Shown here: positions 1-64,000 of the stretch, in pieces
How positions within the stretch are numbered: position 1 is the first letter of the stretch
Layout of the letters: each line of letters begins with the position of its first letter
NCBI RefSeq assembly: GCF_904846605.1
Contig: NZ_CAJHBI010000020.1
Location: forward strand, 1-64,000
Length of the DNA stretch: 64,000 bases
Direction: 5' to 3'
DNA from: Psychrobacter sp. 72-O-c
GTDB lineage: Bacteria; Pseudomonadota; Gammaproteobacteria; Pseudomonadales; Moraxellaceae
The notes under the pieces: generated by a model
Seen by the model: only the letters and a program-made list of their open reading frames with translations
Database searches by the model: none
Told to the model about the DNA's origin: nothing
Position numbers and translations under genes: made by a program

Positions 1-63
1 GCTCATGTCCTTTTGTTTGATACTTTTAATCACTTGCGCTCGAAAGTCTGCTGAATAGGTCAT
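1..63 (-). mobile_element. 5' end of an IS630-type transposase gene (cut by window edge)
   Basis: The minus strand from position 63 opens with ATG and reads MTYSADFRAQVIKSIKQKDM, open to the window edge. This resembles the start of the helix-turn-helix domain of IS630-family transposases, which typically begin M-x-Y-S-x-D-F-R-x-x-V. Only 21 codons are visible, so the family call rests on this short motif. The rest of the element lies to the left of the window. Confidence 0.5.
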
Positions 64-143
64 GTATTCTTCTGCCACTTTGCTTATTTTAAAACGATTG
101 TATCTTATTTATAGAGAACCTACTATAAGCCATTGAAAAATAG

Positions 144-277
144 TATATAAAACGCCACTCTCAAATTATTTTCATAAGTTACTGATTTTAAAGATATTAT
201 AAATCAGTTAATTTCTTGAAACTAAATCTAGACTAGTAAAATCAAGGCCTCGTTTAAGTTGAGAGTGGCGTTATATA
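144..277. repeat. MITE-like element with terminal inverted repeats
   Basis: Near-perfect inverted arms lie at 145-164 and 259-277. The left arm reads AACGCCACTCTCAA from 151 and the right arm reads TTGAGAGTGGCGTT from 259. They enclose about 95 bp of AT-rich non-coding DNA, and TATA/TA bases sit outside both arms. The size, the lack of coding capacity and the flanking TA fit a miniature IS630/Tc1-type element. An IS630-like transposase gene starts only about 80 bp to the left. It could alternatively be an end region of that IS. Confidence 0.4.
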
Positions 278-362
278 AAATAACTATTCATCAATATGAA
301 ATCATACAACTGGCCTTTACCCAGGAAGTTTTTCGCGTATAAAATAATAATGGAATGTAGTT

Positions 363-977
363 ATGGTAGGACTATCAGTCAACCATGTAATAACGCTTTC
401 TCATAAGCTGTTGGTGATGCTGTTATTAATGACAAGTAGCATTAGTAGTAGTTACGCTGCCAACTATGTCATTGACTCAGCTCGCACTAGCGTACGCTTT
501 GCTATTGATAACTTCAAAAACTCTGGCACTACCGGTGGCTTTTACAATGTTAAGGGACAACTGCAATATGACCCGAGCGCTAAGACGGGCAACATCTCAC
601 TTATTATCCCAATAAAATATTTAGACACCGGCAAAAAAACGTTTAACATTAAGCTCACGGGTCCTGACTTCTTTAATATGCAGCAGTTTCCCTTAGCTCA
701 TTTTGAGTCCACCAAATGGTATTTTGATAATAACAAAACAAATTCGCAAGTGACCCAAGTCGATGGCAATTTAACCTTACATGGCGAGACCCATCCTATT
801 AGTTTAAAGGCGACTAAGTTCAACTGTTATTTGAGTGCTACCGTTAAAAAGGATATATGTAGCGGTGATTTTACCACTACGATTGACCGAACGAAGTGGA
901 ATATCAATAGATATACCTTATTTGGTATTACTAAAAATCTCACCTTAAATATTCAGGTTGCCGCCACTAGACAGTAG
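363..977 (+). CDS. YceI-family periplasmic protein
   Basis: This 204-residue protein has an N-terminal hydrophobic signal peptide (about residues 13-31, cleavage likely after SSSYA). A YceI lipocalin-like beta-barrel fills the rest. Typical family elements are the early YVIDSARTSVRFAIDNF stretch, the FFNMQQFPLAHFESTKW segment and the GNLTLHGETHPISL strand. The family binds polyisoprenoid or lipid-like molecules in the periplasm and is often paired with cytochrome b561 or other redox genes. Here a cytochrome c remnant follows directly, which suggests a decayed redox operon. The exact ligand cannot be told from sequence. Confidence 0.85.
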   Translation: MVGLSVNHVITLSHKLLVMLLLMTSSISSSYAANYVIDSARTSVRFAIDNFKNSGTTGGFYNVKGQLQYDPSAKTGNISLIIPIKYLDTGKKTFNIKLTGPDFFNMQQFPLAHFESTKWYFDNNKTNSQVTQVDGNLTLHGETHPISLKATKFNCYLSATVKKDICSGDFTTTIDRTKWNINRYTLFGITKNLTLNIQVAATRQ

Positions 978-982
978 CTCCG

Positions 983-1189
983 ATGCAATCAAAATACTAT
1001 ATCATCAGTGCGGTAATCAATGGCTTGCGCGGTATGCCATCCTTTCATAGCATGATGAATGATCAGCAAATAGCAGCGGTCACTCAATACATGCATAGCG
1101 ATCCAAATAACTTTACTGATACCGTCACTGCTGCCAATGTCGCCCAGCTCCGTCATCACTTTCCGCCGGGCGCTGATCCAAGTGAATAA
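983..1189 (+). pseudogene. C-terminal remnant of a c-type cytochrome
   Basis: The 68-residue frame carries the C-terminal signature of class I cytochromes c: an NGLRGMPSF stretch with the Met axial ligand, then the amphipathic helix DQQIAAVTQYMHS, then DTVTAANVAQLR. The CxxCH heme-attachment site and the whole N-terminal half are absent, and the YceI stop codon lies immediately upstream. This is therefore a truncated remnant, probably left by a deletion between the YceI gene and an originally complete cytochrome gene. It is unlikely to make a functional product. Confidence 0.65.
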
Positions 1190-1191
1190 AG

Positions 1192-1659
1192 ATGTTGAGT
1201 ATAAAATTTGAATTTGGCCTATCAGCTCATAAAGAAGCGCTCAATAATGTTATTGGTAGTAAGTCAATTAGAGAGGATCTGGTTAGCGTAGAATTTGATC
1301 AAAGTTATTCTTTACCGGGCAGCACGTATGACATTAAAATTATCGCCAGTGATACTGAATATGAGGTGACTATTGATGCAGATACCGGTGAGATGTTAAG
1401 CGCTAAGCAAGATAAACTTGATGCCGATGATATAGCTTAATATCGGGCTATAAAACAGGCTAAAACGAGTCTGACTCAAGCGATAACAAACGCCAAACAA
1501 ATTGTTAACGGACAAGTCGTAGCTGCTGGGTTCGATGTAGATTATGGCAAGTCAGTCTATAAGATTCAAATTGCTACAGAAAAATAGGTACATAAGGTAG
1601 TTGTCGATAGCATGACAGGTAAGATTATTAATAATCGGGCTGCAGCTACTGAACAGTAA
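1192..1659 (+). pseudogene. Broken tandem-PepSY protein gene
   Basis: The frame from 1192 aligns along its length with the intact PepSY protein at 3411-3983. Shared stretches include DLVSVEFDQ, a TEYE segment, AKQ-x-x-LD and a KSVYxI segment. The gene is interrupted by an in-frame TAA at 1438-1440 and a TAG at 1585-1587, and it ends at a natural TAA at 1657-1659. The signal-peptide part is missing. It is thus a degenerate paralogue whose intact relative lies 2 kb downstream. A strong terminator follows at 1676. The first 82 codons alone would encode one PepSY domain, so residual function is conceivable but unlikely. Confidence 0.8.
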
Positions 1660-1675
1660 TCTGATACAATAATAG

Positions 1676-1714
1676 AAAGGCCGCTACTTATGATTATAAG
1701 TAGCGGCCTTTCTT
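1676..1714 (+). terminator. Rho-independent-type terminator after the PepSY pseudogene
   Basis: A perfect 15-bp stem (1676-1690 with 1697-1711) encloses a 6-nt loop. The 5' side starts AAAGGCCGC and the 3' side ends GCGGCCTTT, followed by CTT. The A/T flanks make it potentially bidirectional. Confidence 0.75.
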
Positions 1715-1742
1715 GGCTTAACAGATTATTAATAGACCATTA

Positions 1743-1814
1743 AATATAGCAGCTAATGTAACCCTCAACCTGCGCTAAGTTTCTCCTATGTCTTGCCCTG
1801 TATGATGAGGTCAT
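1743..1814 (+). promoter_or_regulatory. Duplicated upstream control region, copy 1
   Basis: This 72-bp block lies just upstream of the ferric-reductase-like gene and matches 3271-3342 without gaps (59 of 72 bases identical by my count). The conserved core contains CTAATGTAACC and GCGCTAAG-x-TTCTCCTATG, then CTTG and TATGATG. The TATGAT looks like a sigma70 -10 element. The paired CTAAG and CTATG half-sites, 6 bp apart, resemble the direct-repeat boxes bound by PmrA/QseB-type regulators. One such regulator is encoded at 4173. The regulatory link is inferred. Confidence 0.5.
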
Positions 1815-1862
1815 AAAGACAGTGACCAAACAATTAATACAGCAACTTTTAGGAAAATTATT

Positions 1863-3119
1863 ATGGCTATAAAGTCTTGGCAGGTTATCAGTAGCATCGT
1901 GCTAATCACTTCAATCGCTGTAGTAATACAGATCCCCTCAAATACTTGGGCGACAGCAGCAACAGCCAGTTTGATACTAGGTGCGTCAGCTTTAGCTTGC
2001 ATGGCAACCTCATGCATACTCGCTAGCCGTTGGCATAGCATTGAATGGCTATTTGGCGGTTTAGACAGAGTTTATGAGACCCATAAATGGATCGGTATAT
2101 GGGCACTGGTGTTTGCCGCCTATCATCTTGTTTTTAAAGCCGAACTAGACGCTTGGGAACTTGCGTCCATTCTAGAACTGCCCAAGTATTGGACGCGTTT
2201 GGTGCGTCAACTTAGCTTTGTCGTACTAGGTCTAATTATCCTACTGGCGCTGAACCGAAAGATTCCTTATGGCAACTGGCGCTGGTTACATAAGTTCTCA
2301 GGCCCACTGTTTCTGATTGTCATCCTACATTGGCTGAGCATTGAGTCGCCCATCACCCTGACTAGCCCAGCGGGCATCTGGTTGGCACTACTTTGCACAG
2401 TAGGTGTAATTGCGGCGCTGTACAAGCTGTTGTATCCCTTTATTGCCAAATCTGGAGAGTATAAATTATCGACCGTATCCCATGGTAAAGCGGCGGTACA
2501 TTTAGAATTTGAACCAGTTCGTAATGGCTTTGTATTTGAAGCGGGCCAGTTCGCCTTTATCTCTCTTAAAGCAGCAGGTTTACACGAGCCACACCCCTTT
2601 ACTATAGCCAATGCATATTCTGACAACGGGCATATTCATTTTGTGATTCGAGAATTGGGTGACTACACCAAAAAGCTAAGTAAAAAAGTTAAAGTAGGTA
2701 TGTTGGCAGACATCTACGCGCCTTATGGTAATTTCAAACGCCAGCCGAGTGCAAAGCGTGAAATCTGGATTGGTGCAGGAGTAGGAATCTCGCCTTTTAT
2801 TTCATGGCTAGAGGATAAAACCATCGGTCATTTTGAACGGGCCACTTTGGTTTATTGCTTCGATCCAGCGCGCGCTTTTCCTAGTGCTGAGCACATGCAA
2901 GAAATGACAGTCCAGTCTGGTGCCGAGTTTGTGGCCAATCCGAGTGGTAGTGAGGCCCTAGCCGAGACCATCCGCCAAGCAACCAGTGAAGTCGATCCAA
3001 AGGATGTTCAAATCAGCTTCTGCGGTCCAGAAGGGCTTTTACAAAAAGTGCAGGAGTTAATGAAAGAAAATAGCATACCCACTAATAACATTCATTATGA
3101 ATTCTTTGATTTTCGCTAG
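1863..3119 (+). CDS. Ferric-reductase-like flavocytochrome (FNR-type membrane oxidoreductase)
   Basis: This 418-residue membrane oxidoreductase starts with a ferric-reductase-like transmembrane domain (about residues 1-195, five or six helices). It has candidate heme-ligand histidines near residues 74, 89, 145 and 157 (THKW, YHLVF, LHKF, LHWLS). A soluble FNR-type half follows. The FAD-binding HPFTIANA lies near residue 243, the NAD(P)-binding GAGVGISPF near 303, the FCGPEG motif near 385 and an aromatic C-terminus FFDFR at the end. The family moves electrons from NAD(P)H through FAD and heme across the inner membrane to ferric iron or another acceptor. It is monocistronic, between its own control region and a terminator at 3142, and sits among PepSY genes. 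PepSY domains are often partners of such reductases. Confidence 0.85.
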   Translation: MAIKSWQVISSIVLITSIAVVIQIPSNTWATAATASLILGASALACMATSCILASRWHSIEWLFGGLDRVYETHKWIGIWALVFAAYHLVFKAELDAWELASILELPKYWTRLVRQLSFVVLGLIILLALNRKIPYGNWRWLHKFSGPLFLIVILHWLSIESPITLTSPAGIWLALLCTVGVIAALYKLLYPFIAKSGEYKLSTVSHGKAAVHLEFEPVRNGFVFEAGQFAFISLKAAGLHEPHPFTIANAYSDNGHIHFVIRELGDYTKKLSKKVKVGMLADIYAPYGNFKRQPSAKREIWIGAGVGISPFISWLEDKTIGHFERATLVYCFDPARAFPSAEHMQEMTVQSGAEFVANPSGSEALAETIRQATSEVDPKDVQISFCGPEGLLQKVQELMKENSIPTNNIHYEFFDFR

Positions 3120-3141
3120 AAGGTATAAGCATACTTTTATT

Positions 3142-3179
3142 AAAACAACCTGCTTTCTTAGCTGAAAGCAGGTTGTTTT
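3142..3179 (+). terminator. Terminator downstream of the ferric-reductase-like gene
   Basis: A perfect 16-bp stem (3142-3157 with 3164-3179) has a 6-nt loop TTAGCT. It begins with AAAA and ends in GTTTT, so it may work in both directions. Confidence 0.75.
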
Positions 3180-3270
3180 CGCTAGTTTTTTGCTGATATT
3201 GATCGAATTAGAAATGAACCAAAATGAACCACTAAGTAGCAAAATAAAAGTGACCCTATAGAGAGTAATA

Positions 3271-3342
3271 AATATGGCAACTAATGTAACCCTTTGTCTG
3301 CGCTAAGCTTCTCCTATGTCTTGTACTCTATGATGGAATCAT
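3271..3342 (+). promoter_or_regulatory. Duplicated upstream control region, copy 2
   Basis: This is the second copy of the 72-bp block described at 1743-1814, here upstream of the intact tandem-PepSY gene. CTAATGTAACC, GCGCTAAG, TTCTCCTATGTCTTG and TATGATG are kept at identical spacing. Conservation of the core over the spacers suggests that one regulator binds both copies and co-regulates the two genes. Confidence 0.5.
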
Positions 3343-3410
3343 GAACACAGCAACGGATATAACCAAGCAAGTCTGTGTATAGAAACCAACCAAAGATAAA
3401 GGACAACCCC

Positions 3411-3983
3411 ATGAAAAACTTATCAACGTTTAGCAAATCTATCGTTATGGCAGTTGCTATTGCTGGTGCCGGTACAGCCACTATTGTTGCCAGTCAAGCC
3501 GCCATTACAAACGGCCAAGTTAGTGAAGCGGTAGCGGCAGTACAGAGCAAAATTAGCTTGCAACAAGCCATTGCTATTGGTAATAAAACCGTCAAAGGTG
3601 ATCTTGTTAGCGTCGAGTTTGACCAAAACGACTACTCAGCAGGTGGCAAGTATGAGATCAAAACAGTCGCCAGTAACACTGAATATGAAATAAAAATTGA
3701 TGCGAATACGGGTAAGGTGCTAAGTGCCAAGCAAGAGCAACTAGATAAAGAAGATATGGCAGAATACAACGCTATGAAACGCGCCAAAGTCAGTCTAAAC
3801 CAAGCGATGCAAACGGCAGCTCAAAGTATTAATGGTAAAGTTATAGAAGCGGAGTTCGATGTAGATAATGGCAAGTCAGTTTATGAAATCAAGGTTGCTA
3901 AAGGCAATCAGGTGCATAAAGTCGTTATCGATAGCATGACTGGTAAGGTTATGAATAGCTGGTTAGAAGCTTCTGATGACTAA
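3411..3983 (+). CDS. Secreted tandem-PepSY domain protein
   Basis: This 190-residue protein is preferred from ATG 3411, which is preceded by AAAGGACAACCCC. The upstream extension in the same frame has no ribosome site. A signal peptide covers about residues 1-32 (hydrophobic AVAIAGAGTATIVA, then SQAA). Two PepSY repeats follow, each with the pattern AIAIGNKTVKGDLVSVEFD ... YEIKIDANTGKVLSA. The second runs to VVIDSMTGKVMNSW. PepSY proteins are periplasmic, often inhibitory or accessory to sensors and membrane reductases. The gene sits between a ferric-reductase-like gene with the same control region and a two-component system, so a role in that signalling or redox module is plausible but not proven. 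Confidence 0.8.
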   Translation: MKNLSTFSKSIVMAVAIAGAGTATIVASQAAITNGQVSEAVAAVQSKISLQQAIAIGNKTVKGDLVSVEFDQNDYSAGGKYEIKTVASNTEYEIKIDANTGKVLSAKQEQLDKEDMAEYNAMKRAKVSLNQAMQTAAQSINGKVIEAEFDVDNGKSVYEIKVAKGNQVHKVVIDSMTGKVMNSWLEASDD

Positions 3984-4030
3984 GAGCGTATAGCAAGTGC
4001 TATAGCAGTAGATCATTTTAAGGCTTTAAT

Positions 4031-4096
4031 AAAAGCTCTAAGCGTTACCTTTAGACGTTATCTCTGAACGGCTAATGTATCGCCTAGAGCTTTTTA
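4031..4096 (+). terminator. Long-loop hairpin after the PepSY gene, possible terminator
   Basis: The arms 4031-4044 (AAAAGCTCTAAGCG) and 4081-4094 (CGCCTAGAGCTTTT) pair with one mismatch across a 36-nt loop and run into a T-tract. The long loop makes this weaker than the other terminators. It may instead be a processed leader of the following two-component operon. Confidence 0.4.
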
Positions 4097-4172
4097 GCGC
4101 TAGTATGGAATATAAAAGCTCAAACAATGGACTAACTGCTACTCGTAATACTTAACAATATAAGGAGGCCCT

Positions 4173-4835
4173 ATGCGCGTATTATTGGTAGAAGACGATT
4201 TAATGATTGGTGAGAGTTTAAGCGAAGCTTTGCAAGATGAGGCTTATACCGTCGATTGGGTCAAAGATGGCCGCCAAGCTATTTTGACTTTAAAAATGCA
4301 ATCTTATGACATTATCTTATTAGATTTAGGTCTACCTGAAATCGATGGAATGGGCGTATTGACAGTCATTCGTGATGCTAAAATGGCTACGCCGGTATTG
4401 ATTATCACTGCCCGTGACGATGTCAAAGACCGTATTGCCGGTCTTGATTCAGGGGCCGATGATTATGTGGTTAAACCCTTTGAGCTGGGAGAAGTCTTTG
4501 CACGGATGCGAGTGCTTATTCGCCGTGCCCAAGGTAAAGCAGATAATCAGCTCAGCGTTGGCAACTTAAACTTAGATACAGCACATAAGCGCGTCATCAT
4601 GGATGGCACTCCTGTTGACTTGACCGCTAAAGAATATATGCTGCTTACCACCTTTATGCTGGCACCCGAAAAGGTGATGTCAAAGACTAAGCTTGAGGAT
4701 TCACTATACGGCTGGGGCGGTGAAGTTGAAAGTAACGCTATTGAATTTTTAATTCATAGCTTAAGAAAAAAACTTGGCCAAGAAAGAATTAAAAACGTCC
4801 GAGGCTTAGGCTGGTATATTAGTAATAAAGACTAG
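4173..4835 (+). CDS. OmpR-family response regulator (QseB/PmrA-like)
   Basis: This 220-residue regulator has a receiver domain (residues 1-115) with the acidic pair D8/D9, the phospho-acceptor D51 in LLDLGLP, the switch T79 in IITARD and K101 in VVKPF. A winged-helix DNA-binding domain follows (about 125-220), ending RGLGWYISNKD. AAGGAGGCCCT directly before the ATG is a strong ribosome site. The sensor kinase gene follows after 80 bp, forming an operon. The sequence is closest in style to the QseB/PmrA/BasR branch, which controls envelope and metal responses. The duplicated CTAAG/CTATG boxes upstream of neighbouring genes are candidate targets. Confidence 0.88.
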   Translation: MRVLLVEDDLMIGESLSEALQDEAYTVDWVKDGRQAILTLKMQSYDIILLDLGLPEIDGMGVLTVIRDAKMATPVLIITARDDVKDRIAGLDSGADDYVVKPFELGEVFARMRVLIRRAQGKADNQLSVGNLNLDTAHKRVIMDGTPVDLTAKEYMLLTTFMLAPEKVMSKTKLEDSLYGWGGEVESNAIEFLIHSLRKKLGQERIKNVRGLGWYISNKD

Positions 4836-4915
4836 TAAATTTACTGCAAGTACAGTTAAGAACCTGTTGAATCTAGTGCTTTATAACGCTCACATTATCT
4901 TTAAAGACTCATACC

Positions 4916-6553
4916 ATGCCCTCTATTCGCCAGCTTTTTAACTCTATGCAGTTTCAGCTGATTTTTTGGTCAGTTTTAGCGCTGCTATTATTAGCAGTAG
5001 TCGCAGGGGGCTATGGATTTTGGCACAGCTATGAAGAACTCAATGAATTTCAAGATGATAATCTCAAAAGTATGACAGCGGTACTTGAACAAACGCTTAA
5101 TATTGAAACCTCTGACTCAAGCTCACTACAACAGACCAACATCCACTTTGATACCGACGATGACGATGGCAGTATTACCGTTGATATCATCAATACCGAT
5201 ATCAATGCGCCCATAATTTATAGTTCATCTCATGATTCCACTTATAACAGTAATAATGATGCAGAGGAACATAACGAAGATGATTTTGATGACATTACTG
5301 TAAAGGACTTACCTACTATTCCAGTAGGTATCAGTACTAAAACCATAGATGGTAAAGTATGGCGCGTTTATCGCAGCAATAATGATAGTGACAATCATGT
5401 CATCATCGTGCGTCAACGTACTGAGTTTCAAGATGACCTCGCCAAAGATAGTGCTTTGCAATCCTTTTTACCCTTAATCCTTGGTATGAGCTTTCTGGTG
5501 TTGCTGCTGCCCTTTATTATGTGGCGAATGCTCAAGCCTGTACGCCATCTACAAACGGAAATAAGTCAGCGCCGTGAGAGTGACTTAAACCCCTTACCAG
5601 TTAGCAATCTACCTACTGAGCTGTTGCCATTAGCGGAATCTTTAAATCGTTTATTGGCTCTGGTGAAAGTCAGTATTGAACGTCAGCAACGTTTTATTGC
5701 TGATGCCGCTCACGAACTGCGCTCTCCTCTTACGGCTATCTCCTTACAGCTGCAGCGCTTACAGCGCCTTAGCAATGATGAAATTATGACCACAGGCTTA
5801 AACAAGCTTGCCATTCGTCTTAAGCGCAATCAAAGTTTAATCGAACAGTTGTTAACATTGGCTAGAGCTGGCAATATAAATGCCACACATAACACTGAGC
5901 AGCAATCAGTGTCTGTCAAAGCTATTGTTGAACAAGTCATAGGTTTGCTTATCCCTATTATCGACAATAAAAATATAGAGCTAACCGTTCAATTATCAGC
6001 TGACCCGTTACTGGAAGGTCGAGTGAATATGGATGAGACCTCATTACTATTACTCGTCAAAAATCTTATCCAAAACGCTATTGTCTATACCCCAGACTAT
6101 GGTCAAGTAGCCGTTGAACTATTTCATCTACAGCCTAATTCAAATAATTTTGAAGCATCAGCTTTAAATACCCAGTCCAATTTTGGCACACAGGTGATTC
6201 ACTCTGGAAAAATAAATAAGCTTTCTACACCATTAGAAAACAAACTGGTATTACAAATAATGGATACGGGCCAAGGTATTAATCCCAAGGATTATGCCAG
6301 TGTGTTCGAACCATTTACAAGAATCGCTCAGACATCTAAAGCATTAGATAAATTTTCAGAAAATCCTACCGATACCTTGCGCTCTGACAATGCAGGTAAA
6401 AGGACTAATGAGATAGATGGAACCGGACTGGGGCTATCTATTGTTAAGTCAATTTGTGAGCAGGCAAATATTGATGTGTTTATGAAGGCTTCTACGTTGA
6501 CAGCTACAAGTGGCGAAGAGAGTCAGGGGTTATGTGTGACGTTGCTATTGTGA
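4916..6553 (+). CDS. Membrane sensor histidine kinase (QseC/PmrB-like)
   Basis: This 545-residue kinase has two transmembrane helices (about residues 15-35 and 184-205). They flank a periplasmic sensor domain that carries very acidic, Asn/Asp/Ser-rich stretches (DTDDDDGS, EEHNEDDFDD), which could bind cations. The dimerisation/phosphotransfer box IADAAHELRSPL has the acceptor His near 265. The catalytic domain shows the N box NLIQNAIVYTP, the G1 box DTGQGI and the G2 box GTGLGLSIV. About 60 residues between the N and G1 boxes, and another insert before G2, are longer than usual. It pairs with the response regulator at 4173. Confidence 0.88.
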   Translation: MPSIRQLFNSMQFQLIFWSVLALLLLAVVAGGYGFWHSYEELNEFQDDNLKSMTAVLEQTLNIETSDSSSLQQTNIHFDTDDDDGSITVDIINTDINAPIIYSSSHDSTYNSNNDAEEHNEDDFDDITVKDLPTIPVGISTKTIDGKVWRVYRSNNDSDNHVIIVRQRTEFQDDLAKDSALQSFLPLILGMSFLVLLLPFIMWRMLKPVRHLQTEISQRRESDLNPLPVSNLPTELLPLAESLNRLLALVKVSIERQQRFIADAAHELRSPLTAISLQLQRLQRLSNDEIMTTGLNKLAIRLKRNQSLIEQLLTLARAGNINATHNTEQQSVSVKAIVEQVIGLLIPIIDNKNIELTVQLSADPLLEGRVNMDETSLLLLVKNLIQNAIVYTPDYGQVAVELFHLQPNSNNFEASALNTQSNFGTQVIHSGKINKLSTPLENKLVLQIMDTGQGINPKDYASVFEPFTRIAQTSKALDKFSENPTDTLRSDNAGKRTNEIDGTGLGLSIVKSICEQANIDVFMKASTLTATSGEESQGLCVTLLL

Positions 6554-6863
6554 TCGACTAAAAATCCATTTTGAGAATAGCTTATAACCTGAATTGTTTG
6601 CTAGTATCAATCGAGTTAGAGCTGAACCAAAATAAAATAATTATTAGAAGTGTAAGCAATTTGGGTTTTTCTTATAGATATTATAAGTATAATCTCGCGG
6701 TCCAAACGAACATAGCGACATTCAGATGTTGTTAAATATGTTGTTAAAATTATTAATTTAAATAACGAAATCTATATAAACAAAGGGCTATGACCTATGT
6801 TATCATTCCCATAGATATTAACTTGGGAGATTTTAATCAAGCTGCCTAACTATAAAAGTCAAA
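6554..6863. other. Intergenic region, IS3 border
   Basis: No gene is visible. The segment 6601-6636 resembles 3192-3227 (28 of 36 bases), both containing TGAACCAAAAT, so a small dispersed repeat is present. The right part, 6841-6863, continues the IS3 transposase frame on the minus strand past its current stop codon and probably belongs to the end of that element. No clean IS terminus could be located. Confidence 0.4.
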
Positions 6864-6913
6864 CTAAATTTTCCTTAGCGGTTTGTAGCCCAAGCCCTTC
6901 TGAATCCTAGTCC

Positions 6914-6960
6914 CACTGCGAGCACAGCTCTTGCCTTTCGTCGCTGCAAAGCAGTGCTTT
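6914..6960. repeat. Short hairpin-module insert A in IS3 transposase
   Basis: Two mini-hairpins stand in tandem: GAGC-ACA-GCTC (inside 6914-6942) and AAAGC-AGT-GCTTT (6948-6960). The 6914-6942 part matches 8854-8883 (CACTGCG, GCA, AGC, CTT, CGTC conserved). In the transposase it appears as about 21 extra in-frame residues between NEERL and KGLGYK. Confidence 0.5.
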
Positions 6961-7065
6961 ACTAATCGCTCCTCATTGTAATCCAGCTCAGTATATTTAA
7001 TGATATCGCTGATAGCATCATGTCTTGTCTGATAATCTTGGTGATACACCAGCTCATTCTTCCTT

Positions 7066-7082
7066 GAGGAGCGGTGCTCCTC
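7066..7082. repeat. Short hairpin-module insert B in IS3 transposase
   Basis: GAGGAGC-GGT-GCTCCTC is a perfect 7-bp hairpin with a 3-nt loop. It sits where IS3 proteins normally have only a short link between the DDE-motif SFWG and KNELVYH, and it adds about six in-frame residues. Confidence 0.5.
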
Positions 7083-7250
7083 ACCCGAGAAGCTCTTTAT
7101 GGGAGCGTTGTCGAAACACTTGCCTTTGCCGCTCATTGAACCCTTAAACTTATGCTGTTTGATAATCTTGTGATAAGCATTGCTACAGTACTGACTGCCT
7201 CTGTCAGAGTGGACGATTAAATCTCTGTTGGGTCTTCTATTCTTAATTGC

Positions 7251-8313
7251 GGTGTAATGGACAAAATTCATGCTGGCATATAGCTTAAGGCTATATACTG
7301 TCTATATTTGCAAGGAATCAACGCCATGAATCAAAAAACTGCCCTTTTTGTAGTGACAAACACACCAAGAAGAATGGACGCAAGCAAGGTAAACAGCAGT
7401 ATCAATGTCTATCTTGCAAACGGCAGTTTTTAGGCGGTATAAGACTCAATAATAAAACTCTTTGGACGGAATATACGCAAGGTAAGCAGACGTACAAACA
7501 ACTTGCTGATAAATATCACTGTAGTCTTAAAACCATTCAAAGACGACTAGATAAAGTGAGTATTGAGTACCAGATCAAACGGCCCAAGCAGGCTAATATT
7601 ATTATGGACACCACCTACTTTGGCCGCGGATTTGGTTTGATGGTGTTTATGGACAACACCACTAGAACGGTTCTACATTACGCTATAGTGAGTCATGAAA
7701 CTAATAGCGCATACAAACAGGGTGTGGACCACTTAAAGTCGTTAGGCGTTGATATACAAAGCATCACCTGCGATGGTAGACGAGGACTGAATACGTTATT
7801 TGTCAGCATACCCTGTCAGATGTGCCAGTTCCATCAAATACAAATAGTGACACGCTACCTGACTCGTCGTCCTAAAAATATTGCTAGTATTGAGCTCAGA
7901 CAACTCACCTTAACCCTAACGCAGCTTGATAAAAAAGCGTTCACAAAGTGTTTAGATCACTGGTATTTAACGCATGAAACCTATCTAAGTGAGCGTAGTA
8001 TTAATGGGGATACGGGTAAAACTTGGTACACCCATAAACGTCTTAGAAGTGCTTATCGTAGCCTGCGAACCAATAGTGATTGGTTATTTACTTATAGAGA
8101 ATATGAGCACTTAGATGTACCAAATACAACCAATGCTCTTGAAGGTTTATTTAGCGAGCTAAAACGACAATTACATAGCCATCATGGCTTAAATGAGTAC
8201 CGTAAGTTACGGTTTATTAAAGACTTTCTACTGTTAAAGTCACTCAAATAGCATGAATTATGTCCATTAGCCACTACCTTCTACTTTCTAGCATGAATTT
8301 TGTCCATTACACC
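7251..8313 (+). mobile_element. IS256-family variant (Zn-binding type) insertion sequence
   Basis: This 1063-bp element is bounded by perfect 23-bp inverted repeats at 7251-7273 and 8291-8313, whose outer ends begin GGTGTAATGGACAAAATTC. An 8-bp target duplication TTAATTGC stands at 7243-7250 and 8314-8321. Removing the element and one duplicate restores the reading AIKNRRPNRDLIVHSD across the IS3 transposase. A second, imperfect copy of the inner end (GCATGAATTATGTCCATTA, 8251-8269) lies 40 bp inside the right end. The element carries one transposase gene on the plus strand. Confidence 0.85.
7326..8251 (+). pseudogene. IS256-variant transposase with zinc ribbon, frameshifted near the start
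   Basis: The long frame encodes a Zn-ribbon (CPFCSDKHTKKNG ... YQCLSCKRQF), a helix-turn-helix (KQLADKYHCSLKTIQRRLD) and a Mutator/IS256-like DDE core with MDTTYFGRGFG (first Asp), CDGRRGL (second Asp) and NALEGLFSELK (final Glu). The obvious ATG at 7326 is one base out of frame with the zinc ribbon. A run of six A (7333-7338) would need seven to read MNQKNCPFC. Without that base the first in-frame start is a GTG at 7556, after the ribbon. This may be a real mutation, slippage-controlled expression or a sequencing error. Everything after the frameshift is intact to residue LKSLK. Confidence 0.7.
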
Positions 8314-8849
8314 TTAATTGCCATATTTAATGCTTTGCAAACTAAATCTGCTGTCATGCGCTTATTGATGGCGTAGCCGACCAGCTCTTTAGTGTAGAGG
8401 TCTTCGACTCCTGCTAAGCACAGCCAGCCCTCAGAATTCCAGATATAAGTGATGTCACTAACCCTGAGAAGCACTGCTTCGCAAGATTAGGGTAATTGGC
8501 GTCAAACTTCTGATCTAATAGATTTTAATAGACAAGCTTGTTATGATTGGAGTTGGTGGCGACGACATACAATGCCATAGGTCTCTTTGATACGCCTGAC
8601 CATGTATTTGCTAATGATATGACCTTGCTCTACTAGATGAGTATGCAGACGCTCATAGCCATAGCGCTGTTTGGTCTCGCCATGAGCCACTCTGACCAGT
8701 AGCTCACACTGATTGCAATGAATCTGCTGCTCATGGATATCACGATTTATCCAGTCGTAATAGCTTAATGGCTTAACGTCTAATATGTGACACATGCGGG
8801 TAATGGTAAATATCTGCCGATTTTCTTTGATAAAGGCGTACTTCACCAA
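8314..8849 (-). pseudogene. IS3-family transposase orfB, N-terminal part
   Basis: The frame from 8849 reads LVKYAFIKENRQIFTITRMC and KQRYGYERLH, the HTH_21 start of IS3-type orfB. It then frameshifts near 8570 into VVATNSNHNKLVY, meets a TAA stop near 8528, and continues as NLLDQKFDANYPN, SDITYIWNSEGWL and AGVEDLYTKELVGYAINK in shifted frames. It ends at the IS256-variant insertion inside MAIK. Its second half is at 6864-7250. The multiple frame breaks show that the IS3 copy was already decaying, apart from the later insertion. Confidence 0.75.
8468..8480. repeat. Short hairpin-module insert C in IS3 transposase
   Basis: GAAGC-ACT-GCTTC is a perfect mini-hairpin of the same form as those at 6948 and 7071 (RRAGC, 3-nt loop, GCTYY). 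It interrupts the junction between YPN and the SDITYIW motif of the IS3 transposase. Confidence 0.45.
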
Positions 8850-8853
8850 CTGT

Positions 8854-8883
8854 CACTGCGGGCATAGCCCTTCGACTTGCGTC
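8854..8883. repeat. Short hairpin-module insert D near IS3 orfA/orfB junction
   Basis: This 30-bp segment contains GGGC-ATA-GCCC and matches the module at 6914-6942 in the same orientation. It lies at the expected junction between orfA and orfB of the IS3 element, where no intact orfA can be recognised. Confidence 0.45.
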
Positions 8884-8929
8884 ACTAAAACAGTCCTTAT
8901 CAAAGCTATCAATCCCCTTTAAACGTTCT

Positions 8930-9343
8930 CTATATTTCTAAATTAAAAATAGGCTGCCCATATTCGATGTTCTGTCCATCTGCAACTAAGATATCGCTAA
9001 CGATACCTTTTTTATCACTGATAACGGGTAGCAAGCGGGTCAGCTCATCAATAAAGCAAACCGTTTGACCCTTTCTAATATGATCACCCTTATTCACTAA
9101 ATTAGCGGTTGTAGCATCTTCACTTAAAAAAATTTGGCCCACATAAGTTGCACACACCTGCGAATGCTCACTACCACCATTTTCCGGCTTGTGAGTAGGC
9201 GTTGTCTCTATAGGGCTGGTAACGCTTTGCTGCTTCAGTTTGTTGACTACCGTAATAGACTGTCCGCTATTTGCAATGGTTACTTCATGCAACTGACTGC
9301 TCTCAACAAGTTCAACCACACGTGCCACTTGCTCTATATCCAT
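8930..9343 (-). CDS. Biotinyl-domain protein lacking the biotinylation lysine
   Basis: This 137-residue protein resembles acetyl-CoA carboxylase carrier protein. An N-terminal segment (MDIEQVARVVELVESS) matches the start of AccB, a variable linker follows, and a C-terminal barrel (about 64-137) has IRKGQTVCFID and NIEYGQPIFNLEI. Where AccB has EAMKM, this protein has DELTRLL, so the biotinyl Lys is replaced by Thr. It therefore cannot be biotinylated in the usual way. It is the last gene of the pyroglutamate operon, about 100 bp after pxpA, and may be a structural or regulatory partner of the carboxylase-like subunits. A decaying duplicate of AccB is the alternative. Confidence 0.7.
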   Translation of the reverse strand: MDIEQVARVVELVESSQLHEVTIANSGQSITVVNKLKQQSVTSPIETTPTHKPENGGSEHSQVCATYVGQIFLSEDATTANLVNKGDHIRKGQTVCFIDELTRLLPVISDKKGIVSDILVADGQNIEYGQPIFNLEI

Positions 9344-9443
9344 AATAGACTCCTTAATTTATTTCTAACGAATACCAAAATATTGAGCAATGGTCATCAT
9401 GATTAAGATACTAATGTAATAAAATAGCGCTAAGCAGAGACTT

Positions 9444-10178
9444 TTAGGCAGATATCTTAATACCTTTAAGCTGCAGTTGTTTTTTTATTTCTTTAGCAAA
9501 TAAAATGGCATGCTCACCGTCGCCATGTAAGCAGATACTTTGAGCGTCTACTGGTACTTTTGTGCCGCATATACTGGTGACGGTACCTTCAGTAATCATC
9601 TGTAATATATGATTGGTCGCTTCATTAATATCAGTTATTAGGGCGTTGTCCTTGCTGCGAGATACTAGTGTGCCGTCTTTTTTATAATTTCTATCGGCAA
9701 ACACTTCTGATATCGTCTCTAGACCCTGGTTTTTTGCGGACTTAACCAGATAACCCCCAGATAAACCCATCACTTTTAAATTGGGATCAAAACGCTTGAT
9801 TTCGCTGACTAAAATATTTGATAATGCTTCATCAACAGCTGCTTGGTTATACAAAGCCCCATGCGGTTTGACATATTCTAAAGGCACACCAACCAAGTCG
9901 CAGAGCGCTCTAGTCGCACCCAACTGATAAGCCAATAAGGCACGGTAAGCGGCTTCATCTAAGGACTGATTGCTACGACCAAAGTTCTCTCTATCATGTA
10001 GACCGGGATGGGCGCCTACCCTAACGTTGTTTGTTTTTGCTAATTGCAAGGTCGTCAACATCTTGGCATAAGAGCCAGCATGAAGACCACAGCAGACATT
10101 AGCAGAGCTGACTATACTCAATAATTTATCATCTTGCCCGCAGCCTTCAGCGACGTCGGCATTTAAATCAATTTTCAT
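9444..10178 (-). CDS. pxpA: 5-oxoprolinase subunit A (LamB/YcsF family)
   Basis: The 244-residue protein starts MKIDLNADVAEGCG, the hallmark of the LamB/YcsF family, and carries NVCCGLHAGS and KPHGALYN with conserved metal/active-site residues, then LHGDGEHA near the C-terminus. I chose ATG 10178 because GAGGAG precedes it and the family begins there. It overlaps the end of pxpC by 11 bp, indicating translational coupling. PxpA acts with PxpB and PxpC in the ATP-dependent opening of 5-oxoproline to glutamate in the cytoplasm. Confidence 0.88.
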   Translation of the reverse strand: MKIDLNADVAEGCGQDDKLLSIVSSANVCCGLHAGSYAKMLTTLQLAKTNNVRVGAHPGLHDRENFGRSNQSLDEAAYRALLAYQLGATRALCDLVGVPLEYVKPHGALYNQAAVDEALSNILVSEIKRFDPNLKVMGLSGGYLVKSAKNQGLETISEVFADRNYKKDGTLVSRSKDNALITDINEATNHILQMITEGTVTSICGTKVPVDAQSICLHGDGEHAILFAKEIKKQLQLKGIKISA

Positions 10179-11091
10179 GAGCGTACTCCTCGATTTGGTC
10201 GATATAGTGTTTTCTTTTTTGTTGCTCATGCAATGCTTGCTCTAAATCTACGACGACAAATTGACAGGTTTTACCAAATCTAATTTGTGCCATCAGTCCT
10301 ATATCCGCGTTGATCACCGTAGCAATTTTAGGATAGCCGCCTGTCGTTTGCGCGTCAGCCATCAGCACAATAGGCTGCCCTTGCGGCGGCACTTGAATCA
10401 TACCGATATCGACACCGTGCGAGCTCATTTGCGTAGGCTCAATCAACTCAAGTGGCAATGTACCTGCTAAGCGATAGCCCATACGATTGCTACTACTTTG
10501 TAGCTTCCACTGCTGTGATTCAAAAGCGTCTTTAGAGGAAGGCGTAAAGCGCTCATACTCACTACTTTTTATCACCCTAATGGTCTGGGTTGGCGCAAGG
10601 CGAGCCACCCCTATAATGGGTAAGCTGGCAGCGGTTCTAACGTTTAAGGTGTCGTCCGCTTTAAGATATCTACCCTCAAAGCCACCAAAAGCAGCTTTTA
10701 GGTTGGTGCTAGCCGATTGCAATACCGGCTCGATATCAAAGCCGCCATGCACACACAAATAGCTATACATGCCCTGTAATGGACGTAGAAGCTTGAGGGT
10801 TTGCCCCGCTTGCGCATTGATACGCCAATAGCCGGGAATGCGCTTATCGTCTAAATACGCTTCATATAGCGCACCCGTTAAGCAAAAACTAATATCCTCT
10901 TCAAATTGTATGGTCAAATTACCCAAAGCAATTTCAATAGCAGGCTCGTTAAGATCGTTTTTCATCAACGCATTGCCTGCTTGCAAAGCCCAGCTATCCA
11001 TTACCCCGTTTCTACCAACACCCATGCTTCGGTAACCTAGTCGTCCTGAGTCTTGGATGCTAGCAAGGGCATTCGCGGTTAAAATTTTCAT
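10168..11091 (-). CDS. pxpC: 5-oxoprolinase subunit C (KipA/biotin-dependent carboxyltransferase-like)
   Basis: This 307-residue protein starts MKILTANALASIQDSGRLGY and contains GVMDSWALQAGNALM, SSNRMGYRL and MADAQTTGGYPKIA, all typical of the KipA/PxpC family. ATG 11091 is preferred because GGGG lies 7-10 bp upstream. A start four codons earlier is possible. Together with PxpB it forms the carboxyltransferase-like half of prokaryotic 5-oxoprolinase. The gene sits between pxpB and pxpA on the same strand. Confidence 0.88.
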   Translation of the reverse strand: MKILTANALASIQDSGRLGYRSMGVGRNGVMDSWALQAGNALMKNDLNEPAIEIALGNLTIQFEEDISFCLTGALYEAYLDDKRIPGYWRINAQAGQTLKLLRPLQGMYSYLCVHGGFDIEPVLQSASTNLKAAFGGFEGRYLKADDTLNVRTAASLPIIGVARLAPTQTIRVIKSSEYERFTPSSKDAFESQQWKLQSSSNRMGYRLAGTLPLELIEPTQMSSHGVDIGMIQVPPQGQPIVLMADAQTTGGYPKIATVINADIGLMAQIRFGKTCQFVVVDLEQALHEQQKRKHYIDQIEEYAHEN

Positions 11092-11162
11092 TGATATCCC
11101 CATTTATTCGTACTTCTATTTATTCGCACTTCTTATTGTTATGACCTTTGTTTGCAGATATT

Positions 11163-11816
11163 TTATTCATGAATATTAATAGCGGTAAACTGCAAGGTAT
11201 CACCGGCGTTAAGCAAAGTAGGAGAGGTTTTAGTCAAATCAAATAAAGAGCTATCGGTTTGACCTAATAGCTGCCAACCCCCTGGAGATTCAAAGGGATA
11301 GATACCCGTTTGTTCACCGCCAATGCCGACTGAGCCTGCGGGCACATGAGTTCTTGGTGTGGTATGTCTTGGAAAATACAAGGATTCGGATAAGCCGCCA
11401 AGATAAGGAAATCCAGGCTGAAAACCAATAAAATAAACGGTATAAGTCGCTTCGGTATGTAAATCGACAATAGCTTTAACAGAGAGTCCTAATTCATTAG
11501 CCATAGCTTTTAGATCAGGACCATATTGGCCACCATAATGCACTGGAATTTCAATGTGCTTACCGTTTATTACTTTTGAAGGGATATCATCAAGTAGAGC
11601 GGATAGCTTGTCTTTAAAGTCCTTAAGCTCGCTCCACGTTAATGACTCTACGAATACACTTAGCGTATTCATACCAATGACCACTTCTATGACTTCTGGC
11701 AGCTGTTGGATACTATCGGCCAATGCCCAGCATTTTTGCTGTTTATCTAAGGTTATAGGCTTAGGAAAAAACAAAGCTAGATTGGTCTCACTGCATATTT
11801 GCCATTGTAGTTCCAT
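11163..11816 (-). CDS. pxpB: 5-oxoprolinase subunit B (KipI family)
   Basis: From ATG 11816 (GGAG nine bases upstream) the protein is 217 residues, the usual PxpB length. The same frame is open to 11909, giving 248 residues. Family motifs are IPVHYGGQYGPDL, YFIGFQPGFPYLGG, LYFPRHTTPRTHVPAG and YPFESPGGWQLLG. It is the KipI-like partner of PxpC and contributes to ATP-dependent 5-oxoproline cleavage. A 220-bp gap with a 73-bp inverted-repeat element separates it from accC upstream, unlike the tight packing of the other subunits. Confidence 0.85.
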   Translation of the reverse strand: MELQWQICSETNLALFFPKPITLDKQQKCWALADSIQQLPEVIEVVIGMNTLSVFVESLTWSELKDFKDKLSALLDDIPSKVINGKHIEIPVHYGGQYGPDLKAMANELGLSVKAIVDLHTEATYTVYFIGFQPGFPYLGGLSESLYFPRHTTPRTHVPAGSVGIGGEQTGIYPFESPGGWQLLGQTDSSLFDLTKTSPTLLNAGDTLQFTAINIHE

Positions 11817-11912
11817 AAGCGCACGCTCCACTATCTTTGTTTTCATTTCGGCTTCAGCTTTATTTTTTGCTATAGTCGATTCAAAATAAAAGGAATACTC
11901 TTGTAGCAACGT

Positions 11913-11985
11913 GCTACTGGTATAAATTTTTCTTGCTTGCTGTTCGCACGCGTGACAGAGGCTGCAAAAAATTCATCCCAGTAGC
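11913..11985. repeat. 73-bp inverted-repeat element between accC and pxpB
   Basis: The outer arms GCTACTGG (11913-11920) and CCAGTAGC (11978-11985) are perfect inverted repeats. The inner flanks ATAAATTTTTCTTGC and GCAAAAAATTCAT continue as imperfect complement, around a GC-rich centre containing CGCACGCGTG. The shape resembles a small mobile hairpin element (MITE or Correia-like). It lies in the widest gap of the operon and could affect mRNA stability or processing. A second copy was not seen in the window. Confidence 0.45.
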
Positions 11986-12036
11986 CCATGAGCATTGTGC
12001 CGTTTCTAAAGTGGGTTAACTGTATTAATTCTCGAT

Positions 12037-13383
12037 TTATATATTTTCTTCTATCCATTCGGCCAGATAATGAATACTCATTTGTCCCTGACAAAATCCG
12101 GCATCTTTAAACAGTCGTTGATGAAGGCTAATATTGGTATCAATTCCTGTAATTTGCGCTTCTAATAATGCCGCTTGCATCTTTTTTATAGCCTGGTCTC
12201 TTGACTGGTCATGCACGCATACTTTAGCTATCAAACTGTCATAAGAGGGTGGCACGGTATAGTTTGACTCGATATGACTGTCCACTCTAATACCAAAACC
12301 TGCTGGCAGATGGCAGTAGTCTATACGCCCAGCGTTGGGCAAAAAGGTATCAGGGTTTTCAGCATTAATACGGCACTCAAAAGCATGTCCAGTGATAGAG
12401 ATATCGCTTTGTTTATGCGCGAGCGCTAACCCTGCGGCCACTCGTATTTGTTCTTGAACGATATCAACCCCAGTGACCATCTCGGTAATAGTGTGCTCAA
12501 CCTGGACTCGAGTGTTCATCTCGATAAAAAAGAACTCGCCATTTTCGTATAAAAATTCAAAGGTGCCAGCACCTCTATAGTGCATTTTCTGGCAAGCAGC
12601 AATACAAGCTTGACCTATCTGCTGTCTTTGCTCATCAGTAATGCCTGGGGCTGGCGCTTCCTCAATTACTTTTTGATGGCGACGCTGCATAGAGCAATCG
12701 CGCTCACCTAAGTAGATAGCATTGCCATGGGTATCAGATAAGACTTGTACTTCGATATGCCGGGGCGCTTGTAAGTATTTTTCCAGATAAACGATAGCAC
12801 TACCAAAATTAGCTTTGGCTTCTGTTTGGGTCATAGAAATAGCGGATAATAGATCGACCTCTTTTTCGACGACGCGCATACCGCGACCACCACCCCCGCT
12901 TGCGGCTTTAATAATGACGGGATAACCGACATCATTTGCAATTTTGATTACCTGATCAGCATCAGCAGGCAAAGCACCTTTGGAGCCAGGAACACAAGGC
13001 ACGCCAGCTTTAGTCATTTGTTTTTTGGCAGCGACTTTGTCTCCCATCTTACTTATATTGTCTGCCGTTGGCCCAATAAAAATGAGGCCCGACTGTTCAA
13101 TTAAGGCAGCAAAGTCTGCATTTTCAGATAAGAATCCGTAGCCTGGATGAATAGCTTGCGCGTTAGTGATTTTTGCAGCGGAGACAATCGCTCTTTGATT
13201 GAGGTAGCTGTGTGTGGCATTAGCAGGGCCGATACATATCTTCTCATCAGCTAAGCGTACGGGTAGCGAGTTTTTATCCGATTCCGAATGGGCAATTACG
13301 GTTTGAATACCTAACTGTTTACAAGCTCGGATAATACGTAAGGCAATCTCGCCACGGTTAGCAATTAAGATTTTTGAGAACAT
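12037..13383 (-). CDS. accC: Biotin carboxylase (AccC-like) of the pyroglutamate operon
   Basis: The 448-residue protein is full-length for biotin carboxylase. It has an N-terminal preATP-grasp domain ([20 protein letters not shown]), an ATP-grasp domain with the glycine-rich loop [10 protein letters not shown] and the KASGGG lead-in, the active-site stretch [15 protein letters not shown] in the form [14 protein letters not shown], and [12 protein letters not shown]. It carboxylates the biotin of a carrier protein using ATP and bicarbonate. Its position between accB and pxpBCA suggests a pathway-specific copy rather than the essential acetyl-CoA carboxylase copy, which normally lies elsewhere. 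That assignment is inferred. Confidence 0.85.
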
Positions 13384-13451
13384 GTCCGTTTTCCTAAAAA
13401 ATACAATATCAAATACAGCAACTGTGCAATACTTTGCAATGTTGGTTAATC

Positions 13452-13988
13452 TTAACTGTTTGGCTCTATAATAAACAAGGACTGTCCATATTCTACGACA
13501 TCGCCTTCATCGACTAACACCTCTTTGATAGTGCAGGCAGCGTCTGCTTTTACCTCATGCATCATCTTCATCGCCTCAATGATACATAGCGTCTGCCCCT
13601 CCTCTACCTGTTCGCCAACTTTGACAAACTCATCTGCTGTAGGCTCTGAACGTCGATAAAAGGTACCTAACATAGGTGCCGATATCATAGGCGCTAATAC
13701 TTGGTTTTTTACGGCCTCAGTAGCAATTTTCTCATCAATCCCGTTACTGCTTGAATTGATATCAGTGGTATTCTCTTTATTGCCAGCAGCGCTTATAGCC
13801 GTTTGTTGTTCTGAGCTAGAGGCGCTGTCAGCGAGGCTAGTAGAGAGATTGTGCGTGCTATTTTCATTGCCATTAGGCTGACAAACTATAGAGATACGCG
13901 CGTCGCCATCGGTTACTTCTAAAAAGTTTATATCGGAGCGTTCCGCTAGTTTTATCAGCTTTTCTAGATCCGTAAAATTAATATTCAT
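13452..13988 (-). CDS. accB: Biotin carboxyl carrier protein (AccB-like)
   Basis: From ATG 13988 the protein has 178 residues. The frame is open to 14024 but the family starts at [16 protein letters not shown]. It has a Ser/Thr/Asn-rich linker (about residues 40-95) and a C-terminal biotinyl domain with the full EAMKM motif (Lys is the biotin acceptor), then [12 protein letters not shown]. It heads the operon with accC. Comparison with the 8930-9343 protein, whose EAMKM is lost, shows one active and one apparently inactive carrier at opposite ends of the same operon. Confidence 0.85.
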
Positions 13989-14042
13989 ATTACTAACTAT
14001 TCCATTAGAGTAAAAAGTAAACAATTATTTTATGTGAATATG

Positions 14043-14240
14043 CTAAGAAGTATAGCTACATCCAACCTTAGCGTATATGCTTCCTGAGATTTTAGATTTT
14101 ATGGCTGCCAATACTGATAATCCAGCTGACCATATCAAAATGGCATATATCTCTTCTGCCAAGCTCACCTTGGGTAACAACCTAGTCAATAAACAACCTG
14201 CGAGTAAGCCAATTCCTAACCCAAATTGCTGTAACGATAA
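14043..14240 (-). pseudogene. Fragment of a CPA1-type cation/proton antiporter
   Basis: The minus strand between the TetR gene and accB reads QQFGLGIGLLAGCLLTRLLP, then SLAEEIYAILIWSAGLSVLA and SGSIYAKVG, ending at a TAG. This resembles an internal stretch of NhaP2/CvrA-like antiporters, where a glycine-rich helix is followed by a GSGFLAVY motif. No start codon, N-terminus or C-terminus is present, so it is a gene remnant. The identification is by pattern only. Confidence 0.4.
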
Positions 14241-14249
14241 CCCTAAAAA

Positions 14250-14864
14250 TCACAGGCAGGGGTTCGAACCATTTGCACTTAGGGTGTATGTTATAAAAAT
14301 ATCATTAATGTATTTTTCTACGGCATCGCTATCATTAGTGACTTGAGCATACGTCCTCAGACCTATTATTTGAATTTGGAAATAACGCGCCAGCTCAACC
14401 GGATTTTTCTCAACGCTGATTTCGCCGTTATCGATGGCTTGCTTAAAGATAGTAGCAAAGGATGCTTCTATCTTCTCTAAAATACCTGTTGCATGAGTCA
14501 ACAAATCTGGGCTATCGTTCTGGGTGAGTTCAGCGACCGTTTTGACAATCATGCACATACCACTTGGCGCAGTGGCTTTATTACATACAGTCACGCTATG
14601 AATAAATCGCTTCAAACCACCCAGCACGGTGTCTTCTTCTGCCATACAGTCGGCCAGCCTCTGAGCACCCTCTTTTGCATAACGATTTAATGCTTCTGCA
14701 AATAATTTGTCTTTGCTGCCAAAAGCGGCGTAAATACTACCGGGATGCATGTTCACCACGTCTTGTAGGTTTCTCATTGACGTTGCGTGATAGCCCTTTT
14801 CCCAATAGAGATTTTTTGCTTTTTCAATCACATCATCGCGATTAAATTTTACTGGGGCGCTCAT
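14250..14864 (-). CDS. TetR-family repressor (paralogue of the one at 24803)
   Basis: This 204-residue regulator has an N-terminal helix-turn-helix (KGYHATSMRNLQDVV, then MHPGSIYAAFGSKDKLF) followed by a helical ligand-binding domain. The recognition segment GSIYAAFGSKD is identical in the TetR at 24803-25417, so the two probably recognise related operators. This type (NemR/DhaR-like) typically senses electrophiles, and the ligand domain has several Cys (DCM, VCNK, MCM). It lies next to and co-directional with yghU and gst, separated from them by a terminator. Palindromes TTGARYG-N-RYTCAA near 16714 and 17866-17973 are candidate targets. Confidence 0.85.
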   Translation of the reverse strand: MSAPVKFNRDDVIEKAKNLYWEKGYHATSMRNLQDVVNMHPGSIYAAFGSKDKLFAEALNRYAKEGAQRLADCMAEEDTVLGGLKRFIHSVTVCNKATAPSGMCMIVKTVAELTQNDSPDLLTHATGILEKIEASFATIFKQAIDNGEISVEKNPVELARYFQIQIIGLRTYAQVTNDSDAVEKYINDIFITYTLSANGSNPCL

Positions 14865-14949
14865 AATTTTTACCTTAGAATTTTTATCTTAAAAGCTTGT
14901 CTTAACAATTGCTCTTAATTGCCTGTCTTAAAATTGGTTTACAAAAACA

Positions 14950-14978
14950 GAAACCAAGTAATAATATTACTTGGTTTC
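14950..14978 (-). terminator. Terminator after yghU/gst
   Basis: A perfect 13-bp stem (14950-14962 with 14966-14978) has a 3-nt loop. On the minus strand it is followed by CTGTTTTTG. It separates the GST genes from the TetR gene downstream. Confidence 0.7.
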
Positions 14979-15010
14979 TTACGTTATCGCTTGGCTTTAT
15001 TCGAAATAAG

Positions 15011-15868
15011 CTACTTTGGCTTTAATGCTAAGACTCTATCGATATCATCAGCATTATGACGGTTTTCGAGTTGCTCCCACTCTTCACCCCAGTTTCTGTT
15101 GATGATGCAGCCACGTTGTACTGCTGGTCGCGCTAACATGGCTGTCGCCCAACGCTGGACATGGGTGTACTCTTCAACCTGAAGGAATTCTTTTGCGTCG
15201 TATAGATTTCCCAAAACTAAATTGCCATACCAAGGCCAAGTAGCAATGTCCGCAATACTGTAATCATCACCAGCAATGAATTCGTTCGTCGCTAATTGCT
15301 TGTCTAATACATCCAATTGGCGCTTGATTTCCATCGCAAAACGATTGATGGGGTATTCAAATTTTTCGGGTGCATAAGCATAAAAGTGACCGAATCCACC
15401 ACCCAAGTACGGTGCAGAACCATGTAACCAAAACAGCCAGTTAAAGACCTTTGTACGCTTATTGCCTTCTTTAGGCAGTAATACCCCAAATTTTTCAGCA
15501 AGATACAGTAAAATCGAAGCCGACTCAAAAATAGGCTCAGCATCATCGCTAGAGTGATCGACTAATGCTGGAATCTTAGAGTTGGGATTAATATCTACAA
15601 ATCCCGATGTGAATTGATCCCCTTCGCCAATTTTAATCATATGGGCATCGTATTCCGCATCCTTACCTAATGCTAATAATTCCTCTAACATAATGGTAAT
15701 TTTTTGGCCATTAGGCGTGCCCATTGAGTACAGTTGCAAAGCATGCTTTCCGATAGGTAGCGCTTTTTCATGGGTTGCACCCGAAACCGGACGATTGATA
15801 CTTGCCCATTTACCGCCATTTTCTGCGTCATGAGTCCAGATTTTTGGTGGTGTGTATTGATTTTCCAT
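15011..15868 (-). CDS. yghU: Glutathione-dependent disulfide-bond oxidoreductase YghU
   Basis: This 285-residue GST-fold protein has the YghU signature start (ENQYTPPKIWTHDAENGGKW), then LPIGKHALQLYSMGTPNGQK in the thioredoxin-like domain, and a helical domain with DDYSIADIATWPWYGN. YghU-type proteins bind two glutathiones and reduce disulfides or organic hydroperoxides. ATG 15868 is chosen over a GTG three codons upstream. The second GST gene lies 48 bp upstream on the same strand, so the two form one transcript whose promoter carries the 16714 palindrome. Confidence 0.88.
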   Translation of the reverse strand: MENQYTPPKIWTHDAENGGKWASINRPVSGATHEKALPIGKHALQLYSMGTPNGQKITIMLEELLALGKDAEYDAHMIKIGEGDQFTSGFVDINPNSKIPALVDHSSDDAEPIFESASILLYLAEKFGVLLPKEGNKRTKVFNWLFWLHGSAPYLGGGFGHFYAYAPEKFEYPINRFAMEIKRQLDVLDKQLATNEFIAGDDYSIADIATWPWYGNLVLGNLYDAKEFLQVEEYTHVQRWATAMLARPAVQRGCIINRNWGEEWEQLENRHNADDIDRVLALKPK

Positions 15869-15916
15869 TCTTATCACTTCTATGTTGGTGAAAGCTATTG
15901 GTTCTATTTATCTTAA

Positions 15917-16597
15917 TTAGGCTTTTTTATCGAAGTTTTGTGGATATAGCGCCCGTGCAGCAACGTCATCAAACTCAGTCTTAAACTCGATATTTTTGGC
16001 AAGAGCGCGTGATTTTTCTACCGCAGGACGTGCATTTACGTTTGTAAACCAACGCTTTAGGTTGGGATAGCTCTCTAACTCTTCTTCGCCTAATACGCCA
16101 GCAGCTTTATCAATCCAGCCCCATGCTGAAATATCTGCAATTGAATACTCATCGCCAACTATATACTCGCGGCCTTCCATGTGGGTATCGAGCACTTCAT
16201 AATGACGTTCGGCTTCACGGAGATAGCGATTGATAGCATAAGGTATTTTTTCTGGCGCTTTATGTCTAAAATGAACGGATTGACCAGAAAAAGGTCCTAG
16301 GCCTGTCGCTAGAAACAGTAACCATGACAGCATCTCACCGCGATCTTCCGGCTTTCCTACTAATTTTCCCGTTTTCTCAGAAAGGTACATTAAGATAGCA
16401 GTCGAATCAAACACACGCGTGCCATCGTCTTCAATTGCCGGTGTTTTACCATTCGGGTTAATAGCGCGGTATTCAGGTGTGTGTTGCTCGCCTTTCAAAG
16501 TATCTACAGCAACCAATTCATACGGCAAGCCGGTCTCTTCAAGAAGAACAGCCACTTTCATTGGGTTCGGTGTTTGGTGAAAATAAAACTTAAGCAT
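15917..16597 (-). CDS. Glutathione S-transferase (nu-class, YfcG-like)
   Basis: This 226-residue GST has a thioredoxin-fold half with QTPNPMKVAVLLEETG, AINPNGKTPAIED (cis-Pro loop) and DSTAILMYLSEK. The helical half has GEMLSWLLFLATGLGPFSGQ and DEYSIADISAWGWI. It belongs to the same wider group as YghU/YfcG and may detoxify electrophiles or reduce disulfides. It is the first gene of a two-gene unit, and a perfect TTGAACGATCGTTCAA palindrome lies about 120 bp upstream of its start. Confidence 0.85.
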   Translation of the reverse strand: MLKFYFHQTPNPMKVAVLLEETGLPYELVAVDTLKGEQHTPEYRAINPNGKTPAIEDDGTRVFDSTAILMYLSEKTGKLVGKPEDRGEMLSWLLFLATGLGPFSGQSVHFRHKAPEKIPYAINRYLREAERHYEVLDTHMEGREYIVGDEYSIADISAWGWIDKAAGVLGEEELESYPNLKRWFTNVNARPAVEKSRALAKNIEFKTEFDDVAARALYPQNFDKKA

Positions 16598-16973
16598 AGC
16601 GTTATCCTATTATATAAAAATATTAGTTTGGTCACTATAAAAATAATAGAGAGCCTGAGTCGTGCGTTGAACAGTTTCTTTATTGCTTAGTGTTAGAACC
16701 ACTATAACTATAATTGAACGATCGTTCAAGTGTAAATTTTAAATAACTACTCATTTAATTATCAAAATTAGGCACAACAAGTGTTTTTACTTACGCGATA
16801 TTTAGAGAAGTTAATGTTGCGCCTATACCAAATAATTTAGAGTCAAGGGTTGATGAGAGTAAGCGCCGCTAGAGATGCCTGTATCATCTCCAAAATACCG
16901 AATATTACTTTGATAAGGCAGTAAATGAAATATACGATGCGCCGTAACCGATAAACGCCAATGCTAAATAAAA
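16598..16973. other. Intergenic control region between gst and a dehydrogenase remnant
   Basis: This region contains the operator-like palindrome at 16714-16729. The segment 16800-16973 shows no readable frame, although it precedes the C-terminal third of a dehydrogenase and is probably its decayed or deleted N-terminal region. No other gene is visible. Confidence 0.5.
16714..16729. promoter_or_regulatory. TetR-type operator palindrome O1
   Basis: TTGAACGATCGTTCAA is a perfect 16-bp palindrome upstream of the gst-yghU unit. Four related 16-mers occur at 17866, 17889, 17958 and 25489, all near genes of the same detoxification type, which supports a shared TetR operator. Confidence 0.65.
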
Positions 16974-17261
16974 ATGTATCGACTTATTTTAGGACAGGAC
17001 AATTTAAACATTATTAAAATCAAATTTAAAAGCTTATCATTCCATTGGCAGTTTATGTTTGCCCGCTCGCTGTTTCAAGTAGCAGACATGGAAGCGCAAG
17101 GCCACCTATTAAACCGTGTTTCTGATCTAATCAATCAAGGTCATATTCAAACCACGGTTGGCAAAAATATAGGTATTATTAACGCAGCCAATTTGCGCGT
17201 CGCCCATCAAGCATTAGAATCCGGTACCTCAATCGGTAAAATTGTATTAGAAAATTTTTAA
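16974..17261 (+). pseudogene. C-terminal remnant of a zinc-type alcohol dehydrogenase/quinone reductase
   Basis: The 95-residue frame ends with FHWQFMFARSLFQVADMEAQ, then LLNRVSDLINQGHIQTTV, AANLRVAHQALESG and SIGKIVLENF. This is the typical end of medium-chain zinc-binding dehydrogenases of the quinone-reductase branch. The NAD(P)-binding and catalytic N-terminal two thirds are absent. The ABM-domain gene starts 16 bp downstream, so the pair was probably once an operon of quinone-handling enzymes. Confidence 0.7.
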
Positions 17262-17277
17262 TACAACCCCACTAAAA

Positions 17278-17571
17278 ATGACCACATTAACCGTTATTGC
17301 CAATATCATTGCAAAAGAGGACCACATTGCATTAGTAAAGGCTGAGCTTGAAAAGCTGCTACCAGTTACACGTGTAGAGGAAGGCTGTCTCCAATACAAC
17401 CTATATCAAGACAATGAAAACCCTGCTCACTTAATGTTTCATGAAAGCTGGACGTCACGTGAGCTTTGGCAAACACATATAGAAAACCAACACTTAAAAG
17501 ACTTCGTAGCCGCAACGGATGGTGCGCTCGAACCATTCATCTTAAATGAGATGACAGAGGTTGCTCGGTAG
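17278..17571 (+). CDS. Quinol monooxygenase-like ABM-domain protein (YgiN-like)
   Basis: This 97-residue protein forms a single ABM (antibiotic biosynthesis monooxygenase) domain. It shows TVIANIIAKEDHIALVKAEL, TRVEEGCLQYNLYQD and FHESWTSRELWQTHIENQHL, the conserved His/Trp/Glu pattern of the family. Members such as YgiN act on quinols without a cofactor. No Shine-Dalgarno is obvious and the upstream dehydrogenase is truncated, so its expression is uncertain. A terminator follows at 17635. Confidence 0.75.
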   Translation: MTTLTVIANIIAKEDHIALVKAELEKLLPVTRVEEGCLQYNLYQDNENPAHLMFHESWTSRELWQTHIENQHLKDFVAATDGALEPFILNEMTEVAR

Positions 17572-17634
17572 TATTTTTACTTAGTAACTGTTTAGAATAA
17601 AAAATAAGACTTAGAGTAAAAAATAACACTGCAT

Positions 17635-17676
17635 AAAAAAGAAGAGCGCATTTAAATTGGCGCTCTTCTTTTTTGC
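17635..17676 (+). terminator. Terminator after the ABM-domain gene
   Basis: A 15-bp stem (17635-17649 with 17660-17674) of AAAAAAGAAGAGCGC type pairs across a 10-nt loop and ends in a T-run. Confidence 0.8.
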
Positions 17677-17865
17677 TTAGTAATGGCGATTAATTATGTT
17701 TCGACTCCCCTAATTAGTTTAATAAACCGAATTAGCAAGACCATAGAGAGGTGTCAAACCTCGTTAGTGCGTTTATACTTACAAAGCATTACCTACCTAA
17801 GTTACGGATATTGTTAGTAGAATAGCTATAAATAAGAGGAATGTAAGTTGCTCGTTACATTTAAT

Positions 17866-17881
17866 TTGAACGATTACTCAA
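17866..17881. promoter_or_regulatory. TetR-type operator-like site O2
   Basis: TTGAACGATTACTCAA matches the O1 consensus TTGARYG-N-RYTCAA with one half-site like O1 and the other like O3. It lies 23 bp from O3 in the 480-bp gap before the AhpD-like gene. Confidence 0.5.
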
Positions 17882-17888
17882 ATATTAG

Positions 17889-17904
17889 TTGAGCGTTCGC
17901 TCAA
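17889..17904. promoter_or_regulatory. TetR-type operator palindrome O3
   Basis: TTGAGCGTTCGCTCAA has perfect 7-bp arms around a central TT. It lies between O2 and O4 upstream of the AhpD-like gene. Confidence 0.6.
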
Positions 17905-17957
17905 TATAATTTATAGTGGTTTTTGTTGACTCGGCTAAAGAAGTGTTACGGCTCAAT

Positions 17958-17973
17958 TTGAGTGAATACTCAG
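17958..17973. promoter_or_regulatory. TetR-type operator-like site O4
   Basis: TTGAGTGAATACTCAG is the third related 16-mer of this gap, 79 bp before the ATG at 18052, and probably overlaps the promoter or leader. Confidence 0.5.
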
Positions 17974-18051
17974 ATTTATTATTAACCCTTAATCAGTAAC
18001 CAACTTTAAGCTGACATGAAAAACCTCACCTTTGTTATTAGGAATTATATT

Positions 18052-18606
18052 ATGACCGACTTTACTCTTCACGATAAAACAAGCGCCCCAGCAGACAGCC
18101 AAGAGTTGCTCGACGTGTCTATCAATGCTTTTGGCATGGTGCCAAACTTACATGCCGTTATGGCAGAAGCGCCGGGATTGCTTGAAGGCTATCAACGTCT
18201 ACATCAGTTGTTCCTAGACAGCAGCTTCGATGATGAAGAAACCACTGTTGTGTGGCAAACCATCAATGTTGAACACGCTTGCCATTATTGCGTTCCTGCC
18301 CATACTGGCATCGCCAAAAGCATGAAAGTAGATGACGCAATCACTGAAGCATTACGTAACGAGACCCTACTACCAACAGCACGTCTAGAAGCGCTTCGCG
18401 ACTTCACACTCTCTGTTGTCCGTGGCCGTGGTAATGTTGATGATAGCGCTGTTCAAGCATTTTTAGATGCGGGTTATACTAAGCGACAGGTTCTTGAAGT
18501 TGTACTTGGCGCGGCTCAAAAAGTAATGAGCAATTATACTAACCATCTTGCAAACACCCCGATAGACAAACCATTCCAAAAATTTGAATGGCACAAAGCT
18601 GATTAA
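18052..18606 (+). CDS. Carboxymuconolactone decarboxylase/AhpD-like protein
   Basis: From ATG 18052 (GGA nine bases upstream) the protein has 184 residues. The frame is open 12 codons further upstream. The AhpD/CMD-type motif EHACHYCVPAHTGIAK has the redox CxxC pair and the conserved His. FGMVPNLHAVMAEAPGLLEG precedes it, as in peroxidase-related CMD proteins. Such proteins reduce peroxides or act with thiol partners. It is preceded by three operator-like palindromes and followed 132 bp later by a DsbA-fold oxidoreductase, which supports a thiol/electrophile-stress role. Confidence 0.85.
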   Translation: MTDFTLHDKTSAPADSQELLDVSINAFGMVPNLHAVMAEAPGLLEGYQRLHQLFLDSSFDDEETTVVWQTINVEHACHYCVPAHTGIAKSMKVDDAITEALRNETLLPTARLEALRDFTLSVVRGRGNVDDSAVQAFLDAGYTKRQVLEVVLGAAQKVMSNYTNHLANTPIDKPFQKFEWHKAD

Positions 18607-18634
18607 TGAAGCGGACTAATAATGTAACCAGTAT

Positions 18635-18651
18635 GGGGTTGTCACAACCCC
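18635..18651. promoter_or_regulatory. 17-bp hairpin between the AhpD-like and DsbA-like genes
   Basis: GGGGTTG-TCA-CAACCCC forms a 7-bp GC-rich hairpin 29 bp after the AhpD-like stop codon. No T-run follows, so it is more likely an mRNA stability element, a pause site or an operator than an intrinsic terminator. Confidence 0.4.
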
Positions 18652-18738
18652 TCTGACGTTCTTATACTGTTGTTCAGAAGTCAATCGGGCAGCAGTTTTT
18701 TCAGTTAAATTTATAGATAAAATCTCACGAGAGGTCAT

Positions 18739-19407
18739 ATGGAAAATTCAAAGCAGTTATTATCAGAGCAACCACTACAAATAGACATCGTGTCAGACGT
18801 TGTTTGCCCTTGGTGTGTTATCGGTTATCGACAGCTGGCTGAAGCATTGGAGCAGACCAATACCGCACATGAGATTCATTGGCATCCGTTTGAGCTGAAT
18901 CCCAACACGCCACCTGAAGGACAAAACCTGCGCGAGCATATCATGGAGAAGTACGGCAGCACGGCTCAAGACTCTGAAGAGAGCCGCATCAGAATGACAG
19001 CAGCAGGCGCAGAAGTTGGCTTCGAATTTCAATTTACTGATGACACGCGAACGTACAATACTTTTAACTTGCATCAACTATTACATTGGGCGGATCAGCA
19101 AGGGCGCATGCACGATTTGAAGCAGGCACTCTTCAGCGCTCATTTCACTAACAATCGCAATGTTTCTGACAGTGCGGTGCTTGCAGATATAGCAGCAGAA
19201 ATCGGGCTGGATCGTACCGAAGCATTAGCCGTTATCGAAGACCAACGTTTTGCCAAAGACGTGCGCGAGGCCGTACAGCGCTCGCAAGAACAAGGCATTC
19301 AAAGTGTGCCATCCGTTATCTTTAACGGCCGCCATCTGGTTAGCGGCGCCCAAGGCGTTGAGAACTATACTAGCATTCTACAACAATTGGCTGAGATGCC
19401 AGACTAA
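18739..19407 (+). CDS. DsbA-family oxidoreductase (FrnE-like)
   Basis: This 222-residue cytoplasmic thioredoxin-fold protein has the redox motif CPWC in SDVVCPWCVIGYRQL near residue 23. A helical insertion with FNLHQLLHWADQQG follows, then the C-terminal thioredoxin elements GIQSVPSVIFNGRHLVSGAQ. This is the FrnE/2-hydroxychromene-2-carboxylate isomerase-like branch, which handles disulfides or glutathione adducts. AGAGG precedes the ATG. It belongs by position to the TetR-palindrome gene set. Confidence 0.85.
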   Translation: MENSKQLLSEQPLQIDIVSDVVCPWCVIGYRQLAEALEQTNTAHEIHWHPFELNPNTPPEGQNLREHIMEKYGSTAQDSEESRIRMTAAGAEVGFEFQFTDDTRTYNTFNLHQLLHWADQQGRMHDLKQALFSAHFTNNRNVSDSAVLADIAAEIGLDRTEALAVIEDQRFAKDVREAVQRSQEQGIQSVPSVIFNGRHLVSGAQGVENYTSILQQLAEMPD

Positions 19408-19535
19408 ACGAGGCTTTTAGCTATGGCCGATATCAAATAAAATAGAGTTGTGGATAAATACATGTGGCTAAAAAAATTCTTTTAGACGATATAAATTTTG
19501 AAAAACATCAACTTTAAGCAACAATTGGAATTTAG

Positions 19536-20840
19536 ATGCAGGATATTAAGTCTTGGCCAACACTGACGCGCTACCGCTCTTACTGGGTAGCGCTTTTTGT
19601 TTTTTTAAGTATTTGTCTGGGCATCTCTTCAAGCACGGCAGTTACCAGTACGATAGCCAGTACTGAGGATCAATCTTACTGGCAGCAGATGGAAACGCAT
19701 GGTAAAAATCAAGATGTCTATTTTTATGCGTGGGGTGGCGATGCGCAAATAAATGCTTATATACAATGGGCAGCCGAACAAATTAAGTCTCAGTACAATA
19801 TTAACTTAGTACATGTAAAACTTAGCGATACCAGCGAAGCCGTAAGCCGTGTATTGGCTGAAAAATCAGCAAACAATAATAGCCAAGGTAGCGTTGATTT
19901 AGTGTGGATAAATGGTGCTAATTTTGCCACTATGAATGAGCACTCACTGCTACTAAAACACTGGTCAAATAAGCTGCCAAACTTTGCACTCACTGACCCT
20001 AACAATAACCCTGCGGTTACCTTTGATTTTGGTATTCCCACTGAAGGCATGGAAGCACCGTGGGGACAAGCGTCGCTTACTTTTTATTATGACAACCTTG
20101 CTATTGATGGTTCAGCGAATAACAAACCGCCAACCACGTTAAACGAGATACTAAGCTGGAGCACCCAACATCCCGGACGCTTTAGCTACCCAAAGCCGCC
20201 TGATTTTCTAGGCATGAGCTTTTTAAAGTATGCCTTAGTGACGCTACATCAAAACAGCCCTGAAAATATAAAATCACAGCTGAACCAGCCAGCGACTGAC
20301 CAAAACACAGCGCTGGTACTCACTCCTTTATGGGATTTTTTGGACAAGCTACACCCAACACTATGGCGTAAGGGCGAGCACTTTATGCAAAATGGGGCGC
20401 AAATGCGGCGCTTAGTTGATGATACTGAGCTGAGCTTGGCGTTTACTTTTTCAGCACCTGAAGTACCTGCGGCGGTACAACGTTATGACTTGCCAGAAAG
20501 TATTCGTAGTTATGCCATGAATGATGGAAGTTTAAGTAATACCCATTTTGTGGCAATTCCTTATAACGCCAGTCACCCGCAAAGCGCGCAACTGGTCGCT
20601 AATTTTTTACTCAGCCCAACAGCGCAGGCGCATAAACAAAAAGCTAGCGTATGGGGAGACAAAACCGTACTTATTCAATCAACGCTAAATAATGATCAGC
20701 AAGCGTTATTCAAAACGAGTAAGCCACACCCAAGCGCACTCCCCTTTAACAGTATTAAACGCACGTTGAGTGAGCCGCATCCAAGCTGGGTCGACGCTAT
20801 TATGCAAGGTTGGGAGATGCGTTACGGGGTCAGCCAATGA
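19536..20840 (+). CDS. ynjB: ABC transporter substrate-binding protein (YnjB-like)
   Basis: This 434-residue secreted binding protein has a signal peptide (about residues 17-40) and the YnjB signatures VYFYAWGGDAQINAYIQWAA, VHVKLSDTSEAVSRVLAEK, VDLVWINGANF and APWGQASLTFYYD. It is the first gene of a transporter operon. Its stop overlaps the start of the permease gene (ATGA), so the two are coupled. The YnjBCD substrate is not established. Resemblance to thiamine and iron binding proteins is only general. Confidence 0.85.
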   Translation: MQDIKSWPTLTRYRSYWVALFVFLSICLGISSSTAVTSTIASTEDQSYWQQMETHGKNQDVYFYAWGGDAQINAYIQWAAEQIKSQYNINLVHVKLSDTSEAVSRVLAEKSANNNSQGSVDLVWINGANFATMNEHSLLLKHWSNKLPNFALTDPNNNPAVTFDFGIPTEGMEAPWGQASLTFYYDNLAIDGSANNKPPTTLNEILSWSTQHPGRFSYPKPPDFLGMSFLKYALVTLHQNSPENIKSQLNQPATDQNTALVLTPLWDFLDKLHPTLWRKGEHFMQNGAQMRRLVDDTELSLAFTFSAPEVPAAVQRYDLPESIRSYAMNDGSLSNTHFVAIPYNASHPQSAQLVANFLLSPTAQAHKQKASVWGDKTVLIQSTLNNDQQALFKTSKPHPSALPFNSIKRTLSEPHPSWVDAIMQGWEMRYGVSQ

Positions 20841-22591
20841 GTGCCCTGTCTAAGGATAAAACAGCTAGCTCCGTATCGGCAGCGCATCACAAAACAGATC
20901 GGTTTACACACCTTGTCAAATACAGTCCGCGATTTTTACTTGCCTTACTTATATTACCCGTGCTCGGTGGTTTACTAAGCGTACTCTTGCCAGCTTTTGG
21001 TTGGGCGCCAGCACTTGAACAAACAACGATTGGCTTTCAAGGCTTTAAGGCCCTTTGGCAAACGCCCTGCATCACGCAAATGGCCACGTTGAGTGTGGCA
21101 ACAGGCTTAATAAGCACGCTACTCGCTTTTTTGATGACCTTAATGATTTTGGCAGCCTTTTTCAACAGCCTTTGGCTTAATCGTATTGAACGTTTGCTCA
21201 GCCCTATTTTAGTCATTCCCCATGCAGCAGCCGCCATTGCGGTTGGTTTCTTAATTGCGCCTTCAGGTATGTTTTCTCGATTGGTATCACCGTGGTTAAC
21301 TGGCTGGGAGCTGGCACCCCATGGCATATTTCCACACGATCCATACGGTATCAGTATCATTTTAGGACTAACGGTAAAAGAGCTGCCATTTTTATTGTTG
21401 ATGGCACTGGGTGTGTTGGCTCAGCCTGAACTGGGTAAAAAACTGCGTCAACAGCATAAAGTAGCACTTAATTTAGGCTACTGCCCAATGACCGCCTTTT
21501 TTAAAGTAGTCTTACCAAATCTTTATCCCTTGTTGCGCTTGCCTATTTTTGCCGTACTCGCTTATGCCAGTGCCAGTGTCGAGATGCCGCTCATACTCGG
21601 CCCCAATACCCCGCCAACATTAGCCGTTGCTATTATGAACTGGTTCAACGATGTTGATTTAAACCTACGCATAAAAGCCTCTGCTGGTGCGGTATTACAG
21701 CTCGCACTTACGGGTAGCTTACTGGCACTATGGCTGGCTTGCGAAAAAACCATAAAAACATTGTGTAGTGATTTACTCACCAATGGTCAGCGCGAATATG
21801 GCGGTGATTTTTGGCACAAAGTCATTATAGTGCTCACGACCTTAGTTATTGGCTTCATATTACTGGCATTAATAGGTCTAGTGATGTGGTCGGTTGCTGG
21901 GTTTTGGCGCTTTCCAGCAGCGCTACCCGAACAGTTTGTGTTATTGCATTTTCAAAGTGCACTAATGCAAATGGGCAGCCCGCTATTTAATACCCTTACT
22001 ATTGGCCTAGTGACTACTATCTTTGCGGTTGTCCTCACTTTACTCTGTTTGGAATCCGAGCAGCTAACTGCCAAACCACTGTCTCGCTTTACCAGTTTGA
22101 TTATTTACTTACCGTTATTGGTACCCAGTATTGCCTTTTTGTTTGGTTTGGTATGGTTGCAGCAACTGATAAATAACCAAACCGCGTTTTTTAATGTGGC
22201 CTTTACCCATTTATTGTTTGTATTGCCTTATGTGTTTTTGTCGCTGTCGAGTAGCTATCGACGCTTAGATCCACGTTTTTCTAATGTTGCAGCAAGTCTT
22301 GGCGCCACGCCCTGTAAGGTGTTTTTACAAGTTAAGCTACCGCAGTTATTTGCCCCGATTTTGATTGCAGCCGCCCTTGGGCTCGCTATTAGTTTTGGTC
22401 AATATCTACCGACGCTTTTAGCAGGTGGCGGACGTATAGCCACTATAACCACTGAAGCCGTTACCCTCGCTAATGGTGCAAGCAGACGCACCAGTGCCGT
22501 TTATGCCATTATGCAAATAGCACTCCCTCTCATTGGGTTTATACTGGCGTGGGTATTACCTAAGTGTTTCTTTAAAAGTGCGCACCGCTAA
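20837..22591 (+). CDS. ynjC: ABC transporter permease, fused two-domain (YnjC-like)
   Basis: The 584-residue membrane protein is a tandem fusion of two permease halves, each with about six helices. The EAA-like loops are around NLGYCPMTAFFKVVLPNLYP in the first half and ASLGATPCKVFLQVKLPQLF in the second. It starts at ATG 20837, overlapping the ynjB stop by 3 bp. Like thiamine/iron-type ThiP/FbpB permeases, one protein supplies the whole pore. Confidence 0.88.
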   Translation: MSALSKDKTASSVSAAHHKTDRFTHLVKYSPRFLLALLILPVLGGLLSVLLPAFGWAPALEQTTIGFQGFKALWQTPCITQMATLSVATGLISTLLAFLMTLMILAAFFNSLWLNRIERLLSPILVIPHAAAAIAVGFLIAPSGMFSRLVSPWLTGWELAPHGIFPHDPYGISIILGLTVKELPFLLLMALGVLAQPELGKKLRQQHKVALNLGYCPMTAFFKVVLPNLYPLLRLPIFAVLAYASASVEMPLILGPNTPPTLAVAIMNWFNDVDLNLRIKASAGAVLQLALTGSLLALWLACEKTIKTLCSDLLTNGQREYGGDFWHKVIIVLTTLVIGFILLALIGLVMWSVAGFWRFPAALPEQFVLLHFQSALMQMGSPLFNTLTIGLVTTIFAVVLTLLCLESEQLTAKPLSRFTSLIIYLPLLVPSIAFLFGLVWLQQLINNQTAFFNVAFTHLLFVLPYVFLSLSSSYRRLDPRFSNVAASLGATPCKVFLQVKLPQLFAPILIAAALGLAISFGQYLPTLLAGGGRIATITTEAVTLANGASRRTSAVYAIMQIALPLIGFILAWVLPKCFFKSAHR

Positions 22592-22617
22592 AAGCACTTA
22601 TCATTGAAGGTTTTTTG

Positions 22618-23280
22618 ATGCAATCCTCTTTACAAATAAAAAATTTACAGCTTTTTCGTCAAGACCAGCTATTACTCAACTTAGACGAGCAGGTCAATAG
22701 CGGCGAAATACTTACTATTATGGGTCCGTCAGGCAGTGGTAAGTCAAGCTTGTTAAATTGGCTCACGGGTACCCTTGCCAGCAGCTTTACCGCCACTGGT
22801 GAAGTCTGGCTTAATGGTCAGAATGTTGGTAACCTGCCAACGCATTTGCGCCATATTGGGGTGTTATATCAAGATGCCTTACTGTTTTCACATTTAACAG
22901 TAGCCGGTAATATTGCCTTTGCCATGCCTAAAGGTAATAAAAAGCAACGACTTAAAAAAGTAGATGAGGCACTTGAGCAAGTTGGCTTACAAGGTATGGC
23001 CAACCGTCATCCTGATAATCTGTCGGGCGGGCAACAAGCGCGAGTCGCTTTATTACGGACGCTATTAAGCGAGCCTAAAGCCATTTTACTTGATGAGCCG
23101 TTTAGTAAGCTTGATACCCAACTAAGGGTTGATACGCGCCAATTGGTGTTTGAACAAATTCGTAATCGTAAACTACCCACCATTATGGTCACGCATGACC
23201 ATAGCGATGCTGAAGCGGCAAAGGGTAAAATCATCCATTTACAAGCCATTAATTTAAAAGTTATCGACGCAGCACGATAG
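22618..23280 (+). CDS. ynjD: ABC transporter ATP-binding protein (YnjD-like)
   Basis: The 220-residue ATPase has a Walker A GPSGSGKSS, a Q-loop in IGVLYQDALLFSHL, the signature LSGGQQARVALLRTL, the Walker B AILLDEPFSKLD and the H-loop VTHDHSDAEA. ATG 22618 follows GAAGG by 7 bp. It energises the YnjBC importer, and the gene lies 26 bp after the permease. Confidence 0.9.
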   Translation: MQSSLQIKNLQLFRQDQLLLNLDEQVNSGEILTIMGPSGSGKSSLLNWLTGTLASSFTATGEVWLNGQNVGNLPTHLRHIGVLYQDALLFSHLTVAGNIAFAMPKGNKKQRLKKVDEALEQVGLQGMANRHPDNLSGGQQARVALLRTLLSEPKAILLDEPFSKLDTQLRVDTRQLVFEQIRNRKLPTIMVTHDHSDAEAAKGKIIHLQAINLKVIDAAR

Positions 23281-23318
23281 CTGTAGAGTCACAAGTTCAA
23301 ACCCATAGGGCAATTAGC

Positions 23319-23963
23319 ATGCTAGACAAATATATTACTCCCATTATAAAACCCCTGTTAACCCCAGTGGTAAAACTACTGCACAAGCGTGCTATCACGG
23401 CTGACCAGTTGACTGTGGCGGGGTTTTTAATCGGCTTATTAGCAGTACCATTACTCGCCTTAGAGTATTGGTATGCGGCACTAGCGGCTATTGCTCTAAA
23501 CCGGATTTTAGATGGGCTTGACGGTGCGCTGGCTAGATATGCCAATCAAAGCTCAAGCGCTGGTGGCTATTTAGATATTACCCTCGACTTTTTGTTTTAT
23601 GCGGCAATTCCGTTTGGATTTATCCTTGCCAATCCTGAGCAAAATGCTATTGCTGGCTCATTATTGTTAGCAACCTTTATTGGTACCGGTTCAAGCTTTT
23701 TGGCCTTTGCGATCGCTGCTGAAAAGTTCGATATTGAAAAACCACAGTTTAAATATAAGAGCTTTTACTACTTAAATGGTTTAACCGAAGGCACTGAAAC
23801 GATTGCGCTGTTTGTAGCGTTTTGCATTTGGCCGCAGTACTTTGCCCTGCTAGCTACCCTATTTGCGATTGCGTGCATAATTACTATTTTTACTCGTATA
23901 TATGGTGGTTATCATACCCTTAAACAGCAAGAAGCCGAAAGGAGTGGAGCAACCAATGACTAA
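23319..23963 (+). CDS. ynjF: CDP-alcohol phosphatidyltransferase (YnjF-like)
   Basis: The 214-residue membrane enzyme has the CDP-alcohol phosphatidyltransferase motif DGLDGALARYA, followed by GGYLDITLDFLFY with the conserved aspartates (D-G-x2-A-R-x8-G-x3-D-x3-D), and about five or six helices. It transfers a phosphatidyl group from CDP-diacylglycerol to an unknown alcohol. It lies 38 bp after ynjD, as ynjF is linked with ynjBCD in enterobacteria, and overlaps the next gene by 8 bp. Confidence 0.85.
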   Translation: MLDKYITPIIKPLLTPVVKLLHKRAITADQLTVAGFLIGLLAVPLLALEYWYAALAAIALNRILDGLDGALARYANQSSSAGGYLDITLDFLFYAAIPFGFILANPEQNAIAGSLLLATFIGTGSSFLAFAIAAEKFDIEKPQFKYKSFYYLNGLTEGTETIALFVAFCIWPQYFALLATLFAIACIITIFTRIYGGYHTLKQQEAERSGATND

Positions 23964-24747
23964 CGAGGTATGGTGGCGACTTGGCTTTTTCTTTAGCATT
24001 TTAGTGATAATGATGCTGTTTGAGTGGCAGAAACCCGCGCGCAAATCGCCCATTAAGAGTAGCACTCGTTGGTTCACTAATTTTGGATTGGTCGTTTTGT
24101 CTTCAGTTATAGCCCGCTTAGCAGTGCCCATTGGTCTCACTGCAGTGGCGCTTTATACCCAGCAGCACGGTATTGGTTTGTTTAATCTAATAGCCCTGCC
24201 AAAAGTTATAGCGATTGTACTGAGTTTAGTTTTGCTCGATATTTTAATTTATTGGCAGCATAGACTGTTTCACAAAGTGCCTGCGTTATGGCGTTTGCAC
24301 CGCGTCCATCATGCGGATGCCCATGTTGACACCAGTACCGGACTTAGGTTTCACCCAATTGAAATAGTACTCAGTATTGTGGTAAAACTGGTCGCCGTTG
24401 TTGTTTTGGGCGTCCCTGCTATAGCGATACTGATATTTGAGATAGCTTTAAATGGCTTGGCATTATTTAATCATGCCAATATTCGCCTGCCATCGGCCAT
24501 TGAAAAACCATTGCGCCTCATATTAATGACCCAAATTTTACATCGTATTCACCATAGTCAAGTCGTGTCTGAGACCAACTCAAACTATGGTTTTAGCGTT
24601 ATTTGGTGGGACAAACTGTTCGGTAGCTATAAAAGCGTCGCAAAAAAAACCGATAATGACCTTGATATCGGTTTGATTGAATATCCTACTGCCAAGCAAA
24701 ATGCGTCGCTGTGGAGTTTATCGATGATGCCATTTAAGAGTAAATGA
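23956..24747 (+). CDS. Sterol desaturase/fatty acid hydroxylase family protein
   Basis: This 263-residue integral membrane protein has the di-iron histidine clusters HRLFH, HRVHHADAH and HRIHHSQ, with about four helices. It starts at ATG 23956 inside the end of ynjF, preceded by AAAGGAG, so translation is coupled. Family members hydroxylate or desaturate lipid or sterol-like substrates using O2. Coupling to a phosphatidyltransferase and a transporter suggests a shared membrane-lipid pathway, which is inference. Confidence 0.85.
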   Translation: MTNEVWWRLGFFFSILVIMMLFEWQKPARKSPIKSSTRWFTNFGLVVLSSVIARLAVPIGLTAVALYTQQHGIGLFNLIALPKVIAIVLSLVLLDILIYWQHRLFHKVPALWRLHRVHHADAHVDTSTGLRFHPIEIVLSIVVKLVAVVVLGVPAIAILIFEIALNGLALFNHANIRLPSAIEKPLRLILMTQILHRIHHSQVVSETNSNYGFSVIWWDKLFGSYKSVAKKTDNDLDIGLIEYPTAKQNASLWSLSMMPFKSK

Positions 24748-24802
24748 GCAACTCAACTTATCATTCATTAATCTGAACATTTAAGCAAAATTGCGTGAAT
24801 TA

Positions 24803-25417
24803 TTAATTCGTTTCTGCTACGCCCTCTATATACAGCGCTTCCAAAGATAACGCCATATCTTCCGCAATGTCATGCACAGCGCCGCTATCAACATCCCTCT
24901 GGGCAAAGGCACGCAGCCCCATAACTTCGGCTTGCAATCGCCGACCAAGGCGTACAGGATCTAGCTGATCGTCTAATTCTCCAAGCCGCTGGGACTCAGT
25001 AAAGCTATTTGTAAAGTGAGTCTCCATACCTGCCAGCATGCCCTCGACTTTACGCAATGCTGACTGCTCGCGTTCCCCCAGCTCCAATAAGCTTTTGACT
25101 AACATACAGGCGCGACTTGGCAACTCTTTATCACGTAGTCCGCCAAGCAGACGTAAGTAAGCCGCCAATCCTAGCAGCGGAGAGCTGTGGGCATTCAAGG
25201 TGCGTTCTAGCTCAACCATAGCATTACGAGCATAGTAATCGAGTGCTTCTTGAAACAACCCATCTTTGCTACCAAAAGCGGCGTAAATACTACCGGGGCG
25301 CATATCGAGCGCTTTTTCTATATCTTTTAGTGAGGTAGCATGAAAACCCTTTTGCCAAAACAGCTGTAACGCTCGATCCAGAGATTCTTGCCGATTGTGA
25401 AGTGTTGCACGAGCCAT
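24803..25417 (-). CDS. TetR-family repressor (paralogue of the one at 14250)
   Basis: This 204-residue regulator has the same recognition segment GSIYAAFGSKD as the TetR at 14250-14864 (LYWEKGYHATS there, LFWQKGFHATS here). The C-terminal ligand domain is only distantly similar and has a single Cys (RACMLVK). Codon choice looks more GC-rich than in neighbouring genes. It is divergent from the dehalogenase at 25600, with the TTGAGTGACTGCTCAA palindrome between them, which is a classic autoregulated repressor arrangement. Confidence 0.85.
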   Translation of the reverse strand: MARATLHNRQESLDRALQLFWQKGFHATSLKDIEKALDMRPGSIYAAFGSKDGLFQEALDYYARNAMVELERTLNAHSSPLLGLAAYLRLLGGLRDKELPSRACMLVKSLLELGEREQSALRKVEGMLAGMETHFTNSFTESQRLGELDDQLDPVRLGRRLQAEVMGLRAFAQRDVDSGAVHDIAEDMALSLEALYIEGVAETN

Positions 25418-25488
25418 AATTTATTCCAGTTTTTTCAAGCCGTGGACTTATATAATAGACATATAATAAAAAAACACGACCCTACAAT

Positions 25489-25504
25489 TTGAGTGACTGC
25501 TCAA
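25489..25504. promoter_or_regulatory. TetR-type operator palindrome O5
   Basis: TTGAGTGACTGCTCAA lies in the divergent region between the TetR gene and the haloacid dehalogenase and fits the TTGARYG-N-RYTCAA consensus of the sites at 16714-17973. Confidence 0.6.
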
Positions 25505-25599
25505 TTTTATCTTGAATAGTCTTTACAGTCCAGTTAAAGTTAAGTATCAAAGCTATAGTGCGCCCCTTAACTTATCGACTGTACAAAAAAGGATATCTC

Positions 25600-26295
25600 A
25601 TGTCTCAGAATAAATTTCCTTCTATCATCGTATTTGACGTCAATGAAACTCTGCTCGACATCACTACCCTTGAGCCTCTGTTTGAGCGCGTATTCGGTGA
25701 CCCAACCATTATGCGAGAATGGTTCGCGCAGCTGGTACTGTATTCACAGACCATGACTCTATCCGGTCTTTATGTCTCCTTTGGTGATCTTGGTGTTGGC
25801 GCATTAAAAATGGTTGCTACTATTCATGACGTAGACATTGCAGACAGTGACGTTGCAGAGCTAAAAGAGCGCCTAAGCAGCATGCCAGCTCATCCCGATG
25901 TTATCCCCGCACTCACCCGTTTGCGCGATGCAGGCTTTCGGTTAGTTACTCTGACCAACTCACCGAGTAGCACGTCCCCCACTCCATTAGAAAAAGCAGG
26001 CTTGAGCCAGTTTTTTGAGCATACCTTTAGCATCGAGACCGTCAGTAAGTTCAAACCTGCTCCTGAAACCTATCACATGGTTGCCAAGGAGTTATCCGTT
26101 GAGGTTTCAGATCTATGTCTCGTTGCCTGTCACCTTTGGGACACTATAGGGGCGCAAGCAGCTGGCTGCCGTGGTGCACTTCTCACACGACCACACAATG
26201 CTATTATTTCAGCACCTGGCGTACCGTTACCAGATTTGGTCGCATCAGAGCTAACTGCTCTCGTTGATCAAATCATCCTTCACAAAGAAATATAA
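25600..26295 (+). CDS. 2-haloacid dehalogenase-type HAD hydrolase
   Basis: From ATG 25600 (GGAT upstream) the 231-residue enzyme shows the HAD type II dehalogenase pattern. FDVNETLLDI carries the nucleophile Asp (Asn in place of the second Asp, as in haloacid dehalogenases), TLTNSPSS is motif II, SKFKPAPETYHMVAKEL carries the catalytic Lys and VACHLWDTIGAQAAG is motif III. Such enzymes hydrolyse 2-haloalkanoates or related organic acids. It is divergent from the TetR repressor and likely controlled by it. Confidence 0.85.
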   Translation: MSQNKFPSIIVFDVNETLLDITTLEPLFERVFGDPTIMREWFAQLVLYSQTMTLSGLYVSFGDLGVGALKMVATIHDVDIADSDVAELKERLSSMPAHPDVIPALTRLRDAGFRLVTLTNSPSSTSPTPLEKAGLSQFFEHTFSIETVSKFKPAPETYHMVAKELSVEVSDLCLVACHLWDTIGAQAAGCRGALLTRPHNAIISAPGVPLPDLVASELTALVDQIILHKEI

Positions 26296-26382
26296 CTTAA
26301 TGGTATTAAACTGCTGATCGTTTCTTACTAAAACCATTATTATGCTATAACTAATTATAAATACTAAACAACAGGTGAACTT

Positions 26383-26901
26383 ATGATTAAAATTATTCCC
26401 ATTGTCACTCTAGCTTTGCTAGCCTCCTCTTGTGCAAGCGTTGGACAGAACATACACACACCTAACGATAACCATTTAGTCAAAGACACCACTGGTTATA
26501 CAAATCCTAGTGATGGATTGGTCACACTTGAGAGTGATTACTCAGTCAAAGAAACTGCTGATAGATTCGAATCTATCATCAAAAGTAAAGGCTTAACGCT
26601 ATTTACTAGAATTAATCACCAAAAAAATGCCGAAGGGGTCAATTTAAAATTGCGCCCAACGGAAGTCATTATCTTCGGTAATCCGAAAGCTGGAACCAAG
26701 TTAATGCAGTGTGCTCAAAACGTGGCGATTGACTTGCCGCAAAAGGTACTCATTAGTGAAGACGCAGAGAAAAAAGTTTTTCTTTCATACAATAACCCAG
26801 AATATCTCAAAGTACGCCATAACATCCAAGGTTGCGATAAAGTCATTAACGATATCTCAACGCTTCTTGGTAAATTAGGCACTGAAGCAACATCAAAGTA
26901 A
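26383..26901 (+). CDS. DUF302 lipoprotein
   Basis: The 172-residue protein has a lipoprotein signal peptide with lipobox LLASSC (Cys17). A DUF302 domain follows (DYSVKETADRFESIIKSKGL, FGNPKAGTKLMQCAQNVAID, PQKVLI). DUF302 proteins are small periplasmic or cytosolic proteins of unknown activity, sometimes redox-linked. It stands alone between the dehalogenase and a peroxiredoxin-like gene. ATG follows AACAGGTGAACTT. Confidence 0.82.
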   Translation: MIKIIPIVTLALLASSCASVGQNIHTPNDNHLVKDTTGYTNPSDGLVTLESDYSVKETADRFESIIKSKGLTLFTRINHQKNAEGVNLKLRPTEVIIFGNPKAGTKLMQCAQNVAIDLPQKVLISEDAEKKVFLSYNNPEYLKVRHNIQGCDKVINDISTLLGKLGTEATSK

Positions 26902-27028
26902 GCGGCTAATAAACGCACACTAGACTGCGCTCAAACACTCAAATGGTTAAGATAACAAGGCCGTTGTTTTTAGCATATATCAAGCTGTTGGAAACTGACA
27001 CTAACGCAAATTTTTAAAGGATAAAATC

Positions 27029-27565
27029 ATGCAATCAAATTATGAACAGAAAATTCAAGCGGGTGTAAAATTCCCTGACATAGATGTACAACTGTTAAAT
27101 GGCAATATGAAGTCATTGGGCACGCCTGAGAATGGTCACGATTGGAAACTAGTGGTTGTTTATCGGGGTAAACATTGCCCGATTTGTACTAAGTATCTCA
27201 ATCAGTTAGAAATGGTAAAAGAGTCATTTGCTAATACTGGTGTTGACTTGATTGCGGTATCTGGTGACAGTAAAGAGCAGCTAGAGAGTCATTTAGAAAA
27301 ATTAGATATCAGCTTCCCTATTGCCTATGGTTTGACCGTCGAGCAGATGAATACCCTAGGGCTTTATATCTCTGACCCACGTTCAGAGAAAGAGACTGAC
27401 CACCCCTTTGCAGAGCCTGGTGTGTTTGTCATTAATGCTAAAGGAGAGATTCAGGTTGTTGATATCTCTAACGCGCCTTTTGCCAGACCTGAATTGGAAG
27501 CCCTTGCAAACGGCTTAGCCTTTGTCAGAAATAACGACTACCCTATCCGTGGTACGCATCACTAG
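27029..27565 (+). CDS. Peroxiredoxin-like AhpC/TSA-family protein
   Basis: This 178-residue protein has a thioredoxin-like fold with a CxxC motif in YRGKHCPICTKYLNQLE near residue 50, then VDLIAVSGDSKEQLESHL and FPIAYGLTVEQMNTLGLYIS. In place of the usual peroxiredoxin PxxxTxxC it has CPIC, so it belongs to the peroxiredoxin-like (AhpC/TSA, DUF899-like) group and may reduce peroxides or act as a thiol reductase. AAAGGATAAAATC precedes the start. A strong hairpin follows. Confidence 0.82.
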   Translation: MQSNYEQKIQAGVKFPDIDVQLLNGNMKSLGTPENGHDWKLVVVYRGKHCPICTKYLNQLEMVKESFANTGVDLIAVSGDSKEQLESHLEKLDISFPIAYGLTVEQMNTLGLYISDPRSEKETDHPFAEPGVFVINAKGEIQVVDISNAPFARPELEALANGLAFVRNNDYPIRGTHH

Positions 27566-27618
27566 GCATAACAGTAAGAAACAAGCCTTAATAAGCTTGT
27601 GATTTTTCGATACTTTCA

Positions 27619-27681
27619 ATACTTCCAATAATAAGAGCGTGCTAGGGACCTTCCTCAGCACGCTCTTATTATTGGAAGTAT
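27619..27681. terminator. 25-bp perfect hairpin after the peroxiredoxin-like gene
   Basis: The arms 27619-27643 and 27657-27681 are perfectly complementary over 25 bp with a 13-nt loop. The inner stem includes AAGAGCGTGCT and AGCACGCTCTT. No pronounced T-run follows, so it may be a bidirectional terminator, an mRNA end-stabilising structure or a small REP-like insertion. The stem is longer than the other terminators in this window. Confidence 0.6.
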
Positions 27682-27884
27682 CGTTATTGTCTGCCCTCTT
27701 TTTAATAGCTTCTGCTCTGAATTATAAATGCTAGCTCTGTATTTATTTGGTCATGAAAGTTATCCTATTTATTATGTGTTATCACCAGTCACGTCAACAC
27801 TCATGCACTAATATTGATTTCTGCTAAACTCCTGCAAGAACGTTCTCAATATCCAATAATAGGTATAGATAGAAGGGATTTAAC

Positions 27885-28847
27885 ATGCGATTGGCGTCAT
27901 TTATTCAAAAAATGCATAAACGCACTCCCAAACTTGGCAAAGCCGTCTCGCTTGCAGCTGCAACTGGTGTTATTGCGGGTAATAGTTTTGGTGGTAGTAT
28001 TCCTATGTGGTTAATGGGTGCGACCAAAATGATCACTGGTGCCCCTATCGCAGATAAGATCGTGATTAAAATTGCCAATCATTGGATTAGTAGCAATAAT
28101 GCCTTGATTGACACTATTTTGCCACGAAAAGACTGGCGTATTAGCTTACCTGATGACGTACATACAAATGGTAAATACCTACTCGTTAGCAACCATCAAT
28201 CGTGGGTCGATACCAGTATCGTTCAGTATATTAGTGAAAATCGTTTGCCACTAACGCGATTTTTTACTAAGTTTGAATTGATATACGTCCCTATCGTTGG
28301 CCAAACTTTTTATTTTTTAGACTTTCCAATGATGCGTCGGCACTCTAAAGAAGCCGTTGCCAGAAACCCTGCATTACAAGGCAAAGATATCAAAGAAGCA
28401 AAACGTGCTTGTGCTCTTCTTAAAGACAAACCTTTTACGTTGCTTAATTATCTAGAAGGGACACGTTTTACACCCATCAAACGTGATAAGCAGCACTCAC
28501 CCTACACGCATTTACTCAAGCCACGGGCAGGTGGTTTATCACTTGCTATCAACGCGTTGGGTGCGGATATAGAGGGTATCTTGGATATGACGATTGTCTA
28601 TCCTGATGGAATACCGACTTATAGTGACTTATGGAAAGGCAATATTGAGCGCTTGGGTGTTGATGTACGCTATATTGAAATACCTGATGCTTTATTTACC
28701 AGTATTCAAAACGGTGGTTACGAGAATGATGAGGCTACCAAAGCGCAAATGTTCGACTGGGTAGAGCAAATATGGCAACAAAAAGATCAACGCATTGCTA
28801 GTATGCTTGCTGAGTTTGAAAGCAAACCCACTGATAGAGAGGCTTAG
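27885..28847 (+). CDS. PlsC-type acyltransferase (YihG-like)
   Basis: This 320-residue inner-membrane acyltransferase has the HX4D catalytic motif NHQSWVD (His near residue 103), FFTKFELIYVPIVGQTFYFL, and the glycerophosphate-binding LNYLEGTRFT and KPRAGG blocks. It belongs to the lysophosphatidic-acid acyltransferase/YihG-like group that places acyl chains on lysophospholipids. The start has AGAAGGGATTTAAC just upstream. It is a single gene, with the neighbours not obviously linked. Confidence 0.85.
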   Translation: MRLASFIQKMHKRTPKLGKAVSLAAATGVIAGNSFGGSIPMWLMGATKMITGAPIADKIVIKIANHWISSNNALIDTILPRKDWRISLPDDVHTNGKYLLVSNHQSWVDTSIVQYISENRLPLTRFFTKFELIYVPIVGQTFYFLDFPMMRRHSKEAVARNPALQGKDIKEAKRACALLKDKPFTLLNYLEGTRFTPIKRDKQHSPYTHLLKPRAGGLSLAINALGADIEGILDMTIVYPDGIPTYSDLWKGNIERLGVDVRYIEIPDALFTSIQNGGYENDEATKAQMFDWVEQIWQQKDQRIASMLAEFESKPTDREA

Positions 28848-29162
28848 CTGACAATCTATTTTCTCACTTTTTTAACCCATCTTTTTGCTACCTCTTTATT
28901 TAGAAGCAGAAGTAGCGACACCTAAATGTTTCAAATATCTTGCTAAAACCGTAGCGCTATTAATAACAAAGCATCTAAGTAAATAGCAAATATCGGAATA
29001 AATAACTACTTAGTCAAAAAATCTAAGAGATAAAGAACGTCTGGCAGTGTTATCATCGTGCCCACTAGCAATATTACCGGGCAAACTGCCCAAACTGAGA
29101 GTTTCAATTGAGAGCGTAAAGCCTAGAGATAAGGCAGCTCACTATATTCAAAAGGTTAAGTT
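28848..29162. other. Intergenic region before a small unknown gene
   Basis: AT-rich, no gene or repeat recognised. GAGAGCGTAAAG and AAGGTTAAGTT lie close to the start at 29163 and may include promoter and ribosome-site elements. Nothing more can be supported. Confidence 0.4.
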
Positions 29163-29456
29163 ATGAATGAATGTGATAAGGATGTCGCTGAATCGTTAGC
29201 AAAACCAATGGCGGAAAATATAATTAGTCTCGATGTGGCCAATTGTTGTTTGATGTCAAGCGTGGTTAAACACCTGGCAGATAAAGGTCTCATCGACTTA
29301 GAAGAATACATTGCCAGCAATGAAGAGAACGAGAAGATGTTTTCTGATAGAGCCCGAAATAATAAGCATGTGGACGATGAGTTAGGGCAAAGAGACGCCC
29401 AGTATATTAGTGAAATTTTCGACTTACATCGAAGTCATCTTGAAAATCCTGAGTAA
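29163..29456 (+). CDS. Small acidic protein of unknown function
   Basis: The 97-residue protein is acidic and helical in look, with no signal peptide or membrane helix. Recognisable elements are only VANCCLMSSVVKHLADKGL (a Cys pair), then EEYIASNEEN and DDELGQRDAQYISEIFD. I do not recognise a family. A proper terminator at 29473 and an AAGGTTAAGTT leader support a real gene. It may be a cytosolic regulator or adaptor, but this is a guess. Confidence 0.55.
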   Translation: MNECDKDVAESLAKPMAENIISLDVANCCLMSSVVKHLADKGLIDLEEYIASNEENEKMFSDRARNNKHVDDELGQRDAQYISEIFDLHRSHLENPE

Positions 29457-29472
29457 GCAAAAAAAGCATGCC

Positions 29473-29499
29473 AAACCACCTTCACGGGTGGTTTTTTTG
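29473..29499 (+). terminator. Terminator after the small acidic protein gene
   Basis: AAACCACC-TTCACG-GGTGGTTT (29473-29480 with 29487-29494) is followed by a run of T. Confidence 0.8.
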
Positions 29500-29994
29500 T
29501 AGTGATCAATAACTGCATGACAGTCCAAAAATTGAGAATCTAACTATCAACAGCTCATTTCCTATAACGTCCTAGTGCCGTTATCGTTAGTATTTGAAAG
29601 TTACTAATGATTGATTTTAGTGAGCAGGTAGGGAAACTATTGCTAATTTTTGACTCAATAATATACGATATTAGTAGTTACAATACTTACATAATTAATA
29701 GTAGCTAAACGGATGATTTGTTTGCTAAATTATAATATAAGGTTTATTCCGTAACATTAAGGACAGATAATCACAAGAATTAACACTTTGGCAACGGCTG
29801 ATAGTATACTAAGATATAACCGATCCATAGCTATTGACAGATAATACTGTGGGAAAAGTCAGTAATGACTTGAATACACTCAGTTTAATGTAATGGAACG
29901 GAGGCTAGTAAGGACAGATTATTGTAGTTATAAGGGTCTTTAGCCCAACAGACTTTTTATAGTTCCAATATAGCAAATGACTAAGGAGCTCAAA
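29500..29994. other. Intergenic region between two small unknown genes
   Basis: Nearly 500 bp without a convincing gene. It is AT-rich with several stop codons in all frames. AAGGAGCTCAAA directly precedes the ATG at 29995. I see no repeats or RNA signatures that could be named. Confidence 0.4.
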
Positions 29995-30240
29995 ATGGAC
30001 AATAGACTAATAGGCAGCGCATTAACTCGTGCAATGCTAGAACGTGGTGATGAAGATATATGGTGCGCTATAGATGACGATAGTGACGAACAGGCAATGA
30101 TGAGTCACGGCGACAATGACTTTACAGCCCGCATTATATATTTTAGCGAGGGTAATTTTTTCTGTTCCGGCGGTATGCCATGGAGGTTTGCAGTACCTGT
30201 TAAGATAAGAGAGATGACACAAACTGAAGCAGGGTTATAA
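29995..30240 (+). CDS. Small acidic protein of unknown function
   Basis: From ATG 29995 (AAGGAGCTCAAA before it) the protein has 81 residues. It has an acidic middle (CAIDDDSDEQAMMSHGDND) and an aromatic glycine-rich part (YFSEGNFFCSGGMPWRFAVP), without signal peptide. I cannot assign a family. The good ribosome site and a terminator-like hairpin at 30385 support a real gene. Confidence 0.5.
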   Translation: MDNRLIGSALTRAMLERGDEDIWCAIDDDSDEQAMMSHGDNDFTARIIYFSEGNFFCSGGMPWRFAVPVKIREMTQTEAGL

Positions 30241-30384
30241 ACTCCAAAACATGAGCAGAAACAACTAAATACTGGTAACTTCATATTCTGAAATGCTGGA
30301 ATTTTTCCTACTCTTAGCTTCTGCGATATAGTTAATACTTGATAACGGTTCTAGTTATTTCAATATAGAGCGTTATGTATATCT

Positions 30385-30411
30385 AAAAGCCTCTTTATTT
30401 GAGGTTTTTTT
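30385..30411 (+). terminator. Weak terminator after the 81-residue protein gene
   Basis: AAAAGCCTC-TTTATTT-GAGGTTTTTTT forms a 9-bp stem with one G-U pair, followed by a T-run. Confidence 0.55.
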
Positions 30412-30599
30412 GTGTCTGTTTTTTAGGTTTAATGACTGTATTTAATACAAATAGGCGTTTAATATAATAATATTTAGAATAGTTTTTGGGAAAGGCCCTA
30501 GTTTTCATACTTTTATGAACTTATAGGAGCGAAAACTCGGAAGATCCATACCTCTTTATTCTGATCAAAGGTAAGCTTTAACGCCATATTTTAATCATA

Positions 30600-30632
30600 A
30601 AAAAAGCAAGACATCTGATGCCTTGCTTTTTT
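30600..30632 (-). terminator. Terminator of the trimeric autotransporter gene
   Basis: AAAAAGCAAG and CTTGCTTTTT pair across a GACATC-T-GATGCC centre that adds more pairs. It stands 50 bp beyond the adhesin stop codon, with a T-run on the minus strand. Confidence 0.75.
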
Positions 30633-30682
30633 GTATTTAACTTAAGCGTTTAACTTAACTATCTGACTTAAGACTGAGTCTT

Positions 30683-33600
30683 TTAGTTAAAATGGAAACC
30701 TGCACCAATCGAACCACCTGCATTGCCTTGCGTATCAGCGGTACCGTTTATCTTCATGACCCAACTACCGTCATTAGATAACTTGGAGAAACCGATAGCG
30801 ACAGCGCTTTCACCGTTATACGTTCCTATGCCACCACCGATCAAGGATTTACCTGCGATATAAGCTTGTGGCAGTGAAGACATGGCCATTGCTGCTGAGA
30901 TACCAGCATTTGCATCGTCTTCAACTTCACCAATCTTATAGCCTAGCTCGTTGACACTATTGCCAAGTCTCCTCTCCATACGACTTAACTGACCAACGTT
31001 GACGGCGTCGTCAAGTTCTCTACCATCAACAACACCCTTAATACCGGCTGCGGTCATACTTGGACCAGCGGCAGCGCCTGCGCTGTCTCTGAAGCTTACA
31101 CCTGTTTGATCAACGACAGTGCCGTTGTTGCCTGCAGCATCAGTGGCAGTGAAGCCGTTTGCGCCATGGCTGCTTCTGTTCGTGCCGTCAGTGACATTTG
31201 TGCCAGCACTAGTTGCGGTTGTTATGTTAGCGCCTTTAGTAATGATTTGGCCAAGTGCTGTACTGTTATTGGTGTTACCACCAGCATCGGCTTGACTTGA
31301 GCCTGTCGCACTATATTTAGTAGTATGAATACCGTCAGTAACGCTAGTACCAATAGCAGTAACTGTAGTTACATTGCCTGAGCCATCATCAGCCTTAACG
31401 CTATCAACATTTAAGTTTTTAGAAGTAGATACACGATAATTAGTAGAGCCATCTACATTGTTTACTGAATCTACAACAACGTTATCACCAGCGGTTACTG
31501 TGGTTTTTGCTGCTGCTGTTGACTTGACTGATTTGATTGCTTCATGAATACTGCTTTGACCAGTATCTCCGATATCAGTGTTAGTAAAGGTACCCGTTGC
31601 TGGATCGTAGTTTGTAGTACCACCAATGATACCTGCGACACCAGCGCCTTGAGCATACAACTGACCGCCATTAATAGCATCTTTACTTCCTGCAGCAACA
31701 GAACCAGCGGCAACACCACTCAATACACGATCACCAGCTGTACCAGAGAAGTTTACGTTAGTACCACCTGTTGTACCACCTACAGTAATATCACCTGTAC
31801 CACTGTCTTGACGAACGATACCAGCTGTACCATTAGTTAGATTATTGATAGCAGTAGTGTTATTAGTCATACGACCATCGAGGTTACCTAAAGCATCACC
31901 AACGTTATTATAGTCAGTGGTATTAGCGTTATTATTACCATTGTTTAGGGTGTACTTTGGAGCCGTATAAGCGTTGGTTATTGGGTTATAAGTTGCCCCG
32001 CCGCCCAGCGCTGCCATGTTGCCTTTGGCTATATTATCAGTGTCAAACAACTGACTACCATTGACTGCATCCATACTATCAGCAGTGACGTCACCATTTG
32101 AGACGCGAATGATCTTATTACCGCCGTTGTTAAGGCCGTTGCTGTTCAAAACCACTGTACGAGCTATAGATGGAGCCACTATAGTAATACCATCATCGCT
32201 GATTCTAGTCTTACCTGTTGTAACGCTACCACTGTTGCCTAGATCGAGGTTGTTATTCAGCTCAAACGAGACATCATTGCTGGTTGCTTCTTTGGAGACG
32301 GTAAGGTTGCCATTTTTGCTATTAAAGTCAACAGTGTCACCAGGTCCTACGTTGCTTGTGGTTGCACTATCACCTTGAGCACTGATGTCCCACCCTTTAT
32401 TGGCAGTTGCTGCGATGCCATTTAACTGTCCAACGTTAACCGCATCATCTAATGCAGTACCATCACCCACTTTAGTAATTCTATTGCCACCATTATCAAG
32501 ACCAGTGTTGCTTAGAGTCACCGTACTACCACCAAGGAAGCTGACCCCGTCAGTATTCAACAAGGTATTGCCTGTTGTTACGCTGGTGAGTACTAAATCC
32601 TTAGCCATAGCCACTTTAATGCCTTCGTTCTCAGCGGTTAAGACGATGTTATCACCTGTGATGAAATTGGCAGTATTGTTGTCTTTATCAAGGCTTTTGA
32701 CCTCATTACCATCAATTTGAGTGATGACATTCTGCATGGCGCTATCTGCTTTGACCAAACTATCTTTGCTCGCATCACTTAGATCAACTTCGTAGTCCGT
32801 AACGTTGTTGGCGTCTTTGGTACCCTTAGTTACGGTTACGGCAGTAGAGCCGGCTGATGTGCTAGTACTATTGGCATTGACGGTATAGATGTCTTGTCCA
32901 TTGATTCCTGATGTTTTTACCACATCAGTAATATTCGTACCTGCTTCGACTTCGGTTCTGGAGCTTGCCGCAGCGCCTCTGACATCACCGATGTTGGCCG
33001 CATTGTCCAAGGCGTTACCACCACTAGCGACCTTGGTAATTTGATTGCCACCATTATCCAGACCAGTCGTTGAGATTTGTACACTACCGAAGGTAGCACT
33101 GTTTAGACCAGTTAGATCGGTATTGATACCGAACTTAGCCCCATTCCCAAAAGGCGTCGAGGTGATGTTGGCATCCGTGGTTACTTGAATTTCTTCACCT
33201 AAAGCATAGGTTTTTTTCATACCATCGACATCGAACTTGATGCCTTTGGCAATATTGGTCATGTTGGTTGAGATGTTACCTTGATTAATCGTGACATTAT
33301 CGTTGGTAGTGGTAAGCTGACCAAAGTTTACCGCGTCGCTTGGCGCAATACCTGCTGCGACTTTGATAATTCTATTATTACCATTATCAAGACCTTCGTC
33401 ACTCAAGGTAATCGTCTGTTTAGGACCGTTGGTGATGGTTATGCCTGCGTTGTTGACTACAGTGTCACCTGTTTCAACACTACCATCTATACCGAGATCG
33501 ATGTCTTTGGCAAGCTGTACCGTTAGACCGTCAGTACCATTAGCGGTTACGCCAATGTTATTACCAGCAGCCAATTTAGTGATGTCAGTCTCGCCACCTG

Positions 33601-36600
33601 TGATATTAAGGATGTCACCAAACTGGCGGTTGACATTACTACCACTGTCACCAGCGAAGTTCAGACCTTGGTTTACCGTAGTGTTGATACCGTCATTAAG
33701 CTCATTTAACTGCTCTTGAGTCGCTGCTTGTCCACCAGTATAAGCAGTATTGGGATCGAAGGTTGTGTTGGTCAAGCCTGAGACCGTCCCTGCGGTACCA
33801 TCGATCTTAACTGGATTAGCGGTACCGATATTAACAACGTTCGCAAGAGCAAGTTTGATACCGTCGTTAGTCGATAGTGGTGTTGTGGTTAAGTTGCTGT
33901 CAGTATCAAGCTTGATCTCTTCCCCTAAGGCAAAGGTTTTTTGAAGAGAGCTGTTCACATTGAACTTGATACCTTTGGCGATTTTGGTCGTGTTTGTTGA
34001 GATATTAGTCGTATTGGTCGTGACATTGTTGTTGGTCGTTGTGAGCTGACTCACGTTGACGGCATCTTTGTCTGCTACGCCATCATTTACGTTAGTGACT
34101 TTCTTATTACCAGCATTAACCCCAGCTTTAGTGACGCTTGGCCCATTCAGAATGGTAAGACCGTTGCTGGTTAAAGTTGCATTAGAAGGGTTAAATAGGC
34201 TTCCACCCGTTACGGTAATGCCTGCACCGCTGACTGTGGTAACACCACCGGTTAGAATACCACCGGTTATGATGCCTGCGCCGCTAACTGTAGTGCTACC
34301 TAGGAGAGCATTACCTGTTGTAACGCTACCAGTGTTGCCTAGGTTTAGGTTGTCGTTCAGCTCAAACGAGACATCATTGCTGGTTGCTTCTTTGGAGACG
34401 GTAAGGTTGCCATTTTTGCTATTGAAGTCAACAGTGTCACCAGGTCCTACGTTGCTTGTGGTTGCACTATCACCTTGAGCACTGATGTCCCACCCTTTAT
34501 TAGCGGTCGCTGCGATGCCATTTAACTGATCAAGATTGACCGCATCATCTAATTCAGTACCATCACCAACTTTAGTAATTCTATTACCATCGTTGTTGAG
34601 ACCGTTACTGCTGAGTTTTACATCGCTGTTGCTAAAGTAAAAGCCATTGTCATTCATGCGGCTATAGCCAACCTGCATGCTACCAGTAGCACCCAAGTTA
34701 ATGTCTTTGGCAAGTTTGACGTCTAAATTACCATCTATGTCAGCAACGACACCAATGTTGTTGTTCGTTAAGTCAGCAGCTGCTGCGCCACCTTTGATAG
34801 TAAGTGTCTGACCAAGCTTACGATTAACGATAGTCGAGGTGTCATCTCCAGTGAAGTTAAGTCCTAAGTCTATTAGGTCATCGCTAGCCGTGTTTAACTG
34901 ACTCACGTTGACGGCATCCTTGTCTGCTACGCCATCATCAACGTTAGTAACTTTCTTATTACCAGCATTGACACCACTCGTTCTAGTTACGCTTGGACCA
35001 TTAAGAATGGTGAGACCGTCTGTGGTTAAAAGAGTACTAGGAATGCCTAATGGACCATTCACAAATACGCCGGCGCCGTTAACCTTAGTGTTGCCTAGTA
35101 TGTTGCCTGTTGTGAGGCCCAGTCTGTCAACTGTCGTAACAGGACTCAGACCTAAGAAGCCACTTGTACCCATTTTGACGCTACCACTTTTGCCTAGATC
35201 AAGGTTGTTATTCAGCTCAAACGAGACATCATTGCTGGTTGCTTCTTTAGAGACGGTAAGGTTGCCATTTTTGCTATTGAAGTCAACAGTGTCACCAGGA
35301 CCTACGTTGCTTGTGGTTGCACTATCACCTTGAGCACTGATGTCCCACCCTTTATTAGCAGTTGCTGCGATGCCATTTAACTGACTCACGTTGACGGCAT
35401 CCTTGTCTGCTACGCCGTCATCAACGTTAGTAACTTTCTTATTACCAGCATTGACACCACCCGTTCTAGTCACGCTTGGACCATTAAGAATGGTGAGACC
35501 GTCTGTGGTTAAAAGAGTACTAGGAATGCCCAATGGACCATTCACAAATACGCCCGCACCGTTAACCTTAGTGTTGCCTAGTATGTTGCCTGTTGTGAGG
35601 CCCAGTCTGTCAACTGTCGTAATAGGACTCAGACCTAAGAAGCCACTTGTACCCATTTTGACGCTACCACTTTTGCCTAGATCAAGGTTGTTATTCAGCT
35701 CAAACGAGACATCATTGCTGGTTGCTTCTTTGGAGACGGTTAGGTTGCCATTTTTGCTATTGAAGTCAACAGTGTCACCAGGTCCTACGTTGCTTGTGGT
35801 TGCACTATCACCTTGAGCACTAATATCCCACCCTTTATTGGCAGTTGCTGCGATGCCATTTAACTGGCTGACGTTGACGGCATCCTTGTCTGCTACGCCG
35901 TCATCAACGTTAGTAACTTTCTTATTACCAGCATTGACACCACCCGTTCTAGTCACGCTTGGACCATTAAGAATGGTGAGACCGTCTGTGGTTAAAAGAG
36001 TACTAGGAATGCCCAATGGACCATTCACAAATACGCCCGCACCGTTAACCTTAGTGTTGCCTAGTATGTTGCCTGTTGTGAGGCCCAGTCTGTCAACTGT
36101 CGTAACAGGACTCAGACCTAAGAAGCCACTTGTACCCATTTTGACGCTACCACTTTTGCCTAGATCAAGGTTGTTATTCAGCTCAACTTCTATTTTGTTA
36201 TTTTTTACTTGGGTGTCGATGTTGTTGTTAGAACCAACGATTTCAACGGCTTGACCAAGGTTCTTTTGTACTTTATTACCATCTGCAGCTTGGATAGCAA
36301 AGCCTAAAGTGGTTACATCAGTAACTGCCGTATTCAAGTCACCAATGTTTGCAGCGTTATTAGCATTGCCTGCAACTGTACGGACACCGCCACTAGCGAC
36401 GCCGGTAATTTGATTGTCACCATTGTTTAGACCGACTTGTGATATAACCACACTACCGAAGGTTGCACTATTTAGGCCTGTTAGGTTCGGCGCTAAATCA
36501 AAATTAGCACCGGTTGCCGTCGGCGTAGCGACAATATTTGTACCAGTGGTCACACCAATGGTCTCTCCTAGTGCATAAGTTCTTTCGCCACCATTTAGGT

Positions 36601-38266
36601 TGAACTTGATGCCTTTAGCAACGTTTTGGTTGGTTTCATGCAACTGGCTCCCATTGATAGCATCGGTACTGAATTGGTCTACACTCCCTCGAGCAACGTT
36701 AGTAACGTAAGAACCACCTACATCTAGACCCTTATCTACACCATTAGTTATATGAGTTAAAGTAGTTTTACTGGTTGCGTCGCCAATATTGACTGTTCCA
36801 AATGTAACATTATCATCAGTTTTTACGGTGTAGCTTTTTCCACCAGTGCTATTAATGTCTGAGGTTACCGTAATATTACGACCTGCCTCAACAGAGGTTT
36901 CTTGTTCCGCTAGCGTAACAACTTGCTTCAACTGAGCGACGTTCACCGCATCACTGTTTTCACTACCGGCTGCGACATTGATAATTTGACGGTTTCCTTT
37001 CTCATCTCCCGTACCAACCGATACTGCACCTAATGTCATGCTCTCAGTAATAGCAATCGCAGCTTTATCAGCTATCGTTGCTCCTGCTGAAGCGTATCCA
37101 ACAGCATTCGGTCCACCACCAGCTCGGTTAGCGACTGACATCGAGCCTAAAGCAACGCCTTCGTTAGTTTCAGCTCGGGCTCCAGCACCAAGAGCAACTG
37201 AACCTATTCCAGAAGCTGAGGAACCTATACCAAACGCAGAAGAAGCCGTACCAGATGAGCTAGAACGTATACCAACAGTAGTAGATAAATTGCCTGCAGA
37301 CCGTGCTTTTGCACCAATCGCTATGGACGCTGCGCCACCTGATTCAGTGTGTCCATCGTATGGGTTAGCAGAATCCTCTATAAGATTGCTGCCAGTATAA
37401 GACTGAAACGCGTCGTTAACGCCAGAAGCTAAAGATGCGGCATTTAAATCATCACCGCCAATAGCAATAGACGATCCGCCAGCTGATACAACGTTAGCAC
37501 CAATGGCGATAGATTGATCACCACTTGCTGTAGTGTCTTGACCACTTTCTCCGCTACCAATTGCTATGGCTTGCTCACCTGATGCTTTGGCATTTCCGCC
37601 CATAGCCATGGCGTTTAGGCCACTAGCGCCATCGTTATTAGCGTTATCCATAGCAGTCGAGTTAACACTGTAGTACTTGGTCTTATTTGCTGCGAGCTGG
37701 CTAACATTAACGGCATCATTATTAGCCACACCATCTTTAACATTACTGATTGTTTGATTGCCATTATTCAAACCAGAACCGGTAAGTGTTACGTTATTAG
37801 CTGTATTGATAGCTGTTATTTTAATACCTGAGGTATCAATTAAAGTACTACCAAAAATTGCACTGTTAAGACCCGTTAGGTCTTTAGCCAGCTTAATGGT
37901 TAGAGTGTTGGTGAAGCCAGTATCCGTTCCGACCACACCAATATTGTTATCCGTTAGATTGGTAAGAGTACTCACGCCACCTTTAACGTTTAGATCACCG
38001 TATAAACCAGTATAAACGTTACCACCAATGTCACCCTCGTATTCGTTAGCTGCTGTCGCCTGCATACTAAGACCAGCCACAGCCAGCCCTGCGCATATAG
38101 CACTTACACGTAAAATACGCGCGCCTCCTGTTATAGCATTGCTAGAGCTACCGGCGCCAGAGCGAACGGCACTATTTGATGACTTACCACGTGCTTTGGC
38201 ATACTCTGCAACTGCCATAAAGCAGTTTAAAGAAGCATTCCAGATAACTTTATAATTGCGATTCAT
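30683..38266 (-). CDS. Giant trimeric autotransporter adhesin (YadA/Hia-type)
   Basis: The 2527-residue surface protein begins with an extended signal peptide (MNRNYKVIWNASLNCFMAVA, ESPR type) and a hydrophobic core cleaved near SMQATAA. The head has left-handed YadA-like repeats of the kind SIAIGANVVSAGGSSIAIGG and GSVALGAGARAETNEGVALG. The stalk consists of many GLNNGGNKI..V..G....DAVNVSQL neck modules. It ends with the membrane anchor (last ~90 residues, MERRLGNSVNELGYKIG to GAGFHFN). It forms a trimer secreted by the type Vc pathway and probably mediates adhesion, aggregation or biofilm formation. Three copies of a 161-residue repeat unit lie at 34901-36190. The gene stands alone with its own terminator. 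Confidence 0.92.
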   Translation of the reverse strand: MNRNYKVIWNASLNCFMAVAEYAKARGKSSNSAVRSGAGSSSNAITGGARILRVSAICAGLAVAGLSMQATAANEYEGDIGGNVYTGLYGDLNVKGGVSTLTNLTDNNIGVVGTDTGFTNTLTIKLAKDLTGLNSAIFGSTLIDTSGIKITAINTANNVTLTGSGLNNGNQTISNVKDGVANNDAVNVSQLAANKTKYYSVNSTAMDNANNDGASGLNAMAMGGNAKASGEQAIAIGSGESGQDTTASGDQSIAIGANVVSAGGSSIAIGGDDLNAASLASGVNDAFQSYTGSNLIEDSANPYDGHTESGGAASIAIGAKARSAGNLSTTVGIRSSSSGTASSAFGIGSSASGIGSVALGAGARAETNEGVALGSMSVANRAGGGPNAVGYASAGATIADKAAIAITESMTLGAVSVGTGDEKGNRQIINVAAGSENSDAVNVAQLKQVVTLAEQETSVEAGRNITVTSDINSTGGKSYTVKTDDNVTFGTVNIGDATSKTTLTHITNGVDKGLDVGGSYVTNVARGSVDQFSTDAINGSQLHETNQNVAKGIKFNLNGGERTYALGETIGVTTGTNIVATPTATGANFDLAPNLTGLNSATFGSVVISQVGLNNGDNQITGVASGGVRTVAGNANNAANIGDLNTAVTDVTTLGFAIQAADGNKVQKNLGQAVEIVGSNNNIDTQVKNNKIEVELNNNLDLGKSGSVKMGTSGFLGLSPVTTVDRLGLTTGNILGNTKVNGAGVFVNGPLGIPSTLLTTDGLTILNGPSVTRTGGVNAGNKKVTNVDDGVADKDAVNVSQLNGIAATANKGWDISAQGDSATTSNVGPGDTVDFNSKNGNLTVSKEATSNDVSFELNNNLDLGKSGSVKMGTSGFLGLSPITTVDRLGLTTGNILGNTKVNGAGVFVNGPLGIPSTLLTTDGLTILNGPSVTRTGGVNAGNKKVTNVDDGVADKDAVNVSQLNGIAATANKGWDISAQGDSATTSNVGPGDTVDFNSKNGNLTVSKEATSNDVSFELNNNLDLGKSGSVKMGTSGFLGLSPVTTVDRLGLTTGNILGNTKVNGAGVFVNGPLGIPSTLLTTDGLTILNGPSVTRTSGVNAGNKKVTNVDDGVADKDAVNVSQLNTASDDLIDLGLNFTGDDTSTIVNRKLGQTLTIKGGAAAADLTNNNIGVVADIDGNLDVKLAKDINLGATGSMQVGYSRMNDNGFYFSNSDVKLSSNGLNNDGNRITKVGDGTELDDAVNLDQLNGIAATANKGWDISAQGDSATTSNVGPGDTVDFNSKNGNLTVSKEATSNDVSFELNDNLNLGNTGSVTTGNALLGSTTVSGAGIITGGILTGGVTTVSGAGITVTGGSLFNPSNATLTSNGLTILNGPSVTKAGVNAGNKKVTNVNDGVADKDAVNVSQLTTTNNNVTTNTTNISTNTTKIAKGIKFNVNSSLQKTFALGEEIKLDTDSNLTTTPLSTNDGIKLALANVVNIGTANPVKIDGTAGTVSGLTNTTFDPNTAYTGGQAATQEQLNELNDGINTTVNQGLNFAGDSGSNVNRQFGDILNITGGETDITKLAAGNNIGVTANGTDGLTVQLAKDIDLGIDGSVETGDTVVNNAGITITNGPKQTITLSDEGLDNGNNRIIKVAAGIAPSDAVNFGQLTTTNDNVTINQGNISTNMTNIAKGIKFDVDGMKKTYALGEEIQVTTDANITSTPFGNGAKFGINTDLTGLNSATFGSVQISTTGLDNGGNQITKVASGGNALDNAANIGDVRGAAASSRTEVEAGTNITDVVKTSGINGQDIYTVNANSTSTSAGSTAVTVTKGTKDANNVTDYEVDLSDASKDSLVKADSAMQNVITQIDGNEVKSLDKDNNTANFITGDNIVLTAENEGIKVAMAKDLVLTSVTTGNTLLNTDGVSFLGGSTVTLSNTGLDNGGNRITKVGDGTALDDAVNVGQLNGIAATANKGWDISAQGDSATTSNVGPGDTVDFNSKNGNLTVSKEATSNDVSFELNNNLDLGNSGSVTTGKTRISDDGITIVAPSIARTVVLNSNGLNNGGNKIIRVSNGDVTADSMDAVNGSQLFDTDNIAKGNMAALGGGATYNPITNAYTAPKYTLNNGNNNANTTDYNNVGDALGNLDGRMTNNTTAINNLTNGTAGIVRQDSGTGDITVGGTTGGTNVNFSGTAGDRVLSGVAAGSVAAGSKDAINGGQLYAQGAGVAGIIGGTTNYDPATGTFTNTDIGDTGQSSIHEAIKSVKSTAAAKTTVTAGDNVVVDSVNNVDGSTNYRVSTSKNLNVDSVKADDGSGNVTTVTAIGTSVTDGIHTTKYSATGSSQADAGGNTNNSTALGQIITKGANITTATSAGTNVTDGTNRSSHGANGFTATDAAGNNGTVVDQTGVSFRDSAGAAAGPSMTAAGIKGVVDGRELDDAVNVGQLSRMERRLGNSVNELGYKIGEVEDDANAGISAAMAMSSLPQAYIAGKSLIGGGIGTYNGESAVAIGFSKLSNDGSWVMKINGTADTQGNAGGSIGAGFHFN
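34901..36190 (-). repeat. 483-bp tandem repeats inside the adhesin gene (2.7 copies)
   Basis: Units begin at 34901, 35384 and 35867, exactly 483 bp (161 codons) apart and nearly identical. The third is cut at about 36190. Each unit covers one stalk/neck cassette with GTSGFLGLSP, NGPLGIPSTLLTTDGL and NKGWDISAQGDSATTSN. A shorter part of the cassette also occurs near 32243-32403 and 34343-34503. In-frame repeats like these can expand or contract by recombination and change stalk length. Confidence 0.85.
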
Positions 38267-39000
38267 AATATGTACTCCCAGATAGAATTATTAAATTTAA
38301 AAATAAAAACCTATATTGCAGAGAGTGAAAACGACAAAATAAAGCGAATTATCTGTTTATATCAATGGAATCTCTTTGCTGGAATGTAACTACTATTAAA
38401 GTTTAAGAAATATAACGTTTTATCTTGTAAGTCTATTGTTACTCTCTATATTCATTTTAACGGATATAGAGAGAATACATATGCTGTTCGTCAGCTATAT
38501 GCTACCGTTTATCGGAATATATTCATAAAAACGAATATATAGAGCGAACATCTGACCAATACTAAATATTTATAAGTGATGTTAACGGTTGTAATCCCAC
38601 ATACTAACCAAAGGGTGACGCGACTCTTATCAAAGTCAAGTGCAAGCGGAATCTGCACAGACGAGCTCATAGTTGGCACAATATAATCGTAGCTGTAAAC
38701 GCTCTGGATTTACTTTTGCTTAGGCTTACATTGACTGACACTGTCAAACGTTAGGTACTGATATTGATAAGCATTTATTAGAGGTAAGCAGTGACATAAA
38801 AATTTCTTTATCAAAGCTAATAGACAATTGTTAATATTGAGGCTAACAACGAAATTTTATTTTAATACAGCTATTAGCCTTTTAATTATTTATCTAATTT
38901 GAGTATCTATCTAATTTTTGATGTAAGCTATTTGTATATTTAACCAGTGCCAGCCGCCAAATAAATCAACCCTATTCTCCCACGTAAAAAGGATTTTACG
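38267..39000. other. Divergent intergenic control region of the adhesin and ggt
   Basis: This 734-bp AT-rich region lies between two divergently transcribed genes. It includes a 10-bp inverted repeat CTCTCTATAT/ATATAGAGAG (38442-38451 and 38464-38473) and the short palindrome GAATATATTC (38515-38524) near related AATATAT sequence at 38534. These could be operator or leader structures for the adhesin. No gene is visible. AAAAAGGATTTTACG before 39001 is the ggt ribosome site. Confidence 0.45.
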
Positions 39001-40956
39001 ATGCAAAGCTCAATCTCGAAACTTCAGCAAGATACTCGTCACCATAATTCTCAGAACAAAGCAAAAATCAAAACCGCTATCTTACTTATCAGTAGCACCT
39101 TCCTAGTATCTGTATCCGCTCATGCCCTTGAGCCAACAGCCAATACTATAAACAACACTTCAATAAATACTAGTGCCATAAACCTAGCTATTATGACTGA
39201 CGCACCAACAGTATTGTCGGAGACCCAACGTATTACGGTTGCCGCGCCCGATAGTCTGAAGAAAGCACCCAACACAACCATAGTTACTACCACAGCTAAA
39301 GCCGATCAAGCTATCTACTCTGATGACGCTATTCATCATCCGCTATGGGCCAAGAACGGTATGGTAGCAACCCAAGAAGCCATCGCCTCTGATATTGGAT
39401 TAAAGATTCTTAAACAAGGCGGTAATGCCGTCGATGCCTCGGTCGCTGTTGGCTTCGCATTAGCAGTGACCCTACCACGCGCTGGTAATATTGGCGGTGG
39501 CGGTTTTATGATGATTTATGATGCCAAGAAAGGCAAAACGGTGGCACTCGATTACCGTGAAAAAGCACCTAGCAGTGCTTCACGTGATATGTATCTCGAT
39601 GCTGATGGCAATGCCGTCAGTGATTTGTCTCGCTATCACGGCTTAGCCATCGGTGTTCCAGGAACCGTAGCCGGCATGCTAAAAGCGTTAGAAGATCATG
39701 GAACTATGAGCCGCGGTCAAGTAATGGCACCCGCGATTGCATTGGCCGAGGATGGTATTGAAGTTACCGCCGGCCTGACTGAATCATTAGAAGCATTGAG
39801 TGAGCGCATGCAAAAGTGGCCAAGTACTAAAAAGATCTTCTTTAAACCGGATGGTAGCGCCTATCAACCTGGTGAGCGTTTAAAGCAGCCTGAGCTTGCC
39901 TACTCACTGAAGCTGATTGCTGCGCAAGGAGCAGATGGATTTTATAAAGGTGAAACCGCGCGTAAGCTGGTCAAGGCAGTCAATGAAGCTGGTGGCAAAA
40001 TGAGCATGCAAGATTTAGCCAATTATCAAGCCATTGCCCGCGCGCCAGTGAAAGGCAATTATCGTGGCTATGAGATTGTCTCTATGCCGCCGCCCTCCTC
40101 TGGCGGTATTCATATCGTCCAAATCTTAAATATTTTAGAAGGCTATCCACTGAATAAATATGGACAAAATAGCGCCCAAACCATTCACTTGATGGCTGAA
40201 GCAATGCAGCTGGCTTATGCCGATCGGGCAGAGTATTTAGGTGATGCCGACTTCGTTGACGTGCCTGTCAGTGGCTTAACTGCTCGCCCTTATGCGGATA
40301 AACTGCGTTCCCTAATTGATCCCAATAAAGCCACGCCTGCCGCAACGGTTAAAGCCAATAACCCACTACCTTATGAGAGCGATCAAACCACCCACTTCTC
40401 TATTGTTGATAAAGATGGCAATGCAGTGGCGAATACTTATACCTTGAACTTCTCTTATGGCACCGGATTGGTCGCTGAGGGTACGGGTATTTTATTAAAT
40501 AATGAAATGGATGACTTTTCAGCCAAGCCTGGTGTCCCTAACGGTTATGGCCTACTTGGCGGTGAAGCCAATGCCGTCGAAGGAGACAAACGTCCTTTGT
40601 CTTCTATGAGTCCGACCTTAGTATTTAAAGACAGTAAGCCTTATATCGTAACTGGCAGTCCGGGTGGTAGCCGTATTATCACTACCGTCACCCAAGTTAT
40701 CTCTAACGTCATTGACCATGATATGAATATCGCAGAAGCCACTCATGCGCCGCGTATTCATGATCAATGGTTACCTGATGAGATTCGTATCGAAAAAGCG
40801 CTGAATGTCGATACTATTAAAAAGCTAGAGTCGATGGGTCATACCGTCAGCCCGCAAACGTCTATGGGTTCAACACAGTCTATTATGATTACCCCAACGG
40901 GCATATATGGATCTTCAGATCCTCGTATCGTGGATGCGGCGGTGGTAGGATACTAA
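39001..40956 (+). CDS. ggt: Gamma-glutamyltransferase
   Basis: The 651-residue precursor has a signal peptide (about residues 24-42, ...SVSAHA) and a longer N-terminal extension than usual. The family core starts at WAKNGMVATQEAIASDIGL and includes GNIGGGGFMMIYDAKKG and PPPSSGGIHIVQILN. Autoprocessing occurs before the catalytic Thr near residue 463 in DQTTHFSIVDKDGNAVANTY, yielding large and small subunits. The small subunit keeps the GTGILLNNEMDDF and GSPGGSRIITTV signatures. It cleaves glutathione and other gamma-glutamyl compounds in the periplasm, supplying glutamate and Cys-Gly. Confidence 0.92.
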   Translation: MQSSISKLQQDTRHHNSQNKAKIKTAILLISSTFLVSVSAHALEPTANTINNTSINTSAINLAIMTDAPTVLSETQRITVAAPDSLKKAPNTTIVTTTAKADQAIYSDDAIHHPLWAKNGMVATQEAIASDIGLKILKQGGNAVDASVAVGFALAVTLPRAGNIGGGGFMMIYDAKKGKTVALDYREKAPSSASRDMYLDADGNAVSDLSRYHGLAIGVPGTVAGMLKALEDHGTMSRGQVMAPAIALAEDGIEVTAGLTESLEALSERMQKWPSTKKIFFKPDGSAYQPGERLKQPELAYSLKLIAAQGADGFYKGETARKLVKAVNEAGGKMSMQDLANYQAIARAPVKGNYRGYEIVSMPPPSSGGIHIVQILNILEGYPLNKYGQNSAQTIHLMAEAMQLAYADRAEYLGDADFVDVPVSGLTARPYADKLRSLIDPNKATPAATVKANNPLPYESDQTTHFSIVDKDGNAVANTYTLNFSYGTGLVAEGTGILLNNEMDDFSAKPGVPNGYGLLGGEANAVEGDKRPLSSMSPTLVFKDSKPYIVTGSPGGSRIITTVTQVISNVIDHDMNIAEATHAPRIHDQWLPDEIRIEKALNVDTIKKLESMGHTVSPQTSMGSTQSIMITPTGIYGSSDPRIVDAAVVGY

Positions 40957-41015
40957 AATGGTGGGCTGTTAGTTTGGTTTATTATTGAGCTTTTGATAAT
41001 AGATAGGTTTTACGA

Positions 41016-41039
41016 AACTGGATGAGCGACCATCCAGTT
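41016..41039. promoter_or_regulatory. Inverted repeat upstream of glcD
   Basis: AACTGGATG-AGCGAC-CATCCAGTT (9-bp arms, 6-nt spacer) lies just before the AAGGAG ribosome site of glcD and downstream of ggt. It lacks a T-run, so an operator for a glycolate regulator (GntR/FadR-type) or a leader hairpin is more likely than a terminator. This is inferred from position. Confidence 0.4.
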
Positions 41040-41058
41040 AGCTAAGGAGAGCAGCAGT

Positions 41059-42543
41059 ATGAACCAGAGCGAAAGACCAGATAAAGCCGCATTAGCGCAT
41101 ATGTTTCGGGCATTTATTGAGCCTGAGTATGTGATCAGTGATGAGGAAACTCAAAGGCCCTACGAGTGTGACGGCTTATCTGTATATTGTGATATGCCAT
41201 TGATAGTGGTGTTACCAGATACGGTCGAGCAGGTACAGGAAGTAATGCGACTCTGCTATCGCTATCAAATTCCGGTGGTGGCGCGTGGTGCTGGCACGGG
41301 TCTTTGTGCAGGTGCCATGCCCAACCCGGATGGCGTATTACTGGTGTTGTCTCGTTTTAAACATATTCTTGAAATTGATCCCCTAGCGCGTAGCGCGCGC
41401 TTGCAACCAGGTGTACGTAACTTAGCCATTAGTGAAGCGGCGAGCATCTATGGTTTATATTATGGTCCAGACCCCTCCTCACAAATTGCCTGTACGATAG
41501 GCGGTAATGTCGCGGAAAATTCTGGCGGCGTGCATTGTCTTAAATATGGATTAACGGTACATAACTTGTTGAAAGTAGAAATGGTCACTGTTGAAGGAGA
41601 TCTGATTAGCATAGGTAGTGAGGGTCTAGACAGTAACGGCTTCGATCTAATGGCCTTGATTACCGGTTCTGAGGGGTTGCTTGGCATAGTTACTGAAGTG
41701 ACGGTTAAACTATTACCTAGCCCTGAAAAGGCACAGGTGATTATGGCAGCTTTCGATAATGTACAGACAGCAGGCGACGCGGTAGGTGATGTGATTGCTA
41801 AAGGGATTATTCCGGCTGGCCTCGAGATGATGGACAGCCTAGCGATTATAGCTGCCGAGGCCTTTGTTCATGCTGGTTATCCTACCGATGCTAAGGCGTT
41901 GCTACTATGTGAACTAGATGGTAGCGAAGCTGAGGTTCAAGAACAGATCGCGGAAGTCGAGCAACTTTTTATTCAGCTGGGTGCTACCTCAACTCGGGTA
42001 TCTCAGAGCGAGGCGGAACGCGCTTTATTATGGAAAGGCCGTAAGTCAGCGTTTCCGGCCGTAGGTCGGATATCAGCGGATTACTATTGCATGGATGGCA
42101 CCATTCCTCGTAGCCAACTTGCTCATGTACTGACTGAGATGCAACAACTCTCAGAGCACTACGGTTTACGAGTGGCCAACGTGTTTCATGCGGGCGATGG
42201 CAATTTACACCCATTAATCTTATTTGATGCCAATGTGCCTGGTGATTTTGAAAAAACCGAAGAGTTTGGCGGTCGCATATTAGAGTTATGCGTGGAAGTG
42301 GGCGGCTGTATCACCGGTGAACATGGCGTAGGCATAGAAAAAATTCGGCAAATGAGGGTACAGTTTAACGAGCAGGAGTTACGCCAGTTTCACGCTATTA
42401 AACACGCCTTTGATCCTGCTGGCACTCTCAATCCGGGTAAAGGAATTCCTGTGTTGAAAAATTGTCAGGAATATCGTGCACTAGATATAGGCAAAGGCGA
42501 TATGGGTAAAAGTGAGTCAAGGCAGCAGGGAGAACCAGCATGA
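41059..42543 (+). CDS. glcD: Glycolate oxidase subunit GlcD
   Basis: The 494-residue FAD-linked oxidase has a FAD-binding_4 domain with VVARGAGTGLCAGAMP and GGNVAENSGGVHCLKYGLT, plus GSEGLLGIVTEVTVKLLP. The C-terminal catalytic part has HAGDGNLHPLILFD and CITGEHGVGIEK. It oxidises glycolate (or a related 2-hydroxyacid) to glyoxylate. AAGGAGAGCAGCAGT precedes the ATG. The stop overlaps glcE start by ATGA, so translation is coupled. Confidence 0.92.
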   Translation: MNQSERPDKAALAHMFRAFIEPEYVISDEETQRPYECDGLSVYCDMPLIVVLPDTVEQVQEVMRLCYRYQIPVVARGAGTGLCAGAMPNPDGVLLVLSRFKHILEIDPLARSARLQPGVRNLAISEAASIYGLYYGPDPSSQIACTIGGNVAENSGGVHCLKYGLTVHNLLKVEMVTVEGDLISIGSEGLDSNGFDLMALITGSEGLLGIVTEVTVKLLPSPEKAQVIMAAFDNVQTAGDAVGDVIAKGIIPAGLEMMDSLAIIAAEAFVHAGYPTDAKALLLCELDGSEAEVQEQIAEVEQLFIQLGATSTRVSQSEAERALLWKGRKSAFPAVGRISADYYCMDGTIPRSQLAHVLTEMQQLSEHYGLRVANVFHAGDGNLHPLILFDANVPGDFEKTEEFGGRILELCVEVGGCITGEHGVGIEKIRQMRVQFNEQELRQFHAIKHAFDPAGTLNPGKGIPVLKNCQEYRALDIGKGDMGKSESRQQGEPA

Positions 42544-43607
42544 GTGATAAAGACATCAGTCATGAGCTAATCGAGCGGGTTAAACAGGCCAGCGCTGACG
42601 GTACTAAGTTGAAAATAATGGGTGGTGGTAGTAAGCATTTCATGGGTCGCCAATCGGAGGGTGAGCCCCTTAGTATTACAGGGCACAGCGGTATTGTCAG
42701 TTACGAGCCGATTGAACTGGTGCTTACCGCTCGAGCAGGTACACCGTTGGTCGAGATCAATGCTGCTTTGACCAAGCACAATCAAAGATTAGCGTTTGAG
42801 CCGCCGTTATTTGATGGACGAGCTACCTTAGGTGGCACTTTAGCTTGTCATTTATCTGGACCAGGGCGACCGTGGAATGGCTCGGTAAGAGACCATGTAC
42901 TAGGTATTCGCTTAATTAACGGGCGCGCAGAAGAACTACGCTTTGGTGGGCAGGTAATGAAAAATGTGGCGGGATATGATGTCTCACGCATGCAGGCTGG
43001 CGCGATGGGGACCTTAGGGGTTATCAGCGAAGTCAGTCTAAAAGTAATGCCCAAGCCTGCCACCACCATGACCCTCAAACAAGAAATGAATGCGGCTCAA
43101 GCCATTGTAGAGATGAACCGTTTGGCGGGACAATCCAAACCCCTAACTGCGGCTTGTTGGTTTAACAATCATCTCTACTTGCGTTTGGAAGGCGCTCGTA
43201 GTGCGGTAGACAGTACCGTTAGTCAGTGGCCAGGCACAGTGCTAGAGGATGGAAATGATCTGTGGGCACAGTTACGCGAGCAGGATTTGGACTACTTTTC
43301 TGGCCAAGATGCTCCCTTATGGCGGTTTTCAGTTAATAGTAATGCCCAGCACTTTTTGCCAGAGGCAGGTTGGCTGCTTGACTGGGGTGGTAGCCAACGC
43401 TGGCTACGCGGTGATTTTGCAGCGGATGAATTAGAAGCGCTGGCTGAGAGCGCGGGTGGCCAAGTAAGCCTTTATCGTGGTGGCGATCGACTGCAAGACG
43501 TTCTTCACACACAGCCCGAGGCGCTGCGTCAACTTCACCAGCGGCTTAAGCACGCCTTCGATCCCGCTGGAATCTTTAATCCCGGTCGTCTCTATAGCTG
43601 GATGTAA
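42540..43607 (+). CDS. glcE: Glycolate oxidase subunit GlcE
   Basis: This 355-residue FAD-binding subunit has KIMGGGSKHFMGR and RATLGGTLACHLSGPGRPW, then MKNVAGYDVSRMQAGAMGTL, with the C-terminal HAFDPAGIFNPGRLY shared with GlcD. It forms the complex with GlcD and GlcF and overlaps glcD by 4 bp (ATGA). Confidence 0.9.
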   Translation: MSDKDISHELIERVKQASADGTKLKIMGGGSKHFMGRQSEGEPLSITGHSGIVSYEPIELVLTARAGTPLVEINAALTKHNQRLAFEPPLFDGRATLGGTLACHLSGPGRPWNGSVRDHVLGIRLINGRAEELRFGGQVMKNVAGYDVSRMQAGAMGTLGVISEVSLKVMPKPATTMTLKQEMNAAQAIVEMNRLAGQSKPLTAACWFNNHLYLRLEGARSAVDSTVSQWPGTVLEDGNDLWAQLREQDLDYFSGQDAPLWRFSVNSNAQHFLPEAGWLLDWGGSQRWLRGDFAADELEALAESAGGQVSLYRGGDRLQDVLHTQPEALRQLHQRLKHAFDPAGIFNPGRLYSWM

Positions 43608-43674
43608 TATCTGAATATAGTAGCTATATTTAATATCTGAATGGAACAGCTAAAAGTAATAATAAGAGGACATC

Positions 43675-44886
43675 ATGCGTACCCAAATTAATGTGAAGTA
43701 TCTGGATCACCCAGAAATTGAGGAAGCCGATTCTATTTTGCGTAGCTGCGTACACTGTGGATTTTGTAATGCGACTTGTCCCACTTATCAAGAGCTAGGC
43801 GATGAACGAGATGGTCCACGCGGACGTATTTATATGATTAAGCAGCTGTTAGAGACTGGTGATATTAGTGAAAAATCGCAGACTCACTTAGACCGTTGTT
43901 TGACCTGTCGTAGTTGTGAGACCACTTGCCCTTCTGGCGTAAAATATGGCCGCTTGGCCGAAATAGGCCGTGGCATCATGGAAGATCAGCTAGAACGACC
44001 TTTTCAGCAAAAGCTATTGCGCTGGTTGATACGTAAGGTTTTGCCCTACTCACGTCGCTTTGGGGCTTTATTACGGTTAGGACAGTTAGGGCGACCCCTG
44101 TTGCCTAGCAGTTTGAAGACTAAGGTGCCAGATAGACAGGTTAAGCGCTCTTTGCCAACACAACAACATACTCGCCAGATGTTAGTACTAGGAGGATGTG
44201 CTCAACCTTCAGCTACCCCCAACACTAATATTGTGGCGGCACGTGTGCTCGACAAATTAGGCATTAGCTTGTTTACAGCGCCTGAAGCTGGATGCTGCGG
44301 GGCAGTGAGTTATCATCTTTCTGCCCATGAGGAAGGGCTGGCATTTATGCGCCGTAATATCGATGCTTGGTGGCCCCATATTGAAGCAGGGGTAGAAGCC
44401 ATTGTCATTAGTGCCTCTGGCTGCGGCACTATGGTCAAAGATTATGGTGAAAAACTGCGCCAAGACCCTGCTTATGCGGCTAAAGCACAACGGGTTGGTG
44501 AGTTGGCCAAGGATCTTGGTGAAGTATTATTTAAAGAAGATTTAAGTCAGCTAGAGTTGCAAGGGATAGGTCGCAAAACAGCCGTACACTGCCCTTGCTC
44601 GTTGCAACATGCTCAGCAATTGGGTGGTCAAGTTGAACAAATTTTACAGCAAGCCGGTATTGAGCTAACCCGTACCAAAGACGGACACTTATGCTGCGGT
44701 TCTGCGGGAACCTACTCGATACTTCAACCAGAGATGAGCCAGCAATTACTGACCAATAAGTTAGCGGACTTAACGATAGATAATCCAGAACAGATAGTGA
44801 CCGCTAACATTGGTTGCCAGCTGCACTTAAGCACCAAATCATCAGTACCGGTGAAGCACTGGATTGAGTTGCTAGATCCGCAGTAG
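43675..44886 (+). CDS. glcF: Glycolate oxidase iron-sulfur subunit GlcF
   Basis: The 403-residue subunit carries two 4Fe-4S sites, CVHCGFCNATCP and CLTCRSCETTCP. Two cysteine-rich CCG domains follow (LGGCAQPS...GCCGAV; HCPCSLQHAQ...CCGSAGTYS). It passes electrons from GlcDE to the respiratory chain. It follows glcE by 67 bp, with AAGAGGACATC as ribosome site. No malate synthase or glycolate permease gene follows. Confidence 0.92.
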   Translation: MRTQINVKYLDHPEIEEADSILRSCVHCGFCNATCPTYQELGDERDGPRGRIYMIKQLLETGDISEKSQTHLDRCLTCRSCETTCPSGVKYGRLAEIGRGIMEDQLERPFQQKLLRWLIRKVLPYSRRFGALLRLGQLGRPLLPSSLKTKVPDRQVKRSLPTQQHTRQMLVLGGCAQPSATPNTNIVAARVLDKLGISLFTAPEAGCCGAVSYHLSAHEEGLAFMRRNIDAWWPHIEAGVEAIVISASGCGTMVKDYGEKLRQDPAYAAKAQRVGELAKDLGEVLFKEDLSQLELQGIGRKTAVHCPCSLQHAQQLGGQVEQILQQAGIELTRTKDGHLCCGSAGTYSILQPEMSQQLLTNKLADLTIDNPEQIVTANIGCQLHLSTKSSVPVKHWIELLDPQ

Positions 44887-45037
44887 TGTTGCAGCTTATA
44901 AATTCATCTTAAACCTTATACTCAGACTGACTTAGTTTGCTATAGTTTCAAACAAACCTAGTGAAGCCGTAGTGGCCATAATACAATTCATTAAATATTA
45001 TGTTGTGCTAACACCTTCGAATAAGTGAACAATAACT

Positions 45038-45472
45038 ATGGGTCTTCGATTTAGAAAAAGCATTAAAATCGCACCTGGTGTGCGTATCAATCTGACTAAA
45101 AAAGGGGTCTCCAGCCTCTCAGTTGGTAAACGCGGCGCCACTGTAAACTTGGGTAAAAAAGGCACGCGTGGAACCGTTGGGATCCCCGGTAGTGGTATGT
45201 CACATTCTTCTTATCAATCGCACGGTGACTCTAAGCGTCAACCGCAACAACCACTTGTGCAAAATAATAGTACTTCTACTCGCCCGCCTCCGCCGCCAAT
45301 ACACGATATTGAGACTGATACCGCGCAAAGACAGGTCAGCATCCTGCTAGGTATAGGCATCTTTTTGGTACCCATTATTTTTGCATGGTTTACGCTTAGA
45401 CAAGGCTACTCGACAGTCAGCCGCGCCATTAGTATGGTTTGGATGGTTATTTATATTTTTGCTATGCGTTAA
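45038..45472 (+). CDS. DUF4236-domain small membrane-anchored protein
   Basis: The 144-residue protein starts with a DUF4236 domain (MGLRFRKSIKIAPGVRINLT, then KKGVSSLSVGKRGATVNLGKKG and GTRGTVGIPGSGMSHSS, all basic and glycine-rich). A low-complexity Gln/Ser/Pro linker (QQPLVQNNSTSTRPPPPP) and one or two C-terminal helices (VSILLGIGIFLVPIIFAWF, AISMVWMVIYIFAMR) follow. DUF4236 proteins are of unknown function, often in accessory loci. It stands alone between glcF and dnaE. Confidence 0.8.
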   Translation: MGLRFRKSIKIAPGVRINLTKKGVSSLSVGKRGATVNLGKKGTRGTVGIPGSGMSHSSYQSHGDSKRQPQQPLVQNNSTSTRPPPPPIHDIETDTAQRQVSILLGIGIFLVPIIFAWFTLRQGYSTVSRAISMVWMVIYIFAMR

Positions 45473-45781
45473 AGCAGATTATTCAAAGAGCGTCTACTTG
45501 AAGAATAGCTATATGAATTAAACCTATTCAATCTCATTAAAAATCAATCTTTATGCCACCTCCCTCAGACTAACACCATTGAATAAGTGGCTGTTATCAC
45601 CAATTAATGCTATTATTATCGGTTAAGATTAAGAAGATAAAACAAGGCTACTAACGTCTTATTTTTATATAAACCACTGATAATTAAGATGTTATAAAAT
45701 ATAATCTATATATACTTTGGGCTTTATCTTAACGTCCAATTAGCATATCCTCATTTTTGATTGCATTAGTAAGAGTCCTCT
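45473..45781. other. Intergenic region before dnaE
   Basis: AT-rich stretch with several TATAAT-like sequences (45704-45712) but no clear ribosome site other than GTAAGAGTCC before ATG 45782. No gene, repeat or terminator is evident. Confidence 0.4.
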
Positions 45782-48700
45782 ATGGCATTTGTACACCTTG
45801 GCATTCACAGCGAATACTCGATTACCGATTCTATCGTGCGTATCAAGCCGCTAGTTAAAGCAGCAGCGGCGGACAAGCAGCGTGCGCTGGCATTAACTGA
45901 TTTATCCAACCTTTATGCCACGGTGAAGTTTTATCGCGCTTGCCTAGGGGCTGGCATCAAACCCATCATTGGTAGTGAAATCATCATGGACGATGAGGAC
46001 TCGCGCTTAGTATTATTGGCGATGAACAATGAGGGTTATCAGAATATCACCCGTATTGTGTCGCTTGGGTTTACTGAAGGGCGTGCAGACTTTGCCAATC
46101 ACGGCGTACCTATCGTTAAGCGCAGCCACATTCTTGAGCATGCGGCTGGTGTGATTGTACTGTTTACCGAAAAGTCAGATGTCGGTCAAGCTTTGGTTAG
46201 CTCCATGCCAGAGAGAGCCGATGAACTGCTTCTCGAGTGGCAAGCACAGTTTGATAACCGCTTATACTTTGCCATCAAACGTACCAATCGCGCTGGTGAA
46301 GACGCCTTTACCAAAACCGCTATTCATGCCGGTGCCAAACACAATATTCCTATCATTGCGCATAATGATGTGCGTTTTTTAGAGCAAGATGACTTCGATG
46401 CCCATGAAGCCCGTGTCTGCATCGCTGGCTCTTATGTATTGGCCGATCCTAATCGTCCGCAAACCTATTCAGATGAGCAGTATCTAAAGACCCAAGAGCA
46501 GATGCAGCAGTTATTTGCTGATATTCCACAAGTGATTGATAACACTTCACGACTGGCCACACGTTGTAATGTTACCTTGACCCTAGGTATCAATGTGCTG
46601 CCAGAGTTTCCGGTTCCTGAAGGTGAAACCACAGAATCATTCTTTCGAGCAGAATCGCAGCGCGGTCTTGAGCAACGTTTAGAGAAACTCTTTCCAACAG
46701 ATAAGCGTAGTGATAACTGGGCCGATATCCGGCAGAAATATGACGACCGTTTAGAGTATGAGCTTAATATCATTCTATCAATGGGCTTCCCCGGCTATTT
46801 CTTAATCGTCATGGACTTTATCCGTTGGGCAAAAGCCAATGGCGTCCCGGTTGGTCCTGGCCGTGGTTCCGGTGCTGGCTCGCTGGTCGCCTATGCGTTA
46901 AATATTACCGACCTTGACCCTATTCATTACGATTTATTATTTGAGCGGTTTTTGAACCCTGAGCGGGTATCGATGCCCGACTTTGATATTGACTTTTGTA
47001 TTGAAGGTCGCGATAAAGTTATCGATTATGTCGCCCAAACCTATGGCCGAGAAGCGGTCTCGCAAATCATTACCTTTGGTACTATGGCCGCAAAAGCCGT
47101 AGTACGTGACGTCGCGCGTGCACAAAGTAAATCGTACTTTCTTGCCAGCAAAATGTCTAAACTTATACCTAAGACTCCAGGGATAACGCTCAGTCAGGCA
47201 CTAGAACAAGAGCCACAGCTCAAAGACCTGATCTCCAATCCTGACAATATGGATTATGACGATGCCACCGAAATTTGGGAAATGGCTATCAAACTTGAAG
47301 GTGTTTGTCGAAACGTGGGTAAACATGCCGGTGGGGTACTGATTGCACCGCATAAGATCACTGACTTTAGCGCCATTTATTGTGATGACGACGGTCACCG
47401 CGTGAGCCAGTTCGATAAAGATGACGTTGAAGCGGTTGGTCTGGTGAAGTTTGACTTTTTAGGTCTGCGTAACCTAACCGTGATTAGTGCGGCAGTCAAA
47501 AACATCAATCTACGCCGAGCTAAAGAAGGTGTAGCCGAGTTGGTGTTAGAGGATTTACCATTAGATGACAGTAAAGCGTATAAGCTATTGCAGGATGCTA
47601 AGACTACTGCCGTCTTTCAGCTCGAAAGTATGGGCATGAAAAAATACTTAGCCAAGTTGCAACCAACCAATATCGAAGACGTTATTGCCATGTGTGCGCT
47701 TTATCGTCCAGGCCCACTTGATGCCGGCATGGTAGAGATGTATATCGACCGGAAACATGGCCGCGAAGAAGTTATTTATGACCATCCTAATCTTGAACCT
47801 ATTTTAGAAAATACCAACGGCGTTATCGTCTACCAAGAACAGGTCATGAAAATATCACAGGTCATGGCTGGATATAGCTTAGGCGGTGCGGATATGTTAC
47901 GCCGCGCTATGGGTAAGAAAAAACCTGAAGAGATGGCCAAACAGCGTGATATTTTCATCACCGGTGCGACTGAGCAAGGTATCGATGAAGTCACATCGGG
48001 CGGCGTGTTTGATCTGATGGAAAAGTTTGCCGGCTACGGTTTTAACAGATCGCATTCTGCTGCTTACGGGGTTCTGGCCTATCAGACGGCTTACCTCAAA
48101 CAATACTACCCTGCTGAGTTTATGGCAGCGGTACTAACCTCTGATATGAACAACACGGACAACGTAGTATTCTTTATTAATGACTGCCGTGAAAACTTTG
48201 GCTTAACCGTAGTGAATCCTTCTGTTAACCGTAGTGAGTGGCATTTTGTCGCTGATACCCCGACCAATATTATCTATGGATTGGGCGCGATTAAAGGGGT
48301 TGGTGAAGGTGCGGTTGAATCGATTGTGACGGCACGCCGCCATGATGGACATTTTAAAGATTTATATGACTTTTGTCGCCGTGTCGATATTAAAAAGGTC
48401 AATAAGCGCACCCTAGAGGCGTTAGTCAGCGCCGGCTGTTTTGATGACTTTGCTGCAACCTTGCGTCCTGACTTGCCAGCCGATGAAGCTTACGAGATTC
48501 GTGGCGCGCTGATGAGTCAGCTGCCAAGTGCCGTACAAGCTGCTGAGCAAGACCGTCAAAATAAAGAAATCGGTATGATGGATTTGTTTGGTGAAATGGA
48601 TGGTGTGGTAGCTGCGCCGCCATTAGTCATGACTGCAGAGCTGATTTGGGGTGATAAGCACCGCCTAAAAGCCGAAAAAAATACTTTAGGATTATACTTA

Positions 48701-49477
48701 ACCGGACATCCTATTGACGAGTATCGTGAAGAGCTAAACCGCTATACCTCAGGTGCACGGCTTGATAAGCTTACTGACACTGGCTATAACGGCAGTTGCT
48801 ATTTTGCCGGCTTAATTATCGATATGGCCAACTTTGGCAATCGCAACGTGATAACCTTAGATGATGGCACTTCGCGATTAGAGGTCAGCTGCTATGCTGA
48901 ACGCTTTAACCGTGTTAAAGACCAGCTAAAAGTCGATGAAGTAGTGGTCATAAAGGGTAGCATACGTGAACGTGATGGTCGTCTTTTTGCCCGCCTTGAT
49001 AATGTATTAACTATGGTCGATGCACGTCTGCGTTGGTTAAAAAAGATTAGCATTAAAGTTCATGGTAGCGATATCAATCTATTAACACGCTTGCAACCAC
49101 TACTAAAATCAGCACAAGCTGACCTAATACCAGCACCGCGTTTGTCTTATGATAATGATCAGGACGAGCAAAGCAATGCTGGCACTTATGACCCTGCTAT
49201 GGGTGGTAGCTTATATGATGAAGCAGGCAATGATTTATTGACCAACAATCAAAACATCGGACAAGATATAGAGCAAGACTATGCTAATAATGCCCTTAGT
49301 AACACAGACACCTCTATTAATGACAACTGTATGCCGCTTGGACTGAGTGTGTATGAAGATTATGGCATTGCTAATGTAGGACTGTCTGAGCATTGGCGCG
49401 TTTACCCCAATGATGACAACTTACAGCAGCTAAAAAACATGATTGATGAAGAAAACCTACACTTTCATTATAATTAA
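45782..49477 (+). CDS. dnaE: DNA polymerase III alpha subunit
   Basis: The 1231-residue replicative polymerase has an N-terminal PHP domain (FVHLGIHSEYSITDSIVR), the catalytic palm with PGRGSGAGSLVAYAL and the metal-binding PDFDIDFCIEGRDKVIDYV (near residue 400), YRPGPLDAGMVEMYIDRKHG, and GYGFNRSHSAAYGVLAYQTA. The DNA-binding helix-hairpin-helix region and OB domain follow. An Asn/Asp/Ser-rich low-complexity insertion (about residues 1115-1190) separates the OB domain from the C-terminal segment, making the protein longer than E. coli DnaE (1160). It is the essential replicase. Confidence 0.95.
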   Translation: MAFVHLGIHSEYSITDSIVRIKPLVKAAAADKQRALALTDLSNLYATVKFYRACLGAGIKPIIGSEIIMDDEDSRLVLLAMNNEGYQNITRIVSLGFTEGRADFANHGVPIVKRSHILEHAAGVIVLFTEKSDVGQALVSSMPERADELLLEWQAQFDNRLYFAIKRTNRAGEDAFTKTAIHAGAKHNIPIIAHNDVRFLEQDDFDAHEARVCIAGSYVLADPNRPQTYSDEQYLKTQEQMQQLFADIPQVIDNTSRLATRCNVTLTLGINVLPEFPVPEGETTESFFRAESQRGLEQRLEKLFPTDKRSDNWADIRQKYDDRLEYELNIILSMGFPGYFLIVMDFIRWAKANGVPVGPGRGSGAGSLVAYALNITDLDPIHYDLLFERFLNPERVSMPDFDIDFCIEGRDKVIDYVAQTYGREAVSQIITFGTMAAKAVVRDVARAQSKSYFLASKMSKLIPKTPGITLSQALEQEPQLKDLISNPDNMDYDDATEIWEMAIKLEGVCRNVGKHAGGVLIAPHKITDFSAIYCDDDGHRVSQFDKDDVEAVGLVKFDFLGLRNLTVISAAVKNINLRRAKEGVAELVLEDLPLDDSKAYKLLQDAKTTAVFQLESMGMKKYLAKLQPTNIEDVIAMCALYRPGPLDAGMVEMYIDRKHGREEVIYDHPNLEPILENTNGVIVYQEQVMKISQVMAGYSLGGADMLRRAMGKKKPEEMAKQRDIFITGATEQGIDEVTSGGVFDLMEKFAGYGFNRSHSAAYGVLAYQTAYLKQYYPAEFMAAVLTSDMNNTDNVVFFINDCRENFGLTVVNPSVNRSEWHFVADTPTNIIYGLGAIKGVGEGAVESIVTARRHDGHFKDLYDFCRRVDIKKVNKRTLEALVSAGCFDDFAATLRPDLPADEAYEIRGALMSQLPSAVQAAEQDRQNKEIGMMDLFGEMDGVVAAPPLVMTAELIWGDKHRLKAEKNTLGLYLTGHPIDEYREELNRYTSGARLDKLTDTGYNGSCYFAGLIIDMANFGNRNVITLDDGTSRLEVSCYAERFNRVKDQLKVDEVVVIKGSIRERDGRLFARLDNVLTMVDARLRWLKKISIKVHGSDINLLTRLQPLLKSAQADLIPAPRLSYDNDQDEQSNAGTYDPAMGGSLYDEAGNDLLTNNQNIGQDIEQDYANNALSNTDTSINDNCMPLGLSVYEDYGIANVGLSEHWRVYPNDDNLQQLKNMIDEENLHFHYN

Positions 49478-49555
49478 CATTTCTATTGCAACTAGCATTC
49501 TCCATTATAACTGACTGATTAAAACAACACCTTTTACTTTATTGGATATTTAATC

Positions 49556-49957
49556 ATGGCCAACACTCATCATAGTAACGATAGTAGGAATAACACCAAT
49601 AATAGTAGCAGTGCTGATGATGAAGTTATCAATCATGAACAGTTTGAAGACATGCGCGACTTGCTAGAAGAAGATTTCGCAGACTTAGTACAGAATTATA
49701 TCGCTGACAGTCAGCAGCGAATTAAACTACTGCGTGCTACTCAAGTTGCCAATGATAATGCCAATGGCTTTGAAGCCGCTCATACTTTAAAAGGTGCGAG
49801 TGCCAACCTAGGTGCGACGCAATTGGTAGCGCTTAGTGGAAAATTACAAGACGCCTGCCGCGAACATACTATCAGCAAGCAAGCCGCACTTATTGAAAAG
49901 CTATCGGTAGCATTGCAACATGTCGAACAAGAAATTAACTTACGATTGAGCCAATAA
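49556..49957 (+). CDS. HPt-domain phosphotransfer protein
   Basis: The 133-residue protein has a His/Asn/Ser-rich N-terminal tail (about 25 residues) followed by a four-helix HPt domain with the phosphorylated His in FEAAHTLKGASANLGATQL. It likely passes phosphate between a hybrid kinase and a response regulator, but no such partner is nearby. It follows dnaE by about 80 bp and overlaps trmJ by one base, suggesting co-transcription. Confidence 0.85.
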   Translation: MANTHHSNDSRNNTNNSSSADDEVINHEQFEDMRDLLEEDFADLVQNYIADSQQRIKLLRATQVANDNANGFEAAHTLKGASANLGATQLVALSGKLQDACREHTISKQAALIEKLSVALQHVEQEINLRLSQ

Positions 49958-50907
49958 TGAGCACTTTTGCATCATCAGCACTCCCTACTTTACCAACTCG
50001 CACCGTTAACGATTATTTGTCTTGCCTACAAGTAGTCATGGTGAATACCACTTTGCCCGCTAACATTGGCTCAGCAGCACGCGCCATGCATACTATGGGC
50101 TTGTCACGTCTGACGGTCGTTAATCCAAAAAATCCTATTGATGATACCAGTGTGTCGCATGCGGCTGGCGGCAACGAAGTGTTATCAGCCGCTATAATGA
50201 CACCCACGCTAGAGTCTGCGATTGCGGACTGTCAGTTAGTGTTTGCGGCCAGCAGTCGTAGCCGTCATTTGCCGCGTCCAGTAGTAACACCCACCCAAGC
50301 CGCAAAAATCATGCTGGATTTTATTGATGGACAAATAAACATTGATAAACAATCAGCTATCGATCAAAAAAACGCTACTGATTCACAAGCAAACCGTGAC
50401 AGCAACCAGCCTAACATTGCTATTTTATTTGGTCGAGAGGATCGCGGTTTGACCAATGAAGAATTGGCTTGTGCCGATTACCATATTCAAATCGATGCCA
50501 ATCCTGATTATCCAGTGCTTAATGTCGCCTCAGCAGTGCAAGTTATTGCCAGCTTTATTTTTGCTTACGCTCAGACACACGTTAATACTGTTGATAAAGC
50601 CATCAATATAGCAGCTAATAATGATAGTCATCACGATAGCAAAGACATCAATAATCTAAATACAACAGCGCAACCAACATTAAATTTGCATACCCGTCAG
50701 CAATGGGATGAACCTGCTATTACCCAGCAGCAATTACAGCAGCTAACGGGGCGCACCACCGAATTAATGGTTCAGCGCGGTATTGCGGATGCCGATCATT
50801 TGAAATCGCTGCCTGCGCGTCTGTCTCGGCTCGGTTCGCGGGTCCAGCTCGACCAAAAAGAATATCAGCTGTTAAGCGCCTTGCTTGCCAAACTCTTGAA
50901 AGACTAA
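49957..50907 (+). CDS. trmJ: tRNA 2'-O-methyltransferase TrmJ (SpoU family)
   Basis: The 316-residue SPOUT methyltransferase shows the knot motifs VMVNTTLPANIGSAARAMHT, ILFGREDRGLTNEELACADY and PVLNVASAVQVIASFIFAYA. The C-terminal extension contacts tRNA. It methylates the ribose at tRNA position 32. Two Asn/Asp/Ser-rich insertions (near residues 125-150 and 210-250) lengthen the protein compared with the usual ~250 residues. It starts at the A of the hpt stop (TAATG). Confidence 0.88.
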   Translation: MSTFASSALPTLPTRTVNDYLSCLQVVMVNTTLPANIGSAARAMHTMGLSRLTVVNPKNPIDDTSVSHAAGGNEVLSAAIMTPTLESAIADCQLVFAASSRSRHLPRPVVTPTQAAKIMLDFIDGQINIDKQSAIDQKNATDSQANRDSNQPNIAILFGREDRGLTNEELACADYHIQIDANPDYPVLNVASAVQVIASFIFAYAQTHVNTVDKAINIAANNDSHHDSKDINNLNTTAQPTLNLHTRQQWDEPAITQQQLQQLTGRTTELMVQRGIADADHLKSLPARLSRLGSRVQLDQKEYQLLSALLAKLLKD

Positions 50908-51225
50908 CCCCCCCCCTTTCATAGTTATAGGGAAACATAGACGTGGACGATAAACTGGCACTAATTTGTTAGTTTGTTTGTATTTTATAGAGCCATGCTA
51001 TATTTTACGGCGTAAAGCTGTTATAACTTTAAGAGACGTGATTAGAGAAACACTTAAAGATTTATCATTAAAAGTGCCTCTTCCTATGTTTATACACAAA
51101 GCCTTACTATAGAATAAATTACAATATTATAAAAAACTTACAATCAAAGCTTATGCTCAAAATTAGGGATAGCATTATCCTTCTCTTATTAACGACATTT
51201 TACTGACTAATAGATAGGATGCTTT
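50908..51225. other. Intergenic region before cysE
   Basis: AT-rich, starts with a C-run (50908-50915) right after trmJ. It contains GGGATAGCATTATCC near 51168, a small inverted repeat (GGATA/TATCC) that could be an operator for cysE, but the evidence is thin. AGATAGGATGCTTT precedes the start codon at 51226. Confidence 0.4.
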
Positions 51226-52149
51226 ATGTCATTGCCAACCGCCTTGTTCAAAACGCTTGCCAGCATCAAAAAAGACTTAAAAGAAGATATCGATGCGGTC
51301 TTTACCCGTGATCCAGCTGCGCGTAACAGTATTGAAGTGCTACTCACCTACCCTGGGATTCATGCGCTTATTTTACATCGTGGCGCGCATTGTCTATGGC
51401 AGCATGAACAGAAATTTGCGGCGCGTGCTATCTCTTATGGCTCACGTATCATTACTGGCATCGAAATTCATCCTGCCGCCAAAATTGGTAGACGCTTCTT
51501 TATTGATCATGGCGTTGGCGTAGTTATCGGTGAGACCGCTGAGATTGGCAATGACGTTACCTTATATCATGGCGTCACTCTCGGCGGCGTCTCACAGAAT
51601 AACGGTAAGCGTCACCCCACATTAGAAGATGGCGTAACTGTCGGTGCGGGCGCAAAAGTCTTGGGACCATTTACTGTTGGTAAAAATGCTAAGATTGGCT
51701 CAAATGCGGTAGTGGTCAAGCCCGTTCCAGCAGGTGCAACTATGGTCGGCGGTGCAGCACGCATGATTTCAGATTATCATGACGAAAAAGGCAATCCAAT
51801 CGCGACCAAAGTTAGCGATGCCAAACAGCAAGAAAAAGCTGCGAAAGCAATCATTACAGACGCCAATAGCAAACCTTTAGACAACCAAAATAGCAATCAC
51901 AGCTCAGCACGTAAAACAGCATTTCAGGCTTATGGCATTGACCCCTCTTCTAACGATCCCGTTGCTGAGGCTTTTGCCAAAATGCTCGAGCATATTCAGC
52001 AATCAGAGAATCGTCTTGATCAATTGCAAGCAGCCATGTGTAAGATGGACCCTGACTTTTGCAAAAAAGAGTATGACAAACTGTGCTTAGAGGATTTGGA
52101 TGTGATCGGTAAAAGTGATATGAAAGAGGCAGACGCTGGGCAGAAGTAG
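51226..52149 (+). CDS. cysE: Serine O-acetyltransferase
   Basis: The 307-residue enzyme has the typical helical N-terminus and a left-handed beta-helix of hexapeptides ([60 protein letters not shown]) with the catalytic His residues. A long C-terminal extension (residues about 195-307, including [20 protein letters not shown] and ESRLDQLQ-like helix) is not part of the classic fold. It makes O-acetylserine for cysteine synthesis. The extension may affect assembly or regulation. Confidence 0.9.
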
Positions 52150-52216
52150 GTTTGTAATTCAAGGGCTGGGCTAAAAGCGCAGCCTGTTTTTTATAGCTAA
52201 ATTATAGTGAGAAAAT

Positions 52217-52696
52217 TTAAAAACTAAAACCCCTTCCCGCCGCCAATTCCACAATTCCTGCACTCTCATGCGCTTTAAACGGATAACGATCTGCCATAAC
52301 TGTCCACTCCTCAATATCGATTAACTTTATTAGCAAAATATCAATATCCATCGTGACTTGCCGTATGGTTGTCAGATCCGCTTGACGACGCCTATCGCAA
52401 TCACCTTCAAGCCTTTTAAACATCTGCTGTAACTGCTGTAAGGTCATTGGTGAGTCTAGTAATAGATATACACCTTGATTGGTATAGTCAAGTTTTGGCT
52501 GCTCTAAAGTGGCGGTAAAGTCAGGGTTTTGAAAACTAGTAGACAGCTGAACCGCACCAAGCGCAGTAAGCTGTTGACGGATATGCGGCAGATAATACTC
52601 AGCCTTGTAGTTGCTGCCCAGAGCTAATATTACTGCTGTTACAGTTTGGTCTTGCAACCGTTTGGGCTCGCATTTTTCTAGTTTTGAGACATCCAA
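52217..52696 (-). CDS. folK: HPPK-like folate enzyme (FolK)
   Basis: The 159-residue protein starts with the HPPK pattern VTAVILALGSNYKAEYYLPH and includes TNQGVYLLLDSPM and RQVTMDIDILLI, the pyrophosphokinase Mg2+/ATP site. It transfers pyrophosphate to 6-hydroxymethyl-7,8-dihydropterin. It lies 24 bp downstream of folB on the same strand. Confidence 0.82.
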   Translation of the reverse strand: MDVSKLEKCEPKRLQDQTVTAVILALGSNYKAEYYLPHIRQQLTALGAVQLSTSFQNPDFTATLEQPKLDYTNQGVYLLLDSPMTLQQLQQMFKRLEGDCDRRRQADLTTIRQVTMDIDILLIKLIDIEEWTVMADRYPFKAHESAGIVELAAGRGFSF

Positions 52697-52720
52697 AATC
52701 AGTGTCCTTTATGCATCGTC

Positions 52721-53146
52721 TTATGAATCATCAGATTTACTATCTGCAGGCTCTTTTTCAGTACTTTTGGTTTCATCTACTTTGGCATAACGAGTAATTT
52801 GTACCCCAACTGCCTCTGCTGGTTTAATGGCGGTAGGCTTAGCAACGCTCAAAGTGACTTTATGACAACGATAAGTCGCTAGTAATTTACTAGCAATTTT
52901 CTCGGCTAAATGCTCAAGTAATTGGGCTTTAAGCTCTTGGCACCACATACTGACATCATCACAGACTTCTTTATAACTTAGCGCATGATTAACGTCATCT
53001 GACTCCGCCGCCTGACTGATATCGGTCTCAAGCGCGATATCAATCAATAGTGGCTGAGTAATAGCTCGTTCCCAATCATAAACCCCAATGACCGCCTCGA
53101 CTTTTAAACCTTTTACAAATACCACATCAGACTCAGTCTGTAACAT
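52721..53146 (-). CDS. folB: Dihydroneopterin aldolase
   Basis: The 141-residue enzyme has VFVKGLKVEAVIGVYDWERA and PLLIDIALETDISQAAESDD, then the catalytic-fold part SYKEVCDDVSMWC and LLEHLAEKIASKLL. It converts dihydroneopterin to hydroxymethyldihydropterin plus glycolaldehyde. A charged C-terminal tail (KVDETKSTEKEPADSKSDDS) extends it. AAGGATGAGAAA precedes the start. Confidence 0.88.
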   Translation of the reverse strand: MLQTESDVVFVKGLKVEAVIGVYDWERAITQPLLIDIALETDISQAAESDDVNHALSYKEVCDDVSMWCQELKAQLLEHLAEKIASKLLATYRCHKVTLSVAKPTAIKPAEAVGVQITRYAKVDETKSTEKEPADSKSDDS

Positions 53147-53229
53147 TTTCTCATCCTTGTTAACTGCATTTCTTAATTGGAAGTTTTAATTTAATTTTAT
53201 GCACTTAATCATTAGCACTTAATAACAAG

Positions 53230-54171
53230 CTAATCACGCAGCTGAGCCGCTTTAAGTTGCTTACTTGGGCGATGACGCCACAAGTCAATGCTGAATAATA
53301 ACAGACCAAACCAAATCAAGCCAAACACGGCCAAGCGGTGCAAATCAAAAGGCTCGTTATAATAAAATACCGCTAAGAAGAAAATAAAGGTCGGAGTCAG
53401 GTAGTTCATAAAACTCAGAATACTAAAAGCGACCAGCTTGGTAGATTTATTAAATAGCAGTAACGGTATCAAAGTAATAGGCCCTGCTATCATTAACAGC
53501 CAAATATTTGGGGTAAACCAAAAGCTCAGCTGACTACTAACCACATCAGACTGCCAAAACCACCATAGACAAATAGGTACCAACATCGTGGTTTCAACAA
53601 ACAGCGCGTCAACGGCAGTCAATGGCGTTTGGCGCTGAATCGTGCCATAAGTACTAAAGCTAAACGCTAATATCAACGATATCCACGGCAAACTGCCCAG
53701 CATTACCACTTGAATAACCACAGACAAGAGCGCAAACCCAATAGCCACCCATTGTAGTGTGCGCAAACGCTCTTTGAATAATATCATCGATAGCGCCACA
53801 CCCACCAGTGGCCCGATAAAGTAACCCAAACTGGCCTCTAGTATCTGATCATGATTGACCGCCCAGACGTAAACTAGCCAGTTGGTAGCGATAATCAAGC
53901 CTGACATAAAGCTCAACGCTATCCATCTTGGATTTTGCTTGAGCGTTTCAATCCATTGCCAGCGCTTGGTGACTATCAGCACGACTAACAAACACAAGAA
54001 CGTCCATATGATTCGATGACCAATAATTTCGGTAGCATCATAGGCCGCTAATTGTTTGAAATATAATGGAAAAGTACCCCAGATAGAAAAAGCAATAAGC
54101 GCAGTGATAATGCCGCGTCTGGTAGTTTTGATAGGGGTTACTGATTTTTTGACGACATTTTGGGTAGTCAT
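53230..54171 (-). CDS. rarD: EamA-family transporter RarD
   Basis: This 313-residue inner-membrane protein has ten predicted helices and the RarD signatures RRGIITALIAFSIWGTFPLY, EIIGHRIIWTFLCLL, SLGYFIGPLVGVALSMILFK and RLAVFGLIWFGLLLFSIDLW. The start is taken at ATG 54171. RarD is linked to chloramphenicol sensitivity and belongs to the drug/metabolite exporters; the true substrate is unknown. It stands between folB and the aroA terminator. Confidence 0.88.
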   Translation of the reverse strand: MTTQNVVKKSVTPIKTTRRGIITALIAFSIWGTFPLYFKQLAAYDATEIIGHRIIWTFLCLLVVLIVTKRWQWIETLKQNPRWIALSFMSGLIIATNWLVYVWAVNHDQILEASLGYFIGPLVGVALSMILFKERLRTLQWVAIGFALLSVVIQVVMLGSLPWISLILAFSFSTYGTIQRQTPLTAVDALFVETTMLVPICLWWFWQSDVVSSQLSFWFTPNIWLLMIAGPITLIPLLLFNKSTKLVAFSILSFMNYLTPTFIFFLAVFYYNEPFDLHRLAVFGLIWFGLLLFSIDLWRHRPSKQLKAAQLRD

Positions 54172-54281
54172 GAGAAAATACAACTTTTTAGAGCAAAGCG
54201 GGCCCTCGCCTACTAGTCATAAATGATAAGCAGTCAGCGGCAAGGACGCTGGGTTCACTACATATAGAACAGAAAGTAAAA

Positions 54282-54321
54282 AGCAATGCGCTAGTGCCGA
54301 TATTAGCACTAGCGCATTGCT
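54282..54321 (-). terminator. Terminator of the pheA-hisC-tyrA/aroA unit
   Basis: A perfect 16-bp stem AGCAATGCGCTAGTGC/GCACTAGCGCATTGCT encloses an 8-nt loop, and TTTTTACTTT follows on the minus strand, about 90 bp after the aroA stop. Confidence 0.8.
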
Positions 54322-54412
54322 GACGATAAAAATAGTTTTAGAAGGGCAGTTTATCACTATAACTGCCCATTATTTGTTGTAAATAGTCAGTCGTTACTAA
54401 CCACTAGGATTT

Positions 54413-56767
54413 TTAAGAAGTCTTATCAGTACCGCTGTCGACCTTAATTGCCATACCAACTTGGTTTGCCAGCTCAGCAAAGCCTGGGAAACTGGTATTT
54501 ACCGTTTCAACCCCTTCGATCATAATCTGCTCGGAAGCGCGTAAACTGGCAACCGCAAAGCTCATGGCAATACGGTGGTCGTGATGCGATACGATATGAC
54601 CGCCACCAAAGACGGGTTGGCTGTTATTTACCTTACCGTTTTGACTATTATTACCTTGGCCTTCAATAATCAGTCCATCATCGGTAACGGTACAATCAAT
54701 ACCAAGGGTTTGTAACCCTTCTGCCATTACGGCAATACGATCGGATTCTTTGACACGTAGCTCTTTGGCACCCGTTAATACCGTACGACCTTGCGCACAG
54801 CTAGCAGCAATAAATAGTACGGGAAACTCATCAATCGCTAATGGTACCAGTGATTCCGGTATTTCTATACCGACTAAATTAGAGCTACGAATGGTGATAT
54901 CGGCAACGGGCTCACCACCGACATAGGTTTTATTTCTTAAGGCGATGTCTGCTTGCATCAATTTTAAGATATCAATAATGCCCGTACGGGTAGGATTAAT
55001 ACCCACTTGCGTTAAAGTCAGCTCACTATCTTGGCTAATAGCAGCGGCCACCATAAAGAACGCAGCGGATGAGATATCAGCAGGTACGGCAATATCACCA
55101 CCCGTTAATTTACCACCGCCCTCAACGCTGATGCGATTACCATCAACCGTCACTTCATAACCAAAGGCCGACAGCATACGCTCGGTATGATCGCGGCTAA
55201 TCTCAGGCTGGGTGACCGTGGTTGTGCCCTCTGCCCATAAGCCTGCTAATAGTAAGCAAGACTTGACCTGAGCGGATGCCACTGGCATATCATAATCAAT
55301 ACCTTGCAATGGCTTGCCAACTTTAGCGCGGCCTGTAATGCTTAGCGGAGCTGTGCCGCTATGACCGGTGCTTTGGATAACTGCGCCCATGGCGCGAAGT
55401 GGCGCAGCAACACGTTCCATCGGACGCTTATTCAAACTGGTATCACCCGTCAATACGCTATCGAACGCTTGCGCGGCTAAGATACCGGACAGCAGACGCA
55501 TGCTAGTGCCAGAGTTGCCCATATATAAGGGTGTTTTACTGGGTTTTAGACCATTCATACCGACGCCATGAATAATCAATTTACCGTTATCAGGCCCTTC
55601 AATAGTCACACCCATATCACGAAAGGCTTGTAGAGTTGCTAAGGCATCCTCACCTTCCAAAAATCCAGTCACATGCGTAATCCCTTCAGCAAGGCTACCG
55701 AGCATGATACTGCGATGGGAGATAGACTTATCACCAGGAATAGCAATGGTGCCAGAAACAGTATTGCTAGGCGAAATAATATAAGAAGCTGACATGGCAG
55801 AGGTATCCGTATAAGGGGTGCTGGCTAACATATGGCCAAAATGTCGCCGTGCGGCTTGCGCGCGGCCCAAAAGTCCCATCAGGGCGGTCGAGTCTTTATC
55901 AATGATAAGCTGGCGCATGTTCTGTAAATAGACGCCATACTCATCAAGGGCGCTAACAATTGCGCTTTGATTGGCAAAAAATATATCATGCCACATTTTT
56001 GGGTCACTGGCAGCGATACGGGTAAAATCTCGAAACCCGCCAGCGGCATAACGAAACATATCTAAATTATCATCGTGACTGGCCAATTGCTCAACGAGGT
56101 TAAACGCTAACAGATGTGGCAAATGACTGGTATGTGCCAATATCGAATCATGATGACCCGCCTCCATCGCCATCACTGTTGCACCTACCGCTTCCCATAA
56201 CTGCCGTAACCTGGCAATAGCCACATAACTGGTGGTTGGCAGCTCACAAATAATGACGCTGTGATCGACAAACAAATCGCTGCGGCGAGCATGATAGCCT
56301 GAATTTTCTGCACCAGCAATCGGATGCGCAGGCACTAGCCCGACAGGCAGCGCTGTGAATACGTTTTTGGCCGCTTCAATGATATTGACCTTAGTGCTAC
56401 AGACATCGGTAATGATGCAATCAGCGACAAGCTGACCACTCTCCATAACGGCTTTAATATCAGTAAGTACCGCTTGTACAGCCTGCACAGGAACGGCAAT
56501 GACGATTAAATCACTACCGAATACGACATCACTGAGTACAGAACTACCCGCATCAAGTAAGCCTTGTTGCCTAGCTTCTGCTAAGCTTGGCTCGTGCCTG
56601 TCCACGGCTACCAATCGCGTACTTAAGCCATTGTCTTTGATAGCTTGCGCTAAGCTTGCACCGATTAATCCCAAACCAATAATACAAACCTGCTTAAATA
56701 GCGGTTTACTTCGTGAGATTTGATTGACTCGCGTTTGACTGATTGAAGCTTGATTTACTTTTTGCAT
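54413..56767 (-). CDS. Fused prephenate dehydrogenase / EPSP synthase (TyrA-AroA)
   Basis: The 784-residue bifunctional enzyme has a TyrA part (about residues 25-310; VCIIGLGLIGASLAQAI for NAD, PAHPIAGAENSGYHAR for the active-site His region) and an AroA part (about residues 325-784; IAIPGDKSISHRSIMLG, MGNSGTSMRLLSG, ELRVKESDRIAVM, HHDHRIAMSFAVAS). It performs the prephenate-to-hydroxyphenylpyruvate and the shikimate-3-phosphate steps of aromatic amino acid synthesis. Fusion of these two enzymes is known in pseudomonads and Moraxellaceae. Confidence 0.95.
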   Translation of the reverse strand: MQKVNQASISQTRVNQISRSKPLFKQVCIIGLGLIGASLAQAIKDNGLSTRLVAVDRHEPSLAEARQQGLLDAGSSVLSDVVFGSDLIVIAVPVQAVQAVLTDIKAVMESGQLVADCIITDVCSTKVNIIEAAKNVFTALPVGLVPAHPIAGAENSGYHARRSDLFVDHSVIICELPTTSYVAIARLRQLWEAVGATVMAMEAGHHDSILAHTSHLPHLLAFNLVEQLASHDDNLDMFRYAAGGFRDFTRIAASDPKMWHDIFFANQSAIVSALDEYGVYLQNMRQLIIDKDSTALMGLLGRAQAARRHFGHMLASTPYTDTSAMSASYIISPSNTVSGTIAIPGDKSISHRSIMLGSLAEGITHVTGFLEGEDALATLQAFRDMGVTIEGPDNGKLIIHGVGMNGLKPSKTPLYMGNSGTSMRLLSGILAAQAFDSVLTGDTSLNKRPMERVAAPLRAMGAVIQSTGHSGTAPLSITGRAKVGKPLQGIDYDMPVASAQVKSCLLLAGLWAEGTTTVTQPEISRDHTERMLSAFGYEVTVDGNRISVEGGGKLTGGDIAVPADISSAAFFMVAAAISQDSELTLTQVGINPTRTGIIDILKLMQADIALRNKTYVGGEPVADITIRSSNLVGIEIPESLVPLAIDEFPVLFIAASCAQGRTVLTGAKELRVKESDRIAVMAEGLQTLGIDCTVTDDGLIIEGQGNNSQNGKVNNSQPVFGGGHIVSHHDHRIAMSFAVASLRASEQIMIEGVETVNTSFPGFAELANQVGMAIKVDSGTDKTS

Positions 56768-56856
56768 AATATTCTGAGCATAGACTTTTAATTATCATTT
56801 AACTGAACAAGCTTTACTGCTTACTCTACAATGAATTGCATAGTATAGATTGCGGC

Positions 56857-57996
56857 TTAGTCATCCGTTAGTATAGAGCGCAACGTATCAATTAGGCGCA
56901 TATTGTCTTCAGCTACCCCAACAGTAATCCGCAACCAATTGGGTAAGCCATATCCAGCGAGTGGACGCACGATAACGCCTTGCTCAAGTAGCGCCTGATA
57001 AACATCAATGGCATTATCAATTTCTACCATAATAAAATTGGCATGCGAGCTGATAAAACCCAATCCCAGCGCGTCAAACTGATTCTCTAGCCAGTACATT
57101 TGTTCTTGGTTATTGAGGCGAACTTGCTCAATAAAATCTTGATCAGCAAGTGCTGCCGCTGCCGCTGCAAGGCCAATTCGGCTAACATTAAACGGCTGAC
57201 GAATACGGTTAAGTAATTTGGCTACTGGCGCGGAGCTGAGCGCATAACCAATTCGAAGACCTGCCAGCCCATACGCTTTGGAGAACGTACGTACGATGAT
57301 GACATTGTCAAATTCATCCAATAACGCCCTATTATTACTCTCAGGGCTATATTCAATATAAGCCTCATCTAACACCACTAATACTGAGCTTGGCAGACTA
57401 CCAACGAACTTACGCAAGGCTTCACGCTCAAGCTGCGTTCCGGTTGGGTTATTGGGATTAGCAATGAATACCATCTTAGTATTGGCATTATCTTCAACTG
57501 CCTGGCGCATCGCTGCAAGATTATGACCGAATCTTTGTGCAGGTACTTCAATACCTGTCGCACCTTGCATCTTCGCCACCATTGAATAGACTATAAACGC
57601 ATATTGGCTATAAACCACCGCATCATCAGCACTCACAAAAGTGCGTGCTAAGATATCGAGCAAATCGTTGGAGCCATTACCAAGAGTAATGCACTCTAAC
57701 TTCACATTATTAAAATCAGATAGCGCTTGCTTAAGATAATAACCATTACCATCAGGATAGCGTGCCAGCTGCCCTAACTGTTCAGTAATCGCTAAGGTTA
57801 CTCGCGGTGAGCAGCCCATCGGATTCTCATTACTCGCCAGCTTGACTACATCAGAGACACCGTACTCGCGGGTTAGCTCTTCAACTGGCTTGCCTGTCTG
57901 ATACGGTGCCAGCTCTAAGATGCTGTCATAAGCAGGAACTGGTTGCGCTTGGTCTTTGGTTTTAGAGCCGGTTTGAGATGATTTAGTAGACTGCAT
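56857..57996 (-). CDS. hisC: Histidinol-phosphate aminotransferase
   Basis: The 379-residue PLP enzyme has KLASNENPMGCSPRVT, GNGSNDLLDIL, FIANPNNPTGTQL and the PLP Lys in VRTFSKAYGLAGLRIGYA. It likely serves histidine and, in this position between pheA and tyrA-aroA, also tyrosine/phenylalanine transamination. AAGGATAAATC before ATG is a strong ribosome site. Confidence 0.9.
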   Translation of the reverse strand: MQSTKSSQTGSKTKDQAQPVPAYDSILELAPYQTGKPVEELTREYGVSDVVKLASNENPMGCSPRVTLAITEQLGQLARYPDGNGYYLKQALSDFNNVKLECITLGNGSNDLLDILARTFVSADDAVVYSQYAFIVYSMVAKMQGATGIEVPAQRFGHNLAAMRQAVEDNANTKMVFIANPNNPTGTQLEREALRKFVGSLPSSVLVVLDEAYIEYSPESNNRALLDEFDNVIIVRTFSKAYGLAGLRIGYALSSAPVAKLLNRIRQPFNVSRIGLAAAAAALADQDFIEQVRLNNQEQMYWLENQFDALGLGFISSHANFIMVEIDNAIDVYQALLEQGVIVRPLAGYGLPNWLRITVGVAEDNMRLIDTLRSILTDD

Positions 57997-58113
57997 GATT
58001 TATCCTTAGATGTGATTAACCCTCTATTATTGGTATTCATCGTTATTAAGATTGGTTATCAGAATTCTTTATGGCGTCAGGTTAATTCATAAACCCAAAC
58101 TCATAGCACTACC

Positions 58114-59304
58114 CTATAGTACCGCTTTTGGATAAGATCCTAATATACGGACATCTTTAACCAAAGGCCGGATATCGGCAATAGCAGCGCTGACGTTTGG
58201 ATCTTGGATATGACCGTCCATATCGATAAAGAACACATACGCCCACTTGTTCGGACGCTCAGGACGAGTTTCAATACTGGTCATAGAGACGCCATGAGCA
58301 GACAATGGCTTTAAGATTTCAATAAGCGCGCCTGCTTTGTCAGAAGCCGAGACTACGATGGAGGTCTTATCTTGCCCTGATGGCGCAATTGACTCGTGGC
58401 CAATAATTAAGAAGCGAGTGGTGTTGCTAGGGTTGTCTTCAATATTTGAATAGAGCTTATGCAAATTATATTCTGCAGCTGCCACGTCTCCAGCAATAGC
58501 GGCTGAATGCCATTCGTTTTTGAGACGACGTGCAGCTTCACCGTTGCTCGATACGGCAACGCGTTCGATATTAGGGTAGTTCACATCCAACCAATGACGG
58601 CATTGGGCAAGTGACTGTTGGTGTGAGTAAATTCGGCTGAGACCATCAAGCTTAGTATGCTCAGCGACTAAGAAATTTTGATGAATGGGCAGCTCAACTT
58701 CGCCGATGATTTTCAATGTTGAGGATAAAAATCCATCGAGAGTATGATTGACCACGCCTTCAGATGAGTTTTCGACTGGTACCACACCATACATAGCCGT
58801 CCCCGCCTCTACTTCACGGAACACATCAGTAATAGTGGTTAACGGCATAGTATCAGCCGCTTTACCGAAATGCTTTAGCGCAGCGGCATGGGTAAAGGTA
58901 CCTACAGGGCCCAAGAAGGCAATACGCTGCGGCGCTTCTAGATCTAAGCATACTGACATAATTTCACGAAATAGGCGCGCCATTTTTTCATCAGCGATAG
59001 GCCCAGTATTGCGAGCCATCACTGATTTTAGCACTTGCGCTTCACGTTCCGGACGATAAAAAATAGGGTTACGCTCGGCGGCATCAGGAGAAGCATCGCT
59101 ATTGGCGGCATGATCCTTCTTCACAATCGCTACTTGCTGAGCCAACTTGGCACGGTTATTGATCAAGTTCTGAATTTCGCAGTCTACTTTATCAATATTT
59201 TGGCGAATGCGATTTAAAAACGCTTGGTCGGTTGAGGTGTCGCTGACGTCGGGGGTGGTTTGATTTATATTGTCCATTTTTTGCTCTGATGACTGCTCAC
59301 TCAT
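58114..59304 (-). CDS. pheA: Chorismate mutase / prephenate dehydratase (PheA)
   Basis: The 396-residue bifunctional enzyme has a chorismate mutase domain (RIRQNIDKVDCEIQNLINNR...REIMSVCLDLEAP), a prephenate dehydratase domain (VAFLGPVGT-like start IAFLGPVGTFTHAAAL, GVVPVENSSEGVVNHTL, NTTRFLIIG) and a C-terminal ACT regulatory domain (KTSIVVSASDKAGALIEIL, SIETRPERPNKWAYVFFID). It makes phenylpyruvate and is feedback-regulated by phenylalanine. It starts the minus-strand aromatic unit. Confidence 0.93.
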   Translation of the reverse strand: MSEQSSEQKMDNINQTTPDVSDTSTDQAFLNRIRQNIDKVDCEIQNLINNRAKLAQQVAIVKKDHAANSDASPDAAERNPIFYRPEREAQVLKSVMARNTGPIADEKMARLFREIMSVCLDLEAPQRIAFLGPVGTFTHAAALKHFGKAADTMPLTTITDVFREVEAGTAMYGVVPVENSSEGVVNHTLDGFLSSTLKIIGEVELPIHQNFLVAEHTKLDGLSRIYSHQQSLAQCRHWLDVNYPNIERVAVSSNGEAARRLKNEWHSAAIAGDVAAAEYNLHKLYSNIEDNPSNTTRFLIIGHESIAPSGQDKTSIVVSASDKAGALIEILKPLSAHGVSMTSIETRPERPNKWAYVFFIDMDGHIQDPNVSAAIADIRPLVKDVRILGSYPKAVL

Positions 59305-59721
59305 TACTGTCTATCCTTTTTTTAGATCTGTTATTTATTACTCTGATGCAATTAAATGCCAATCGATTTAGCACATTATTAGTATATTTAAGAATTCACT
59401 TATCCCAAGTCATGACCCACTATCAGCTCATTATTCTTTGTTTTTATTAGCTCGCTTAGTGGTATGTGAGGTAGCCGCCTCTACTATAACAAAAACTACG
59501 CACAGTGCCCATTCGTAAATGGGCGTAAATGCACAAAACGGCATAAATCTTAGCACAGTTATTGGGTATGACCGCTACGTGCCATAAAACTATCGGCAAA
59601 CCCATACTCAAAACTATGTTACAGTTTAGTGCTATTTACTGGCAGTACCTTTGATAAGTTTAATAAGCCAGCAACCATAATAAGTAAGCAACCCCGTTAA
59701 TTGATTATACAAGGATATCTG
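59305..59721. other. Divergent intergenic region between pheA and tal
   Basis: This region contains GCCCATT-CGTA-AATGGGC (59507-59524), a 7-bp hairpin about 200 bp upstream of pheA, and AT-rich promoter-like sequence on both sides. A leader peptide or attenuator for pheA could not be identified. No gene is visible. Confidence 0.4.
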
Positions 59722-60663
59722 ATGAGTGCATTACAACAGCTTCGCACCATGACCACTATTGTCGCTGATACTGGTGATCTTGCCACTATTGCGCGCCTAA
59801 AACCTATTGATGCGACTACCAACCCTAGCCTAATTACCAAGGCGCTCATCCATCCTGACAACCAAGCCATGCTCGCAGACACTATGAATCATCATCAAGG
59901 TGACGTAGATGCGGTCATCGATGCACTCACTATCCAAATCGGTTGCGATATTTTAGAATTAATCGAAGGTCGGGTCTCTACTGAGGTAGATGCGCGGTTG
60001 TCTTATGATACTCAAGCAACAATTGATAAAGCTTTAGAGTTTATGTCGGCCTATCAAAAGGCTGGTGTCGATCCAAAACGTGTATTAATTAAAATGGCAG
60101 CCACTTGGCAAGGGATTGAAGCCGCGCGTTATCTTGAAACCCAAGGTATCCATTGTAATCTAACGCTATTGTTTGGTCAGCATCAAGCGGTGGCTTGTGC
60201 CGATGCAGGTGTTACTTTGATTTCACCGTTTGTCGGGCGGATTTTGGATTGGCAAAAACGCCAACAGAACCGCCAAAACGTACCTGCCTCTGATGATATG
60301 GGCGTGCAATCGGTCAAGCTGATTTATCAGTACTATAAACAACATGGCTATCAGACGCAGGTAATGGGTGCAAGCTTTCGGTCGGCAGAGCAGATACTGG
60401 CTCTGGCAGGTTGTGATTTATTAACTATCGCTCCGAACCTCATTGATGAGCTAGCAGCAATGGATACCACGATTACTCGCCAGCTGTCTCCCAGCATGTC
60501 AATGGAGATGGATGACATGAAGCGCGTAAGCTTAACGCATGAAGAATTTAGCCAAGCCTATCAACAGGATAAAGTAACCCAAGACTTATTACCCAAAGGT
60601 ATTGATGGCTTTATTAACGCTCGTGATGAGCTTGCTCAGACCTTAGCAGCCATACGTAATTAA
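59722..60663 (+). CDS. tal: Transaldolase
   Basis: From ATG 59722 (AAGGATATCTG upstream) the 313-residue enzyme is full-length. It shows VADTGDLATIARLKPIDATT, NPSLITKALIHPD, the active-site Lys region RVLIKMAATWQGIEAARYLE and NLTLLFGQHQAVACADAGVT. It transfers dihydroxyacetone units between sugar phosphates in the pentose phosphate pathway. The frame is open seven codons further upstream but without ribosome site. Confidence 0.93.
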   Translation: MSALQQLRTMTTIVADTGDLATIARLKPIDATTNPSLITKALIHPDNQAMLADTMNHHQGDVDAVIDALTIQIGCDILELIEGRVSTEVDARLSYDTQATIDKALEFMSAYQKAGVDPKRVLIKMAATWQGIEAARYLETQGIHCNLTLLFGQHQAVACADAGVTLISPFVGRILDWQKRQQNRQNVPASDDMGVQSVKLIYQYYKQHGYQTQVMGASFRSAEQILALAGCDLLTIAPNLIDELAAMDTTITRQLSPSMSMEMDDMKRVSLTHEEFSQAYQQDKVTQDLLPKGIDGFINARDELAQTLAAIRN

Positions 60664-60784
60664 GATTGGCTATGAAGTATTAACTTCAATAGCGTTAAAT
60701 AAATGGAATTTGCCTAGTATTTGCCTACTAACAGCAAGTTAGCTATTATGATTGACTTCAAACAACAAGAAGCAGGGCTGGAAT

Positions 60785-61228
60785 ATGAAACGGCTATCAA
60801 TGTTATTAGCAGGCAGTGCTTTGGCTATGAGTGCAAGTGCAGTGGACTGGTTAGATGCCTCAGAAAGTGAGTCCGGATCGAGCTTTAGCTTAGATTTAGA
60901 CTCTATTGAAAGCTCTGATATTAAAGTGCTAGATGATTATAAAGGTAAATATATTTCTGTTTTTATCAATGGAACCTATCCGGCGGCTAATAAATACAGG
61001 AAAGAACATGGTGCCTATTATGACAACCAGCAATTATTGATATCTTGTAAGAATGCCAGTTATTATAGAAGAGCCTATGTGAATTATGGCCCTAATAATA
61101 AGGCTATAAAATCTTGGCAATCGGAAAAACCCATATTAACGTCCACAGACTTCAAGCTTACTTCCCCTAAAACAGTAGGTCGGACTATAATAGAACAGAC
61201 TTGTAGTTATTATAAACAAGTTAAATAA
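60785..61228 (+). CDS. Secreted protein, possibly surface-adhesin E-like
   Basis: From ATG 60785 the 147-residue protein has a signal peptide (MLLAGSALAMSASA). The mature part has WLDASESESGSSFSLDLDSI, two Cys (ISCKNASYYRRAYV and EQTCSYYKQ) and Lys/Tyr-rich strands. The W-L-x-A-...-S-F-x-L-D-x-x-S-I pattern resembles the surface-adhesin E-like family, but the match is weak. A shared terminator follows. I cannot tell a definite function. Confidence 0.6.
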   Translation: MKRLSMLLAGSALAMSASAVDWLDASESESGSSFSLDLDSIESSDIKVLDDYKGKYISVFINGTYPAANKYRKEHGAYYDNQQLLISCKNASYYRRAYVNYGPNNKAIKSWQSEKPILTSTDFKLTSPKTVGRTIIEQTCSYYKQVK

Positions 61229-61250
61229 ATCACAGTTATACATATCACAA

Positions 61251-61289
61251 AAAAGCGCGCTGACTTCACATCAGCGCGCTTTTTTTACA
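61251..61289. terminator. Bidirectional terminator between the secreted protein gene and apt
   Basis: AAAAGCGCGCTGA (61251-61263) and TCAGCGCGCTTTT (61271-61283) form a 13-bp stem with a 7-nt loop and a T-run. An A-run lies on the other side, serving both convergent genes. Confidence 0.82.
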
Positions 61290-61307
61290 TTCTTTATCAT
61301 TAGTTTT

Positions 61308-61877
61308 TTAAGCTTTTAACACTGTATAAACAGGCACTGGAAACTCACCATGTAAATCAACCAAATCTAGCAACACCAGTGCACCCACTACCGTATGTGA
61401 TGCTGATTCACACAACTCATAAGCGGTGGTTAGTGTACCGCCAGTCGCTAAGATATCATCGACCAATAGCACACGCTCAGGTGGTAGGTTGTTTTGCATC
61501 TCAAGCGTATCTTTACCATACTCTAAAGCATAGGCTTTATTGGCAACAGGTGGTGGCAACTTACCTGGTTTCCGCAGCAAGATCATACCTTTACCCAATC
61601 GACCCGCTATCAAGCTTGCAAACACAAATCCACGCGCCTCAACCGCACCCAAACAATCCACTTCATCCATTAGCCCATCTGGCAATGCCGCCAGCATCTC
61701 ATCTATGACCTCATCAATATGACTGCGCAGTAACGGGGTAATGTCATAAAAATCAATACCCGCTTTGGGAAAGTCTGGTACTGTGCGGATAACCTGCCAA
61801 AACGCATGATCAGTATTGAGTATATTAGACGAGTTAGTATCGGACTTTGCTTGTGTAGTAGCGGTGGTAGCGCTCAT
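61308..61877 (-). CDS. apt: Adenine phosphoribosyltransferase
   Basis: The 189-residue enzyme has an N-terminal Thr/Ala-rich tail (about 25 residues), VPDFPKAGIDFYDITPLL, GAVEARGFVFASLIAGRLGK and the PRPP loop VLLVDDILATGGTLTTAYEL. It salvages adenine to AMP. It is monocistronic on the minus strand. Confidence 0.92.
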   Translation of the reverse strand: MSATTATTQAKSDTNSSNILNTDHAFWQVIRTVPDFPKAGIDFYDITPLLRSHIDEVIDEMLAALPDGLMDEVDCLGAVEARGFVFASLIAGRLGKGMILLRKPGKLPPPVANKAYALEYGKDTLEMQNNLPPERVLLVDDILATGGTLTTAYELCESASHTVVGALVLLDLVDLHGEFPVPVYTVLKA

Positions 61878-62225
61878 AATAACCCTTAACTTAAATGACT
61901 GAAATAATAATACAACGGCAGTAAATGACTTATAAAGTCTAAAATTAAAGCAGGTAAAGTGTGAAATTAAAGCGGGTAAAGCGTAAAATTAACGCCGGCT
62001 ATCATAGCATAACCTGCCTTATTATTGCGGCTAGAAACACGAAAGCGCGCAAAAATATGAATGCTTAAATACAATGAAATAGGATCAGTGACTTGATAAA
62101 AAATCACTAACCTCAATATACAAGTGTAAACTTAACCTTGCAGAGTAAGGTTATATGCTACACTACGTGCGTTTTTGTGGCCCGCTAACGGGGCATAGAA
62201 TTAGCAACGATCAAAAGGATTATGT
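61878..62225. other. Intergenic region with a 22-bp tandem repeat before rubredoxin
   Basis: Contains 2.4 copies of a 22-bp unit (61942-61963, 61964-61985, then partial; AAATTAAAGC-x-GGTAAAG pattern). A small hairpin TAACCTT-GCAGAGT-AAGGTTA lies at 62133-62153. AAAAGGATTATGT precedes the rubredoxin ATG. No gene is visible. Confidence 0.5.
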
Positions 62226-62390
62226 ATGAAACGTTATGAATGTATCGTCTGCGGCTGGATCTATGATGAAGCGCTTGGCTGCCCCGAAGAAGGCATCGCC
62301 CCTGGGACAAAATGGGATGATGTCCCTGATGACTGGACATGTCCTGAGTGCGGTGTTGGCAAGCTAGACTTTGAGATGATGGAGCTATAA
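62226..62390 (+). CDS. Rubredoxin
   Basis: The 54-residue iron protein has [20 protein letters not shown] and [19 protein letters not shown], so the two CxxCG knuckles that bind the single iron are intact and the length is typical. AAAAGGATTATGT gives the ribosome site. It may supply electrons to an alkane hydroxylase or to peroxide-detoxifying enzymes elsewhere. The alpha/beta hydrolase gene follows by 29 bp with GGAGAGCTC as its own ribosome site, so they may be co-transcribed. Confidence 0.93.
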
Positions 62391-62419
62391 GAACTAGATG
62401 ATATTAAATAGGAGAGCTC

Positions 62420-63460
62420 ATGACGAACTCAAATTATCCTGATAGTGCTGACTTGCTTAAAGAGATTGATTTGCCTGAACAAATAGGTAATTACCCTACT
62501 CCCGCATGGCAAACATTCGGTGAGCATAACTGGCGTGCCTCAGACCTGAGCGATCATCTTTATCAGGCGATGATCGATATTGGTGACGGTATTAACTTAT
62601 GCGTTGAAGCGGGTGGCAATCCAGATAACCCATCATTACTGATGGTCATGGGATTGGGCTCACAAATGATATTTTGGCCAGACGATTTTATCAAGCGTCT
62701 GATTAGTGCTGGATTCTTTGTGATTCGTTTTGACAATCGTGATATTGGGCTGTCCTCAAAAGTACAAATCGAAGGGTTACCGCGTATAAGTCAGTTCAAA
62801 ATGATGCTGCGTATGCAAACCGGTCTGTCCAACAAAAGCCAACAGGTTGCTTATAATCTGACTGATATGGCAGAGGATACCGTACGTTTGATTAAGGCGT
62901 TGCAGCTTGGTCGTACTCATTTGCTTGGCGCATCTATGGGCGGTATGATCGCTCAAATCGTTGCGGCGCGTTATCCAAGCTTAGTACAGCGTATGGCGCT
63001 GATGTTTACCACAAACAATCGCGCGTTTTTAAGACCACCAAAAGCTAAGCAGTTGTATACGCTAATCAATCGTCCTGAGAGCCACTCTGAGCGCGATATC
63101 GTGCGCCATAGCGTCTGGTTCATGAAAACTGTAGGTACGCCAGGACATGTCAACGTACGAACGGTTCGTGAGATTGCTAAATTACGTTATCAGCGTAACT
63201 TTCACCCGTTGGGCACCGTACAACAACTCAATGCTATCTTAGCGTCAGGCTCTATCAGCCGCTTTAGTAAGCAAATCAAAGCACCAACCATTGTTATTCA
63301 TGGTAGTGTCGACGGACTACTGCCTGCCTCACAAGGGCGCGTGGTTGCTAAAGCTATTCCGAAGGCTAAGTTTCATCTCATAGAAGGAATGGCCCACGAT
63401 ATTCCAGCTTATTATCAGCCTTATCTAGTCGATTTAATCCGCAATCATTTGTTAGGTTAG
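62420..63460 (+). CDS. Alpha/beta hydrolase
   Basis: The 346-residue enzyme has LMVMGLGSQMIFWPDDF in the oxyanion/strand region, the nucleophile elbow GASMGGMIAQIVAARYP (Ser), the acid in VIHGSVDGLLPASQG and the His in IEGMAHDIPAYY. A cap of helices lies between. It is an esterase/thioesterase or similar; the substrate is unknown. The start has GGAGAGCTC before ATG. Confidence 0.85.
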   Translation: MTNSNYPDSADLLKEIDLPEQIGNYPTPAWQTFGEHNWRASDLSDHLYQAMIDIGDGINLCVEAGGNPDNPSLLMVMGLGSQMIFWPDDFIKRLISAGFFVIRFDNRDIGLSSKVQIEGLPRISQFKMMLRMQTGLSNKSQQVAYNLTDMAEDTVRLIKALQLGRTHLLGASMGGMIAQIVAARYPSLVQRMALMFTTNNRAFLRPPKAKQLYTLINRPESHSERDIVRHSVWFMKTVGTPGHVNVRTVREIAKLRYQRNFHPLGTVQQLNAILASGSISRFSKQIKAPTIVIHGSVDGLLPASQGRVVAKAIPKAKFHLIEGMAHDIPAYYQPYLVDLIRNHLLG

Positions 63461-63492
63461 TTGGCTCTAAAATTCTAATTTATTACAAGCTT

Positions 63493-63546
63493 AAAAAAAA
63501 TAGGATAAAACGTATAGGTTGTTCATACGTTTTATCCTATTTTTTT
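63493..63546. terminator. Strong bidirectional terminator
   Basis: A 16-bp core stem ATAGGATAAAACGTAT/ATACGTTTTATCCTAT, with a 9-nt loop, is flanked by A and T runs that extend the pairing. It lies between the convergent alpha/beta hydrolase and WG-repeat genes. Confidence 0.85.
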
Positions 63547-63576
63547 GCGCTAATACCTAAACTTATAACAGACATC

Positions 63577-64000
63577 TTAATCACAACCGATGCTCTGTCC
63601 TCCTTTATCAATACACATTTTATCACCATTCTGAAGGCTGCCAATCCAGGCCTTGCCATCTTTAAATATAAAAGCAGACACGCCTTTATAGATATCATCA
63701 GTATCTACACTGCTCTCATCAAAGCGAAAGGGAATAGTCAGCTCACCGCCTAAATTAACAAAGCCCCACTTATTATCAACGCGCACACCAGCCAAACCTT
63801 CAGAAAACGGCCGTACGTCATCAAATGAGTAGGTAATCATCGTAACGTCTTTATCATCAATAAATCCCCATTTACCATCCTGCTGATGTGGCTGTAAGGT
63901 CGTAAAAGAAGGCGTTTTTGATGGTCTCGATTGTGGAGACGGTATTGCTTGTGAGGACGATGAAGAAGCATTTTTTGATGCTGATAAGGAGTCATCGTTA
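63577..64000 (-). CDS. WG-repeat protein, N-terminus beyond the window edge
   Basis: The minus-strand frame is open from 64000 to the stop at 63577 and has no natural start inside the window, so the gene continues to the right. It shows a Ser/Pro-rich linker (SASKNASSSSSQAIPSPQSR) followed by WG-type repeats: DGKWGFIDDKDVTMITYSFD, VRPFSEGLAGVRVDNKWGFV and LTIPFRFDE. It ends KMCIDKGGQSIGCD with two Cys. WG repeats form beta-structures of unknown function, often on cell-surface or periplasmic proteins. The internal Met at 63840 is not the likely start. Confidence 0.7.
   Translation of the reverse strand, partial: NDDSLSASKNASSSSSQAIPSPQSRPSKTPSFTTLQPHQQDGKWGFIDDKDVTMITYSFDDVRPFSEGLAGVRVDNKWGFVNLGGELTIPFRFDESSVDTDDIYKGVSAFIFKDGKAWIGSLQNGDKMCIDKGGQSIGCD

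Follow-up and report, generated by a model that had tools for sequence, protein, structure and literature searches.

Genes and palindromes at the locus

The window is the whole stretch analyzed, 64,000 nucleotides of the forward strand of contig NZ_CAJHBI010000020.1 of Psychrobacter sp. 72-O-c. It carries two TetR-family regulator genes, here called TetR1 and TetR2, with enzyme, transport, and lipid genes beside them and five 16-bp palindromes:

14250..14864, minus: TetR1, putative repressor of the GST-YghU-TetR1 operon (Pfam TetR_N and TetR_C_13; orthologue in 30 of 80 genomes)
15011..15877, minus: YghU-type glutathione-dependent disulfide-bond oxidoreductase (NCBIfam NF008731, 503 bits, cut-off 325; ATG at 15868 perhaps the start)
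15917..16597, minus: glutathione S-transferase, GST (Pfam GST_N/GST_C)
16701..16729, minus: promoter-like TTGAAC-17-TATAGT for GST (consensus match only; first hexamer within the class A operator)
16714..16729, no strand: predicted class A operator TTGAACGATCGTTCAA, TetR1 type (genome motif search, genus comparison, matrix score)
16974..17261, plus: zinc-type alcohol dehydrogenase/quinone reductase, 95-aa C-terminal remnant (TIGR02817 positions 245-336 of 336)
17278..17571, plus: ABM (antibiotic biosynthesis monooxygenase fold) protein (Pfam PF03992)
17866..17881, no strand: predicted class B operator TTGAACGATTACTCAA (genome motif search, genus comparison, matrix score)
17889..17904, no strand: predicted class B operator TTGAGCGTTCGCTCAA, 23 bp from the 17866 site (genome search, matrix score)
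17889..17917, plus: promoter-like TTGAGC-17-TATAGT for the AhpD-like operon (consensus match only; first hexamer within the operator)
17958..17973, no strand: predicted class B operator TTGAGTGAATACTCAG, one mismatch, 69 bp from the 17889 site (matrix score)
18016..18606, plus: AhpD-like (CMD family) protein with EHACHYCVPAH (Pfam CMD and TIGR01926, both below cut-off; ATG at 18052 perhaps the start)
18739..19407, plus: FrnE-like DsbA-fold oxidoreductase with VCPWC (Pfam DSBA, 128 bits)
19536..20840, plus: YnjB homologue, ABC substrate-binding protein (39% to E. coli YnjB, E 8e-90; NF008633)
20810..22591, plus: YnjC homologue, ABC permease (30% to YnjC, E 4e-41)
22615..23280, plus: YnjD homologue, ABC ATPase (50% to YnjD, E 1e-68)
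23319..23963, plus: YnjF homologue, CDP-alcohol phosphatidyltransferase (59% to YnjF, E 4e-77)
23902..24747, plus: fatty acid hydroxylase family protein (Pfam PF04116)
24803..25417, minus: TetR2, putative repressor for class B operators, with Cys104 (Pfam TetR_N; orthologue in 48 of 80 genomes; model pLDDT 89)
25489..25504, no strand: predicted class B operator TTGAGTGACTGCTCAA, between TetR2 and the haloacid dehalogenase (genome search, matrix score)
25558..26295, plus: haloacid dehalogenase (HAD) type II, divergent from TetR2 (NCBIfam TIGR01428, 173 bits, cut-off 125; ATG at 25600 perhaps the start)

The gene names of the original prediction are borne out, with GST, YghU (NF008731), the DsbA/FrnE-like protein, and the type II haloacid dehalogenase over cut-off and AhpD-like/CMD below it. 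The ynjBCDF and fatty acid hydroxylase genes, absent from that prediction, stand behind class B sites. The window's AhpD-like protein gave no BLAST hit to E. coli YnjA, and so we do not claim the name ynjA for it; its CHYC is present in all 55 homologues examined, and the VCPWC of the FrnE-like protein in 20 of 25. In Marinobacter, a 345-aa homologue of the zinc-type alcohol dehydrogenase remnant adjoins ABM (locus L112).

Both regulators carry the TetR_N helix-turn-helix (PF00440; 43.6 and 60.9 bits, cut-off 24), and inverted repeats lie near their own genes and targets, as in the TetR/AcrR family. Their recognition helices are near-identical. The shared segment GSIYAAFGSKD is indeed present in both, although a large part of it is typical of the subfamily. 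As an exact 11-mer it occurs in 20 of 29 TetR1, 26 of 61 TetR2, and 0 of 48 more distant rows, several of the last having GSIYAAFGSK. The idea that the two have different ligand domains was overstated, since both match Pfam TetR_C_13 (TetR2 under cut-off) and both have Cys104. This cysteine is retained in 29/29 TetR1, 61/61 TetR2, and 47/48 distant rows, and is found also in homologues without the motif.

The five palindromes lie, all intergenic, exactly where they had been placed. The pattern first typed for them, TTGARYGNNRYTCAA, has no matches; the corrected consensus is TTGARYGNNYRYTCAA, and as a single motif it holds exactly for four of the five, the site at 17958 differing at its last base. 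The window contains 4 exact sites (6 strand matches; 0.03 expected, with 0 of 100 shuffles reaching 6); because the consensus was derived from these sites, this test is by itself circular, and the relatives provide the independent one. A search of the entire 3.22-Mb genome, as the original prediction had proposed, returned 4 exact sites, the same four, and the reversed-pattern control gave 1 forward and 0 reverse match. With one mismatch allowed, the genome has 53 strand matches versus 33 for the reversed control, so looser matches are mostly noise. Two looser patterns were discarded, a 14-mer with 2 mismatches (54 matches versus 36.8 expected; 1 of 100 shuffles gave as many) and a 16-mer with 3 (108 versus 100.2; 29 of 100 gave as many).

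Predicted operator sites overlap the -35 hexamers of promoter-like sequences, of which the stretch has 8 consensus matches versus 5.4 expected. A count of -10 hexamers lying 16 to 18 bp from an operator half in either orientation (203 of 444 sites) had no background and was left unused. Two spacings between sites recur in relatives, 23 bp (83 pairs) and 67 to 72 bp (83 pairs); some genomes are present twice, once named and once by handle, so pair and site counts are not all independent.

Two predicted operator classes among Psychrobacter genomes

The genus comparison covered 80 genomes, with TetR1 in 30 (the window's own included) and TetR2 in 48 (own and broken copies included). The presence of TetR1, TetR2, both operator classes, AhpD-like, and MFS genes was tallied by hand from search results; the TetR2 tally takes in truncated or interrupted copies (G059, G067, G076, and G077) and leaves out a C-terminal fragment in G072. 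TetR2 loci were surveyed from the best 80 of 81 matches, 79 of them distinct. Class A reads TGAACG-N2-CGTTCA, and the class B palindromes take the looser form TTGARYR-N2-YRYTCAA.

Class A is present in 28 of the 30 TetR1 genomes versus 1 of the 50 others, and class B in 46 of the 48 TetR2 genomes versus 3 of the 32 others, tests that are not independent given the shared history of the genomes. Operator and TetR gene are mostly one locus and co-inherited; only dispersed MFS and DoxX sites loosen this linkage. The single class A match without TetR1, in G005, lies inside a coding frame and was taken as chance, and the genomes with class B and no TetR2 are G052, G013, and G032 (89% complete). Among the 21 TetR2-only genomes, 20 have class B and none has class A. 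Only three genomes have TetR1 without TetR2, two with neither class (G020 and G070) and G032 with both. The nearest relative of the window's species (G002) lacks the narrow class B pattern TTGAGYRATYRYTCAA, yet has TTGARYGNNYRYTCAA sites. In the window, too, the narrow pattern fits only 17866, and the other three class B sites are assigned by matrix score.

The site at 16714 scores 25.5 bits as class A and 22.9 as class B, and the window's class B sites score 19.5 to 23.9 under the class B matrix. Under the class A matrix, which was built on only six distinct class A sequences, class B sites lose 8 to 20 bits; the sites scored by matrix were those beside genes with 55% identity or more. Near AhpD-like, TetR2, or DoxX genes there are 309 sites (some genomes counted twice), of which one is strictly class A, and it is a GST operator. 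Within 260 bp of GST there are 28 sites, and three of them depart from strict class A, each standing beside one that does not. Class A palindromes among class B sites numbered 0 versus 1.7 expected (P = 0.16, not significant), and the notion that class B sites avoid them was dropped.

Some predicted targets lie away from the two modules. An MFS-transporter gene with class A upstream accompanies TetR1, the gene being present in 25 of the 30 genomes with TetR1 and in none of the other 50; 19 of the 25 have an exact site, 3 have one with one mismatch, 2 have none (the window's species and its nearest relative), and 1 was not assessed. It is next to GST in some genomes; elsewhere it lies tens of kilobases off or on a different contig. 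For the MFS homologue of the window's species (80%), the 420 bp upstream contain no class A site, even with up to 3 mismatches. DoxX genes have one or two sites at 20 of 32 loci, and 11 of the other 12 have <100 bp of upstream sequence. DoxX directly follows AhpD-FrnE at the remaining locus (L083), a disulfide reductase gene belongs to the predicted regulon in relatives, and DoxX, TVP38-reductase, and ynjBCDF adjoin in other Psychrobacter.

The sites appear to be regulatory, a view supported by their recurrence before the same genes in many relatives and by the company of these TetR genes. That much of the original prediction stands; its single regulon, with one operator set for two possibly cross-talking repressors, is not supported, as the class of 16714 tracks TetR1 and that of the other four tracks TetR2. 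Since class A tracks TetR1 and class B tracks TetR2, each repressor probably has its own operator, although, by its matrix scores, 16714 could be read by TetR2 too, in that direction only.

Spread and related systems

Beyond the genus, the motif accompanies the TetR family in Marinobacter, Halomonas, Cobetia, Microbulbifer, Pseudoalteromonas, Colwellia, and alphaproteobacteria. From 274 gammaproteobacterial genomes drawn, the best 29 of 36 homologue loci outside the window's genome were read; an exact site lies beside the TetR gene in 11, and in 10 of these that gene is 28 to 38% identical. A TetR/AhpD/HAD/ynj set occurs on 21 enterobacterial plasmids, such operators having been read on one (IncC). 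This plasmid version of the larger, TetR2-side set is distant, carried in gut bacteria, and found in enterobacteria isolated from bovine, milk, veal, and human sources, apparently as a single island of ~12 to 13 kb.

The literature searched, with subscription papers mostly outside its coverage, gave no description of this regulon or operator, and the published systems below are compared as the cited excerpts present them. In the structure comparison, which covered TetR2, the best match is CifR (Z 21.0, rmsd 2.2 over 191 residues), a CifR-like fold for this regulator. CifR is also among the two best PDB sequence matches (25 to 26% identity), with recognition stretch RPPSLYAAFGSK and a cysteine aligned with Cys104. 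In Pseudomonas aeruginosa it is an epoxide-responsive TetR repressor that controls an epoxide hydrolase and has an MFS transporter in its operon (PMC8244358), much as an MFS gene is a class A target in relatives here; none of the genes scanned gave a family hit to a Cif-type epoxide hydrolase. In the TetR tree, to which a long-branch warning applies, two of the CifR neighbours, L214 and L215, carry this motif, with weak support (86/58) and a long branch, a lead only.

NemR of E. coli, a TetR fold too (Z 18.4), is an electrophile-sensing repressor of detoxification genes that responds to quinones, NEM, HOCl, and methylglyoxal, but its targets are nemA and gloA (PMC7464077). Neither turned up when the genes beside the predicted operators were scanned. 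The NemR operator is unlike these palindromes. Both window TetRs show a weak NCBIfam similarity to AcuR (equivalog NF051457; 42.7 and 32.1 bits, far below the cut-off of 247), which does not make them members. The acrylate-responsive AcuR of Rhodobacter sphaeroides has the operator TAATAGAC-n6-GTCTATTA (PMC3017554), in contrast to TTGARYGNNYRYTCAA here.

In gene content the window resembles the allicin-resistance islands of Pseudomonas PfAR-1, which also combine tetR with dsbA/frnE-like and ahpD genes; there, ahpD or dsbA overexpressed alone gave resistance, redox islands of this type spread horizontally, and the partners are oye, trx, kefC, and osmC (PMC7119367; review, PMC8001868). The cited excerpts give no operator for them. 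No oye, trx, or kefC partner was found among the genes scanned here. E. coli ydjXYZ-ynjABCDEF has homologous YnjB, C, D, and F, with DedA-family genes and an AhpD-like gene adjoining, much like the DoxX/TVP38-reductase/ynjBCDF arrangement of other Psychrobacter; its 15-kb stretch has no exact motif, one 1-mismatch match (at 12703), and no annotated TetR. P. aeruginosa RclR is a regulator of the AraC family. Its RclR-rclX system yields an enzyme described, like the window protein, as AhpD-like, which is induced by HOCl and HOSCN and protects against both (PMC7950407). Two candidates were set aside, an Acidovorax TetR system with a pqiAB cluster as another system (PMC4204640) and PA3973 as having another motif (PMC9736018).

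Proposed mechanism and alternatives

We favor, at a probability of roughly 0.7, two related TetR repressors, each with its own module and operator, from which a thiol-reactive compound releases them via Cys104. TetR1 would bind the strict palindrome at 16714, where the predicted -35 of the GST-YghU-TetR1 operon lies, and would thereby repress its own gene and two glutathione enzymes. TetR2 would bind the looser palindromes at 17866, 17889, 17958, and 25489, repressing the AhpD-like/FrnE/ynjBCDF/fatty acid hydroxylase genes (presumably co-transcribed), its own gene, and the haloacid dehalogenase. An electrophile or oxidant meeting Cys104 in the ligand domain would release the repressor and turn on detoxification and membrane genes. 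Electrophile detoxification matches the gene content, and thiol-reactive stress is the presumed inducer.

A shared regulon, with both repressors binding all five sites and cross-talking, would suit the near-identical recognition helices, the TTGA...TCAA common to both classes with few positions differing, and the class B score of 16714, which falls within the window's class B range. We consider it unlikely in view of the poor fit of class B sites to the class A matrix, the lack of class A in all 21 TetR2-only genomes, and the way class A follows TetR1 even where the target is elsewhere. Control of everything by TetR2, with TetR1 a passenger, seems highly improbable: TetR2 is the more widely spread (48 versus 30 of 80 genomes), and a YghU gene lies between TetR2 and AhpD-like in nine Marinobacter loci, but the 30 TetR1 copies have no stop within the matched stretch, the TetR1 operator is the more strictly conserved, and TetR1 has its own MFS target.

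The inducer might instead be an ordinary ligand (a fatty acid, carboxylic acid, or acyl-CoA), the genes serving lipid or haloacid metabolism through HAD, YnjF, the fatty acid hydroxylase, and the ABC importer. Small acids are ligands of many TetR regulators, and the operon does mix membrane-lipid and transport genes with redox genes. Yet the regulon holds several thiol/glutathione redox families (GST, YghU, AhpD-like, and FrnE, plus the disulfide reductase in relatives), and the cysteine is retained in the ligand domain. A tetR-frnE-ahpD island confers allicin resistance elsewhere (PMC7119367), and on balance an ordinary ligand appears rather doubtful.

Returning to the two-repressor reading with a thiol-reactive inducer, we tentatively suggest a broader one, itself possible at best: a transferable thiol- or halogen-stress regulon, with no earlier description, in which a Cys104 TetR sensor acting at operators paired 23 bp apart would command an AhpD-like enzyme, a haloacid dehalogenase, a FrnE-like protein, and a membrane set (DoxX, a TVP38-disulfide reductase fusion, the YnjBCD transporter, and the YnjF lipid synthase). 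It would be dispersed over several promoters in Psychrobacter, with a second, related sensor and its own operator for the glutathione branch, and on plasmids it would be one island, possibly selected by oxidizing disinfectants or the lactoperoxidase system of milk.

A by-eye list of palindromes has thus become a testable two-repressor system, for which the 80 genomes, variously carrying both regulators, one, or neither, are a natural experiment. The shared operator links the little-understood ynjBCDF transporter and lipid genes to redox enzymes in more than one gene order, and if the broader proposal is true, the orphan ynj genes would gain a role in surviving thiol-reactive oxidants. As a similar gene set and operators occur on plasmids of enterobacteria isolated from food and humans, oxidant tolerance there may be of practical interest.

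Palindromes of the window and of other genomes

The palindromes at 16714, 17866, 17889, 17958 and 25489 are present and fit the consensus TTGARYGNNYRYTCAA, exactly at four sites and with one mismatch at 17958; the pattern as typed in the original prediction matches nothing. With the corrected consensus, four exact copies were found in the whole genome (3.22 Mb, 81 contigs), every one in the window; judged from its relatives, the genome is probably that of a Psychrobacter. The chance of the other three of four random sites falling this near the first is about 1.6e-7, a figure that is circular because the consensus was derived from these same sites, so that the weight rests on other genomes. The genes concerned, within 14,250-26,295, are as follows.

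14250-14864, minus strand: TetR1
Minus strand: YghU and GST
At higher coordinates than GST, plus strand: 95-aa remnant of a zinc-type dehydrogenase, then an ABM protein
Plus strand, in this order: AhpD-like, FrnE-like, ABC transporter, CDP-alcohol phosphatidyltransferase and fatty-acid hydroxylase
19536-23963, the ABC transporter and phosphatidyltransferase just listed: YnjB, YnjC, YnjD and YnjF homologues (39, 30, 50 and 59% by BLAST against E. coli K-12), absent from the original prediction
24803-25417, minus strand: TetR2
Then, plus strand: haloacid dehalogenase (HAD)

A full-length homologue of the dehydrogenase/quinone reductase remnant (16974-17261) adjoins the ABM gene in Marinobacter (L112:13507-14544), a few hundred bases from a motif site, and G041 (L249) also has both genes. 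Downstream of HAD is an AhpC/TSA-type peroxiredoxin-like gene (27029-27565), whose homologue is also 3' of HAD in several relatives (L092, L194 and L200).

TetR2 orthologues were surveyed in Psychrobacter, Marinobacter, Halomonas/Vreelandella and Cobetia, and homologues of 34-46% identity in Neptunomonas, Microbulbifer, Pseudoalteromonas, Oceanospirillum, Psychromonas, Colwellia and two alphaproteobacteria. Most of their loci have one to three sites, some with one mismatch, upstream of the TetR and AhpD-like genes. A site lies by the TetR2-type gene in 70 and by the AhpD-like gene in 78 of the 114 loci scanned, some of which have neither gene; L158-L161, the loci furthest removed, lack a site near the TetR gene. 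A further sample of 274 gammaproteobacterial genomes had 36 matches outside the window's genome; among the best 29 of these, 11 have an exact site beside the TetR gene, 2 a one-mismatch site, and 16, chiefly the remotest homologues, none nearby. Site pairs recur at spacings of 23 bp (83 pairs) and 67-72 bp (83 pairs); those of the window are 23 and 69. In one relative (L247, G009:C5), two sites 22 bp apart (6571-6608) precede a gene at 6809 that encodes a membrane protein of 146 aa and may be another target.

Two probable repressors and two operator classes

The observation is real and conserved, but the single shared palindrome first proposed gives way to two probable repressors with two related operators, a division that comparison of 80 genomes of the genus supports. 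Class A, TGAACG-N2-CGTTCA, is the site upstream of GST in TetR1 genomes (16714 in the window). Of the 28 sites at most 260 bp from GST, 25 are strict, and the other three each stand beside a strict one. Class A occurs in 28 of 30 TetR1 genomes versus 1 of 50 others, the sole exception being a match within a coding frame; the two TetR1 genomes without it (G020 and G070) have no intact GST gene at the locus. The class B pattern TTGAGYRATYRYTCAA, narrow enough that only 17866 among the window's own sites matches it, occurs in 46 of 48 TetR2 genomes versus 3 of 32 others. Where TetR2 is the only one of the two (21 genomes), class B occurs in 20 and class A in no genome. The reverse arm is weak, with TetR1 and no TetR2 in three genomes only: G032 (89% complete), with both classes, and G020 and G070, with neither. 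Matrix scoring assigns 16714 to class A by just 2.6 bits and the other four sites to class B by 8 to 20 bits.

In a 75-row tree, TetR1 and TetR2 fall in separate clades (each 100/100), nested in a larger group (99/94) with other AhpD-linked regulators, some closer to TetR1 and some to TetR2. By this phylogeny, the two are old separate lineages rather than products of a recent duplication.

The class A pattern also occurs upstream of a YbfB-like MFS gene, present in 25/30 TetR1 genomes versus 0/50 others, which adjoins GST in some species and is far away in others. The operator before this gene is exact in 19 genomes, has one mismatch in 3, is missing in 2 and was not assessed in 1; its general retention at the distant gene is the best evidence that TetR1 may act in trans. 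In the window's species, an 80% homologue of this transporter (G000:C8:105886-107097; L271 and L277) has no class A operator. In the nearest relative (G002; L162), transposase-like genes (8197-8896), probably those of an inserted IS, separate GST from the class A operator (9060) and would cut the gene off from it.

Two promoter-like sequences overlap predicted operators.

16729 to 16701, minus strand: TTGAAC-17-TATAGT, first hexamer within the operator
17889 to 17917, plus strand: TTGAGC-17-TATAGT, first hexamer within the operator

Because these hexamers lie inside the operators, a repressor dimer on 16714 or 17889 would bar RNA polymerase. The promoter scan, with 8 matches against 5.4 expected, is suggestive only; for 25489 it gives a single weak minus-strand match.

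Fold, Cys104 and the likely signal

The AlphaFold model of TetR2 (pLDDT 89, pTM 0.83) best matches CifR (Z 21.0, rmsd 2.2), followed by another entry at Z 19.9, with NemR at Z 18.4. Cys104 is kept in 29/29 TetR1, 61/61 TetR2 and 47/48 distant sequences. It aligns with a CifR cysteine, Cys107 by our reading of the chain numbering, which is among the residues changed in deposited entries. Given this fold and the aligned, conserved cysteine, release by a thiol-reactive compound appears the likeliest trigger. Candidate inducers, drawn from passages of the cited papers, are epoxides, from CifR (PMC8244358), allicin, from tetR-frnE-ahpD islands (PMC7119367), and HOCl/HOSCN, from the AhpD-like RclX (PMC7950407).

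The ynj branch and a plasmid counterpart

In other Psychrobacter, ynjBCDF lies 3' of DoxX and a TVP38 domain/flavin disulfide reductase fusion. One or two class B-type sites, the pairs 67-70 bp apart, precede DoxX in 20 of 32 loci, and 11 of the 12 without a site end too near DoxX at the locus edge. One locus (L083) has DoxX, the fusion and the ynjBCDF set all 3' of AhpD-FrnE; ynjBCDF comes directly after AhpD-FrnE in the window, as it does in G002. The ynj genes thus stand behind such sites in each arrangement, and we infer that those of the window are co-transcribed with the AhpD-like and FrnE-like genes, across a 128-bp gap after FrnE.

By tblastn, TetR homologues (37-39%) were found on plasmids. 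Among the 40 matches listed, out of 109 records, 21 are from Klebsiella, E. coli, Salmonella, Citrobacter or Providencia. In a separate listing, 21 rows from these genera combine an AhpD-like with a haloacid dehalogenase gene. Cys104 is present in 6/6 proteins compared, the window's two included. The plasmid described here is IncC, from an E. coli of veal (L284, CP063738.1), with a stress island at 120-13315.

DoxX
TVP38, followed by IS150 (elsewhere the annotation is a TVP38/FAD-oxidoreductase fusion)
FAD oxidoreductases
ynjB-C-D-F
AhpD-like (59%)
Haloacid dehalogenase (37%)
TetR

Its predicted operators, TTGAGTGATCACTCAA and CTGAGCGTTCACTCAA, are 23 bp apart. A search of 72,556 plasmid records gave 1,623 with a match; among the 40 listed, 21 have at least 80% of the 13.3-kb stretch, all of them enterobacterial, another three have roughly half, and the remainder align through its IS150 part. 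The TetR end occurs in 3 of 5,426 complete E. coli genomes, always on plasmids, and on two marine alphaproteobacterial plasmids that we read the motif accompanies the TetR-AhpD pair too. The island comes from bovine, milk, veal and human enterobacterial isolates, and CP063738.1 also has a class 1 integron integrase and aadA6 some 20 kb from it.

The system appears to belong to a known kind, the TetR regulons that answer thiol or electrophile stress; its link to the ynj genes and its plasmid counterpart add to the interest of this putative two-repressor system.
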